A DNA stretch of 64,000 nt from Tetrahymena thermophila SB210 (taxonomy: Eukaryota; Ciliophora; Oligohymenophorea; Hymenostomatida; Tetrahymenidae): contig NW_002476492.1 in NCBI RefSeq assembly GCF_000189635.1, forward strand, positions 124,001-188,000, given 5' to 3'. The translations under genes and the position numbers were made by a program. The notes beneath the pieces were generated by a model, which was not told the origin of the DNA, made no database searches, and saw nothing but the letters and a program-made list of their open reading frames with translations. The stretch's first letter is position 1; each line of letters starts with the position of its first letter. Of this stretch, positions 1-64,000 are shown piece after piece.

Positions 1-498
1 GACTAAATTTGTTTCAGAGGTGGGATTATTCAAGTAAGAGTGAGAAGAAGCAGTTGTAGCGTTACTCATGTTGCTAAGTCTAGAAGTGTTTGCATTACTG
101 TACAAACTGTTTGGGTTTTTAGCATTCAATTAATTTTGACTGTACATATTGTTTAAGCTGAGAAGAGGATTCTAATATTAATTTTAATTCAGCATTCCTA
201 AATTTAAATGATTTGAAACGGATTGAGCGTTAATTTAATTATTGAATCCGTAGTGAGAAGAGATGTTATTGTTATTATTAAATAGAGAATTCTATTGAGG
301 AGGTAAGCCATAAAAATTATTTTGAGACAATTATTATTGTTATTAGGCATTTTAAAGTAAGTGGTGATATTGAGTATCACTGTTAACAAGGTTCTACTTA
401 TTCAAAGCCATGAGCATCATAAGAAGCTCGTCCTTTTACTGATTTTGGATGATTAGCTATTCCAATTCAGCTTGCATTAATTGTTATCTATTGATCAT
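1..498 (-). CDS. Q/N-rich low-complexity protein, N-terminal part (gene runs off the left edge)
   Basis: Read on the minus strand with TAA/TAG as Gln, a single frame stays open from ATG at 498 to the window edge, giving 166 residues. It begins MINRQQLMQAELEQL and then becomes rich in Asn, Gln, Ser and Leu, with runs of Gln and Asn. In the same frame upstream a TGA is met before any other ATG, which supports this start. The standard code gives only a 61-residue fragment here, so the ciliate code is needed. The first 40 residues look like a short amphipathic or coiled-coil helix; the rest looks disordered. No family was recognised. Low-complexity Q/N proteins of this kind are common in ciliates and may act in RNA granules or transcription, but that is not shown here. 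The C-terminal part lies outside the window. Confidence 0.7.
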
Positions 499-2104
499 TT
501 TATATTATTGGATAATTACTATTAATAGAAAATTTGATTTAATTCAAAAAGTGCGAAAAATCTTTATTTTATCTAGAGTAATGTTCGAATTAATTAATTT
601 TTTGCAAGTTTATTGAGTTCAAAGAGACAAAATTTTCAAAGCAGCAATGAAAGATTAATTAATAATGTTTAAGTAGTAGTTTGTGTGATTATATTGTTGT
701 GAGTTTATTTGTTATTTTATGCTCTTATTTGAGTTCGTTTATAAATATTATTTTGCAATTTGTCCCCTTCCTACAAGTGAAATCAAATAGTTGAGTTCCT
801 CAATTCCTGATTATTTATAATTTATCTTTTGTGATTTTTGTTTTTTAATTTTTGTAAATTAATTAAAATTTTTTTTTTTTATTAAAGCGTTAAGGAATCG
901 CTTTTGAGACTGCTTCAGATCGATCTAGCTATTTTTAATTTATTTATTTATTTGTTTGTTAATTTGCTTTACTTTAATTAAGAATATGTAATTACTTTTG
1001 TGCCGTACAAAAAGTGGCTGTGTAATTTATTTTTGATGCCAAAGAATAATCAATATTTTTAAATAATTCGATTTTTAATAAATATCCCAACCATCATATT
1101 TGAATATTAAGTCACTTATTTTTTCAGCTAATTTTTCTCCCTTTTAATTTCGTATGTTCGCTTATTTTTAATTAAAACATAATTTATCTATAGATCTTCT
1201 TTTACCTTACCCTATTTCCGGTGTTACCTTTTTTGTTTCTTCTTTCAAGCTTCAATCTCATTCATTTCAACCCCTTTTATTTTTAATCATAAATTTTAAT
1301 ATTTTCTATCAGACTTGATAGATCCACCATTTTTCTAAACCTCTACTCCAAGGTTCTCTGCGAACATTTCTTCCTTTGTTTCTTAAAAAAAGAACCTTCG
1401 CTCTCCATTCGCTTTGTATCATCAGCTGAAATAGAAAGACTCATTAAAGCACCCAAGTATTATTGAGCTTGGAAAAAAATAAAAATAGCAGCTATTCTCT
1501 TTGCATCCACTTATCATTATTTAATATTAAAATCGAAATAGACTAATTAATATTTCTGTTTGATACTCTTTATTATAAACAAACAATCTTTACAGATTTA
1601 TATATACAAATCCCATTTAAATTAAATTAATGAATAAATAAATAAATAAATAAAATAATAAGTGCATTCATTGTTTGAATAAATAAATCAAAAGATAAAT
1701 AAGTAAATTGATCAATTGATTAATGTAAATAAATTTATTAATCAATAAATTATATGTAAATAAATATGTCCTTCTCTAATCGCAAATATATCAATCAACT
1801 AGTTAATAAAACATTTAGAGTTACAATTATATTCAATTTTTTAATTTACATTTAAAATAATATGAAAAATTATATAGTCCAATTTAAATGAAATGTACTT
1901 TTAATATTACTTTTGATCTATCCTTCATTATTTTTTATGCGCTTTTTTGATTAGATCACTTGAATTACTTTTATATTTGGTTTTTGCTCGCTCATTTTAA
2001 TTTGAGGTAATTAAATTTGTTAGGTAGTTGCAAATAAATATATTTTTTTTTGATCATTTAATTAATAGATAATCTCCTCTGATATGAAAGATTTTAAATC
2101 AGAC
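499..2104. other. 5' flank and intergenic region, no gene seen
   Basis: AT-rich sequence with frequent TGA in all frames on both strands. The stretch 700-1450 is T-rich on the plus strand and somewhat less AT-rich than the rest, which would fit the promoter and long 5' leader of the minus-strand gene that starts at 498. From about 1620 there are AAAT-type simple repeats (aataaataaataaata). Nothing else was recognised. Confidence 0.5.
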
Positions 2105-3098
2105 TCACTCATTCTCTTTGAACTTGTTTATTAACATTTTTCCATTTCTCCCATCCAACTTTTCATTCAATTTTTTGTTTCTTTTTAATCAAAGTTTTTC
2201 GTTTCAAAAACCTTCGATTATTTATTGCGAAGCCTCATTCCCTTCGCTTTTTACCCTGCGTTATGTTTTTTTATATACTGAGTATATTATTGAACATTTT
2301 TATTTTGATGATTTTTCAATTATCTTAATTAACCTTCCATTTCTGTTTAATTTTATTCTTCCATTCAAATCCTTCTCAAATTCAAAAATACTTTGCAGAT
2401 ACTCTAAAAATACTTTATTCTGTTTACAAGTTATTTGCATTTCACTAAACGCTTTGAGTTCTTTTTGAATGATATTTACTTTTTTATCGATTTCATAATT
2501 CTTTTATCATCCGTTCACCAATTAATCAATTCAAAAAATCACTTCAAATTCTTCCTCAACCAACGTTTGAACAGTTTTTAAATTATTTAAAAACTAGTTA
2601 CATTCATCTTGAAGGATGATTATCAGTTAAGTCACTAATTGGATTCCTTCAAAAAACAGTTAGTACTGCAAATATTTCAAAAATTTATAGGTCATTAATT
2701 AAAGATACGAATCATATAATCTGTAATAATGCCATTGAGATCTATCTAATTTAATCATCTTTTTAATCTTGTTTTCTTTGTTGAAAAACATGAAAAAGAA
2801 CTCTTCTAAACGAAATTTGCCATAACAATCTCATTTAAAAAACGCAAATCAAAAGCGGATACTTGAAGTTCTCAATTTCCTCAAATATCTTTTCTTTTAT
2901 TTCTACTTTTGAACTAGTTTTAAGTAAATTTATAAAAGTAAATACGCTTTTTCTGCTAAATTTTTATGCTTCTAAACAATTTTGTTATTTTAAGCGATTT
3001 TTGTTTACTTTAACAGATATAATGCTAATGTATATCTTCGATTTTTAACATAAATTCTACTCTACATAGTTCATATTACATATAATTTTTGCAATCAT
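2105..3098 (-). pseudogene. Decayed or multi-exon coding stretch, family unknown
   Basis: On the minus strand, ciliate-code frames with coding-like composition follow one another from an ATG at 3098 to a TGA at 2107-2105, but they are not in one frame. The first frame contains IKEKIFEEIENFKYPL. A second contains DRSQWHYYRLYDSYLQ and runs to LVEEEFEVIF. A third contains KELKAFSEMQITCKQNK and LQSIFEFEKDLNGRIK. Joining them as introns would need introns of only about 31-44 nt, shorter than the well-supported ones in this window (about 80-220 nt). I therefore favour a decayed host gene. A rival reading near the 5' end has a Cys-x2-Cys start (CYDCKNY) that resembles a B-box finger, but this is weak. 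Lys/Glu-rich segments suggest coiled coil. It could still be a live gene with tiny introns. Confidence 0.35.
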
Positions 3099-6052
3099 AG
3101 CATTTGTTATATAAAAACAAAAAAAATGGTACTCTTATTCTAGATTTTAAAAATATTATCTCATAATAGTTAAAATAAATAAATACTAACAAAAATAATC
3201 TTTCAATCAATTTTGCTTATAAAGTTATTAAATTCAACGATTTATCAATTACAGCATTTAAATTAACTTATTACTATTATTACGAGGAAGCTAGCTAATT
3301 TCGTCATGAATTTTATTTATTAATGTGAAATAAAAATCACTATACTAAACAAAAACTCCACTTTTAAATAAACTTTTAATTAACTGATCAAAATTTAAAT
3401 TATTTGCATCTTTCTTGCTTCTCTTTATAATTTAAATATCAAATGTCCACTATCATTAAATAACTTTCCTGGTAAAATCACAATTGGCATATGTAATTTA
3501 AATTTTTTTAAAACAACATCAAGCAAACACAAATTATTTTAAAGATGAAATCATATTTTGCTACAAAAAAGAGTTAATAGAATTTCTAAATATTTATTAT
3601 AAAATTTAAAAAATTCAGCTAATTAAAAATCTATATTGAGCTATTTCTTTACCTACTTTCTTCCCTTAGATTTTAAAGATTGTTAGCATTTTTTATAGAA
3701 ACATAACTTTGAAATAAATTTCAATAAATTTAATTTACAGTTTTATAACAAAAACATTTAATCATTTAAAAGTGTTTACAACTTTTTATTTGTTTAATAA
3801 TTACTTACTTCATAATTAAATAAAGAAGAATTTTAAAATTGCTTTAATAACTTTTTATAGCAGCAACAATCAGTTTCCAATCTTAAACTAAAAATCATGA
3901 AATTTATATAAAATAAATTATTTTCATAAAAGCTTGTAATTATTAGCCCTAGTAAATGCTTATCTTCTTTAGATTTTAAATAAATTTTTTACAGAATTCA
4001 TCATAATTTAGTTAATGAACTTCCTTTTAACTCAGCCAGTAGTTAAATCAAAATTTATGATTATAACTTCTAATTTAGAAAATTGATATAGCAAAGTAAT
4101 AACAAAAAAAATAAATTAGCTTACTATGATAATTTGAAGGCTAACAAACAAACAAACGAATTCAATCTCTTGTATTATTAGATTAAAGCTAATAAAAATA
4201 GGTTAAAAATTCCTTTCATTCATACAAAAAATCAATTCTAAAAATAATTATTTACCTAAAAGCAATTTAAATTGTAAAAACTTATAAAAAAAACCTACAT
4301 ACAATAAATTTAGATTTAATAATTTAGATATATTAAATAACATTTAGCTACTATCATTTTTAAGCAAACTTATTTATTCATAATATTTACATCATAATCA
4401 GTTACTGTATATACTACTATTTATCAACTTATTATATGAGGTTTCCTTAAAATTTGAGGAATTTCTTATCCAAAAATCATAAAAAAATTTGAAGAACAAA
4501 ATTTTTATTTAAAAGCATGTTAAATCTAATTAATACAAGAAAAATTATTAATTAAAAGAAAAAACGATTAATTAAAATGAAAGAAGTAATGATAAATTTA
4601 CATTAGAACACTATATCTTAATCATAAGTTTAAGAAATTTTTTGAAAATAATTAGTAATATTTTCTTAAATCTTTGGTTAATTTATTGAATTGGGAAAAT
4701 TTATCAACAAAATATTTTGAAATGTAAACTTTGATTCATTAATAAATAAAATTGGTTTAATATAAAAAAGTTTTTTATTTATTTGATAAAATAATTATTT
4801 TTTATTTATCTAATTAACGAAGTTGGAATTAGAACTCTTATATATGATCAAAAATCATTTTAATAATAAGACCTTGTATTGTCAGTTTATATAGATTTAA
4901 ATACAAATTTGGTAAACATATTTAAATAATATATGAGATATAGTTCATTCATTTAATGATAAAATAATAAAATAAAAAAATATTTTTATATTTTTTTCAA
5001 TTATTAGTAATTGAAATATTAATAACTATAATATCTCTCATTTCAAATAATTAAATTATTGCTAATCTTATGCTATTTAGCTTATAAAAAATATTACTTT
5101 AGTAGCTTAATTTAGTAAATTTAATTAAAATTTTCACATATATTCATATTATATTTCTTTCTATTTAAACCAAGCACTCATATGAATATGAGAGTAAACT
5201 TTATTTAATTATTTATTTTATTTTAAATAAGTTTTTTATTAGAAATTATTTTTTTTAAATAATTTTCCAAAATTTATAATTGTTCTTATTTATTTAATTG
5301 AAATATTAAGAACTGTAATAGCCCTCATGATACAAATTTAAATTAATGCTAATTTATTTTATTTAAATTATAAAGATATAACTTTTAATATGAATGAAGA
5401 ACTTAAGTAAAATTTATTAAATTATACACATTATTCATTCATAAAATATTTCTTTCAATTTAAATCAACTGCTTGCTCATTTACTCATATGACAATTAAC
5501 TTTATTTTCTTTTTTATTTTACTTTAAATAACTTTTTATTTAAAAACTATTGTTTTTTTTTAATTTTTCTAAAATTATTTAATTGTTCTAATTTATTTTT
5601 CAAATTTTATTATTACCATTTATTTTTTCTGAATCAATTGCTCTTATTTAATTTTTAGGAATTAAAATAAAATGTATTAGTTTTAAAGTTTCTATTCATT
5701 AAGATAAAAATAATTTCTTTTTCAATCAATTTTTATCAAAAGAATATGTTTGTTTGTTTGTTTGTTTGTTTGTTATTTTGTATTAATTTCAGATTTGATT
5801 TTTTGGTATTTAGATTGAAATGTTTTTTGTCATATATCTCTATTTAGGATTTTAGATTGGTTTATAAAACATAAGTATTTATCTATAAATGAATGAAATG
5901 AATGTATTTGCTAATTAATTTATTTATTTATTTTGTTAATTTCTTTCTTTCTTTTTGATGAGATTGATACATAATTTCCTTTTTAGAATGAATAAAAAAT
6001 AAACATAAGTAATTCTTAAGAAAAATCAATCTATATCCAAAAAAGTATTCAA
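3099..6052. other. Long intergenic region, no gene seen
   Basis: About 3 kb of very AT-rich sequence with no ciliate-code frame that looks coding on either strand. It contains a diverged tandem duplication (listed separately) and a short GTTT microsatellite at about 5747-5774. The last 60 bases before 6053 are the likely promoter and leader of the small gene that follows. Confidence 0.6.
4980..5555. repeat. Diverged tandem duplication of about 290 bp
   Basis: The stretch 4995-5250 resembles 5285-5555. Shared landmarks in the same order are ttgaaatattaa, an ATATTTCTTTC tract followed by 'taaacca/taaatca', a CATATGA motif, and an AACTTTATTT tract leading into a poly-T stretch. The copies differ by many substitutions and small indels, so the duplication is old. 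No coding content. Confidence 0.45.
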
Positions 6053-6658
6053 ATGGTTTATCAAGGATTTAAAGTTTTAAGAAGAAACCCTACCTTCTAC
6101 AATCCTAGAAGTGCTGGTATGGTTGCTCTCTCATACTTCGCTTATAGTTATTATGTTAATAAGTACTACAAGCCCTAAAATTCTAATTTCGTAAATAAAT
6201 CAATAGACATTTGTTTAGAATAATTGCAATAATAATATTTTCATTAGTTTGGATAATATGTCCATGATAAATTAATTATAGAGAAATGAAAGATGAAAAA
6301 ATCATCAAAAAAGTTACTTTTTATAGCTAATTTATAAATTGAATGCAATAGCATATATTCTTTTTAAAGCAGGGAATCATTTATTTAATTTAAATATAGG
6401 AAGAATACAACTCAAGCCATCCTCATAATCATGATGAAAAAGTGAGATAATATCATGAAAAGACTAACTAAGCCATTAGAGATGCTGTCTTAGAAAAGCG
6501 CGCTGAACATGATTAGAGGTTAGAATTTATAAATTAGTTTTAGCATACATAATAGAATAAAATATAAAAGATTTTAAATAGAAATATAAAAGATTCCTTC
6601 AAACATATTACCATTTATTAAAATAATAAATAGATTAAGAGAAGAAGCCAAGTTGTGA
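6053..6658 (+). CDS. Small 93-residue protein with one membrane segment, three exons
   Basis: Exons 6053-6190, 6400-6518 and 6634-6658 join in frame (46 codons; 39 codons + 2 nt; 1 nt + 7 codons + TGA). Both introns have GT..AG ends (209 and 115 nt) and are much more AT-rich than the exons. The product begins MVYQGFKVLRRNPTFYNPR, continues with one hydrophobic Ala/Tyr-rich segment (about residues 21-36), then a Lys/Tyr-rich stretch. It ends with a charged helical tail rich in Glu, Lys, Arg and His (AIRDAVLEKRAEHDQR). A basic N-terminus, one membrane span and a charged tail fit small accessory subunits of mitochondrial inner-membrane complexes, but no family was recognised, so that role is only a guess. 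The exon/intron contrast and phase agreement make it a real gene. Codons TAA and TAG are used as Gln inside it. Confidence 0.75.
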
Positions 6659-7669
6659 TTTCTCAATGCATGATTGAAATTTTAAGCTTAAATAGAAATA
6701 CTCCAAAATAGAAAAACAAGGAGATTGAGAGCAAATTTTATTAATTAAAAAATGAAGATTTATCCATTTTATTTGCACTTTCTCATTCGTACTTGTTAGT
6801 TTTGTAGGTTTTATGCATATTCATTCATTTATTCACTTCAAAATAAATTATTTATTGATTGATTGATTACTTACTGCTATCTATGATGAATTATTTTTAG
6901 ATACAATTTTATTGAATTTATTTGCATGTTTGCAAATCATTTTATAATAGAAAATGAATCATGTTAGCATAGAAATTGTTCAAATTTATTATTAACTTGA
7001 TAATATTTAATCAAAATAAAAAAATTAAAAGATTTTAAAATTAAAATTTGCTTTATCATTTTAAATAAATCTTTTATCAGTATTTATGTATGTATGAATA
7101 CTTTCCTTTTTGTGCTTTTAAATTTATAATATAGTTTTAAATAACGAAATATATGTAGATACAGGAATAAGCAGCAAATATTGATTAAATATAAATATAT
7201 CAATAGAAAATAATAGAAAATGTTAAAAAATAGCTATCATATATTATACTATTGAAAGCTTCTTTTTTATATATTCATATATTCGTGTAAATAATTAAAA
7301 ATAAATTAGATTATGAGTTAAATATCATTGCTTAAATTATTAAAAAATTAAGTGAAAATAATATTAAACACAACAAGGAATAAAATTATTTTTTTTAATT
7401 TTTATTTTATTAATTTTTTTATCATTTATTTTTATTTTTTGGATGAATAAAATTAATTTTTATCAAATTAATATTTGGATGAATGAAATTAATTTTTAGA
7501 ATATTTTTAAGATTTAATGAAGGAAAACTTTTTGATTTAAAACGTTTTAAAAACAGAATATTTGATTAAAATTCTATATGTCTACTAATTATTTTGTATT
7601 GAAGAACTTGTATAAATAATGAATTTTTTATATAAACTATAAAATAAATAAAGAGTAACCAGTCGACTA
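6659..7669. other. Intergenic region, no gene seen
   Basis: AT-rich sequence between the ends of two convergent genes. It has poly-A and poly-T tracts and small AT-rich direct repeats, for example ttggatgaataaaattaatttttatcaa-like units near 7440-7500. No coding frame or RNA gene was recognised. Confidence 0.6.
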
Positions 7670-8142
7670 TCACTATTCTTCCATGTTTACAAAAGGATTT
7701 TCAATTATTTCTGTGCCGCTCATTGGGAATATGGTAGAAACCTGTTCATTTTAATAATTTATTTATATTTATTTACTCATTTATTTAATTTATTTATTAA
7801 ATAGATTTAAATTTACCAAAGTTCCTCTAACAACTACTAAATTCAACTTTCTTTTTTGTTCTGTCATCAAATAAGGATCATTTTTATCTATTTTAATAAA
7901 ATATTTCAATTAAATGAGGCTTCTCCTTAAAACTATTTTTTTGCAGCAAATTCTATTTTAAAATTTAAATTACCTCTTATAGTTTCAACGCAATCATCTA
8001 AAATCATATTGAGTTAATTATCAAAACTTTTTAAAACACCTGTCACTTCTCTGCCTCCCTAAAATTTAACACGAATATCTTTTCCAACATATTAAGAAAG
8101 ATTAATGATCGACTCTTTTTACTACTTTTAACCACCTGACAT
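7670..8142 (-). CDS. LSM7: LSM7, U6 snRNA-associated Sm-like protein
   Basis: Three minus-strand exons (8142-7974, 7887-7817, 7741-7670) give 104 residues, a usual length for LSM7. The Sm1 motif is clear: KESIINLSQYVGKDIRVKF, then QGGREVTGVLKSFDNQLNMI with the conserved Gly and Asp-x-x-x-Asn pattern, followed by LDD. Sm2 follows as LNLVVVRGTL with the Arg-Gly pair that contacts RNA. The QGGRE motif and the C-terminal IENPF are typical of LSM7 rather than other Lsm proteins. LSM7 is part of the Lsm2-8 ring on U6 snRNA in the nucleus and of the Lsm1-7 ring in cytoplasmic mRNA decay. Exon junctions agree in phase (1 and 0) and both introns are GT..AG, AT-rich and under 90 nt. The gene ends with Gln (TAG) then TGA. 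Confidence 0.93.
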
Positions 8143-9137
8143 TTATCTATTTAAGTTATATTTATATGTATGTATGTATTTATGTATTATTCTAACTATC
8201 TTTCTACTTCTAATATTCGCTTAAAATTATGCTTTTGGGATATTTAATTAATTATTTTGCAATATTTGAAATTTTTATATCCAAAAGATATACATACATA
8301 CAAATAAATATGTTAAAAGATATACAATAATCAGCAATTAATCAAACAATTTTTATTTCAGTTTTTATACTTAGTCTACCTTGCTCATATTAAATAATAT
8401 TAATATTTAATTCATAAATATTTTTATGATCATTTTAGGTCAAACAAACTTTAACTTTTCTAATTTATGTTTTATATTTAATATATTTTCTGCATTTTTA
8501 CATTAATAATTTATTTTTATTTTTTTGATATTTAATATAACACCAACTTAATTTAAAATTAATTTTTTAAATAGATCAATCTTTAGAAATGATTGAAAAT
8601 TTAAAATAAGTATTTATTTAAGCATCATATCATCATAATATTATAAATAAGCTCACAAATATTTCTAGAAATTTTTCATACTCATAAATAGCTAGCTTAA
8701 AACTAAATTACCTTAATCACTCAATTTACCTGTTCTACAAAATCAGAAGTTATTTACAAAATCATAAATCTAATACTTAATACAAAATGCTTATTTATTT
8801 TGAAGACTTAAAAATAAAATAAAAAAAATTAGGGTAAATAAAATGATATCTAAATCAAACATTCATTTTTTTATCATTTTATATTTTATTGAAATACTAA
8901 CAAAGAACTTTATATGAAAAATTTTTTAAATAACGAAGCTAAAAATTTAAAAAAAAGAAAACCTAATTCTGTTGAATACAGTGTAATATGATATTGATTA
9001 GTTTTATTTAGATTTTAAAACAATTAAGCTTAGCAGCAGACAATTAAAGACAGGAAGTAATATAAGAAAATGAAAGTAGTTATTAATTTATTATAAATAT
9101 TAATTATATTTTATAATCTAATTCTAAGAAAAATATC
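8143..9137. other. Intergenic region between two minus-strand genes
   Basis: About 1 kb of AT-rich sequence. The part next to 8142 is the likely promoter and leader of LSM7 and contains a TATG-type simple repeat near 8166-8187. The part near 9137 is the 3' flank of the SMI1/KNR4 gene. No other gene was seen. Confidence 0.6.
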
Positions 9138-9919
9138 TCAATTAGCTCTTTCTACTAAGCCAACTTCATCAATGTATTCAAGTTCCTTTTTCAAGAGACC
9201 GTTTCTAATGTTTTCCAAGTACAATCCAAAAGAATGATTAAGTTCTTCAGAAACACCATCATCATTATTCCATGTAACAACATTTCCTGAAGTTCCTATA
9301 TTATTTAATAAACGCATTATATCATTGATAAAAATTAATTTCTTCCATTTTAATCGATCGATCATTAATTTTATTATCAGTTTATTAATAATTTGTTTTT
9401 GTTTTTCTATTCTAAAAGTTATCTAAATTGTAAATTCTAAAAGTAAAATTACCATCATTATTGCATTCAATAATTAAATAATTGCTGTCAATATCCTAAG
9501 CGACAGTGAGATAATTCTTTTTCCAGAAAGCGGAGACTGCATTGACTTCGTTTTATTCAATGATTTATTAAACAGAAAGAGTTTTATAAGAATCGTGAAG
9601 CTAGAATTTGCCATCAGCAACTTTAAGCAATGCAATTAAATCCTTAGGAATAGTGAGCTTAACATTATCCTAAAGATCATCTATTTGCTTATCAGTTGCA
9701 GGCTTAACAGATTGGAGGTCTTTTGCAACTGATTATGCATTGGTTTTGAACCAATCATTTAAATCTTTAATGCATTATTCAACTTCAGCTTGACTGATGT
9801 TATCTATTAATATTTTTTTATGGAAAATGGCTAAATTAGAGACTATAGTCCTTAATAATTTATATTTTATTACTTCCTCTTGGATTAGAGGTGACGACAA
9901 CTTAAGTTTTCTTATCCAT
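9138..9919 (-). CDS. SMI1/KNR4 family (SUKH-type) protein
   Basis: Exons 9919-9874, 9803-9453 and 9295-9138 join in frame (both junctions phase 1) to give 184 residues. After MDKKTQVVVTSNPRG comes an acidic helical segment ending in WFKTNAQ. The family core follows: KLTIPKDLIALLKVADGKF (the usual hydrophobic 'lP.dl..ll...nG' entry), an Ile/Glu-rich helix, then AFWKKNYLTVAQDIDSNYLI, and finally a strand and turn ending NNDGTSGNVVTWNNDDG. The C-terminal helix SFGLYLENIRNGLLKKEL closes the fold. This layout matches the SMI1/KNR4 domain, which in yeast coordinates cell-wall synthesis and signalling and in bacteria acts in immunity. In ciliates its role is not established. The second intron begins just after NND and the downstream exon restores the conserved DGTSG turn, which supports the splice call. 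The standard code shows only the last 75 codons. Confidence 0.85.
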
Positions 9920-11079
9920 TTATTTGAATGCTTTTTATATTGCTGCTTGATTTTCTTTAAATAACTAACTAAATATCTTAATTTCTAAATTAATTAAATT
10001 ATTAAAAATATAATTTTAAGACTGTTTTTCTGCAAAAATAAGGTAATTTATTAAATTAATCACAAGGTCCTAATAAAATTTTATTCCATTCCAGTTTTAT
10101 TGTTAAAAGATTAGAATTCTTTCAAAATAAATACTTCTATGAATAAAAAATTTTGCTATAAAAAATAAATTATTAAATAGCTAACTATAAATAGTTATTC
10201 CGTTTTGATGCCCATTTTGCATCAATCTTAAGGAAATTACTCTTTATTTTTTGAAAAATTATTCAAATTAGTTTTATTTTGATGGAAAATTTAACTATTA
10301 ATCATATTATTAATCCTAATTTTAAAAATGAAATATTTTATTTATAATTAAATCTATTTTTAAGAATTAATTTGCTTAATTTTTAAATAAATAAATTATT
10401 TTTTTTTTTAAACAAGTAAAACAATAATTAAAAAATTAGTTTTTAAATATAAAAATAATATTTTTATTCATTAACTTGACTTCTAATCTAAATAAATTAA
10501 ATATTTGAAGTCTCAAAAATAAGTGATGCAAATAATGTGATTTTTTTAATTTTAAAACAAAAAAAACCATTTAACGAAATCGAAATAAGCAATCTATTTA
10601 AAGCTAATTTATCTATTATCATAAATTAGTATTTAATAAAAAATAAACATAAAAAAACTAAAAATAAAAATGTAAGAAATATCATCATAAAAAAAATAAA
10701 TATAATTAAATTTCTTTTTTTGATTAAAAGAAATAATTATAAAAAAACTAATTTATTTATAAAAAAAGAGTAAAAAAGGCATTGTTTTCAAAAAATAAAT
10801 TAAATTAATGTATGATTTTTATGAAAGTTTGAATTTATTTATGAATATTTGGATAAATCAAAAGAAATATCAGAAAAAAATATGAAAAGATAGAAGGGAA
10901 AAGGAAGAAAAAATAGAACGATTGGGAAGGAGCTTACTTACTTATCAATTTACTACAATATATAAAAAGAATATTTAATTAGAATAAAATTGCTTTTAAA
11001 TTATCTAACTGTTTATTATTGCTTTGTTTATTTAAATTATCATATTTATTTAACTGGCTAAAATAAATGTATTTATTCT
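9920..11079. other. Intergenic region, no gene seen
   Basis: AT-rich spacer with many poly-A and poly-T tracts. The part just above 9919 is the probable promoter of the SMI1/KNR4 gene; the part just below 11080 is the 3' flank of the ubiquilin gene. No coding frame was recognised on either strand. Confidence 0.6.
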
Positions 11080-12884
11080 TCAACCAAGCATGTTTAAAAT
11101 ACGTTCAATAGCAGCTTCAACGTTACCACCTGTAGCCTTAAGAGCTTCAAGGTTAACTTATTTGTTAGTAAAACCCATAACTTCTAATTGAGCTAACTAT
11201 TCCTTATATTTTTCTTCAGGAGGGGTGTTGTCTTATTGAGCAGGAGGGAATCCGAAACCTCCTAAGCCGCCCATACCACCCATTCCTCCGAATAAAGCTA
11301 TTAATTAATTCAAAACAATTTTAATAAAATGTGATAAAAAAATATTGAATTTACGATTGTTTAACAATTGAGCAAAATTGAAAGGAGGTAATTAACCAGG
11401 TTACTATTATTATTATTATCCTGTTTATTAAGTTCCTTATTATCCCTATTATTATGCTTATTATTATGCCTATTATTAAGGTTATTGTTAACCAAAAGCA
11501 CCTAAACCACCGAGTCCTCCTAATCCGCCAAGTCCTCCTAGACCACCAAGGCCTCCCATGCCACCCATGCCACCATTATTACCCATCATTTGCATGGCAT
11601 TTTGTAAGAATTAAGGGTTACTAATCATTTAAATCATCATGGGGTCAGAAAGCATTTACTAAATAATTAATTAATAAAAACCATTAAATAAATTGATTTT
11701 AAAAATTCAATATATTTTAAATATATTCTGAAATCTTTATCTGCTAATTCCTTTTTTTATTATTTTATTGAAAACTTCATTTATTTAATTATTCATTCAT
11801 TTATTTATCTACTTTTTTGTTTTTTTATTCTTTAATTTCTTTGCTCATTTCTAACTTTTTTGCTTTGTTTTATTTATTTATTGATTTAAAGAGTTAAATT
11901 TCTTACTAAGAGTTGAGGATTTTGTTCAAGCATTTATCTGGTGTAAGGATTCTATTGGAGCATTTGTTGGAGAGCTTATGGGTTGGAAAGCATCTGTTTG
12001 TTAATAAAATTAGATATAAATAACATTATAAAACATGCGTATTTGTGTTTAAAAAGTCAAATTATGAAAAGCTTATTACCTATTACATCATTTATTGTAC
12101 TTAAGGAGATTGCATAGCTTAGGCAAGGTCATTAGGGTCAAGTTAACCATTAGCTCCCAAACCTCCGAGACCACCAAGACCGCCAAGTCCACCAAGTCCT
12201 CCTAAACCTCCCAAAGAGGCAAAGGGATTTTAACCTTAACCAGCATTCAAGTTGTTAGGAACTTGACTTGAAGTAGATGAAGAGGTTGTATTAGTTGTAG
12301 AACTGGTTTAAGCATTAGTGGTGTTGCTATTATCAGCTTCATTAGCTAATTATTATTTTTTAAATAAAATTATTGCTCAAAATTCTAAAAAATATTTAGT
12401 TTAAGTAATATAAAATGTCTTGCTTGCTAAGTGAACATTTTATATTTGCTATGAAAACCTTTTGTTAATTAATGCTTGCTTACGCTTATTAATGATAATG
12501 TGCATTGTGTTTCCATCAATAACTTTGTTATGTTCCAAAGTTTCTTCATCATTCTTCAACCATTTTCCTATAAATTTGGTTAATAAAAACAAAATAAGTC
12601 AATTATTCAAAAGTAAATTGCGAAAGAAATAAGCTTTATTTTGTTATTCTGTATAAAATCTTATCTCTGTTTGATCTTTTTGCTTGATTGCAAAAAATCA
12701 TGGACAATAAAACAAAATATCTAAAAATTATACCTTTGTAAATCAGCTTAATGTGACCAGTTTCGCAATTCTTTTCCTTAGCAATCTTTTCCTTAAACTA
12801 CAAAACAGTGGCCTTAGGGTCAATCTTAATTTCAAAGGTTCCTTCATTGGAAAGTTTTAGTTTTACAATAATTTCTCCTTCCAT
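11080..12884 (-). CDS. DSK2: Ubiquilin / DSK2-type proteasome shuttle (UBL-UBA protein)
   Basis: Six minus-strand exons (12884-12734, 12567-12484, 12345-12080, 11993-11907, 11658-11355, 11297-11080) give 369 residues with agreeing phases. Residues 1 to about 78 are a ubiquitin-like domain (EGEIIVKLKLSNEGTFEIKI, then KLIYKGKWLKNDEETLEH and the GNTMHIIIN strand). A Ser/Thr/Asn linker and a GGL-repeat stretch lead to STI1-like helices with NPQ motifs (LSNPQALQQMLQQNP, MISNPQFLQNAMQMM). A second GGL/GGM-rich stretch and a poly-Gln part follow. The C-terminus is a UBA domain with the MGF loop (LEVMGFTNKQVNLEALKAT) ending AAIERILNMLG. Ubiquilins bind ubiquitinated clients by UBA and the proteasome by UBL. 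The alternative donor just downstream in exon 2 would put a TGA in frame, so the GTAAGC donor at 12483 was chosen. Part of the gene is duplicated as a relic at 22.6-23.0 kb. Confidence 0.93.
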
Positions 12885-13429
12885 TTTCTATTTTTTGGTT
12901 TTTTTTGAGAGTTGTTTTGATAATTTTTTAAATTTACTTAAAATTTACTTAAATTCTTTATTATTTATTTATTTATTTTCTTCAAATAGCTTAGCTATAT
13001 AAATAAATAAATAGAAAATTTTCTATCAACTTGTTTATTTATCAATTTCCTTTAACTTTGTTTGACTGATAATTTGCATTATGCAAATTGTCTATTTTTA
13101 ATTTATTGATTTTGTATTGTAAATTTATTACAAATGTATCTATCTATTTATTTATGCATTTATTTATTTTTTTTTCTTTTCTCTTAATCAGCATCTTCTT
13201 TGTTTATTTCATTGATTTTATTTATTTATTTCTTTTTTCATTTAAACAATTTATTCATTTTCACAATAGAAAGAAATTTCAAATCTTCAGAAACGATTTA
13301 AGCTTTATGCTCTCTGATTTCTATTTTCTTTTGGAATCCTTCTTTTTTCTAAATTCTAATTATTTCTTTCATAAATCCTTAAATTTAAATTTAATAACAG
13401 GAGTTCTTTTCATTTTAATATGCTAAATA
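12885..13429. promoter_or_regulatory. Promoter region of the ubiquilin gene
   Basis: T-rich sequence upstream of the ubiquilin start on the minus strand, with several TTTA-type simple repeats. Plus-strand hydrophobic frames here are a by-product of poly-T sequence. The segment 13318-13385 recurs at about 22995-23062 next to the ubiquilin relic, so it marks one edge of a segmental duplication. No core promoter element could be fixed. Confidence 0.45.
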
Positions 13430-15070
13430 TTATTTTTAAACTACTTAATTTTTGCAAAATATTTTAAGTTCATAATAAATAAAAAAAATATTAATTAAAA
13501 TTGCTAAAAAAAAATATTTCAGCAATAAATTTATATTTATATCATTTTTAATCTTGAGATTAAATTTCCTATCAAACATTTTTAAGTCATTCTTCTTCAT
13601 CCTAGTCTATTTCTTCTAAATTGATGTAATTGTTGAATAATAAATAATTTAATAAATATTTTTTAAACGAATCTTTGAGTTGTTATTTTATAAATATTAA
13701 ATGTATATAAAATATTAATTTATTTCTTTGTAAAAATGTAGTATTAAAAAAGAAATTATCAGTAAAGAGCAAATGATAAATAGTTTATTTATTTATTTAT
13801 AATAATATTTATTCACATCAAAAAATCTATATTTATTTCTCAATTTAAATTCCTTAAAAAATATTTTAGTTCATAATAACTTAAAAAAAAGTAAGTTAAA
13901 TTAAAATTGCGAATAAAAAATATTTCACCAATTAATTTATTTTTATATCATTTCTAATCTTGAGATTAAATTCCTTATCAAACATTTTTCAGTCATTTTT
14001 CTTTATCCTAATTAATTTCTTCTAAATTAATGTAATTCATGGATAATAACTTAATACATATTTTTTAAACGAATCTTTGAATTGTTATTTTCCAAATGAT
14101 AAATGTTAATAAATTATTAATTTAGTTCTTTGTAAAAATGCAGTTTAAAAAAAAAAAATTAATCATTAAAGCACAAATGATGAGTAGTTTATTTATTTAT
14201 AATAATACTTATTCACATCAAAAAATCTATATTTATTTCTCAATTTGAATTCCTTTATAAATATTTTAGTTTATAATAACTAAAAAAAAATACAAATTAA
14301 AATTGCGAATAAAAAATATTTCACCAATTAATTTATTTTTATATCATTTCTAATCTTGAGATTAAATTCCTTATCAAACATTTTTCAGTCATTTTTCTTG
14401 ATCCTAATTAATTTCTTCTAAATTGATGTAATTCATGAATAATAGCTTAATAAATATTTTTTAAACGAATCTTTGAATTGTTATTTTCCAAATAATGAAG
14501 GTATATAAAATATTAATTTAGTTCTTTATAAAAATGTAGTTTTAAAAAAGAAATTTATCATTAAAGCGCAAATGATGAGTAGTTTATATATATTTATAAT
14601 AATACTTATTCACATCAAAAAATTTATATTTATTTCTCAATTTGAATTCCTTTTTTAATATTTTAGTTCATAATAACTAAAAACAAAACTAACTGAAATT
14701 GTGAAAAAATATAATATTTCACCAATTAATTTAATTTTATACCATTTCTAATATTGAGATTAAATTCCTTATCAAAAACTTTTCAACCATTTTTATTGTT
14801 TCTAGTTAATTTCTTCTAAATTGATGTAATTCATGGATAATAACTTAATAAATATTTTTTAAACGAATCTTTAAATTGTTATTTTCTTAATGATGAAGGT
14901 ATATAAAATATTAATTTAGTTGTTTGTAAAAATGTAGTTTTAAAAAAAGAAATTATCATTAAAATGCAAATGAAAAGTAGTTTATTTATTAATAATACTT
15001 ATTCAAATCAAAAACTCTTTATTTATTTCTTAATTTGAATTAATTTATATTCACATTTATTTTTACCCAC
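13430..15070. repeat. Four degenerate tandem copies of a repeat of about 398 bp
   Basis: A unit recurs at about 13460, 13858, 14256 and 14654. Each copy carries, in order: AATATTTTAGTTCATAATAA, TATTTCACCAATTAATTTA, ATCTTGAGATTAAATTCC, CTTCTAAATTGATGTAATTC, TTTTTTAAACGAATCTTTGA, and a tract ending TTTATTTATAATAATACTTA. Copies differ by scattered substitutions and small indels; the last one is partly eroded. The array lies between the divergent ubiquilin and antigen A genes. A single diverged copy occurs near 23110-23440. No protein is encoded. Confidence 0.8.
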
Positions 15071-15419
15071 AATAGCTAAAAAAAATTAATTCATTAGAAA
15101 AAAAAAAATATCAAAAGAAAGTTTACTAACTTTATCTGTTTGTAAATGATATTTTATTTTACATAATAAAGTAATCTTTTAAAATTCATTAAATTCATTT
15201 CTTTTATTATTATTTTTCTACTATCAAATTTTCTATAAAAAGAGTTTTTATAATAACTAATTTACTTAAAACATATAAAAGCTTCTTTACTTTGATTTAT
15301 AAGTTTACTTCTTGAATCAATAAGTCCAGAATTTGATGATAAATCATTATTATTATTGAATATTAACATTTTTTATAAAATGTATTTTTATATTAGTTTT
15401 TATTAGAATTTACAATCAA

Positions 15420-16900
15420 AGAATTTTAGGATCAAGGGGGAAAATCAAGACTTAACTTGTAAATTTTTAGCCTTTCAAGCCTTTTGATAATTGATTTTGA
15501 GATAATAATATAAGTAAAATTTTTTTTTATCCCTCTGACTTTATATATCAGATTGTAAGTACTCTAACGTAATTATTAATAAAAGATTTGAAATTTAAAA
15601 TAACTTTTTCACTCAATTAATATAGAATTATATAAGAGTTCATGCATTTTAGTTAAATCCTAAAAACTTAATTTCTATTTTAAATTAATGGTAAAATTGT
15701 ATTTATATAGATAGATTTCCATTAAAATACTTATGAAAATCATCATAACTCTTCAATAATCATTTTAAAAAATAAGATAATTCATTGCAGAGCTATTTTT
15801 ATTATTAGAAAAGGTGAGATTAATCAAAATTCATTTAAATAATACAAAATAAAAGATTTGAAATTTAAAATAACTTTTTCACTCAATTATGATAGAATTT
15901 TATAAGAGCTCATCCATTTTAGTTAAATCCTAAAAAACTCAATTTCTATTTTAAATTAATGGTAAAATTTTATTTATTAAGTTTTCCATTAAAATATGTA
16001 TGAAGATCATCATAATTCCTCATAATCATTTTAAAAAATAAGATAATTCATTGCAGAGCTATTTTTAATATTAGAATAGGTGAGATTAACAAAAATTAAT
16101 TTAAATAATACAACTAAAAATTGCCAATTTTTTGTATAATCAAAAATTTTCTTTATTATACTTATTTCCTTATCTCGAATCTTTTTGATATTCATCTAAA
16201 GTATTAAAAAATCATTTTAAAAGGATTTAAAGGGCTACATTATTCTATATTCCTGATTTTTAAGCTAGATTTCTTGACTTTAAACATGTTTTAATTGATT
16301 TTTAATATTTTCACTTTACTTATAAATCATATTTTTTTAGATCTTTTAAAATTTGCATGAAATAACATTATCAGCTTTTTTAAAAATGAATGATAAATGC
16401 TTTTATAAGTTTTGTATTGATTATAGAAAAAAAAAGATTGATTTAATATATTTAAGAACGATTAGATTATCATACAAATTTTAATTAAAAAATTAGATTT
16501 TCTTGTAAGTGTATATTAATATTTCTGTAACAAAAACTTGTGTTTTAAAAATTTTGATATTAAAAAAGATATTGAAGCTGAAAATAATTAAAAGGAAGAA
16601 AAAGGTAAATTTTTAATTAAACAACTATTGATGAATTTATTTGTAACTCAGGAAGTCAATTTTTTTTTTCTTCCTTTAATTAAAATAAAGCTGAATTTAT
16701 ATTTTTACCATTTAATAAGTGATTGGTTGTAATTATAATTTTTCTTATGAATAATGCCTCAAAAATTTAATTAAGATAGTAACCTTTAGAATATATCAAT
16801 CAATTAATTAATTTACTAATAAAATATAATAAAAGAAGAGAGAATTATTTAATTTAATTACATTATTCAAACGAAGGTGAAAAAACAAATATCATTTATA
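15420..16900. repeat. Repeat-rich region upstream of antigen gene A, with two tandem copies of about 265 bp
   Basis: Two adjacent copies begin near 15585 and 15850 with GATTTGAAATTTAAAATAAC and share CTCAATT, AGTTAAATCCTAAAAA, a tract with TTCCATTAAAATA, AAAAATAAGATAATTCATTG, CAGAGCTATTTTTA and GGTGAGATTAA. The marker ACTCTAACGTAATTATTAA occurs once, near 15558. The same repeat family fills 23.5-28.1 kb upstream of antigen gene B and is present, more diverged, upstream of genes C (51.3-52.0 kb) and D (55.35-55.95 kb). It therefore looks like a standing part of the 5' region of this antigen family. No coding content. Confidence 0.7.
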
Positions 16901-16985
16901 TACTTATACATAAAACGTAAATATTTGAAGTTATAGAAGATAGTATTTCAGATTATAGAAGATAATATCTTGTGGTATAAATAGA
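16900..16985 (+). promoter_or_regulatory. Antigen gene A upstream block with TATA-like box
   Basis: The block contains CTTATACATAAAACG, an ATTTGAAGTTATAGAAGAT motif, a second copy of the ATAGAAGATA motif, and GGTATAAATAG (TATA-like box at about 16976-16983, some 77 nt before the ATG). The same order of motifs precedes genes B and D, and a modified form precedes C. Conservation within otherwise variable flanks points to function; the binding factors are unknown. Confidence 0.55.
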
Positions 16986-17052
16986 TTGAAAACTCTAATT
17001 TAGATATAAACAAATTAATTAACCAATCAAAGCATACAAAAATTTAAATTAA

Positions 17053-19466
17053 ATGAAAAAAGTTAACATTTGCCTTGTTCTTTTTGTGCTATTCTAAGTC
17101 TCCTTTTAGTACTGCCACTATTCGACTAAACCTGACTAATTAAATAGTGGAAATTGCATATGCCTTGGCGGATTTTATTCTATCTCTGCTAGTTGTGTAA
17201 AATGCCCAACTAATAGTTCTACTATTTAAGTATCCAACTCTATATCAGACTGCAAATATTGTACCTCTCCTTCATACTATTTGTCTTAGGCAGCAACATC
17301 ATCTACAGGTGCAGTATGCTTATTATGCCCTAATAACTCTGCAGTTCAATCTAATACACCTTCATCACCTCAAGATATTAGTGATTGCAATTAATGTTAA
17401 GCTGATTATTATATTTAGACTCCAGCAGTTCCACCTTAAAACGGTAATCCTGGCTAAGCTGCGGTTTGCGTTAAGTGTCCAAATAATACAAAAGGCATGC
17501 TTATGACTTAAATCTCTTAATGTGTTTCATGCAATTAAATATTTCTTAGAAGGCTACAAATTCCCAACCTGCAGTTTGTTCACTTTGTCCAAACAATTCT
17601 TCAAATTATTACGATGTGCCTTCTCAAGTTTAAAACAATGTTAAAGATTGTGCTGCTTGTATGCCATACTATTATGATACTAATTAGTCATATGGAAAAC
17701 CACCTGCTTGTGTAAAATGCCCTCCAAACACATATAGCACAGGTATGAGTGTTAATTCACCTAATTAGTGCATATGTACTACAAACTATTATATTACAGC
17801 TGCAGCAACAAGCTCTTCTCCTCCTACTTGTTTTCCATGTCCTAATGGTTCTGGAACATATGTAACACTTTTTATACCAGGAGATTAATCTCAATGCGAC
17901 ATTTGCTAAGCTGGTTACTACATGATCGCCCCTCACTAAGATCCTGTGAATGGAAATCCTGGAACTGCAGCCTAATGCCAATAATGTCCAAATAATTCTT
18001 CTTCTGACCCTGGAATTTCAACTTCTGTTTCAAGCTGTAATTAATGCTAGCTGAATTTTTACATGCAAACGGCTGCTACATCTACTACCTCCGCTATTTG
18101 CTAACCTTGCCCTACTAATACTGGTACTTTAAATCCTGTAACTTAGTAAGGAGATGCCACTTAATGTTCCGTTTGCATACCTGGTTATTACTTGACATAA
18201 GCATTTTAAATAGGATAAACTGCATAATGCTAAAAATGTCCTCCTGGATCTACTACAATATAAGGCATTAATACTGCTTGCTATTGCTATGACTAGAATG
18301 CAACATGGTCATCAAATGCTAATTCCTGCTCATGTAATCAAGGTTATATTGGAACCCCAGCAACCTCAGCTGATGCTTAAGGATGCACTCCTTGTCCTGC
18401 AGGTTAATACTATTAATCTGGAAGTTGTGTTGATTGCTAAGTTGGATACTACTCAAGCTCACCTGCAAGTCTTTCATGTACCCAATGTACTGCTGGTAAT
18501 TATGCTTAAGGAACAGGAAATAAATCTTGTACTAGTTGTCCAAGTAATACAACTTCTACAGCAGATTTTTCAGGCTGTAAGTGTCCAGATTCAAGTGCTG
18601 TGTTTACAAACAATAGCTGTGTCTGTCCTTAAGGCTATTCAGGAACCCCATCAAGCTCATCAAGCTAAACTGGATGCTCACCTTGCCCAAAAGGTCAGTA
18701 TTCAAATTCTTCTACTTCTGGAGCATGTACTCCTTGTGCTGCTGGATATTTTGCAGCTAGTACTGGAAGTTCTTAATGTTAATAATGCAGTGATGGTTAA
18801 TTCGCTTCTGGTACTGGAAATACTTCATGTTCAACTTGCGACACAGGCAAAACAAATACTAAAGATTTTTCTGATTGTTAATGCATTGATCCTAACTCTA
18901 AATTGAATGGAGGTAGCTGTGTTTGTAATCCAGGCTATATCGGAACACCAGCTGCCTCAAAAAATTCTTTGAATAGCTGTACAGCTTGCCCAGCTGGATA
19001 ATTTACAGATTTAACATCTGGAAAATGCTCTCCTTGTATTGCTGGAACATTTTCAAATGGATAAGCTAATGTAAATTGCACTTAATGTAGCTCAGGATAA
19101 TATGCAAGTGGTACTGGAAATACGGCCTGTAGCAACTGTGGATCAGGATCTACTAACACAGATGATTTCACTGGTTGTAAATGCTATGATTCAAATGCAG
19201 TAACATGGTCTGCAGATAAAAATTAATGCTTATGTGCTGCTAACTTTTATGGAGATGCAAGTTAAGCTACTAGTACTTCAAAAACTTAATGTACTAACTG
19301 TCCAAACAATACAACAGCAAAAGCAGGAGCAGCTAAAACTCAAAAAGATTGTTAAAATCCTTCCTCTTCTTCTTCTTAGAGCTCATAAAATAACTAATAA
19401 AATAGTTAAAAAACTTACTCTTAAATTATATAAATATCGATATTAGCTCTAGTATTGCTAATATGA
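17053..19466 (+). pseudogene. Immobilization-antigen-like surface protein A, interrupted by a frameshift
   Basis: The start MKKVNICLVLFVLFQ is a signal peptide shared with genes C and D. Cys-rich repeats follow: CxxC pairs with PNN after them and the spacer PPQNGNPGQAAVC, as in Ichthyophthirius immobilization antigens. A second half has GCC2/GCC3-type units (CPAGQYYQSG, SSPASLSCTQC, GTGNTSCSTC). The C-terminus is a Ser/Gln linker and a hydrophobic tail (IIQISILALVLLI) typical of a GPI-anchor signal. Compared with B, C and D, about 7 nt are missing near 17538, in the codons that elsewhere encode a Gly-Phe before Tyr-(Ile/Val)-Ser. The reading frame then meets TGA after about 200 nt. Downstream of the lesion the original frame stays open to TGA at 19464-19466. 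Adding 7 nt to the 2414-nt length gives 2421, a multiple of three, so this is the only visible lesion. It may be a recent pseudogene or a sequence error. Confidence 0.8.
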
Positions 19467-20236
19467 ATAAAATTTATTATTTCATTATAAATGTTACTAA
19501 TATTTATTTTAATTGAAATTGTATTCTTAAATAAATATTTGTGAAATATAATTTTTTAGTTTTTTTTTATTTTTATTAAATTTATTTCATTAAAATTGTT
19601 TTTATATTTAAATTAGGACTAATTAACTCATAAATTAACAATATTTTTAGAAAAAATAAACCTCAATTTTAATATGATTTTGATTTTTTAAGTTAGAAAG
19701 CTTTCAAATAAATAATAATATCTAAATTAAAAAGAGAGAAAAACAATTTTAATATTTTTTTAGATAATAATTATTTGTTCTAAATTCTTTAATTTATTCC
19801 TTCAAAATAATTGGGGGGGGGGGAGGGTCACAGCAGGTACCCATTCATTTTTTAATAGAAATTTTACATTTATTCAAAAATATTTTATAATTTCATTAAA
19901 AGATGGTTTACTAAAAATAAAATTAGTTTTATGGTAAATACTAATCAAATATTATTATTATTAACAATTAAATAAATTTAAATTTTATTATTATTATTAA
20001 CTTGTAAGAAAAATGATTGAATAAAAAATTATTTTTTCAGATCTCTAAGAAGTAAGCAAAAATAAATTTATTAATTAGCAAGTTAATAATATTTTTATTG
20101 CATAAAAAAAGTTTATAAACTCTAGCTTAACTTCCACTTCTTAACTGAATATTAAGCTAATGTAATATTATTAAACTTTATAATTTTTTAATTTTATTAT
20201 CTTTGATTGAATATTAAATTTTCTTTACAAAAAAAG
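19467..20236. other. 3' flank of antigen A, with a G-run
   Basis: AT-rich spacer. A run of eleven G followed by A and GGG lies at 19813-19827, which is very rare in this base composition; similar G or C runs lie near antigen genes B and D. Open frames near 19900-20160 could hold the 5' exon of the LRR gene that follows, but none could be supported. Confidence 0.5.
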
Positions 20237-22406
20237 GAACTAAAAAATAAATCAAAAAGATTTATCTGATTTGAGTCTAGCTTTAGAAAAATATACTAAC
20301 CTCTAAACTTTAAAAATTAACTTAAGGTTTTTTAAAATTAAAATTTGTTAAATAAATAAATACTTAATTTTACATTTTTAAGAAAAATTGTTGACAACAA
20401 TTTAATATTTATATAAATTTTAATAAAAAATAAAATTATTAATTTCTAATTTTATTAATATAAAAAGTGACAACAAAATTGATTCAATAAATGCATACAA
20501 TCTAGTAGCTGGATTAACTAATTTGCCTAATATCTAATACCTATCTCTCAATTTCAAGTAAATTTGAATGAAAAATATGGTTAATTAAGAAAAATAAAAT
20601 TTAAAAAGAATAACATAAAATAATTTATCCATTACTTCTTATACAAAATCAACTAATTTATTTCGAACTTCTAATTAGCAAAATCGCTATGTTAATGAAT
20701 TAATGAGTAATATTAACTCAAAGTTAATTATTGAAAATAAATCAATAAATTTCTCATTTTTTATCTGAAGCATAAATTTAAAATAGTGATTTCTATTATA
20801 TAATAATTTTAAATCATCATATTTCAGCCAAAATAATAATTTTTTTAACTATTTAAATACTCTCATATTGAAACATAAAATTTAGATAAATTTAAATAAA
20901 TAAATAAATTCAATTTGAATGACAAATTTACATTTGAAAAAGCTGATATAAATTAATTTGTATATTTTTAGTTAGAATAAAGTAGGTTCATAAGGTGTAT
21001 CAAACTTAGCTTATCTACTACCTAAGTTTTTAAATCTCTCAAAACTTACTCTGAAACTGAGGTATAAATGAATTAATATTTTTATCTTTATTTCAAGGGG
21101 ACATATTTCTCAATTTTTTTCATTTTTTTTTTTAATTATATAAAAAATATTTTATATTTTTTCTTTAAAAATATTTTTTCAGCTCAAATTATCCTCCCCT
21201 ATTATAAATAAATATAAATATATTATTATAATAATTTTTATAAAAGCGTTAATAAAGTAGCAGTATTAGGTGCAACTAGTCTTGCATCTTCTTTAATTGA
21301 TTGCAAAAATATTAAAACTTTGAAATTAATTCTTTCGTAAGAATTTTTTTAATATTAATATTAATTTATTTTAAAAATTGAATTTCATTTTAGTTTTTAT
21401 AAAATATTCAATTTTATTGCAATTATAATTAATAATAAATTAAAATATTTTAAAGTCATAATTTTATAGATTTTAAGGCTATTTCTGGTTTCTGTCTTCA
21501 TTTATCAAAATGTACTTAATTGAACGCTCTGTAGCTTTTTTTAGAGTAAAAAACTATTATTTATATTAAATTTTTAAACTTATCTTAATTTATGAAATCA
21601 AAATAAATAAATTTAACTTAAAAAAAATACTTTCATAAATTAATTAATAAATTTAATTTATAAAATTTTATATCGTTTTGAATTTAAATATGAAACATTT
21701 GCAAACTTATTAGCTAATAAAATAATTAAAGTTTATTAAAATAAATTTTAGATTTAATAATATAGGCCCATAGGGAGCTTAAGAATTAGGAAATGCCTTA
21801 ATTGGATGTTATAATCTTTAAAGTCTTAAGCTAGATATTACGTAATGAATTAATTCATTTTTATTTTTATTTCATCAAATTAAATTTATTATTTAACTTT
21901 TAAATTTGTTTAAATAATGGTAAAAAATAAAAGTTATTCTCAATTAATTAATCAAAGCAAAAATATATATATATTTTTTATTAATTTATTTAAAATTAAT
22001 TTTCAACAGTGGCAATTCAATTGGTTCGAAAGGATCAGCTGTTTTAGGATAAATTCTAAAGAATTCAAAAAGCATTTCTACTTTTTCTATTAAGTTTATG
22101 TAATGAGATTTAATTTAAATTTATTTTAGTCATTTAAATTATTAAAAGTAATTGTTATCTTCTTTATTATAGCTTGAATATTAATTTTTATTTATTTCTA
22201 GATTTAAGCAAAGCTTATTCAATAAATAGTTTAAGATTTACCCTTATAATAAATAAATATTTGAATTTATTTAAGATTTATATTAATTCTAAGAAATAAA
22301 ATATTCTAGTGATAATTCAAATGATGATTTAGGGCAACAATAATTTGTAAGAGGTATTTTAAAAATGAAAAGGCTAGTAACAAAGCATATTTAATTTTAT
22401 TTCTGA
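20237..22406 (+). CDS. Leucine-rich-repeat protein built from 90-nt exons (5' end undetermined)
   Basis: Six exons of exactly 90 nt (20237-20326, 20468-20557, 20972-21061, 21247-21336, 21752-21841, 22010-22099) each encode one leucine-rich repeat and end in phase 2 before a GT donor; 22310-22406 is the last exon with TGA. Examples are LSDLSLALEKYTNLQTLKI, VAGLTNLPNIQYLSLNF and VSNLAYLLPKFLNLSKLTL. The pattern is that of Tetrahymena LRR families in which each exon is one repeat. An exon-like stretch at 21470-21545 (SGFCLHLSKCTQLNALQLF) is only 76 nt and would break the frame, and two further relics lie near 20833-20890 and 22202-22255 (LSKAYSINSLRFTLI). They are either skipped or show that the gene is decaying. 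No start exon was found, nor a partner domain. LRR domains bind proteins; the target is unknown. Confidence 0.65.
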
Positions 22407-22559
22407 AAAAAATTAGCACTATTATTTAAATTAAAAAATATAGATTTAAACATATTCATTCATATTTTGTTAATTTTAAATATTTGTTTCGATATTTGTT
22501 ATGTAAAAAGACTTTTTAATTATATAATATAAATAGAAATATTGGGATGAACCCTACAT

Positions 22560-22985
22560 TTTATATTATATTCTTTTTTTATTCCATTTAAAGCTTCATT
22601 TATTTTATTGTTCATTCATTTATTTGTTTATTTATTCTTAAATTTTCTTTGTCCAGCACCCGACCACCAAGTATTCTAAACCTCACAAGGAGGCAAAAGA
22701 ATTTAACCTTAACCGGCATTCAAGTTATTAGGAACTTGATTTAAAGTCGATGAAGAGGTTGTGTTAGTTTGAGAATTGGTTTAAACATTGTTGGTGCTGC
22801 TATTATCTGCTTCATTAGCTAATTTTTATTTTTAAATATTATAATTGCTAGAAATTCTAAATAAATATTTGTTATGAAAACCATTTGTTAATTAACGTTT
22901 GCTTACGCTTATTAATTATATTGTGGATATCCTTGTTATGTTCCAAAGTTTCTTCATCCTTCAACCATTTTCCTGTAAATTTGAT
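22560..22985 (-). pseudogene. Relic of the ubiquilin gene (intron 4, exon 3 and exon 2 portions)
   Basis: Plus-strand sequence at 22660-22985 matches the ubiquilin gene at 12180-12570 in order: the end of the GGL-repeat exon, the Ser/Thr/Asn linker, the intron with its GTAAGC donor, and the exon 2 UBL part (KWLKDEETLEHNK-like). Copies differ by substitutions and small deletions, including the loss of part of exon 2. The stretch 22560-22645 matches ubiquilin intron 4 (about 11750-11840), so exon 4 and neighbouring sequence have been lost. UBL exon 1 and the UBA exon are absent. It cannot encode a working ubiquilin. The flanking 22990-23062 matches the ubiquilin upstream region, proving segmental duplication rather than retroposition, since introns are kept. 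Confidence 0.85.
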
Positions 22986-23059
22986 TAATTAAAATAAAAT
23001 CTGATATCTATTTTCTTATGGAATCTTTCTTTTTTCTAAATTCTAATTATTTCTTTAAT

Positions 23060-26000
23060 CTTTAAATTTAACTAATTACTTTTATTTAAAAAGAGATATG
23101 TTATTTTTAAGTTTCTTAAGATAGTCTTGCAAAATATTTTAGTCCATAGAAAAAAAACAAAAATAATAATAATAATTGTGAAAATAAATAGTCTTTTACC
23201 AATAAATTTATTCTTAATCTTAATATTAAATTCCTAATAAAACCATAAGCGTTCTTATTTCTTGATTCTATTAAATTTTCTTAATTAATGAAATTCGTGA
23301 ATAAAAACCTATTATATTTCTATTAAAGTAATCTTTTAATTATAATTTTTCAAAAAGTTAAATATGAATTTATAAAAATGTATTTTAAGTGTTTTATATT
23401 CATTAAATTCATTTCATTTTAAATAAGTTTTCTCTTATGAAATGCTCTTTTAACTGAATTCTATACATTATTAATTTGCTTGAACCTAAAAAAGCTTTTT
23501 TATATTTGCTTCTTGCTTGAATCAATAAGTCCAAAATTTGATGATATTTTTTTTTTAATAAATATTATTGTGGATTTAATATCACAGGGTTGAAAATTAA
23601 AGTTGGCCTTACAGATTTTGGCCTTTTAAATATTTTGTGATAAAGAATCTTTAAAAAAAAAATTAAATGAAGTCTTATTTCATCCCCTGTTCTTAAAATC
23701 TCATATTGTAAATAAGTACTCTAACGTAATTATTAATTAAAATTTTGAAAATTAAAGCAACTTTTCACTCATAATTTTTTGAATTATACACAGAAAGAAT
23801 TCATTCGTTTTAATTAAATCTTAACAAATACAATTCCTATTTTATTTTAATGGTAAAATTATATTTATAGAGTTTTTCATTAAAATATTTTTGAAAATCT
23901 TCATAAATTTAAAAATAAGATAATTCATTGCAGAGCCATTTTTATTATTAAATTGGTTAGATTAATAGAAATTTATTTAAATAACACTAAAAATTGTCAA
24001 TTTTGTGGATGATCAAACGTTTTCTTAACACTTTTCTTTTTGATATTACTCCAAAGTAACAAAAAATAATCTTAAAAGCTTTAAAGGGCTTCATTAAACT
24101 ACTTTCATCACATTTAGATTTCTTGAATTGTAAACATATTTTTCTAGAATTTTTATATTTGCGCTTTATAAATAAATAACAATCGGTTTAATTGATAATT
24201 ATTTGTTTTGAGGTTTCTTTTTAAAGTAAAAGTTTTTCTTTAAGCCTTTTTGATAAAAAATTTTAGGAAAGCACTTGCTTCAAAGCGTTTTTAGATAAGA
24301 ATCAAGTAAAATTTTTTTATTTTTCCTAGCTTTTTTGATAAAATATTTCAGTAAAATACTTCATTCAAAGTGATTATTTGATAATGATTGAATTTCTATT
24401 AAAATTAAATAAAGTCTTATTTCGTCTTCTAATTTCAAAATCTCCTATTGTAAATAAGTACTCTAACGTAATTATTAACAAAATTTTGAAAATTAATGTA
24501 ACTTTTTCACTCATTATTTTTTTAATTATACATGAATACATCCGTTTTATTAAAATCGTAACAAATAAAATTCTTTTTATTTTAATGATAAAATTATATT
24601 TTTAGAGTTTTCAGTTAAAATATTTATGAAAATCTTCATAAACTCACAATGATAAATTTAAAAATAAGATAATTCAATTGCAGAGCTATTTTTATTATTA
24701 AATAGGTTAGATAAATAAAAAGTTATTTAAATAATACAACTAAAATTGCCAATTTAATTGCTGATCATTACGCATTTATTTTTGATATTACAGCAAAATA
24801 ATAAAAAAATCATTTTAAAAACTTTAAAGGGCTTAATTAATATACTTTAATGACTTTTAAGCTAGATATAAAAAATATTTTCTTAATAATTTTTATTTCA
24901 GCTTTAAAAATAAAAAACGTTTTTTTTGATATTTTACAATTTACAAAATGAAATAAAATAAGCTTTTTTAAAATGAGTGCTTTAATATTTTGTATTGATA
25001 GAAGAAAAACTAATGTTCATAATTAGATGTAAAATTATTTTGGGTTAGGAATTTTATGGGCAGAAATGGATGATGCAATCGGTTTAATTGATAATGATTT
25101 GTTCTGATATATTTTTTAAGAAAAAGACTTTCTTTTAACATTTCTGATCAAAATTTTAGGAAAATACTCGATTTAAAATGTTTTGACATAAGAATCAAGT
25201 AAATTCTTTTTTTTATTCCTAACTTTTTTGATTAAATATTTCAGGAAAATACTTCTTTAAAAGTGATTATTTTTTTATGATTGATTTTATGATAAAAGTT
25301 AAGTAAAAGTCTTAAAATCTCCGATTGTAAATAAGTACTCTAACATAATTATTAATAAAAATTTTAAAATGTAAAGTAACTTTTTCACTTACTCTCTTTT
25401 TTGTGTTATATATGAGTTCATCCATTTAAGTTATATCCTAATAAATACAATTCTTATTTTATTATAATGTTAAAATTCTTTTGAAGAGTTTTCTATTAAA
25501 ATATTTATGAAAATCATCATACCTTCTCAATGATGAATATAAAAAATAAGATAATTCATTATAAAACTATTTTTATTATTAAATAGGTTAGATTAATAAT
25601 AAGTTATTTAAATAATGCAATTAAAAATTGCTAATTTAGTAGATGGTCAAACATTTTCTTTACACATTTCTTTTTGATATTACTCCAAAGTAATAAATAA
25701 TCATTTTATAAACTTTAAAGGGCTTTATTATTCAACTCTCATGATTTTTAAGCTAAATTTTTTGAATTTTATTATGATTGGTTCTCTGCTAAAATTAAAT
25801 AAAGTCTTATTTCATCCCCTGGCCTTAAAATCTCATATTGTTAATAAGTACTCTAACGTAATTATTAATTAAAATTTTGAAAATTAAAGTAACTTTTTTA
25901 ATCTTATTTCTTAGAATTATATACAGAATTCATCCGTTTTAGTTAAATCTTAACAAATACAATTCCTATTTTATTTTAATGGTAAAATTTAAAAATAAGA

Positions 26001-28150
26001 TAATACATTGCAGAGACATTTTTGAATTGGTTAGATTAATAATAAGTTATTTAAATAATACAACTTAAAATTGCTAATTTAATGAATGATCAAACATTTT
26101 CTTTCACATTTCTTTTTGATATTACTCCAAAAAAATAACAAATTATTTTAAAAACTTTAAAGGGTTTCATTAATCTACTTTCATCACTTTTAGATTTCTT
26201 GAATTGTAAACTTATTTTTTTATTATATTAACATTTGTGCTTTATAAATAAATAACAATATGTTTAAATGATTATGATTTGTTTTGAGGTATAATTTTAA
26301 ATAAAAGGTTTTCTTTTAGCTTTTTTGATAAAAAATTTTAGGAAACACTTGATTCAATGAGTTTTTAGATAAGAATCAAGTAAAATCTTTTTATTATTCT
26401 AGCTTTTTTTGATAAAATATTTCAGGAAAATACTTCATTCAAAATGATTATTTGATAATGATTGATTTTAACTTAAATTGAATAGAGTCTTACTTTGTTT
26501 TCTGGTTTCAAAATATCCTATTGTAAATAAGTACTCTAACGTAATTAGTAATACAAATTTTGAAAATTAAAATAACTTTTTCACTCATAATTTTTTTAAT
26601 AATACATTAATTCATCCGTTGTATTAAAATTCTAACAAATACAATTCCTATTTTATTTTTATGATAAAGTTATATTAAAATAGTTTTCCATTAAAATATT
26701 TATGAAAATCTTCATAATTTCACAATGATAAATTTAAAAATAAGAAAATTAATTGCAGAGCTATTTCTATTATTAAATAGGTTAGATTAATAAAAAGTTA
26801 TTTAAATAATACAACTAAAATTGACAATTTAATCGATGATCAAACGTTTTCTTAACACATTTCTTTTTGATATTACTGCAAACTAATAAAAAAATCATTT
26901 TAAAAGCTTTAAAGGGCTTCATTAATCTACTTTATTCACTATAAAGCTAGATTTCTCTAATTGTAAAAATATTTTTCTAGAATTTTTTTATTTGCGTTTT
27001 ATAAATAAAAAACATTTTTTTTTTGATCTTTTAAAATTTACAAAATGAAATAAAATAAGCTTTTTTAAAATGAAATCATTAATATTTTTGTATTGATAGA
27101 AGAAAAACTAATGTTCATAATTAGATGTAAAATTATTTTGGGTTAGGAATTTTATGGGCAGAAATAGATGATTCAATCTGTTTAATTGGTAATGAAATGT
27201 TCTAAGGTATATTTTTAAGGAAAAGGTTTCCTTTTAGTATTTTTGATAAAAAATTTTAGGAAAACACTTGATTCAAAACATTTTGAGAAATGAATCAAGT
27301 AAAATCTTTTTATTATTCCTAACTTTTTTGATAAAATATTTCAGGAAAATACTTCTTAAAAGTTATTATTTTATAATGATTGATTTTGTGAAAAAAATTA
27401 AGTAAAAGTCTTTTTAAGTTTATCGTCTAAAAAACTCCAATTATAAATAATACTCTAACGTAATTATTAATAAAAATTTTAAAATTTAAAGTAGCTTTTT
27501 CACTTACTCTCTTTTGAATTATATTTGTGTTTATCCATTTTTTTAATTAAATCCTAACAAATACAATTTTATTTTAATGATAAAATTGTTTTATTGAGTA
27601 TTCTATTAAAATATTTATTAAAATCATCATAACTTCTCAATGATAAATTTAAAAAAATAAGATAATTAATTACATAATTATTTTTATTATTAAATAGGTT
27701 AGATTAATAATAAGTTAATTGAATTATGCAATTAAGAATTGTCAATTTAGTGGATGGCCAAATATTTTCTTTACACATTTCTTTATGATATTACTCCAAA
27801 GTAATAAATAATCATTTTAAAAACTTTAAAGGGCTTTATTATTCTACTCTCATGACTTTTAAGCTAAATTTATTAAATTTTAAACATATTTTTCTAGAAT
27901 TTTTTTATTTGCATACTATAAGTGAATAATAATTTTTTGATCTTTTAAAATTTATAAAATGAAGTAACATCAGCTTTTAAGATGATCAATTATTTCTTTT
28001 ACATATTTTATAATTGAATCAGGCAAGAAAAACTAATGCTCATTAACATCTTTAAAAATGGTTAGATTATGATAAAAATTTTGATTAAAAAGTAGGTTGA
28101 TTGTAAGTAAAGTGAATTTTAAAATTCTTGAATTAAAAACATTGAAACTA
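23060..28150. repeat. 5-kb field of degenerate repeats upstream of antigen gene B
   Basis: The marker ACTCTAACGTAATTATTAA, or a form one or two bases away, occurs near 23718, 24461, 25337, 25850, 26533 and 27450. Each is followed by an AATTTTGAAAATTAAAGTAACTTTTTCACTC-like tract, a 'TCATCCGTTT' or similar motif, AAATAAGATAATTCATTGCAG, TTATTATTAAATAGGTTAGA and TTAAAGGGCTTCATTA. A second marker, TTATTTTGGGTTAGGAATTT, occurs at about 25034 and 27135, so a block of about 2.1 kb was itself duplicated. The family also occurs upstream of genes A, C and D. The first 400 bp (23100-23500) hold a copy of the 398-bp repeat found at 13.4-15.1 kb. No gene was seen in this field. Confidence 0.75.
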
Positions 28151-28283
28151 AATTTAGTAAAAAGGAAAATTAGTTACAAAATATCTATGTTTTGATGTAA
28201 TAACTAATAAGTTGAAAAGTAGATTTTTTTCTTTCTTTCTTTCTTTAAAATAAAGCTGAAATAATATTTTTGGTAGGGAAGTA

Positions 28284-28397
28284 GGGGGGGGGGGGGGGCA
28301 CTTATATTGGAGTAAGAAAAATACTCGATTATTCATTACAAAAAACATATTTAGGAATAAATAGTGGATTTTAAGTCCACTATAAGTGCCCCCCACC
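28284..28397. repeat. G-rich inverted repeat (hairpin) upstream of antigen gene B
   Basis: A run of 15 G (28284-28298) is followed by CACTTATA; its complement TATAAGTGCCCCCCACC lies at 28381-28397. The arms pair over about 14 bases perfectly and more with mismatches, enclosing a loop of about 74 bases. This may be a foldback or MITE-like insertion, or simply a structured G-run. Its position about 345 bp before the ATG of gene B is notable. Confidence 0.6.
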
Positions 28398-28584
28398 ATA
28401 TTTTTACAATTAAGTAAGTGTTTGGCTGCAATTTTTATAATGATATCTCAAAAATTTAATTAAGATAGTAACCTTTTGTACATTGTGGAGGATTTTTATT
28501 AAATAATACAGAAAAAAAAATTTAAATTTAATTGTATTATTTTGATGATAAAGTTTATAGCTATTAAATTAATGAATTTATTCA

Positions 28585-28672
28585 CTTATACATAAAACGC
28601 CATTATTTGAAGTTTTAGAAGATATATTTGAGATTCTAGATAGAAAATAATAATTTGAGGTATAAATGTATT
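28585..28672 (+). promoter_or_regulatory. Antigen gene B upstream block with TATA-like box
   Basis: CTTATACATAAAACG is identical to the block before gene A, followed by ATTTGAAGTTTTAGAAGATA and GAGGTATAAATG (TATA-like box near 28661-28667, about 81 nt before the ATG). A shared TTAGATATAAACAAATTAA tract lies between the box and the start in A and B. Confidence 0.55.
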
Positions 28673-28741
28673 GGATAATCTAAATTAGATATAAACAAAT
28701 TAAATAAATAAAACAAAAAAACATACAAAAGTTGAAAAAAA

Positions 28742-31700
28742 ATGAGAAAAATAAACATTTGCCTCGTTCTTTTTGTGCTATTCTAGGTCTCCTTTTAGTA
28801 CTGTCACTATTCAATTTAAAATAATAATGGTTAATGCAATTGCTTTGGTGGATTTTATGCTAACTCTGCTAATTGTTTAGTATGCCCAAATAATGGATTA
28901 AGTTTAGGAGGATCTATTTCAATATCAGATTGCAAATATTGTAACTCTAATTCATACTATTTGGATTAGGCAGCAACAGATTCTTAAGGTTCAGTGTGCT
29001 TATTATGCCCTAATAACTCCTAGACTCAAACTAATTATCCTTAGGGACCTCAAGATATTAGTGATTGTAATATTTGCTAACCTGGTTATTATCTTTAGAC
29101 CCCAGCAGTTCCACCTTAAAATGGTAATCCTGGCTAAGCTGCAGTTTGCGTTCCGTGCCCAAATAATACAACAAGTAAAATGGGTCCAAATCCTACTTCA
29201 ATCTCTTAATGTGATTCATGCTAAAATGGGTTTTATATTTCTTAGCAAGCAACAGATTCCCAACCAGCAATTTGTTCACCTTGTCCTATTAATACGACAA
29301 ATAGCTACGATGAACCTTCTAATTTTTAATATAATATTAATGATTGCACTTCATGTATGCCTGGCTATTATAATTCTAATCAAAACTTTAATTAACCACC
29401 TATGTGTGTATAATGTCCTCCAAATACATTTAATTACATTACAGGTTCTTTTTCAATTTCAACTTGTACTTGTATGGAAAACTCCTATATGACAGTTCAG
29501 TCAACAAATAATTCTGCTCCAACTTGTTTGCCATGTCCTAATGGTTCAGGAAACTATTAACCACCTTTATTAGCTGGAGATTAATCTCAATGCGACATTT
29601 GCTAAGCGGGTTACTACGCATCCACGCCATATGCAGATCCTACAAATGGAAATCCAGGAATTGCATCCTAGTGCCACCAATGTCCAAATAATTCTTATTC
29701 TGACCCCGGACTTTCATTTTATGAATCAAGTTGTTATAAGTGCAAACTTAATTATTACATGAAAACCGCTCCCGCACTAGGAGTCTCCGCTATTTGTTAA
29801 CTTTGTCCTAATAATTCTGGTACTTTAAATCCTATAACTGAGTAAGGAGATGAAACTTAATGTTCTATTTGCACAGATGGTTATTACATGACTTAAGCAT
29901 TTTAAATAGGAAAAACTGCATCATGCTAAAAATGTCCTCCTGGATCTACTTCAAAATAAGGCATTAATACTGGTTGCTATTGCTTTGACTAGAATGCAAC
30001 ATGGTCATCAAATACAAATTCCTGCTAATGTAATCAAGGTTATTTTGGTACCCCAGCAACCTCAATAGGTGCTTAAGGATGCACTCCTTGTCCTGCAGGT
30101 TAATACTATTAATCAGGAAATTGCGTTGATTGCCAAGCAGGATACTACTCAAGTTCACCTGCAAGTCTTTCATGTACCCTATGTACTACTGGTAAATATG
30201 CATAAGGAACAGGAAATACATCTTGTGCTAGTTGTCCAGATAAATCTACTTCTTCTTTAGATTTTTCTAGCTGTTTGTGTTTTGATTCAAGTGCTATATT
30301 TAAAAACAATATTTGTGTCTGTCCTGATGGTTATTTTGGAACACCAAATTCATCAAGCTAACCTGGATGTTCGCCTTGCAGTAAAGGTCAGTATTCAAAT
30401 TCTTCTACTTCTGGAGCATGTACTGTTTGTCCAGCTGGATATTTTGCAGCTAGTATTGGAAGTTCTTAATGTTAATAATGCAGTGATGGTTAATTCGCTT
30501 CTGGTACAGGAAATTCTTCATGTTAAACTTGTGGTTCAAGTAAAACAAATAATAGTGATTTTACTGATTGCTAATGCATTGATCCTAACTCTAACTTAAA
30601 TGGAGGTAGCTGTATTTGCAATCCAGGCTATATAGGAACACCAGCAACATCAATAGGTGCTTAAGGATGCACTCCTTGTCCTGCAGGTAAATACTATTAA
30701 TCAGGAAATTGTGTTGATTGTCAAGCAGGATACTACTCAAGTTCACCTGCAAGTCTTTCATGTACTCAATGTACTGCTGGTAATTATGCATAAGGAACAG
30801 GAAATACTTCTTGTGCTAGTTGTCCAAATAAAACTACATCTTCTGTAGATTTTTCTGGCTGCTAGTGTATAGATTCAAGTGCTATATTTAAAAACAATAT
30901 TTGTGTCTGTCCTGATGGTTATTTTGGAACACCAAATTCATCAAGCTAACCAGGATGTTCGCCTTGCAGTAAAGGTCAGTATTCAAATTCTTCTACTTCT
31001 GGAGCATGTACTGTTTGTCCAGCTGGATATTTTGCAGCTAGTATTGGAAGTTCTTAATGTTAATAATGCAGTCATGGTTAATTCGCTTCTGGTACAGGAA
31101 ATTCTTCATGTTAAACTTGTGGTTCAGGTAAAACAAATAATAGTGATTTTACTGATTGCTAATGCATTGATCCTAACTCTAAATTAAATGGAGGTAGCTG
31201 TATTTGCATTCCAGGCTATATAGGAACACCAGCAACATCAATAGGTGCTTAAGGATGCACTCCTTGTCCTGCAGGTAAATACTATTAATCAGGAAGTTGT
31301 GTTGATTGTCAAGCAGGATACTACTCAAGTTCACCTGCAAGTCTTTCATGTACCCAATGTATTACTGGTAAATATGCATAAGGAACAGGAAATACTTCTT
31401 GTGCTAGTTGTCCAAATAAAACTACTTCTTCTGTAGATTTTTCTGGCTGCTAGTGTATAGATTCAAGTGCTATATTTAAAAACAATATTTGTGTCTGTCC
31501 TGATGGTTATTTTGGAACACCAAATTCATCAAGCTAACCTGGATGTTCGCCTTGCAGTAAAGGTCAGTATTCAAATTCTTCTACTTCTGGAGCATGTACT
31601 GTTTGTCCAGCTGGATATTTTGCAGCTAGTATTGGAAGTTCTTAATGTTAATAATGCAGTCATGGTTAATTCGCTTCTGGTACAGGAAATTCTTCATGTT

Positions 31701-32926
31701 AAACTTGTGGTTCAGGTAAAACAAATAATAGTGATTTTACTGATTGCTAATGCATTGATCCTAACTCTAAATTAAATGGAGGTAGCTGTATTTGCAATTC
31801 AGGATATATAGGAACACCAGCAACATCAATAAGTGCTTAAGGATGCACTCCTTGTCCTGCAGGTAAATACTATTAATCAGGAAATTGTGTTGATTGTCAA
31901 GCAGGACACTACTCAAGTTCACCTGCAAGTCTTTCATGTACCCAATGTACTACTGGTAAATATGCATAAGGCACAGGAAATACTTCTTGCACTAGTTGTC
32001 CAAATAATACAACTCCTTTAGCAGATTTTTCTGGATGCTAATGTATAGATTCAAGCGCTATATTTAAAAACAATAATTGTGTCTGTCCTGATGGTTATTT
32101 TGGTACACCAAATTCATCAAGCTAACCTGGATGTTCACCTTGCAGTAAAGGTCAGTATTCAAATTCTTCTACTTCTGGAGCATGTACTGCTTGTCCAGCT
32201 GGATATTTTACGGCTAGTATTGGAAGTTCTTAATGTTAATAATGCAGTGATGGTTAATTCGCTTCTGGTACAGGAAATTCTTCATGTTAAACTTGTGGTT
32301 CAAGTAAAACAAATAATAATGATTTTACTGATTGCTAATGCATTGATCATAACTCTAAATTAAATGGAGGTAGCTGTATTTGCAATCCAGGCTATATCGG
32401 CACACCAGCTACCTCAAAGAATTCTTCAAATAGTTGCACAGCTTGTCCAGCTGGATAATTTACAGATTTATCATCTGGAAAATGCTCTCCATGTCCTGCT
32501 GGAACATTCTCAAATGGTTAAGCTAATGTAAATTGCACTTAGTGTAGCTCAGGATAATATGCAAATGGTACTGGAAATACTTCTTGTAGCAACTGTGGCC
32601 CTGGATCTACTAACACAGATGATTTTTCTGGCTGTAAATGTTATGATTCAAATGCAGTGGTTTGGTCTGCAGATAAAAATTAATGCTAATGTGCTGCTAA
32701 TTTTTATGGAGATGCAAGTTTAGCCACGAGTGTTTCTAAAACTTAATGTATAAACTGTCCAAACAATACAACATCAAAAATTGGAGCAGCTAAAACTCAA
32801 AAAGATTGTTAAAATATTTCTTCTTCTACTTCTACTTCCTCCTCTTAGAGCTAATAAATTGGTTAATACTCATTTTCTTAAATTATAAAAATATCAATAA
32901 TATTAGCTCTAGTATTGCTGATATGA
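28742..32926 (+). CDS. Immobilization-antigen-like surface protein B, long form with four internal repeats
   Basis: One uninterrupted ciliate-code frame of 1394 residues without introns. It starts with a signal peptide (MRKINICLVLFVLFQ). The N-terminal half has antigen-type Cys repeats with the spacers PPQNGNPGQAAVC and DPTNGNPGIASQC. The C-terminal half has GCC2/GCC3-like units. A 196-residue block with about two dozen Cys is repeated four times (30036-32387); genes A, C and D have it once. The end is a Ser-rich linker and a hydrophobic tail (IIKISIILALVLLI), a likely GPI-anchor signal, so the protein should sit on the cell or ciliary surface. In this family, antibodies to such proteins immobilise the cell, and expression is often exclusive among paralogs; that is family knowledge, not shown here. 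The upstream block and the repeat field are shared with gene A. Confidence 0.9.
30036..32387 (+). repeat. Four 588-bp in-frame tandem repeats inside antigen gene B
   Basis: The sequence GGTGCTTAAGGATGCACTCC (AGTGCTTAAGG in the last copy) recurs at about 30067, 30655, 31243 and 31831, exactly 588 bp apart. 588 is 196 codons, so frame is kept. Copies 2, 3 and 4 are almost identical at the DNA level, including silent sites; copy 1 differs more at its 5' part and copy 4 has some changes near the centre. This points to recent unequal exchange or gene conversion. Confidence 0.93.
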
Positions 32927-34239
32927 ACTTATTACTCCATTACTAATGTTATTTATATTTTTTTAATTGAAGTTTTATTCTTAAGTAAATAAATATAAAG
33001 TGTTGTATTTTAATTTTTTAGTTTATTTAATTAATGAAATTTATTTAGTTAATTTTTTTTTAGATAAGAAATAAATGAACTCATAAATTAACAATCTTTT
33101 TAAATAAAATAAATCTGTATTTATGATTTTTTAAGTTAGAAATATTTCAAATAAATCAATCAAGAATATCTAAATTTAATTTTTATTAAATTTTTTCAAT
33201 GAATATGGCATATTTTATTTTTAAAAAGCTAACCATGGTATTGAAATTTTCTGAAATTATATACCCAATTAGAGAAATTTCTATAAGTTTTTAATTAAAG
33301 ATGGAAAATTAAGTAGTAATTGCTTTTTTTTTTTATATATCAGATCTACATATTACGTGTGATTAAATTTTTAAAAAATGCCTATTTATTTTTTATACAA
33401 AACTGACTTAAGAAGAATTAATTTATTTAAGTAAATTTATTTTTTTTATTTTTTATTAGTTATTTATTAATTCACAAAAATATGATTTTTATAAATATAA
33501 AAACAGTATTAAAATCTATCTTTTTTTTAGGTTAAAACAACTTTTTAAAAATATTAAATAATAAATCATTTAATATTCAATTATTCAAACATTTATATAA
33601 TATGTATGCATCGTTTTTTTTGCCACTTGTTTATCATCAAAATTTTTTTTCAAAGACAAATAATCTTTTTTATTTAAGACACTTGCTTATTACTTTGAAT
33701 CTTTATTGTTCATTTATTTGGTTAAAACTTTTTTAACAAATTTGTATAAATTTAAATAAAATAAGAAAAAATATGATATAATAAGATTAATTATAAAAGC
33801 AAAAGTTGAAAATAAAATGATTATTTAAATTAATAAAGAAAAAAAAAAAGCAAGCACAATAAAAATAATAAAGAAAAAGAGCTTTATTGTTTTAAATTAG
33901 TTTTGTAAATTAAAAATAGCATTAAGAATTTGATAATGAATGAGTAGATCTTAGATAAAAAAGAAAAGATTGATATTTCAATGAAAATAAAGGATTGATA
34001 TTGAAGAAATTAAAATAAAAAATAATACTTTTATTACCATAAAATATAAAATCATGTGAAAAGTCTGTGAGAAACAATAAATCCCTCTTTATTCAACAAG
34101 AAAAAGATAAATCAAATAAAAATAATTCTAATCCAAACAGAGGAAAACTATGAAATGGAAAAAGATTTATTGAAGTGGATACTAAATTAGAAAAAATATA
34201 ATCTAATTGTAATAATTGTAATAGTATAGTAAATAATTA
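32927..34239. other. Intergenic region, no gene seen
   Basis: AT-rich spacer downstream of antigen gene B. From about 33730 it contains one copy of a repeat (ATATGATATAATAAGATTAA, then AAAAGCAAAAGTTGAAAATA, then GAGCTTTATTGTTTTAAATT) that recurs near 34620 and, diverged, three times at 42.6-43.4 kb. That repeat corresponds to intron-like sequence of an LRR exon family on the minus strand. Confidence 0.5.
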
Positions 34240-34600
34240 ATTAAGCTTTATAGATTAGATCAGATTCTAGTTTTATTGCAAGCTATCTTACACCTACTTA
34301 CTCATCTAATGCAGAAGGTTTCTGATGATTTATTAGTAGTTTAGGAAGAAAATAAACAGCTAAAATAAATAAATAAATCAATAAATAAATAGATTATCTT
34401 CTTCAATATTAATGAAACTCTAATATTATTAAGATGTATATTTACTATTGTTTTAAATTAGTTTTTATATTTAAAAATATCAAAAAGAAATATAAATAAA
34501 TTGTTATTACGAAAGTTAAAGTGTCAAATTAGAGAGATTAATCCAATTAGCTAAAGCAGAACCTAAGCCTGATGTTCCCATATTACCAATTGATTTGTAA
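34240..34600 (-). pseudogene. Isolated LRR exons on the minus strand (gene remnant)
   Basis: The stretch 34600-34511 (minus) is a perfect 90-nt LRR exon: preceded by AAAAAG, reading SIGNMGTSGLGSALANWINL then SNLTLQL, and followed by a GTAATAAC donor in phase 2. A second, less complete exon-like stretch near 34335-34240 reads ALDEQVGVRQLAIKLESD. No start, terminal exon or further intact repeats were found between 33 and 36 kb, so this is most likely a remnant of a minus-strand LRR gene. Relatives of its flanking introns lie at 33.7 kb, 34.6 kb and 42.6-43.4 kb. Confidence 0.6.
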
Positions 34601-36080
34601 CTTTTTAAATATTGAAGAAAAAATATGAAATAATAAGATTAATTAATAATAAAAGCTAAAATTGGGAATAAAATTATGAGTTAAATTCATAAAGAAAAAA
34701 CAAAAAAAAACAAGTACAATAAAAGTAAAAATTAAAATAAATTAAATAAATTAAAAGAGCTTTAATGTTTTAAATTAATTTTTATAATTAAAAATAAATA
34801 AATTGTTTTTATCAAGTGAAAGTGTTAATAGCAAAAAATAAATGAATAAAAAATATAAAATAATAAAAAATGAATAATAAATAATGAAAAATTGAAATGA
34901 AAATTAAGTTAAAATAGCTAAATAATTTAGGTATAAATACTAATCAAAGAATAATTATGAAAATATTTATTTGAAATATTATTTTTTTAAATAAATTGAA
35001 AATTAAATATATAAAAAATAATAATAATATTTATAAATTAAATATACTTCATATTAATATGGAGAACCTTATGAGATTAAAGTGAAGGCTTTAAAAGCTT
35101 TTTTTATTAATAAAAATAAATTTAAAGGATATAAATAAAAAAATAAATAATTACCTCATCTAATTTTCTGTAATATTTAATCTTTTATATCATTTATTTT
35201 TTTTTCAAAAATATTGGATAGAAATTTAAGGAATTTAATTAATTAATTATAATTGGATAAAAAGAACAAATAAATTTTAATAATTAATTATCGAATATTA
35301 ATTTATAAATTTGCTTTTATGAATAGGTATCACAAAAAAATTAATTTATTATTCATTATTTAATGCCATACAGCCCAGTATAAATTTTTCTTGCTGCCAA
35401 ACATTTTTTTTATGGTTTCAATGGGAACATCGGATAACACATACAGTTTTTTGCAAAATATAATTTTGGTATTCAGTTTTTATTTCAAGGAAAATATGGT
35501 ATTTATTTGGTATAATTAAAAAATTGATTACCATATTATATTATTATATGGTTATATGGCCGAATGAAAAAAAATGGTAAAATCTCTAATAAATATGAAT
35601 TTGATATGGCACATTTGTGAATTAAGAATGAAAATATATTTAAATTTATTTCTCAATAATGATAAAAAAATGACACAAACAAACAATCAAACAAAATATT
35701 TAAATTAAATGGGAGAATAAATAAATATATTTCAATATTTTAAGGCATAAGAATACAAAAAAAAATGGGTAAAATTTAATCTTTCAAATTTACTTTTTTT
35801 AATTAGAAAGAAAGAGCTTCTAACAATTCTCATAAATAAATAAGCAAGCAAATTCTTAATCTATATTCCTCTTTTGTTTATATGGATTGTTATAGGCACT
35901 AACAGAAATAGGTTTAATAGAAAAATAGATAGTATTAATAAAAGAATTTAGTAATAATAACATATATTAATTTACTTGTGAAGTGAAGGTATTAATTAAT
36001 TAATTATTTATTTATTTTTTAATAGATTAAAATTAAGATAAAAAATAATTAAAACAATATTCTATATATTGAAAAATAAG
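34601..36080. other. Intergenic region with one repeat copy, otherwise nothing recognised
   Basis: 34620-34800 is a copy of the LRR-intron-like repeat. 35330-35650 is of slightly different texture, with several ATGG and CCAT words and short inverted pieces around a TTATATTATTATATGG core; it may be an old insertion but has no clear ends. The last 130 bp before 36081 resemble the sequence upstream of the second zinc-finger gene at 41515-41620 (inverted), with ACTTGTGAA and AAGATAAAAAATAATT in common. Confidence 0.5.
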
Positions 36081-36623
36081 ATGAAGTCTGAATGCCATTT
36101 ATGCTAAATGACTGTTCAAAACCTTGCGAAATGCACAAAGACTCGTTGCCGCAATTTTTTTTGTGAGAAATGCATCAGAGAAAATTTCGATAAAGGATTT
36201 ATATATCATATTTCTTACAAAGAAGGCTGCTGGGTTTGCTACGCATGCTAAAATGTCTGTAGTTGCAAGCTTTGCAAAGGAGAATTACTACTTTACAGCA
36301 AGAAATCTCTAGCAAAGCGCAAGAATAAGAATATTCAAACAGTTTAATAGCCTTCAGTGATAGAAAAAAGCAGCTCTACGACTTCAAACATCTAAGAAAC
36401 AGAAAAAGAAAAAGATTCTAGTGATGATCTTCTTTCGCACAACTATGATTTCGAAAAAAGATTATCATAAGAAGAGAACGAAACTTCAAATAATGCATTT
36501 AAATATAACTTAAAACAACAAAGATTGCTAAACTAAAAGATTACAAAGTCTTTGCCTTCTTACAGCAAAGAATACCACTCAAATAAATTTTATAGAAGAA
36601 AAATGCTATTAAAAGTTCTATGA
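36081..36623 (+). CDS. CDCA7-type zinc-finger protein (zf-4CXXC_R1), copy 1
   Basis: A single open frame of 180 residues with no intron. Residues 5 to about 75 hold the spaced Cys pairs of the zf-4CXXC_R1 domain: CHLC, CTKTRC, then FCEKCIRENF, then CWVCYACQNVCSCKLCKG. The family includes CDCA7, CDCA7L (R1) and domains in some JmjC demethylases; CDCA7 binds DNA and works with the HELLS remodeller. The rest is a basic patch (KKSLAKRKNKN), an acidic Ser-rich stretch (ETEKEKDSSDDLL) and a basic tail, with no other domain. Lengths of 180 residues and the finger at the very N-terminus differ from animal CDCA7, in which the finger is C-terminal. A near-identical gene of the same length faces it on the minus strand at 41514-40972. 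Nuclear DNA- or chromatin-binding is the likely role. Confidence 0.85.
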
Positions 36624-37149
36624 ATAGCTTTTATTAATTAAATCAAAAGAAATACTATTATCTTTTATAAAGAGAAAATTAATTATATCTTAATAATTTC
36701 AAAAATAACATGCTAATATCACATAATTTATTTATAGGACAGAGTAAAAATATATCAAATACAACTAAAAATAAAATTATTTTTATATTTTAAATTAATA
36801 TTTTACAACTTTTTGTTATATCTATCTAATCGCTTAAGTTATTTAAGTTAATAATTAATATTTCAGATATTTATAATTAATGACTCTAACTTCATTTAAT
36901 TTCTATCTTACATTTTAAAAACCAATTAAGCTTCACAACCATTGTTTCCTGCTTTAATATATCAATAAATTTAGATGTAATATTTATTTTGCTTATATTC
37001 TCTGTAATAACTTTATTGAGTGCTTAAACCCAAATATGAAGAATAATTAATTTTAGTAGAATTTTATGTAATTTTAGTAATTCATTAATCTAACAAAAAA
37101 ATAAGCAAAATAAGTCTATTTTATTGATTCCCTTTTATTTCTAGGATGA
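36624..37149. other. Spacer, no gene seen
   Basis: AT-rich sequence between the zinc-finger gene and the relic of the orphan gene. Part of it, near 36890-37060, could be older, unrecognisable extension of that relic. No supported feature. Confidence 0.4.
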
Positions 37150-37520
37150 AAGATTTCTTTTTTGGATTATTTGAGTTCTATAAACAGCTACTAAACTTAC
37201 TCTAAAATTTGAGATAAATTAGCTATAACCAATTTATTTTAGCAAGTATTTAATTAAATTGATACGATTCTAGAATAGTCTTGACTTAAAAGTATCACTT
37301 TTTATTTCGTAATTTAGTAATAGAAGATTTACATCAAGGAAAATCTTCATATATATTTTGTGAAAAGTATGTATCATCAGCTCTAACACTAGATTTTAAC
37401 AAAGTTATTGAAAAACCTTAATAAAACCTTTTAAAATAAAGTAAGTAAGACTTTTAAAAATATTTGTTATTATTAATTAAGCCTCAAATATTTCTATTTA
37501 TACTTTAGATTAAAAATAAA
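37150..37520 (-). pseudogene. Relic of the C-terminal part of the orphan gene at 59.6-63.0 kb
   Basis: Minus-strand sequence matches the orphan gene between about 60550 and 60880. Shared peptide pieces include EIKSD(T/P)FKSRL and a DD(T/I)YFS motif, with the same order of surrounding words (AAGTGAT, TTAAAATAAAG, CAAATA-CTTCTAT). The relic has several in-frame breaks and covers only about a tenth of the full gene. It sits just upstream of the LRR gene 37.7-39.8 kb. It shows that a segment of the orphan gene, or of a related lost gene, was once copied here. Confidence 0.7.
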
Positions 37521-37719
37521 TACTTTATTTTTTTTGAAGAATTTCGTTAATTAAATTTAACCTCAATTTATTTATAATATAAACATTTGATTAGAGAAAA
37601 ATCACACTAATTTGATTATAAATTTAAAAATTAAACAAATAAACAATCAGTCAAATTGATAAATTTAATATGTATCAATTTTGATCAAATAAAATTTAAT
37701 AAATCTAAGTTAAAAAAGA

Positions 37720-39756
37720 ATGATTTTATAGAATAAGAAATACAGTCATCTAGAAGATGTAATTCATTTCTTATTTGAATACTTTAATAATATTTTTGCT
37801 TTTTGCTTTAAAAGTTTTCTAAATCTAATTTATCTTAGCATACGCAGTTGCTGTTAAACTTCAAGTAAAATTTTTTATTTATTTTTGAAATTAATTTCTT
37901 TAATTCATTTAAATTTATCAAATAGAATAAATAATTATTAAATTATTTTAATCATTTATTCGATTTATTTAATTATTTATTTGTTTATTTTAATTTTCTT
38001 TAATAACAACAAAATTTTATTGATTTCAAGGTGGAATAAGGTTGATGAAGAAGATGCTTTGAAATTGGCAAATAGCTTAAGATTATGCCAACAACTTGTT
38101 AATTTGACACTCTAATTAAGGTAAAAAATGAAATTAATTCTCTACAAAAACTTTAAATAAAACTCCAAATATATATACTGTAAATGCTCTTTAATTATGG
38201 CATTTTTTTCTTAAATTTTTTTTTTTTCGACTATGGTGTATGGTACTTTTTTTTGGGCAAAAAAGATACTTAGGGAATGCCTTAATTAATGAGCATTTAC
38301 AGTATATTATTTTTATTATTATTAAATAAAATGTATTAATAAACAAATCAAAATTTTATTTTTTCAAAAAGCTTAAACAAAATAGGTGATAATTTTATAT
38401 CTGATTTGGGATTTGCTTTAATAGATTGCACACATTTATCATCATTAACATTGGATTTAAGGTACACATATTTAAAAAAATTATTTTTTTATAGTTATCT
38501 GAAATATTATTTATCTGTCTGTAATAAATGAACAATTATTTTAGCAATTAACAAATTTGAATAAACAAATATTACAGATAAAGTAGTAAAACTCATTAAA
38601 TTTAAAGAAATAACAATCAATAATTTAGGATTATTTTATATTTAAGTTTCAATTTTATTTTAAAAGCTCTAATGAAATTTATGACGAGGGTATTTCAGAC
38701 TTAGCAAATGCTCTATCTAATTGCCCTAATCTCTCAAATTTAGCTCTAGATTTATCGTGATAATTTAAATTTACTAAAAACAGCTCTTACTAATTTATTT
38801 TTTAATGATTTTATTAATATGAAGATATAATAAATTCAGTGATAAAGGAATTTCTGAATTAGGATCAGCTTTAAAGAATTTCAAAATTTTGTCAGAATTA
38901 ATCTTAAATCTTAGGTTAAAATAATTTCTTTCAATTTAATAAATCTAAAAATTATTTGATTTAATTCCTAATTAAACATAATGACAAAAAACTTAAATAT
39001 TTATTAAGCCTTAACAAAATCACTGCGAACGGTTCTCATGATTTATGGGCATGCCTAAAAATTTGCAAGCATCTACGCAACTTAACTATAAATCTTAAGT
39101 AAGCTAAAATAAAATAATATGTTTAAAAGAAGAACAAATATTAAAAATATGAAATCTTAATTATATTAAAATATTAAAACTCACAAGTATTTTTAATTTA
39201 AAAATATTAACTTTAATTAAAAGAGCTAAAGGTGCTAACTGTGCTCATGGTTTAAATTCTGACATCATAAATACTAATATCATGATTTTGAAGCTCGATT
39301 TAAGGTATATTAAAAATATTTCAATATATTTTTCTTCTGAATTTTTAAAATAATTTAATTATAAAAAAGATGGAATAAGATAGGAAAGAATGGTTTGAAG
39401 AGTCTTAAATAAGCGTTAAAAAGCTGTGTGAATCTCGCAAGCTTAGAGCTTTATTTGAGGTTAGTTTGTTTTTTCTATTAAATTACTTAAATAATTTAAA
39501 ATAAATTTTCAAAGAAAATATTTTTGGATATTTTAGCATAAAAAAGAAAGATATTTATTTTTAACAAATAAATTTTAAAGATATTTAGAAATTATTTTAA
39601 TTTAATTTAATTTTACCTATTTATTATTGATATTATATATAATATTTTCATTTGATTAAAAGCAAACTCAACTTGAATGCCAATGAGGTGGTAAAAGTCA
39701 CAAGATTAGTTCCAAAATTAAATAAATTAGTATTTAAACAAATCATTATTGACTGA
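37720..39756 (+). CDS. Leucine-rich-repeat protein with one 90-nt exon per repeat
   Basis: Well-supported exons are 38031-38120, 38372-38461, 38667-38756, 38825-38914, 39009-39098, 39370-39459 (all 90 nt), 39224-39304 (81 nt), and the terminal exon 39663-39756 with TGA. All internal junctions are phase 2 with GT..AG introns. Repeats read, for example, FISDLGFALIDCTHLSSLTL, GISDLANALSNCPNLSNLAL and LKSLKQALKSCVNLASLEL, a cysteine-containing (RNI-like) LRR. A candidate first exon begins at ATG 37720 (MILQNKKYSHLEDVI, ending near 37864), but its phase does not match exon 2, so the 5' end is uncertain. The protein would be about 270-300 residues, mostly LRR. The 251-nt second intron carries a small transposon. 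The partner and role are unknown; the ciliate LRR family is large and fast-evolving. Confidence 0.75.
38177..38302. mobile_element. Tc1/mariner-like MITE in an LRR-gene intron
   Basis: A 126-bp element with terminal inverted repeats of at least 27 bp (25 of 27 match). The left end begins CTGTAAATGCTC at 38177; the right end finishes GAGCATTTACAG at 38302. TA dinucleotides flank it on both sides (38175-38176 and 38303-38304), the target duplication of Tc1/mariner elements. The interior has poly-T tracts and no coding capacity, so it would depend on a transposase elsewhere. The high arm identity suggests recent insertion. It lies wholly inside the intron between exons 38031-38120 and 38372-38461, so it need not harm the LRR gene. 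Confidence 0.8.
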
Positions 39757-40971
39757 TTTTACAAAAAGTCATTAATAAAATCAATTAAATGTTTTAATTA
39801 TATTTTATTTAATACTCTTGTTTATACTAAAAATTCTAATTATATATTTTATAAAAATATTTTTAAAGGAATTAATATAATATCAATCCTTATTAACTAA
39901 AACTCCGGTTCTTTAATTAAAATTGTCAAAATTTTTTTTTATTATGAATATGAGAATAACAAAATTTTAATCTAAGAATAGGTCTAACTATAAAGAAATA
40001 TGGTTTCTTATGTAGATTAAATTCTTGCTTGCTTGATCATTTTCATATCTTTTGTTATAAAATTTTTAAAATATGCGAAAAAGAAAATAAATCTATAAAA
40101 AAGAAGAAGAAATTAAAACTATTATATTTGTATTAAAATACTTCATTTTTTAATATTTTATTTGAAGAAAATTACTCTACGAATTAATAAAAATAAACAT
40201 ATGTTATTTTCAATTAACTGTCTATGAATTATAATTTTTTTAATTTTTAAGAAACTTATTACTATATCTGGTGAATAAATATATCAAATATCTTCTTTTT
40301 ATAAATTAATTAATTATGATTTAATGCTAAATTTCTCAACAATAGTGAAAATTAATTTGTATTACAATAAATTAATTAATTTTTTTATTAATCCCGGATA
40401 CAAACAACATCCATACATACATACATACACCCATCCATTCACGCGCGTATTTAAATTAGAGGTAATCAATAATATATACTAAATAATTATGCTTTTTTAT
40501 ACAAAATGTTTTACTAGTACAAATTGAATAGAATTCCAAAATTATTTGTGTATTAATAATTGATAAAAATATTCCAAATAATTAAGGAAAATAATTATTA
40601 TATAGAAAATTGTATTTATACTTAAATCTGGAAAAATAATCAGTTGTTTAGTGTAATTAATTTGAGTGAGTGAGTAAGATAGAAATCAAAAGAAGGTTAG
40701 AGCTATTATAAATATTTAAAATACTAATTATTAATTGAATAAAGAATTATTAGATATATATAACAATAATTTGTAAAAAGATATTTTTAAATTAAAATAA
40801 TTTCATTAAAAGTTAATTAGTTAATTATTCATTCATATTTAGTGCATTGTCTGATTAATAAATAATAAATTTTTAGCATTTAGTTAGTAAAATTAATTTT
40901 CTATGCAAATGTTATTTTCTTTGTACTAGATTGTAGTACTTACTTCCTTTGTATTAATAAATAAAAACTAA
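39757..40971. other. Intergenic region, no gene seen
   Basis: AT-rich spacer between the LRR gene and the second zinc-finger gene, which converge on it. It contains a CATA/CATC microsatellite at about 40406-40440. No coding frame or RNA gene was recognised. Confidence 0.6.
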
Positions 40972-41514
40972 TCATAAAGCTTTTAATAGCATTTTTCTTC
41001 TATAAAATTTATTAAAGTGATATTCTTTGTTGTACAATGGTAAAGATTTCGTAATTTTCTAGTTTAACATTCTTGGCTATTTCAAATTATATTTAAATCC
41101 ATTGATTATAGTTTCGTTATCGTCTTAAAATACTCTTTTTACAAAATCATCATTGTGTAAAAGTAGATCATCACTGGAATCTTTTTCTTTTTCTGTTTCT
41201 TAGATGTTTGAAATCGTAGAGCTGCTCTTTTCTAACACAGAAGACTATTTCAATGCTTCGATATTTTTATTTTTACGCTTTGCAAGAGATTTCTTGCTGT
41301 ATAATAGTAGTTCTCCCTTGCAAAGCTTGCAGCAACAGACATTTTAGCATGCGTAGCAAACCCAGCAGCCTTCTTTATAACAAATATGATAAATAAACCC
41401 TTTATCAAAATTTTCTTGGATGCATTTCTCACAAAAAAAATTGCGACAACGAGTCTTAGTGCATTTAGCAAGATTTTAAACAGTCATTTAGCATAAATGG
41501 CATTCAGATTTCAT
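40972..41514 (-). CDS. CDCA7-type zinc-finger protein (zf-4CXXC_R1), copy 2
   Basis: One frame from ATG at 41514 to TGA at 40974-40972, 180 residues, exactly the length of copy 1. All finger cysteines are kept (CHLC, CTKTRC, FCEKCIQENF, CWVCYACQNVCCCKLCKG), with an extra Cys where copy 1 has Ser. The acidic Ser stretch and the C-terminal FYRRKMLLKAL are also kept. Differences are mainly silent or conservative, so both copies appear to be under selection for protein. About 100-130 bp upstream of each ATG are also similar. The two copies are convergent and flank the LRR gene, forming an inverted duplication with 4.3 kb between the arms. Function as for copy 1. Confidence 0.87.
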
Positions 41515-44145
41515 TTTGTTTGTTTGTTTTTAAATATATTGTTTAAATTATTTTTTATCTTATTTTTAAATATATTAATTCACAAGTAATAATTTAACAA
41601 GTCTATTAATATTTGTTTTTAATACTTAATTCATATGTTAACATGATCTAAATTTCTTTTACATTACAATTTCATAATCAATACATAAAAAAGGTTAATA
41701 AATTCAGGATAATTTTTTGGTTGCTTGCTTGCTTGCTTGCTTGTACTTGCTTGAGAGATCGGTTTAAGCTTTTATTCATTGAGAAAAAAAATTAATTGTT
41801 TACCCACTTTGTTTCTTAGTTAGTTAATTAATTAACTCTATTTTCAAATTTATTTTATTAGCTAATTTACATATTTCTCTGCTCATATCAATCATTTATT
41901 TTTATTTCCTTCCTTTACACTTTTATGTTTATTTTCTTATTAAATTTCTAAGCCTTTTCAGTAGAAATTTATATTAACTTCATAATTAATATTGGTATTT
42001 ATTTTCATTACAAATTTATAATTTTTTACTGAAACAATTCCTACCTATTGATATTTATTTTAATTTAAATTAACGCAAAAAATTATTATAGTAAAATTAA
42101 AAATGCTTTAGATATTTGCAAAAATAATTAATGAGTATTTAGGGTAAGCAAAAGCATTTAAAATTTTACCATTTATGATATAAATTTGAGAACACTTACT
42201 CAAGTATAAATAATCACTATAAAGATAATATAAATAAATAATTAAATACCCTAAACAAACTATCAATCAATTAAGTTTCATAAGAAACAAAAATAGCTTA
42301 AATTTACAAAAATTGATTTTACATTATTTTTATCAAATTTTTAGGTTTTTAGGAAAAAGAGGAAATTGAGTGTATGCATGTATGTAAAATAATCAAAAAA
42401 TGGATTTAAATTAAAATAAATGGTTTTCATTTATGATTATGAATATGAAATAGCTTCTACACCTAATAAATACAAAATAAAATAAAAATATATAAATATA
42501 AAAAAAATAAATTTTAAGTTGTATTCTGAGTGCATTTATATGTATGAGTATTTCTATTCTATTCTATCGCCAATTTAATTTTTAGTTTTTAAACATTGAA
42601 TAAAAATTATAGATTAGTTAGTTATTTTGGAAGGTAAAAAAATATAAATAAAGAGAAATGAATTAATAATAAAAGCAAAATTTGAAAATAAAAAATGAGC
42701 TAAATTATCAAAGAAAAAAAAAACGCAAGAAGAATTATAAAATAAATAAATTAAAAGAGTTATTTTAAATTAGTTTTTTATATTAAAAAATGCCATAATA
42801 CAAAATAAATAAATTGTTTTTACTAAAAATCAAGTTTCATATTTGAGAATTCAGTTAACTTTCCTAAATTGTTGCACATTCATCACCAAATAAATTAGAC
42901 CTTTTTAAAAATTGAAGAAAATATATATACAGGTGATTCGTTAGTTAGAAGGAAAAAATGAAAATAATAAAAAACAAATGAATAAAATAATAAAAGCTAA
43001 AGTTTGAAAGTGAAAAAATGAGTTAAATTCACATAGGAAGAAAGAAAAAACACAAGTTGAGTAAAAATATATCAAATAAAAAGCTAATAAATATTTAAAT
43101 TAAAAGAGTTAGTTGAATAGTTTTAAATTCGTTTTTGTTTTAAAAAATAATACAATTCAAAGCAAATGAATAGTTTTTACCAAATTTCAAGTTCCTTATT
43201 TGAGAGATTAGAGCTCTTTCTTAAACACTTTAGAAATATTGAAGTAAAATATAGTTATTTAATTAATTATTTAGAAGGAAAAAAATGAAGAATAAATTTG
43301 AAATCATAAGAAATGAATTAATAAATAATGAAAGCAAAAGTTGAAAATGTAAAAAGGAGCTAAATAACAAAGAAATAAATAAAAAATACAAGCAAAATTA
43401 AAAATTAAAATCCATTTTACTATTTTTCTATTATTAAAAAATTAAAAAATAGATCTTTAAGTTATATTTATTGGGGATCTTAGTAAGGATAATATTTATC
43501 TATTGTTCTTAACTTGGTTAAATCGGATTAATTTTTAGTTAATATTAGAATTTAATTTTAAATACCTATAAAATTAAATCACATCCAATTAATATTACAA
43601 AAAGATTTAAAATTTTTTAGCTCTATAACTCTTTATTTATTTATATTTAAATTTTACTAATTTCTTAGATGATAAAAAAAATTAAGTGGTATTTCTGATT
43701 TTAAAAAAAAAATGAAATTATTTGAAGGATTCCTCTGTTTTTGTTTAGATTTTTAAAGGGCTGTTATATATTAAGAACTTTATATAAGCTATTAGCTTAA
43801 TAATCTTATGAGTAATTTTATTAAATAAATAGAGTAAGGAAAAGCTATTAATTTATTTCACTTTGATAGTGAATTTTAAAATCTAATTATTCATTAATAT
43901 GCTCTTTAGTAAATATCTTAATAAATTTCTATTTATTTTTAATTATCAAAAATCGAAATATTTTGATTTAACGAAAGACGAGAGATAGATAGATAAACAT
44001 TAAAAAAATAATTAGAATTAATTAATCTAAATTTTGATACTATTATTCTTTTTAAGCTTAGATCTAGCAAAGCTTACTTGTAATAAATCATAATTTCAAA
44101 AAAAAAAGTTAATTATCAAATTAAAAAAAGAATATTCAAAAATAA
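41515..44145. other. Intergenic region with LRR-exon relics and simple repeats
   Basis: A TTGC microsatellite lies at about 41721-41743. From 42600 to 43420 there are three diverged copies of the intron-like repeat seen at 33.7-34.9 kb. Between them, minus-strand remnants near 42895-42835 (SNLFGDECATIQES) and 43250-43190 keep the GTAAAAAC donor and pieces of the LRR exon consensus but have deletions and a TGA. They are decayed relatives of the exon at 34511-34600. From 43440 on nothing was recognised except the promoter flank of the next gene. Confidence 0.5.
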
Positions 44146-44496
44146 ATGAAAATAATTATCTCAGTATTAATTATTTTAGCCTGCTTTAAGTTTGTTTGCT
44201 CTTAGTCTTCAGACGATATTAGGATGATGATGTACTGTGTATAAAATGTAAATGCTAATATTCCTTGTAAAGAAAATGATGAAGCTTGCCAGATCGAAAA
44301 CTTCAAAGCCTAACAGTGTGTTAAAGATTGCGCTAGAAATAATTATTTAAATGATATTGCATAATGTATTACATAAAATTGTAGATCTGATAATTAAGCT
44401 ATTTAAAATAATATTGATGAGTCAGCATCATGTCTAAGCTCAAATGTTTTAATATATTCTTTATCACTAATTGCTGCTATCATTTTTCTACTTTGA
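44146..44496 (+). CDS. Small secreted Cys-containing protein, probably GPI-anchored
   Basis: Single open frame of 116 residues. MKIIISVLIILACFKFVCS is a typical signal peptide with cleavage near SQSS. The mature part has eight Cys in a spaced pattern (YCVQNV, PCKENDEAC, QCVKDC, QCITQNC, SCLSS), suggesting four disulfides. It ends in a hydrophobic tail (VLIYSLSLIAAIIFLL) after a Ser/Asn-rich stretch, as expected of a GPI-anchor signal or a single membrane span. The layout (signal, Cys module, tail) resembles the N-terminal part of the minus-strand protein at 46571-47443, which has CFDSQGGQFECF, CNDEVIVVQSC and a similar tail, so the two may be distant paralogs. No named family was recognised. 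It is probably a surface protein. Confidence 0.75.
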
Positions 44497-46570
44497 AAAT
44501 AATAACACTCTATTTATTTATTAATTAATTGAAATGTAAATATGTCTATAAAGTAATCTATATATTTATTTATTATAATTTGTAAATAAATATATTCTAA
44601 TATCGAATGAAAGAATAAATGCTCTTTCTAAATCATAATATGAAATTTTTGTTAGTTCCATGAAAAATATTTATCATTATTAAATGCATATATTTCCAAA
44701 CTGAAGAATGAAAGGATTTAAATTGATTGAAGATCTAACTAAAATTAACTATTTTATGATTCTCAATGTTATAAAAAGTCTTACTAAATTAAAAACCAAG
44801 AAGAAGAAGAATCAAAGTTTTTTTAGTTTTATTTGTTTCTAATTAATGTTTTTTCATTATTTGTTTAACCTTTATCAGACAAATTAATATTTTTGACTAA
44901 ATCGCTTTTAAAATATAAATCTATATATAATTATTGCTTAAAATATTTCCAATAATTAGAAATATTTATTTTAAATATTTTACTAATCATATTTAATAGC
45001 TAATACTTACGTTAAAATAATTATTTGTCTTTTTATGCTTTATGAAAATGCAGCTTTTCTAAATAAATATTTTTAATTCATTCTTTAAAATATCATCTAA
45101 ATTTTTAAAGATTAAAATTTTACATATATCATTTCTTTAAATATAGGAAGATGTTTAAAACTCAAGCTTATTATAGCGCTTATTCATCTATCATTCTAAG
45201 ATCCTTTTAGAATTTTCAACCATTTTTATAGTAATTTACAAGTAAATGAAAACTAGCTTTTTATAATTTACTCTATTTTGTTACCAGCCAGCGCAATTAT
45301 TAATTACGAATTAATTATTAAATCTGATCAAATACTAATAGAGATTATTTCAGAAATTTAGTAATAGTTAATTAAAATTTTTATAATTTCATTTACTGTA
45401 AAACGCTATTTAATGACTTAATTAGCAATTAAACCGCGATTTTTAGTAAATTAAATAGAAGTAATTTAATATGATAGATTATATTTGTTAATCAGAAAAT
45501 AGAATGAAAAAATAAGGTATATTAAAAGAATCAGTATAATTATATTAAAAATTATTGAAATAACTAATTATATTCTCAATATTAAATTTTTAGTTTTCAA
45601 AATTATCGTTTTTACTATTCATTGTAAATAAATAAATAAATAAATATATCTTTATTATTTTTGATTTTATTTAATTCAATTTTTTACATAATGTCTGTCT
45701 GTCTTACTTACTTACTTTGAGTCCAGTTAAAAAAATAAAAGTCAAACAAATGATTTATATGTGATTTAAATTAATTAATTATAAAGTATAATAGTTTGGT
45801 AATATCAAATAAAATAAGTAACCATTTTAATTATCAATAAAAACTTCTCTTTTTTCAAATATCTAGTTAATTTATTTTCATTCATTTTTAAGTTAGTACA
45901 AAATAATTAAATATCTGGTATTATTTATTTTTATATTTTGTTACATATTACAGACAGAGATATTAAGTCTAGAAATATTAGTAATTGACTTATATTTTTT
46001 AAATATTTAGCTTTTTCTAAATAAGCTATTTTTTTAAGCACAAACAAATAAATTTTGGTTTACTGAATTAAAAAATATTTTAACAGATTAAAATATTATT
46101 TTTATAAAGCACTTTTCAATTAATTATTTTGATAGCTGATATGTAAATAAAAATCAGCTAAATATAAATTAATTAAGAATTAATGAGGATGGTAATGGTT
46201 ACTAGCTAGCTACTAGTATTAAATTAAAAATAATAGTACTGATTAAGTAAAACACTTAAAAAAATATTTAGTTTATAAATTTGACTTAACTTAAATATCA
46301 TTTTGTTTTTGTGTATGTTATTCTGTTCAATATAAATAATAACTATCACTAAAAATATTAATTAAAATATATAACATAATCAAATGTAATAATTATATAT
46401 CTATTTTAAGAATTAATTTTAATCTTGCATGTAAAGGTATAAGAAAAATAAATAGAAATTAATCTTAAAATTTTTATTTTTAAATGTACATAATTTTACA
46501 ATTATTTTAAAACTAATATAAATACTATGATATAAAATTTTATTTAAAAACAAATAAATATTTAATAACT
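44497..46570. other. Intergenic region, no gene seen
   Basis: Two kilobases of AT-rich spacer between the 3' ends of two convergent small-protein genes. Simple AAAT repeats occur near 45624-45650. No coding frame, inverted repeat or RNA gene was recognised. Confidence 0.6.
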
Positions 46571-47443
46571 TCAAAATAAAATAGCTATTGCAATAGATCC
46601 TAATGAAAGCATCAAAGTAATACCATTTGAGTAGAAACTTTATTCTGATTTAGCAGAATTAGTTACTTTATCTTTTTGGTTGTTTTAATCATTATTTTTG
46701 TCTTTTAAATTATCTTTATCTTTTTGATCATTTTAATTGCTGTCTGTTTGATTGTTTTAGTCTTTTTGGTCTTTTTTGGCTTCTTGATTATTATCTTATT
46801 TTTCTTAATCTTTTTGATTATTTTGATTGGTAGATTGATTTTCTTCGTTTTTGTTATCATTTTTTCCTTGTTGACTATTTTGATCTTATTTGGTATCGTT
46901 GCTTTAATTTTCTTTGTCATTATTATCATTTTTTGGTGGTTGATCATTTTTTGATGGTTGATCATTTTTTGGTGGTTGATCATTTTTTGATGGTTGATCA
47001 TTTTTTGGTGGTTGATCATTTTTTTAATCTTAATCTTTTTGGTCCTTGTCTTAATTGTTTTGTTAATCTTATTCTTTTTGACTATTTTAGTTGTTTTAGT
47101 CCTTTTGATTGTTATTATCTTATTAATCTTCTGTGACTTCACCAAGTAAGTAGCATTCTGACTTCTTTTCAATAGTAGCTTATACCTCTTTTACTTAAGA
47201 TGAGCATTTAGATTTTAGAAGTAAGCCTATAGCTTTTAAAGATGTTGAGCTTTATTCAATTTCATTTATGCAACTTTGGACAACAATAACTTCATCATTA
47301 CATATTTTATCATCAATAAAACATTCAAATTAGCCTCCTTGTGAGTCAAAGCATTCAAGTACCTTTTAGATATCACCACTAAATTAAGCATTAACATTAG
47401 CTAGAGAAACAATAATTATTAGAGCTAAGATAAGGAATCTCAT
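46571..47443 (-). CDS. Secreted Cys module plus long charged Asn/Gln/Lys/Asp repeat domain, probably GPI-anchored
   Basis: One ciliate-code frame of 290 residues. MRFLILALIIIVSLANVNA is a signal peptide. Residues 20 to about 105 hold a Cys module with six to eight Cys (ECFDSQGGQFECFIDDKIC, QSCINEIEQ, SKCSSQVKE, SECYLLG). The middle is a long hydrophilic stretch of Asp, Lys, Asn and Gln containing five copies of a six-residue repeat KNDQP(P/S) encoded by 18-bp units with embedded TGATCA sites (about 46930-47020). The C-terminus, SNGITLMLSLGSIAIAILF, is a hydrophobic tail fitting a GPI-anchor signal. A charged stalk between a folded module and the membrane anchor suggests a surface or cell-coat protein. 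The plus strand carries long T-rich frames that are only the complement of this domain. Repeat number may vary between strains. Confidence 0.8.
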
Positions 47444-49459
47444 ATGATTTGATTACTAATAAATTTATTTATTTTTATTTCTATCTTTTTTAATATTTAT
47501 TTATTTAATTATATTTTTCTGACAATTTGTTTACTTGTTTTCTTCTAGCATTTCTTCATTTATCACAATCTCTATGACTGTTTTAAGTAAATTAATTAAG
47601 TAAAATAGATACGAAATTAACTATAACTAAATTAGTTATGATTAAAACTAGTTAATTTTATTAATATAATTAGTACTTATTTTTTACATATAACTGACTA
47701 ATTCCTTACTGTTCGTTCGTACTATAAATAATATTTATTTATTAAGTAAGCATCCCTTAGGTTAAGGGGAATATGATAAAGAGAGGTATCTAGTGGATAT
47801 AAATTTTTGATAATTTAACTAATTTTATGAAAGTGATTAATCATCAAATTTTGCTTTTTAAAGTATTAATTACCTCAAGATTAGATTAAGAAAAAATAAA
47901 TTAAATTGTCATTTATTAGAACGCATGAAAGTAATAAGCAAAAGTAAATGCCTATCTGCTTATATCAATTCTTTAGAACCTTTTATAAAAAGCAAAAGTT
48001 AAGATTTTCTTGGCTTTAATATGTAAAAATATCTTTGATTTGATAGAGTGATTAAACGAAGTATCTATCTATTTTATTTGATGTCTTTGAAATTAATTAA
48101 TTTACTAGACTTAAATATAGTTAAGCAATATTTATTTAATTAGTTCTTTTTACTTTTATTACAAAAGATTATCTTAATACATTTGAAAAGTATGTTTTCA
48201 TGGTAAATTAGATTCTATTATATTATTATACTAGCTTTCTTCTAATTTAAAATAAATAAAAATATAGAGAGGTATCTAGTGGAAATAAATTTTTGATAAT
48301 TTAACTAATTTTATGAAAGCGATTAATCATCAAATTTTGCTTTTTAAAGTATTAATTACCTCAAGATTAGATTAAGAAAAAATAAATTAAATTGTCATTT
48401 ATTAGAACGCATGAAAGTAATAAGCAAAAGTAAATGCCTATCTGCTTATATCAATTCTTTAGAACCTTTTATAAAAAGCAAAAGTTAAGATTTTCTTGGC
48501 TTTAATATGTAAAAATATCTTTGATTTGATAGAGTGATTAAACGAAGTATCTATCTATTTAATTTGATGTCTTTGAAATTAATTAATTTACTAGACTTAA
48601 ATTTAGTTAAGCAATATTTATCTAATTAATTCTTTTTACTTTTATTACAAAAGATTATCTTAATACATTTGAAAAGTATGTTTTCATGGTAAATTGATTC
48701 TATTATATTATTCTACTAGCTTTCTTCTAATTTTAAATAAATAAAAATATATTAAATAAAATAAGACCTAAAAATTGAACTTCTAAGAATATTAATAATG
48801 ATATAAATAATGAATGAATGTAATAATAAAAAGGAATAATCATTTTTGATAATATTACAATTTTTTATCATTTATTTTATTCAATTAACACATTAAAATG
48901 TATTTACATATAAAGCGAACTCTATAAATTATATATTAACTTTTGTAAGTTTTCAAATGTTCTTAAAGTGTTAATTTACTAAAATTAGTTATCTAAAAAA
49001 ATTTTGCAACAAAGTTAGTTTAAATTGTTATATCAACTAGACTTAAGTACTTTTATAGGTAATCATTATTTAAGTAAGAGCTCCTAATAGTCTTACAATT
49101 ATTTAATTACATATTAATAATAACCTTGTATTTTCTTATGAATTCTTAATTAAAAATATTGCATATTTCATTTAATTAATTTTTATCAAAAAAACGGTTT
49201 ATTTGTAAATGTAATAAATAATCAGTCTTACTTAATTACTTTAAGCACTATTTCTTTAAAACCATTTTATTTTTTTAAATCAAATATTTTTAATTTTATA
49301 AAAAAAAGAGTATTTTGTCTAACGAAATAACCCCTGATATAAATGTTAACATTCCAAAAAATTAAAATTACATTGATTATTTAGTTATATCTCGCAAATC
49401 AGATCATTTTTAATTAGCTTTTTATTTGACTTTTTTTTATTATACTTGTGTTTTTTTAT
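47444..49459. other. Intergenic region holding a 486-bp tandem duplication
   Basis: AT-rich spacer with no coding frame recognised. The part before 47780 is the promoter side of the gene ending at 47443. 48770-49400 holds nothing that could be named. Confidence 0.55.
47781..48752. repeat. Near-identical tandem duplication, period 486 bp
   Basis: GAGAGGTATCTAGTGGA starts copy 1 at 47781 and copy 2 at 48267. The copies run through to TTCTTCTAATTT.AAATAAAT near 48259 and 48745, with only a few substitutions and single-base indels over nearly 480 bp. No protein is encoded in either strand, so the identity reflects a recent duplication rather than selection on a product. Confidence 0.9.
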
Positions 49460-49893
49460 CTTCTTTTTTTCTTTCTTTTTTTCTTTCTTTTTTTCTTTCT
49501 TTTTTTCTTTCTTTCTTTCTTTCTTTCTTTCTTTGTAAATTCAACTCGTTTTTTAAAACTCAACTTTTACTTTTCTTTTTATTTCTTCATTTTTGTTTTA
49601 AACTAATTAACTATGTATTCATTTTTTGTTCACTTTTTAAAAAGTTAAAATTAAATTTGTGATGAAGATGCATAATACTTAGATTTAGGTTTAGGAAAGT
49701 GAACTAACAAATCTCTCAAATTTGACACTTTGTCTTTAGTAAAAACAGTTTATTTATTTTGAATTGTGATATTTTTTCAATATAAAAATTAATTTAAAAT
49801 ATCTTTTAATTAATTTATTTATTTTTCTTTGTTTCTTTGTAATTTTCATTTTTTTGATTTCTTATTATTTCATATATTTCTTCATTTATTCTT

Positions 49894-49974
<81 letters not shown>
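49460..49974. repeat. Two microsatellites, TTTC (49460-49534) and CTAA (49894-49974)
   Basis: The first is a run of TTTCTTTC and TTTTTCTTTC units over about 75 bp; the second is about 20 perfect CTAA units over 81 bp. Both lie in or next to the introns of the LRR exon relics at 49.65 and 50.03 kb. Confidence 0.9.
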
Positions 49975-50104
49975 AAACTATCTATCTATATATTTTTTTA
50001 TCAATATTTAAAAATTAAGAATTGAATAAGTGATGAAAGAGCATCAGGCTTAAGTTATGGTTTGCAGAAATGTACTAATTTATCAAATTTGAGTTTGAGC
50101 TTAG
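49649..50104 (+). pseudogene. Two LRR exon relics
   Basis: The exon-like stretch 49649-49738 has the LRR consensus (DEDAQYLDLGLGK, then a TGA where the family has Cys, then a disturbed SNLTLCL equivalent) followed by GTAAAAAC. The second at 50031-50104 reads DERASGLSYGLQKCTNLSNL and then SLSL, followed by GTAATAAC. It is 74 nt instead of 90 and ends in the wrong phase. No other exons were found around them. They are remnants of an LRR gene of the family seen at 20.2-22.4 and 37.7-39.8 kb. Confidence 0.65.
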
Positions 50105-50394
50105 GTAATAACAGTCTATTTTTTTTGATTATGATATTTTTGTTTTTTAGATATTTTCATAATTATTAGTTTTTTATAACTTTCAAAAAATTAGTTACAT
50201 TTTGTAGCTCTTGTAAGTAAGTACTGCAATTTTTTATTTTTTGTTAATTTTTATTATTTATAAAAATATATTTTAGGTAACAATTTATCATTACATAAAA
50301 AATTTGTAAAAATATCTAAATGTTTAATAATATACCTGGGCAATTTATTGTCCAGGAACAAATAAAAATAATTATGGATTTTCATATTTTTATT

Positions 50395-50725
50395 ATTTAA
50401 TTCATGATACCTGGACATTCTAAATTAAGTCTTGAGAAGTATTTTGGTGTATTAAAAAATTTAATAACTAATTATTCTAAAGATATAGAATGCTACACAG
50501 ATATAATCTCAATCAATCATAAAGAATAAAAACTATGAACATTATTCACCTTTAAATCAATTATTTAGCAATATGTAATAAAAATTTATGATTGGAAGAA
50601 CTTTCTATCAAATAAATTCTAAAAAAAAGATACCTTCAAATTTAAAATTCTTCAATAATTATATTTTTAGAATCAATATAATTTGATACAATTTAATACT
50701 GATAGTATTCAAATTCAGAGCAATT
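50395..50725 (+). pseudogene. Decayed coding stretch of unknown family
   Basis: Two coding-like frames follow each other: one reads SKLSLEKYFGVLKNLITNYS and then KDIECYTDIISINHKEQK before TGA; a shifted frame continues NYEHYSPLNQLFSNM and RTFYQINSKKKIPSNLKFF before another TGA. The composition is protein-like, but one frame change and several stops exclude an intact gene as read. No family was recognised. Confidence 0.35.
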
Positions 50726-52383
50726 TTTAATGTAAGTATAAATAAATCTATTTAAAATAACACATTTAACTAATAAATTATATAAAATTATCCTCTATCT
50801 CTATCTCATTTTTTTGTTCATAAAAAAGAGTTATATTGGAAATTTATTTAATTAATTTATTATAAATTTTTCATGTTAAAAATAATGTAGAATCTTAAAT
50901 TTAGATTTTTCAATAACTTTGTTTATACTTATGAATTAATAAAAGTACCATCATTATATAGCCCTTATAAAACAGTTTATAAAATTTCAAATAATAATTA
51001 ATTTAACTAATTTTGTTTATAATTTAATAAATTTTAGTTAATTCTCGATATCGAAATAATGATAATCTGAATATAAACTATTTTTTGATATGGAAAATGA
51101 TAAAAGAAAAAGAATAAATTAAAAAAAGCTTACAAGAAGATTTTAAGTAGCATATTAGAAAGAATATTTAAGAATCATCCTCCTATTTTGCTATCATAAA
51201 AAAATAATTCATTTAATATTTTACTAAAATGTTTAAATTGTTTTATAGCTTTTATAAAATATCTCTAATTACATATTCTCCATTAATCTTAAAAAGAAAA
51301 AAAACTATTTTGTTGAAATTATTAATAAAAATTTTTAAATTTAAAATATCTTTTTTCACTCACTGATTTTTGAATTATTTATTAATTCATCCATTTAAGC
51401 TAAATCCTAACAAATTGTAATTCTATTTTAAATTATTGTATTTATAATTAAAATGTTTATGAAAATCATTATAAATAACTTACTTACTTCTCAATAATAA
51501 TTAAAAAAAAGATAATTCATATCAGAGCCATTTTTATTATTGGAATAAGGAAATTAATTAAAATTCATTTAAATAATACAACTAAAAAAATTAGCAATTA
51601 AGTTAATAATCAAAGATTTTCTTTATTATACTTATTTCCTTTAGCATTTCTTTTTGTAATCACTCCAAAGTAATAAGCAATCATTTTAATGCACTTCATT
51701 TCTCTATAATCATAATTTTTAAACTAGATTTCTTATCTTGTAAAATCACTTTTCTAGAATTTTAATATGTGCGCTTTACTAAAATATTATATCTTTTTGA
51801 ACTTTAAAATTTACAATGAAATTAATTACATTAGCTTTTTAAAATACAGATAAATGCTTTTTTATATGTATTTTTATTTAAGACAAAATAATATTGATTT
51901 AATAACATTAAATATGATTAAATTATGAAAGCAAAATTTTAATTAAAAACTTAGGTTTCTTTGTTAGAGAATGTAAATATGTTTGTAATTAAGGCTTGCT
52001 TATTAGAAATTTTGATGCCTCCAAATTATACAAAATATATTGAAAGCTGAAGTAAATTAAAAAGAAGAAATTTAATTAAAATGAAAAAAATTTAATGAAA
52101 TAAATGTGTTTTGATGTATTAACTTGTAATCAGATAAGTAAATTTTTTTTCTTCCTTTAATTAAAGTTAAGCTAAATTAATATTTTTGCTATTAAGAGTG
52201 CTATTTTAATTTTACTTTTAAAAAATACCACAAAATTTTAATTAAATTAATAACCTTAAGCATTCACCAGATTTTTTAATTAATTTTCTGGTGAATTTTA
52301 ATTAAATAATAGATAGAACTATTTAATTTACTTTCATAATACACAACAGTTTAAGAAATCACTATTAAATTAATAAATTTACT
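50726..52383. other. Repeat-rich upstream region of antigen gene C
   Basis: From about 51080 the sequence matches the region upstream of gene D from about 55155 (GATATGGAAAAT.ATAAAAGAAAAA, AAGCTTACAAGAAGATTTTA, CATCCTCCTA). It then continues with diverged members of the repeat family of the 15.5-16.1 and 23.5-28.1 kb regions, but without the ACTCTAACG marker. No gene was seen. Confidence 0.55.
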
Positions 52384-52480
52384 TACTTATAATTAAAACA
52401 AAGTTATTTGAATTTATAGAAGATGTATATGAGGTTATAGAAAATTATATTCTGAGGTATGTATGTTAAAATAGATTCCA
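52384..52480 (+). promoter_or_regulatory. Antigen gene C upstream block with disrupted TATA-like box
   Basis: CTTATAATTAAAAC, TTATTTGAATTTATAGAAGAT and GAGGTTATAGAAAAT parallel the blocks of A, B and D. Where these have GGTATAAATAG or a near copy, C has GGTATGTATGTTAAAATAG at about 52457-52475, as if about eight bases had been inserted into the TATA-like box. The ATG at 52550 is at the usual distance. Confidence 0.5.
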
Positions 52481-52549
52481 AAACCTAACTTAGATAGATA
52501 TAAAACAATTAAAAAAATAAAATTTCAAACATTCAAAAGTTTAAAATAA

Positions 52550-54937
52550 ATGAAAAAAGTAAACATTTGCCTTGCTCTTTTTTCACTATTCTAGGCCTCC
52601 TTTTAGTACTGCCACTACTCGACTAAACCTAGCTAATTGTAAAACGGTAATTGCTAATGTATCGGCGGATTTTATTCTATCTCTACTAAATGCCAAATAT
52701 GCCCTAATAATGGATCAACTGCTGAAGTTTCCTACTCAATATCAAATTGCAAATATTGTAGCTCTACTAAATACTATATGTCTTAAGCAGCAACATCATC
52801 TACAGGTTCAGTATGCTTATAGTGCCCTAATAACTCCTAGGTTCAATCTAACACTCCTTAGAATCCTTAAGATATTAGTGATTGCATGTATTGTTAACCT
52901 GGTTATTATCTTTAGACTCCAGCAGTACCACCTTAAAATGGTAATCCAGGTTAAGCTGCAGTCTGCGTTCCATGTCCAAATAATACAAAAGGTATGAATG
53001 CTAGTTCAGTCTCCTAATGTAATTCATGTAATGAAGGTTTTTATATATCTTAATAAGCTACAGATTCCCAACCTGCAATTTGTTCACTTTGTCCTAATAA
53101 TACTTCAAATAACTATATACTTCCTTTTGATATTTAATACAATGTTAATGATTGCAGTACTTGTTTACCAGGATATTATAATTCTAATACTTCGTTAGGA
53201 TAATAAACCATTTGTGAAAAATGCCCTCCAAATACATTTACTTACGGTTCAGGTGCTACTTCAATTAGTTCATGTAGTTGTATGAATAACTACTATATGA
53301 CAGTTGCACCAACATCCTCTACTGCTCCAACTTGTTTACCATGTCCTAATGGTTCTGGAAACTATTAAATACCATTTTTAGCTGGAGATTAATCTCAATG
53401 CGACATTTGCTAAGCAGGGTATTACATGATCACACCCTACTAAGATCCTGCTAATGGAAATCCTGGAACTGCTGCCTAATGCCAACAATGTCCAAATAAT
53501 TCTACTTCTGACCCTGGAGTTTTAACTTCAGTTTCAAGCTGTAATAAGTGCCAACTGAATTTTTACATGCAAGTAGCTCCCACATCTACTACCTCTGCCA
53601 TTTGCTAACCGTGTCCTAATAATTCTGCCACTTTAAATCCTGTATCTTAGTAAGGAGATGTAACTTAATGTTCTATTTGCGTATCTGGTTATTACATGAA
53701 ATAAGCAACTTAAGCAGGATAAACTGCATCATGCTAAAAATGTCCTCCTGGATCTAATACAATATAAGGCAGTAACACTGCTTGCTATTGCTATGACTAG
53801 TACGCCACATGGTCATCAAATACTAATTCCTGCTAATGTAATCAAGGTTATATTGGCACCCCAGCAACCTCAATTGGTGCTTAAGGATGTACTCCATGTC
53901 CTGCAGGTAAATACTATTAATCAGGAAGTTGCGTTGATTGCCAAGTTGGATATTACTCAAGCTCACCTGCAAGTCTTTCATGTACCCAATGTTCTGCTGG
54001 TCATTATGCTAAAGGAACAGGAAATATAGCTTGTGCTAGTTGTCCAAATAATACAACTCCTTTAGCAGATTTTTCTGATTGTTAGTGTCCAGACTCAAGT
54101 GCTGTCTTTAAAAACAATAGTTGCGTCTGTCCTGACGGTTATTAAGGTACTCCATCAAGTTCATCAAGCTAAAAGGGATGCTCACCTTGCCCAAAAGGTC
54201 AATATTCAAACTCTTCTACCTCTGGAGCATGTACTCCTTGCACTGCTGGATATTTTGCAGCCAGTACTGGAAGTTCTTAATGTTAATAATGTGGTAAGGG
54301 TTAATTCGCTTCTGGTACTGGAAATACTTCATGTCAAACTTGTGGCTCAGGTAAAATAAATACTCCAGATTTTTCTGATTGTTAATGCATTCCTAACTCT
54401 AAATTAAATGGAGATAGCTGTGTTTGTAATCCAGGTTATATTGGAGTACCAGCTACTTCAAATAGTTGCACAGCTTGCCCTGCTGGATAATTTGCAGATT
54501 TACCATCTGGAAAGTGTTCTCCTTGTCCAGCGGGCACATATTCAAATGGCTCAGCTAATGTAAACTGCACATAGTGTAGCTCAGGATAATATGCAAATGG
54601 TACTGGAAATACAACCTGTAGCAATTGTGGACCTGGATCTACTAACACAGATGATTTTACTGGCTGTAAATGTTATGATTCAAATGCATCGGCTTGGTCT
54701 GCAGATAAAAATTAATGCTAATGTGCTGCTAATTTCTATGGAGATGCAAGTTAAGCCACGAGTGCTTCAAAAACTTAATGTACTAACTGTCCAAACAATA
54801 CAACATCAAAAGCAGGAGCAGCTAAAACTCAAAAAGATTGTTAAAATTCTTCTTCCTCTTAGAGCTCCTAAAATGGATCATACACATATTCATAAATTAT
54901 ATAAATATCGATATTAGTTCTACTATTGTTAATATGA
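52550..54937 (+). CDS. Immobilization-antigen-like surface protein C
   Basis: One intronless ciliate-code frame of 795 residues. The signal peptide is MKKVNICLALFSLFQ. The N-terminal part has antigen-type Cys repeats (CLQCPNNSQ, CYCQPGYYLQTPAVPPQNGN, AAVCVPCPNNTKG) and the spacer DPANGNPGTAAQC; the C-terminal part has GCC2/GCC3-type units (CPAGKYYQSGSCVDC, CTPCTAGYFAAST, GTGNTTCSNCGPGS). It ends with a Ser/Gln linker and a hydrophobic tail (QIIQISILVLLLLI), a GPI-anchor signal. It has a single copy of the 196-residue block that B repeats four times. It is the upstream member of a tandem pair with D. The coding frame is intact, but the TATA-like box differs from the paralogs, so expression may differ. 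Confidence 0.9.
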
Positions 54938-56421
54938 ATTATACTTATTATTTCATTGCAAATGTTATTTATATTTTTTTAAATGAAGTTTAATTCCTAA
55001 ATAAATATAGGGTATTGTATTTTAATTTTTTAGTTTATTTAATTTTTGAAATTTATTTTATATGCTAAAATTTTTAAAATTAAAAAAAATTTTTTCGTAC
55101 CCCCCCCCCCCACCCCCCCTTAACCTAAGCTGTAAATATACAATGATTAACTAAATATAAGCCCTTTTTTGATATGGAAAATAATAAAAGAAAAACAAAA
55201 ATAAAAAGGAAGCTTACAAGAAGATTTTATCTTATAATATTTAACAATCATCCTCCTACTATTCTTTTTTTTATAATCTTAAAAAAATAACTTCATTTAA
55301 TATTTTAATAAAATTTTTTAAATTGTTTAACAGCTTTTATAAAGAAAATGTATCTTTTTGATGTAATTATTAATAAAATTTTCAAATTTAAAATATGTTT
55401 TTCAATTATTCATATTTGGATAATATTTAAATTCATTCATTTTAGTTAAACACTAACAACTTCAATTTCTGTTTTAAATTAATGGTAAAATTGCTTTTTT
55501 TATTAAATTATTTATGAAAATCAAAATAACTTACTTCTCAATAATTCATATCAGAGATATTTTTATTTTTAGAATAGGGAATATAATAATTTGAAAGGAC
55601 TTGCTTCATTATTCTACATTTATAATTTTTTACCTTGCTTGTAAACTCATTTTTTTAGAATTTTAATATGTGCGCTTTACTAATAAATAATATTTTTTTG
55701 ATCTTTTAATATTTACAATGAAATTAATTACATCAGCTTTTTAAATATGGATGAATGAATGCTTTTATATATTTGTTTTAATTGTAGACAAAATAATATA
55801 GATCTAATACCTTTAAAAATGATTAGAATATGAGAGTAATTTATATTAAAAAGTTAGATTTCCTTAAAAGTGAATACAAAACAAGGTTTGCCTTTTAAAA
55901 ATTAATTTTGATGCCTCAGAATTTATAAAAAAGATATTGAAGCTGAATTTAATTAGAAAGAAAAAATTTAATTAAAATGAAAAATTTTTAATCAAATAAA
56001 TATGTTTTGATGTATTGACTTGTAATCTGAGAAGTAAATTTTTTTTATGAATTAATATCTTTGTAAATAGGCTAGCGATTGGCTACTTTTGTTATTTTTT
56101 CTTATGAAAAATACCACAAAATTTTAATTAAAAAAATAACCTTTAGCATTTATCAGATTGTTTAACTAATTTTCTGGTGGATTTTAAGTTAATAATAGAT
56201 AGAAATATTTAATTTTATTGATTAATTCTGGTGATTAAACAAATCATTATTAAATTAATACATTTATTTACTTATAATCAAAACTCAATAATTTAACATT
56301 ATAGAAGATCTATTTGAGTTTATAGAAAGTATTATTTTGAGGTATAAATAGATTCGGAAATCTAATTTACATATAAACAATTAAATAAATCAAATTCAAA
56401 ATATTCAAAAGTTTAAAATAA
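54938..56421. other. Intergenic region between antigen genes C and D, with a C-run and repeat copies
   Basis: A run of twelve C, then A, then seven C lies at 55100-55119. From 55155 the sequence matches that upstream of gene C. From 55350 to 55950 there are diverged copies of the antigen-upstream repeat family. The D promoter block lies at the end: CTTATAATCAAAAC near 56270, TTATAGAAGATCTATTTGAG, and GAGGTATAAATAG with its TATA-like box at 56343-56350, 79 nt before the ATG. Confidence 0.6.
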
Positions 56422-58818
56422 ATGAAAAAAGTAAGCATTTGTCTTGTTCTTTTTGCGCTATTCTAAGTCTCCTTTTAGTACTGCCACTATTCAACTATGC
56501 CTAACTTTTTATAAAGAGGTAATTGCTTATGTCTCGGTGGATTTTATTCTAGCTCTGCTAATTGTGAAATATGTCCAAATAATGGATTTACTACTAATAT
56601 AGCCTATTCAATATCAGACTGCAAAGGTTGTAGCTCTACTTTATACTATATGTCTTAAGCAGCAACTTCATCTACAGGCTCGGTATGCTTATAGTGCCCA
56701 AATAACTCCTAGGTTCAATCTAACACTCCTTCGAATCCTCAAGATATTAGCGATTGCATGTAGTGTTAACCAGGTTATTATCTTTAGACTCCAGCAGTTC
56801 CACCTTAAAATGGTAATCCTGGCTAAGCAGCAGTCTGCATTCAGTGCCCAAATAATACAAAAGGTATTAACGCTAGTTCAGTCTCAGAATGTAATCTTTG
56901 CAATTAAGGTTTTTATGTTTCGTAAAGGGCTACAGATTCCTAACCTGCAATTTGTTCACCTTGTCCTAATAATTCTTCAAATATCTATGATTAACATTAC
57001 TCTTATTAATATAATGTTAATGATTGTGGTGCTTGTTTGCCAGGCTATTATAATACTAATATTTTCGATGGATAACAAGCAATTTGTGTATAATGTCCTC
57101 CAAACACATTTTTTTATGGGACAGTTGCTAAAACAATTAATTCATGTAGTTGTATGAAAAACTACTATATGACAGTTGCATCAACATCCACTTCTGCTCC
57201 AACCTGTTTACCATGTCCTAATGGTTCCGGAAACTATTAAATATCAATTTTAGCTGGAGATTAATCTCAATGCGACATTTGCTAGGCTGGATACTACATG
57301 ATCACACCCAACTAAGATCCTGCTAATGGAAATCCTGGAACTGCAGCCTAATGCCAACAATGCCCAAATAATTCTACTTCTGACCCTGGAACTTCAACTT
57401 TAGTTTCAAGCTGTAATAAGTGCCAACTGAATTTTTACATGCAAACGGCTCCCACACCTACTACCTCAGCTATTTGCTAACCTTGCCCTAATAATTCTGG
57501 TACTTTAAATCCTGTAACTTAGTAAGGTGATGCAACTTAATGTTCTATTTGTGTTGCTGGTTATTACATGACAAAAGCATTTTAAGCAGGATAAACTGCA
57601 TCATGCTAAAAATGTCCTCCTGGATCTAATACAATATAAGGCAACTACTCTACTTGCAATTGCTATGACTAGAATGCAACATGGTCATCAAATACTAATT
57701 CCTGCTAATGTAATCAAGGTTATATTGGCACCCCAGCAACTTCGATTGGTGCTTAAGGATGTACTCCATGTCCTGCAGGTAAATACTATTAATCAGGAAG
57801 CTGTGTTGATTGCCAAGCGGGATATTACTCAAGCTCACCAGCAAGTCTTTCATGTACTTAATGTACTGCTGGTAATTATGCTTAAGGAACAGGAAATAAA
57901 GCTTGCACTAGTTGTCCATATAATACAACTCCTTTAGCAGATTTTTCTGGCTGTAAGTGTCCAGATACAAGTGCTGTATTTAAAAACAATAGATGCGTAT
58001 GTCCTGACGGCTATTAGGGTAATCCATCAGGTTTATCAAGCTATTAAGGATGCTCACCATGCCAAAAAGGTCAGTATTCAAATTCTTCTACCTCTGGAGC
58101 ATGTACTCGTTGCGCTGCTGGATATTTTGCGGCTAGTACTGGAAGTTCTTAATGTTAGTAGTGTGGTAGCGGTTAATTCGCTTCTGATACTGGGAATACA
58201 TCATGTTAAACTTGCGGCTCTGGTAAAACAAATACTCCAGATTTTTCTGATTGTTAATGCATTCCTAACTCTAAATTAAATGGAGATAGCTGTGTTTGTA
58301 ATCCAGGTTATATTGGAATATCAGCTAATTCAAATAGTTGCACAGCTTGCCCAGCTGGATAATTTACAGATTTACCATCTGGAAAGTGTTCTCCTTGCCC
58401 CTCAGGCACATATTCAAATGGCTCAGCTAATGTAAACTGCACATAGTGTAGCTCAGGATAATATGCAAATGGTACTGGAAATACAGCCTGTAGCAATTGT
58501 GGTCCTGGATCTACTAACTCAGAAGATTTTATTGGCTGTAAATGCTATGATTCAAATGCAGTGACTTGGTCTGTAGATAAAAATTAATGCTAATGTGCTG
58601 CTAATTTTTATGGAGATGCAAGTTAAACAACAAGTGCTTCAAAAACTTAATGTATTAAATGTCCAAACAATACAACATCAAAAGCAGGAGCGGCTAAAAC
58701 TCAAAAAGATTGTTAAAGTTCTTCCACTTAAAGCTCATAAAATAGCTAATAAAATAGCTTATACACTTATTCATAAATTATATAAATATCTATATTAGTT
58801 CTAGTATTGCCAATATGA
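56422..58818 (+). CDS. Immobilization-antigen-like surface protein D
   Basis: One intronless frame of 798 residues, closest to C in sequence and position. Signal peptide MKKVSICLVLFALFQ. It shares the same sequence of Cys repeats as C, including the PPQNGNPGQAAVC and DPANGNPGTAAQC spacers, the EGF/GCC2-like units and a single copy of the 196-residue block. The tail is QIIQISILVLVLPI after a Ser/Gln-rich linker. A surface location by GPI anchor is likely. The TATA-like box is intact. C and D start 3872 bp apart and share their upstream regions, so they arose by tandem duplication; many silent and some amino-acid differences show that it is not very recent. Confidence 0.9.
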
Positions 58819-58945
58819 ATAAAACTTGTTATTTCATTACAAATGTTTCTTATATTTTTTTAAATTGTAATTTTATCCTTTATATGGCACTACTTTTTAG
58901 CTTTAAGTTAAAAAATTGTAATTCATTTTTTTTTTTAAATTTGAT

Positions 58946-59161
58946 ATGAGTAAAAAACAAAATAATTAAGTTGAAGAATTAAAAGCTAATGAGAAAAAAT
59001 ACTTATATCTTTTATAAATATTATTAATGGTATTGAGTAATAATCTGAATTTTTTTTCTGAATAATAGGAAGGTAATTATTTTAATAAAGATTGTTAGTA
59101 AGCTTAATTATTATCTCTAGTGATTATAATATTCTACAGGTATTTTGCGATTATAATTTGA
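58946..59161 (+). CDS. Possible small membrane protein (71 residues)
   Basis: A ciliate-code frame starting MSKKQNNQVEELKANEKK, then hydrophobic (LYLLQILLMVL), a polar loop with one Cys, and a second hydrophobic stretch (LLSLVIIIFYRYFAIII) before TGA. The length is short and a frame like this can occur by chance in AT-rich DNA with a single stop codon, but the acidic-basic start and paired hydrophobic segments are suggestive. No family was recognised. Confidence 0.3.
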
Positions 59162-59567
59162 TGCTTATTTAGAAATAAAAAAGTAAGTAGTAACTTGCTT
59201 ATTTGAAAAATTATTTTAGATTTGCTACACGAGAATGAACAGAAAGTATATATTATAATAACTCTTTTATTCATAATTATATATCTAAATGTAAATGGAG
59301 ATTAAAATATTTATAAACATTTTTATTTGCCAATTTTTTGAATCTAATTTATAAAAAATAAATATAATTATTGAATGAAAAAGTGAAAATAATATCTAAT
59401 ATTAAAATATCAGCAACTAATTTAGAAATTAACTAAAAGAAAAAATATTTTTAAAATTAAATTTACACAAATAATAGTTGAATTTATGTGTATACTTTGC
59501 TATCTAATCAGATAAATTCAGTTAAAAAATCTTTTTTAAAATTTATAATTTTGTTAAGTTTTTATCA

Positions 59568-62500
59568 TCATAAAGTCGCTGGCATAGGATTTAGATCACT
59601 TTAGTAATAAACAAATTTAATATTTACAAGTCTTGACAACTTTTACATTTTAGAGTAAAAAATTGGTATTTTAGATTTAGATCCAATTAATGTATAACTA
59701 AGTAATTAGATAGAGTTAATATTACTTTTATTAGATTGAATCTACTAATATACTAAATTACTCTATGATTGTGTTATAGATTTAAAAGGATTTTAAATAA
59801 CAAACTGTAAATTTAATAAACTTTATTTGTTTTTTAATTCAAAGAAATCTAAATTTGATTTCATTATATTTTCTACTTCTTTGCAAAATATTAAATCAAA
59901 TTTTAGTGTTTGCAGAGACGTTTGGTTTCTTGTAATTAAATTAATAATTTAATAATATTGCTCATTTAAACAAATTGATTTTAAATTCTAATTTAGTAAA
60001 AGCTCTGTCATTACATGCATGTAACTTAAATTCCAAAAAAAATGAATCCTACTTAAACCTTTAAAATCTAATTCTTAATGATTGCACTTGCATATCGATT
60101 TATACTAAATTTTGTTAATACAAATTGACTCATTGTTTGTTTTAAACTTGTCATCTAATAATATTTGGGATAATTCTTTGATATCAGCCTTTGATTTTTC
60201 ACTAAGATCTGAGAAATTGTCCAAAATTTTATGAATCTTAGTTTTTGAAATATTTTAAAAGAAACTTCGGGTTTTGTAATTAATTTTACGAAAATTTATA
60301 TTATCAAAATTATTATTTTTTTAGAAAAATTAAATAATGTGAGGAAATGTAGAGATATTAATTAGTTAGCCTTAAAAAGTAAATTTATCTAATTTATTTT
60401 CTGAGATTTTAAAATTGATTAAGTTAGTTATTTAATTTATGGTAAATAGTTTTTAAATATTATCAAAAATAACTTTTAGTTAAACATTATTGCATCCTTA
60501 TTAGTCTTAATTAATTAAATTATTAACGTATTCTATAAAGAACTATTCAACTTATTTATAAATTGGAGATAAATTATAACCTTCAAAAAAAGAATACATT
60601 TCTTTTAGTAAGTTTTTGATTAAATCGATATAATTTTAGGATAATCTAGATTTAAAAGGATCACTTTTTATTTCTTAATCTAGTGATAAAAGATTTATAT
60701 CAAGGAAAAGCTCCATATTTTCTGAAAAATATATATCATCAACACTGATACCAGATTTCAACAAAATATTTGAAGAAATTATAACTTTTTAAAATAAAGA
60801 AATGATTTTCAAAAACATTTGTTGTTTAAAAGGTCCAAATACTTCTATCTTTGTTTTGGATTAAGATATAAAATCTGCAAGTTTTGTTTTTCTTGGAATA
60901 TGAGATAAACCCTGCAAAGGTTCTTCTTCTTCAAAATCATTTATTGGTTATTAATTACCAACAGCATATTAACAAATACGCTTTTAATCTTCAGAATAAT
61001 CATCGCTCTCTTAATGAAGTGTTTAATATGTTATGCTATTTATAGTTGCAGGAAAAACTGACCTTATAACTGTAGCGGTTTAATTTGTATTTGGAACTGG
61101 TAAAGCTTAAAAAGTAGGTTTTTATAATTAATCTACTTCATCAGAATAGTTCGTTTTTGTAGCAGCTAGAATTTTTTTTCCAGTTGATTTTTATGTAATT
61201 TTAATAGGTTTAGGTATGGGTTTTTAATCTTCAGATTAGCAAATGCTATTTTAGTTTATATTTTATGGTATATAGCTTTATAGAGCTGGAGATAATGATG
61301 AATGTCCTTGAACTGCAGCTGCTTAATAAGTCGTTTAAACTGGAACTGCTTAAAAATTAGGTTTTTATAATAAATCTTCTTCATCAGAATCGCTCATTTT
61401 TTTAGCAGCTAGAATTTTTTGTCCAGTTGATTTTTATGAAATTTTAATTGTTTTGGATATGGGTTTTTCATCTTCAGAAGAACAAACGGTATCTTAGTTA
61501 ATATTTTATAGCATATAGCTTTATGCAGCTGGAGCTAGAACTGTAGCTGCTTAATAAGTCATTTAAACTGGAACTGCTTCAAAATTAGGTTTTTATAATA
61601 AATCTTCTTCATCAGAATCGCTCATTTTTTTAGCAGATAGAATTTTTTGTCCTGTTAATTCTTAAAAATTAGGTATTTATAATTGATCTTTTTCATCAGA
61701 ATCGCTCTCTCTTTTAGCACAAATTTTATATTAAATTTTTTGCTCAGTTGCAAATCCAACTTTTTATTTAAAGGGAGCAGGTTTTTCTTCTTCTTCTTCA
61801 GATGAACTATCGCTATATTCAACAGCTGCTGCAGCTGGAGGTTTAAATTAAAATTTTTAAAAGTTAGATAATTAGATCATCTATTCAATATTAGTAGGAT
61901 AATTTTTTTGTTATATCAAATATACTCCTTGTAAGTTATGGTTAATTCTAAAATCAGTCAAAACTTCCAAAGAATGTTCAATAAATTTTTATATTTAAGT
62001 CTTCATTAGATTTATTTTATTTTGAGCTTCCTCTAAATTTGAGCATCTCTAAATTTACAAATTAAAATACTTCTTTTAAGAATAAACCCTAATGGCGATT
62101 ATACTATTTTCTTGATCAAGAGTTAAAAGAGTTAAAAATGTGTTTTGATTCGTATTGTTGACTATATTTTCTAGCATAATTTGATTTTCTTAAAAAAATT
62201 CAGGATACCACAATTACATTTCTTGTAAAAATAATCCACTTCTCACTGATAATTTTTATTAAGATTTAACTACTCTTTTCTCGAAATCTAATATTTTAAT
62301 TCCTTATTCTTTTTATACTTCCTTAAAACCGCAAAGACTTACCTATTTTATATTTTTAGTTATAAATAAATAAGGATCAACTGTATTTAGTTTTATAGCT
62401 ATTTATCCATTATCCTTTAACTGGCACACAAAGTACCCATAATGTGAAATGTATCCGAAATTGTTAAGAAAATCTAAGTTTTAAAAACAACACATAGCAT

Positions 62501-62975
62501 TTTTAGAGTAGTTATAAATTTGAACTAAGTACTTATTTAAATCCTCATTATCTGCAAGAATATCTTCATAATTATTCACCTGATTCAGAGAGTAATCAAA
62601 AAATTCATACTCTACTGCATAAAAAAGTTAATATTCATCTAAATAATAAGAGTCTAAAACCTTTAAAACTAGATCAGTTCTAGTTAATTTCTTGTTTTTT
62701 TAAGCATATTCAACAATATAGTTTATTTCTTGCTAATCTTCCATTAAATCTTCAGAGAAGATTTCAATTATTTTTTTTGTTTTTTCTTTATTATCAAAAA
62801 CTTAAAATTGTAGGCAAACACTAGAAGATTAACAAATCTTTCTTTCTTTGATGTTAGTGATCGATTAAATGTAATATGATTTCTATTTTTCAAGAGCATC
62901 TAATATCAGAGCCATATGAGATCTGTTAAAAAATTTGCAGTTTTACTAAACTAATTTCAGAATTTATGATTTCAT
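59568..62975 (-). CDS. Orphan 1135-residue protein with acidic internal repeats
   Basis: A single uninterrupted ciliate-code frame from ATG at 62975 to TGA at 59570-59568. Residues 1 to about 380 are a mixed alpha/beta region (MALILDALEKQKSYYIQSI, YFVCQLKDNGQIAIKLNTV, WYPEFFQENQ). Residues from about 380 to 650 are a disordered, acidic repeat region. A unit like GQKILSAKKMSDSDEEDLLQ followed by KPNF.AVPVQ recurs three to four times, each with SDSDE clusters that look like casein-kinase-2 sites. The remaining part, about 480 residues, is Leu/Asn/Ile-rich with helical segments (LFLDINLLSLDQEIKSDPF, YIDLIKNLLKEMYSFF) and a faint LRR-like texture near the end (LKSICLNEQYYQIINLI, LQTLKFDLIF). No named domain was recognised. 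A relic of its C-terminal part lies at 37.15-37.52 kb, so this was once a multi-copy family. Single-exon structure and clean codon pattern make the gene call strong. Confidence 0.85.
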
Positions 62976-64000
62976 TTTAATTTTTGAGTGATTTCAATAA
63001 AGTTTGTTAATTAATTATTATAATTTATTTCTTGAAATCTAAATGATTTCAATCATTTTTTATTCAAAAATCTTTATTCTTTTATAATTTTGCTGATTGA
63101 AGAATATGATGAATTCTTTTCATCGATTAGATACATTTTTTTTAGAATAAAAGTAGATTATTTTATATAAAAATGAGATCTTAGATTAACAAAAAGTAGG
63201 ATTAAATATAAAAAGAAGCCCAGATAATTTATTTTTAAAAACTATTTTAATTTTTTAAAAGTTATTTAGAATGAATTATAAGAAATATATTTCGCGCCAA
63301 AATTATTTATGCAGCCTCAGAATATTTAACAAAACAATTTGTTAAAATAAAGAAATTTTTATTCAAAAATCTTTATTCTTTTATAATTTTGCTGATTGAA
63401 GAATATGATGAATTCTTTTCATCGATTAGATACATTTTTTTTAGAATAAAAGTAGATTATTTTATATAAAAATGAGATCTTAGATAAACAAAAAGTAGGA
63501 TTAAATATAAAAAGAAGCCCAGATAATTTATTTTTAAAAACCATTTTAATTTTTTAAAAGTTGTTTAGAATGAATTATAAGAAATATATTTCGCGCCAAA
63601 ATTATTTATGCAGCCTCAGAATATTTAATAAAGCAATTTGTAAAATAAAGAAAATTTTGACTTGTCTATTTAAAATACACACACATTTAAGTAGCTAAAT
63701 TTATTCTTTTTCAAAAATTAAGAGGAAAAAATAAATTTTCTCAATTAAACCTTGCATTAATATATCTTTGAAAATTTTGAATAGGGGATAAAGCTTTTTT
63801 TAGAGTTAATTGTTTTAATAAATTGTCACTTTATAAAAGGAAATTAATTATTAAGAATTTGACCATTATCATTTTATTAATCTCATTTAACGATTCTCAC
63901 AAAATGAATTTTGTAAAATCAAGCATTAGGTTATACCAAATATATTTAGTTTTTCTGATGTAAGAATTACTCAAAAAACAATTAAAATTTTGATTATTGA
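62976..64000. other. Upstream region of the orphan gene, with a tandem duplication
   Basis: AT-rich promoter-side sequence. 63056-63650 holds two copies of a 299-bp unit (listed separately). From 63650 to the window end no gene was recognised. Confidence 0.5.
63056..63650. repeat. Near-identical tandem duplication, period 299 bp
   Basis: TATTCAAAAATCTTTATTCT begins copy 1 at 63061 and copy 2 at 63360. Both copies share a GAAGAATATGATGAATTCTT motif, AAGAAGCCCAGATAATTTAT and TTTCGCGCCAAAATTATTTA, with a handful of base differences over the full unit. The GCGCGCC-like core in such AT-rich sequence is unusual. The copies lie 80-680 bp upstream of the orphan gene start on the minus strand and may affect its promoter. 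Confidence 0.9.

Follow-up and report, generated by a model that had tools for sequence, protein, structure and literature searches.

Probable growth of a Ser/i-antigen-like gene of Tetrahymena thermophila from one to four 588-nucleotide units by unequal homologous recombination

Why free-living ciliates maintain and vary large families of surface antigens is still unclear (PMC4136848). In Tetrahymena thermophila, candidate Ser/i-antigens have been identified by two criteria, a cysteine pattern and a GPI signal rated 'highly probable' by FragAnchor, of which the cysteine pattern is loose, with 4,925 matches among 24,725 proteins of the species (PMC4136848). Gene B, described here, resembles the Ser genes in its cysteine pattern, its signal-like and GPI-like ends and its position in a same-strand cluster. 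It lies outside the printed subtypes SerL, SerH and SerJ, which have 6, 8 and 10 cysteines per block compared with 12 in each a or b half-unit of B (PMC4136848). According to the portions of the sources considered, the i-antigens of Ichthyophthirius contain 5 to 6 tandem cysteine repeats of 60-100 amino acids between signal and GPI ends and vary in repeat number (PMC3341644), and Paramecium surface antigens are like B in having conserved ends and, in some members only, internal tandem repeats, but differ from it in their cysteine motif, CTVNXXGTGC (PMC9788069).

Gene B is located in a window of 64,000 nucleotides, by which we mean the whole stretch of DNA analysed, at positions 124001-188000 of contig C73 (224,744 bases) of a 101 Mb assembly with 445 contigs. 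The window is AT-rich (22.7% GC), contains no N, and looks like ciliate nuclear DNA, since reading TAA and TAG as glutamine opens long frames. A telomerase exon of the assembly is identical to the chain in 6d6v, the T. thermophila telomerase, except for a 21-residue, intron-like insertion and a poorly aligned start. CCCCAA repeats number 4512 and 4052 on the two strands; among the matches listed, contig C4 has them at its beginning and, in reverse orientation, at ~465.6-465.9 kb, a placement as expected of macronuclear chromosome ends. The bacterial tRNA scan and the NCBIfam profiles gave no matches, and five neighbouring frames had no Pfam match.

Gene B (28742-32926, plus strand) is a single frame of 1394 codons followed by a TGA stop, 4185 nt in total under genetic code table 6. 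It is open in the ciliate code only; under table 11, no ORF listed for 22000-38000 exceeds 143 amino acids. The head (28742..30028; 429 amino acids) starts with a signal-like N-terminus, as judged from ORF and hydropathy, followed by CPNN-type cysteine modules in a row. Four head-to-tail units of 588 nt span 30029-32380 on the same strand, namely B1 (30029..30616), B2 (30617..31204), B3 (31205..31792) and B4 (31793..32380), and a final stretch (32381..32926) comprises a last half-unit c, a Ser-rich linker, a hydrophobic GPI-like C-terminus and the stop codon. In the protein, the head corresponds to residues 1-429 and the units to residues 430-1213, after which the GPI-like end follows. A second listing gave the same 588/588/588 spacing, and the self-identity of B at a shift of 588 rises from ~0.3-0.4 to 0.85-1.0 across 30032-31742 before it drops again, far above chance. 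The array is absent from the listing of the tandem-repeat finder, which has a period limit of 500 nt. This limit was also used in a tandem-repeat census of the germline genome, as stated in the portion of PMC5182062 considered, and the 588-nt array points to a blind spot of repeat surveys of this kind.

Three sister genes on the same strand carry one unit apiece: A (17053..19466; unit of 591 nt at 18333-18923), the frame of which is interrupted within its head at ~17.5 kb, C (52463..54937; unit of 588 nt at 53837-54424) and D (56422..58818; unit of 588 nt at 57709-58296). A preliminary description had proposed that B reached its 4185 nt by gaining three in-frame units of 588 nt and was thereby lengthened by 588 residues without a break of frame. 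Both points are borne out by the four copies in B against one in A, C and D, and by the one open frame of 1394 codons. The sequence layout likewise supports its proposal of a surface-antigen-like protein in which the N-terminal head would sit on a longer stalk. It had further argued from length that 4185 - 1764 = 2421, which equals A plus 7. While the arithmetic is correct, we rejected the match as proof of three added units: the unit of A is 3 nt longer than those of B and its tail 3 nt shorter (543 versus 546 nt), so these indels offset each other and the agreement is partly luck, and the 7-nt shortfall sits in the head (1280 nt in A; 1287 nt in B and D). The long antisense frames over A-D were not accepted as genes, since a code with a single stop codon is expected to leave such frames; over B, the antisense frame covers 27627-32873 and stays open through 1748 codons.

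The four units of B form one group relative to the units of A, C and D (support 100/100). Through its three additional units, B gains 588 residues, 18 possible N-glycosylation sites and 72 cysteines, with 6 such sites and 24 cysteines in each of B2, B3 and B4. Nucleotide matches out of 588 amount to 580 between B2 and B3 (98.6%), 559 between B1 and B2, 561 between B1 and B3, 543 between B1 and B4, 557 between B2 and B4 and 559 between B3 and B4, and private differences occur at 21 sites in B1, 5 in B2, 3 in B3 and 23 in B4. The earlier statement that copies 2-4 are nearly identical hence applies to B2 and B3; B4 has 92-95% identity with the other units, and B1, the left part of which is diverged, also stands apart, such that these pairs differ by 5-8%. 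A single-step triplication was rejected because the units are unequally diverged, and a uniform young array because only B2 and B3 are close.

Silent divergence between B2 and B3 (dS 0.022) corresponds to 3 changes at 136 sites, with a 95% range of the uncorrected proportion of ~0.005-0.064. The other pairs within B range from 0.078 to 0.162, and comparisons of B units with A, C or D from 0.23 to 0.49. Consequently, the term 'recent', which the preliminary description had used for the whole expansion, fits the B2-B3 step best and does not extend to the other pairs. For T. thermophila, a diversity at four-fold sites of 1.0% (22 strains) or 1.8% (reduced set) is given in the portion of PMC10868616 considered, and an older Neu estimate of 8e-4, so 4Neu 0.0032, is quoted in that of PMC5585995. 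The B2-B3 value is close to the former range but ~7 times the latter value. Judged by the diversity of 1.0-1.8%, the last step would be about as old as ordinary within-species variation and may be polymorphic; judged by a 4Neu of 0.0032, it would be older than within-species variation. The earlier unit gains are older by either estimate, unless gene conversion makes all of them look younger. The number of units in B may still be changing, the data being those of one assembly.

Each 588-nt unit is dimeric: its half-units a and b, 97 and 99 amino acids long, are related and have 12 cysteines each. The a half-unit begins like CNxGYIGTPATS and the b half-unit like CPDGYFGTPNSS, and a third, related type, c, stands between the last unit and the anchor-like end, which gives the layout a-b-c in A, C and D and (a-b)x4-c in B. 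All eight a and b half-units of B have 12 cysteines, and 11 were counted in the 99 residues taken as c. The 24 cysteine columns of the unit are invariant in 7/7 units compared, and many of the invariant positions are cysteine and glycine. Nucleotide identity between half-units of B is 62-63% for a-c and 55-58% for a-b, and in the paralogue C180 it is 62% for h1-h3 and 64% for h3-h5 compared with 50% for h1-h2 and 49% for h2-h3, but 59% for h3-h4. Half-units two apart are therefore often more alike than neighbours, which would favour a two-step register. This preference is not general, since in A the identity of a and c (58%) does not exceed that of neighbours (59%); neighbouring half-units in A, C and D overall share 53-59%. 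A tree of half-units places the first ones of genes that have several in a group with every a half of B (97/94); the last half-units form another group (86/84), and the four b halves and four a halves of B group with supports of 100/99 and 86/94, respectively.

Other close paralogues, named after their contigs, contain 5 (C180), 5 (C147), 7 (C153), 1 (C360) and 1 (C435) half-units. The number is odd in 9/9 close genes, which are mutually related (1, 1, 3, 3, 3, 5, 5, 7 and 9 half-units); a tenth, C171, was left out of the count because the motif caught its N-terminus. An odd number as a universal rule was rejected, as L036 of the wider family appears by eye to have two short modules compared with one in L035. 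L040 shows, again by eye, a row of short modules of ~60 amino acids. Twelve wider loci were examined and cysteine-rich frames occur in 11 of them, L044 having none; the genome search gave at least 48 matches and 33 of 53 candidates were scored, so that family counts are lower bounds.

The joins between units carry information on how the array was formed. The starts of a and c have a 36-nt motif (CNxGYIGTPATS) in common, alike at 28-30 of 36 positions in each of A, B, C and D. In B2 this motif (30617..30652, plus strand; read by eye from the alignment) is of the tail type up to ~30640 and of the B1 type from ~30646, and B3 and B4 are similar. Among the columns before 24 that separate B1 from the B tail and in which the unit agrees with either, agreement is with the tail at 5/5 columns in B2 and B3 and 4/4 in B4 (by eye), whereas column 29 and the columns from 37 onwards follow B1. 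Columns 17, 20 and 32 of B2-B4 match neither, and the same holds for column 11 in B4. In A, C and D, the start has the state of B1 at columns 7 and 23 and the tail that of B2-B4 (3/3 each). TGC opens B2-B4 as well as the tail of B, whereas no start or tail of A, C or D has it. Informative sites in the starts are few, and column 15 is weak as evidence, since the base of B1 is private there. The starts of B2-B4 hence seem to be chimeras of the two motif versions, a-start and c-start, as would result from an exchange inside the motif (~30640-30646 in B2) after the pairing of an a-start with a c-start.

A comparable pattern was observed in C153, in which h4 is like h6 in windows from columns 0-90 (28-30 of 30 nt) and like h2 from column 120 (26-30 of 30 nt). 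This switch suggests a gain by exchange, and C153 seems to have acquired two half-units in a separate event at a different point, leaving a clean chimera. Both gains, that of B and that of C153, correspond to multiples of two half-units. Within B, the variable columns concentrate on the left of a cut at column 255 (42 left and 13 right of it, compared with 35 and 54 among the units of A, C and D; p 1.5e-5, the cut being picked after inspection), with p values of 0.16, 0.051, 1e-4, 4e-4 and 0.007 for cuts at 150, 200, 291, 300 and 350, respectively, which suggests that the b half of the B units may have been kept alike. When the B1-private sites were tested by permutation for clustering among the variable columns, significance was not reached (p 0.094).

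Considering these data, we think it probable that the stalk of B grew from one to four units of 196 amino acids through unequal homologous recombination, and that B encodes a surface protein of T. thermophila that is similar to Ser/i-antigens and probably GPI-anchored. Slightly at odds with this reading are the lower of the two diversity estimates and the half-units of A. The ancestral layout would have been head-a-b-c-anchor, as retained by A, C and D. A misaligned exchange at the motif shared by a-start and c-start could then have added one extra a-b dimer (588 nt) in frame, and later exchanges of whole units together with conversion may have produced units 2 and 3 while b half-units were held alike. 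Later exchanges would have left the left part of B1 as well as B4 more divergent. The exchange was presumably located in the germline nucleus.

The predicted protein has a hydrophobic N-terminus and, at its other end, a small/polar, Ser-rich stretch followed by a hydrophobic C-terminus (mean hydropathy of the last 12 residues 2.88). Profile searches of B revealed PF07699 Ephrin_rec_like (179.3 bits, curated cut-off 23.1, 20 stretches), NCD3G (66.5 bits, cut-off 38.9) and TNFR_ELAPOR1_6th (33.4 bits, cut-off 33.2), and the solved structures matched by sequence at E ≤0.001 were ELAPOR1 chains only (5e-8 to 1e-7). The cysteine pattern used for the Ser family, CX(≥6)CX(≥1)CX(≥1)CX(≥1)CX(≥1)C within 120 amino acids, occurs in 75 windows of B, and in at least 22 windows in each of the ten genes tested. 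An AlphaFold model of units 1-2 from a 7-row alignment had a mean pLDDT of 85.6 and a pTM of 0.53. Using Foldseek, the best match of this model was the Chlamydomonas mastigoneme filament (E 2.7e-15; query-normalised TM to mastigonemes 0.13-0.28), followed by ELAPOR1, while domains of the TNF-receptor type ranked lower and TM was low in all cases; the model matches extended cysteine-rich chains. The dN/dS of the head is 0.54 for B-C and 0.58 for B-D, compared with 0.29 and 0.23 for the unit (B3 versus C and D) and 0.21 and 0.28 for the tail. Between C and D the values are 0.39 (head), 0.22 (unit) and 0.53 (tail), at odds with a simple rule of a fast head and a slow rest. None of these head, unit and tail comparisons gave a ratio above 1, hence positive selection gets no support here. 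Based on the invariance of cysteines, the matches of the model to extended chains and the faster change of the head, the protein is best read as a freer, faster-changing head on a conserved stalk rich in cysteines, and the extra units would have lengthened this stalk at the cell surface. As suggested in the preliminary description, the longer stalk may hold an epitope-bearing head away from the membrane or vary repeat dose.

A history in which several units are ancestral, A, C and D lost theirs and concerted evolution keeps those of B uniform would agree with the presence of 5, 5 and 7 half-units in C180, C147 and C153, and old units can look young through gene conversion. The extra half-units of these paralogues are, however, not sisters of those of B, as their h3-type halves cluster separately (100/99), and so do their b-type halves (97/98). 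The same loss would also be required in A, C and D, or in their ancestor, and the TGC start links B2-B4 to the tail of B and is lacking in A, C and D. We regard this history as quite unlikely. Replication slippage or template switching, instead of crossing-over, would lead to an identical end product and could use the short motif common to both sides of the join, and template switching is indistinguishable from crossing-over by sequence. Yet 588 nt is long for slippage, and the chimera in C153 joins diverged half-units inside a homologous stretch, as homologous exchange does; an origin of the units by such copying errors is unlikely. The unit number rests on one assembly of one strain, and mis-assembly could change the count in either direction. 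Tandem repeats reportedly upset assemblies, and no CCCCAA repeat is present in the first or last 400 bases of C73, which lacks a telomere there and is thus incompletely assembled. Private differences in all four units argue against one unit counted four times and weaken the one-unit artefact that the preliminary description had considered, but they are compatible with the collapse of a larger number. That the true number departs from that of the contig appears very unlikely to us.

As to function, the units of B could be binding or receptor modules and not a spacer. The Ephrin_rec_like, NCD3G and TNFR-like matches and the conservation of the unit (dN/dS 0.23-0.29 versus C and D) point in this direction, and a receptor role has been proposed for Paramecium repeats in the portion of PMC9788069 considered. 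On the other hand, many of the invariant positions are cysteine and glycine, which a rod would need too, and there is no known ligand, so that we consider a receptor role possible but doubtful. The stalk reading has a further, speculative extension that we think improbable: the length of coat proteins would be live and quantised, with stalks of the close genes changing only by the dimer of two half-units and the unit number of B varying among strains and, via macronuclear assortment, among clonal lines. If so, a single locus could adjust the height of the coat in the absence of sex. B lends itself to such a test, since one PCR suffices to count its units in natural strains and in clonal lines.

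Compared with the repeats of Ichthyophthirius, as far as the portion of the source considered describes them, the step in B is a dimer of 196 amino acids, and one gene contains four dimers that are 92-99% alike. In the LRR genes of Tetrahymena, unequal crossing-over has been argued for changes in repeat number, but their units are 90-bp exons with phase-2 introns, whereas those of B are cysteine-rich and lie in an uninterrupted frame (PMC6564038, portion considered). The Pfam scan of B returned no LRR family, and with its uninterrupted frame B falls outside the 90-bp-exon group. The mastigoneme of Chlamydomonas (9b4h, 8wa2), which the two-unit model matches best in structure, is an extended chain on cilia; with a TM of 0.28 at best and ~20% identity, homology is claimed for the small module fold only. 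A literature search for the phrase 'GCC2 and GCC3' with T. thermophila gave no papers. A search made without a gene identifier gave no published description of the B locus, and we accordingly do not claim that it is undescribed. Tandem repeats of varying number in ciliate surface antigens are already known, and B is a further case. Repeat copy number in Ichthyophthirius i-antigens was reportedly the subject of Lin et al. in 2002, and a paper of 1990 is said to describe variable tandem repeats in two Paramecium G alleles. What the B locus adds is the reading of the mechanism at the level of the joins, the dimer step and the age estimate: with the sister genes, the joins and C153, the recombination step becomes readable nearly base by base and can be set against silent diversity. 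The array of B clearly illustrates one of the ordinary routes by which such coat proteins change length.

Two of the four same-strand, cysteine-rich antigen-like genes have features of their own. In gene A (17053-19466), the reading frame of the head, the N-terminal part, is broken near 17.5 kb, and this part is seven bases shorter than in genes B and D, while the unit (the stalk block) and the C-terminal tail retain an open frame. The break may mark a pseudogene or an assembly error. Gene C carries a second ATG 87 bases downstream of the first (52463-52552), and because B and D begin at the position of this later codon in the alignment, it may be the true start.

The DNA close to genes A, B and C contains runs of G or C, 6-15 long (19813-19823, 28284-28298, 28389-28394 and 55100-55119), set in a background of 22.7% GC. 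Upstream of B, an inverted repeat has arms that contain one G run and one C run (GGGGGGCACTTATA); this 14-mer occurs genome-wide only at these two places, and runs of 11 G are present on many contigs of the genome.

Apparently non-coding, interleaved repeats also occupy 24000-28000, upstream of B, mostly spaced about 0.44-1.2 kb apart and 60-92% alike in the families examined. Part of this stretch resembles, by eye, a 266-base tandem pair at 15578-16113. Further tandem arrays lie at 13457-15049 (period 396, 4.0 copies), 47776-48751 (period 486, 2.0 copies) and 63057-63658 (period 299, 2.0 copies). On the minus strand, a frame of 372 amino acids (46571-47689) includes an 18-base repeat encoding a run of KNDQP(P/S); a Pfam search with this frame gave no match.

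Related genes also lie elsewhere in the assembly. A distant paralogue, L027 (contig C153, 2674-6372), has seven half-units (modules of about 98 amino acids in genes A-D), one of which is a clean chimera of two others, and its sequence points to a separate intragenic expansion. In the related cysteine-rich frame L040 (contig C393, 1041-2588), modules of about 60 amino acids, recognised by eye, form a long row, which suggests another route by which such proteins are lengthened.
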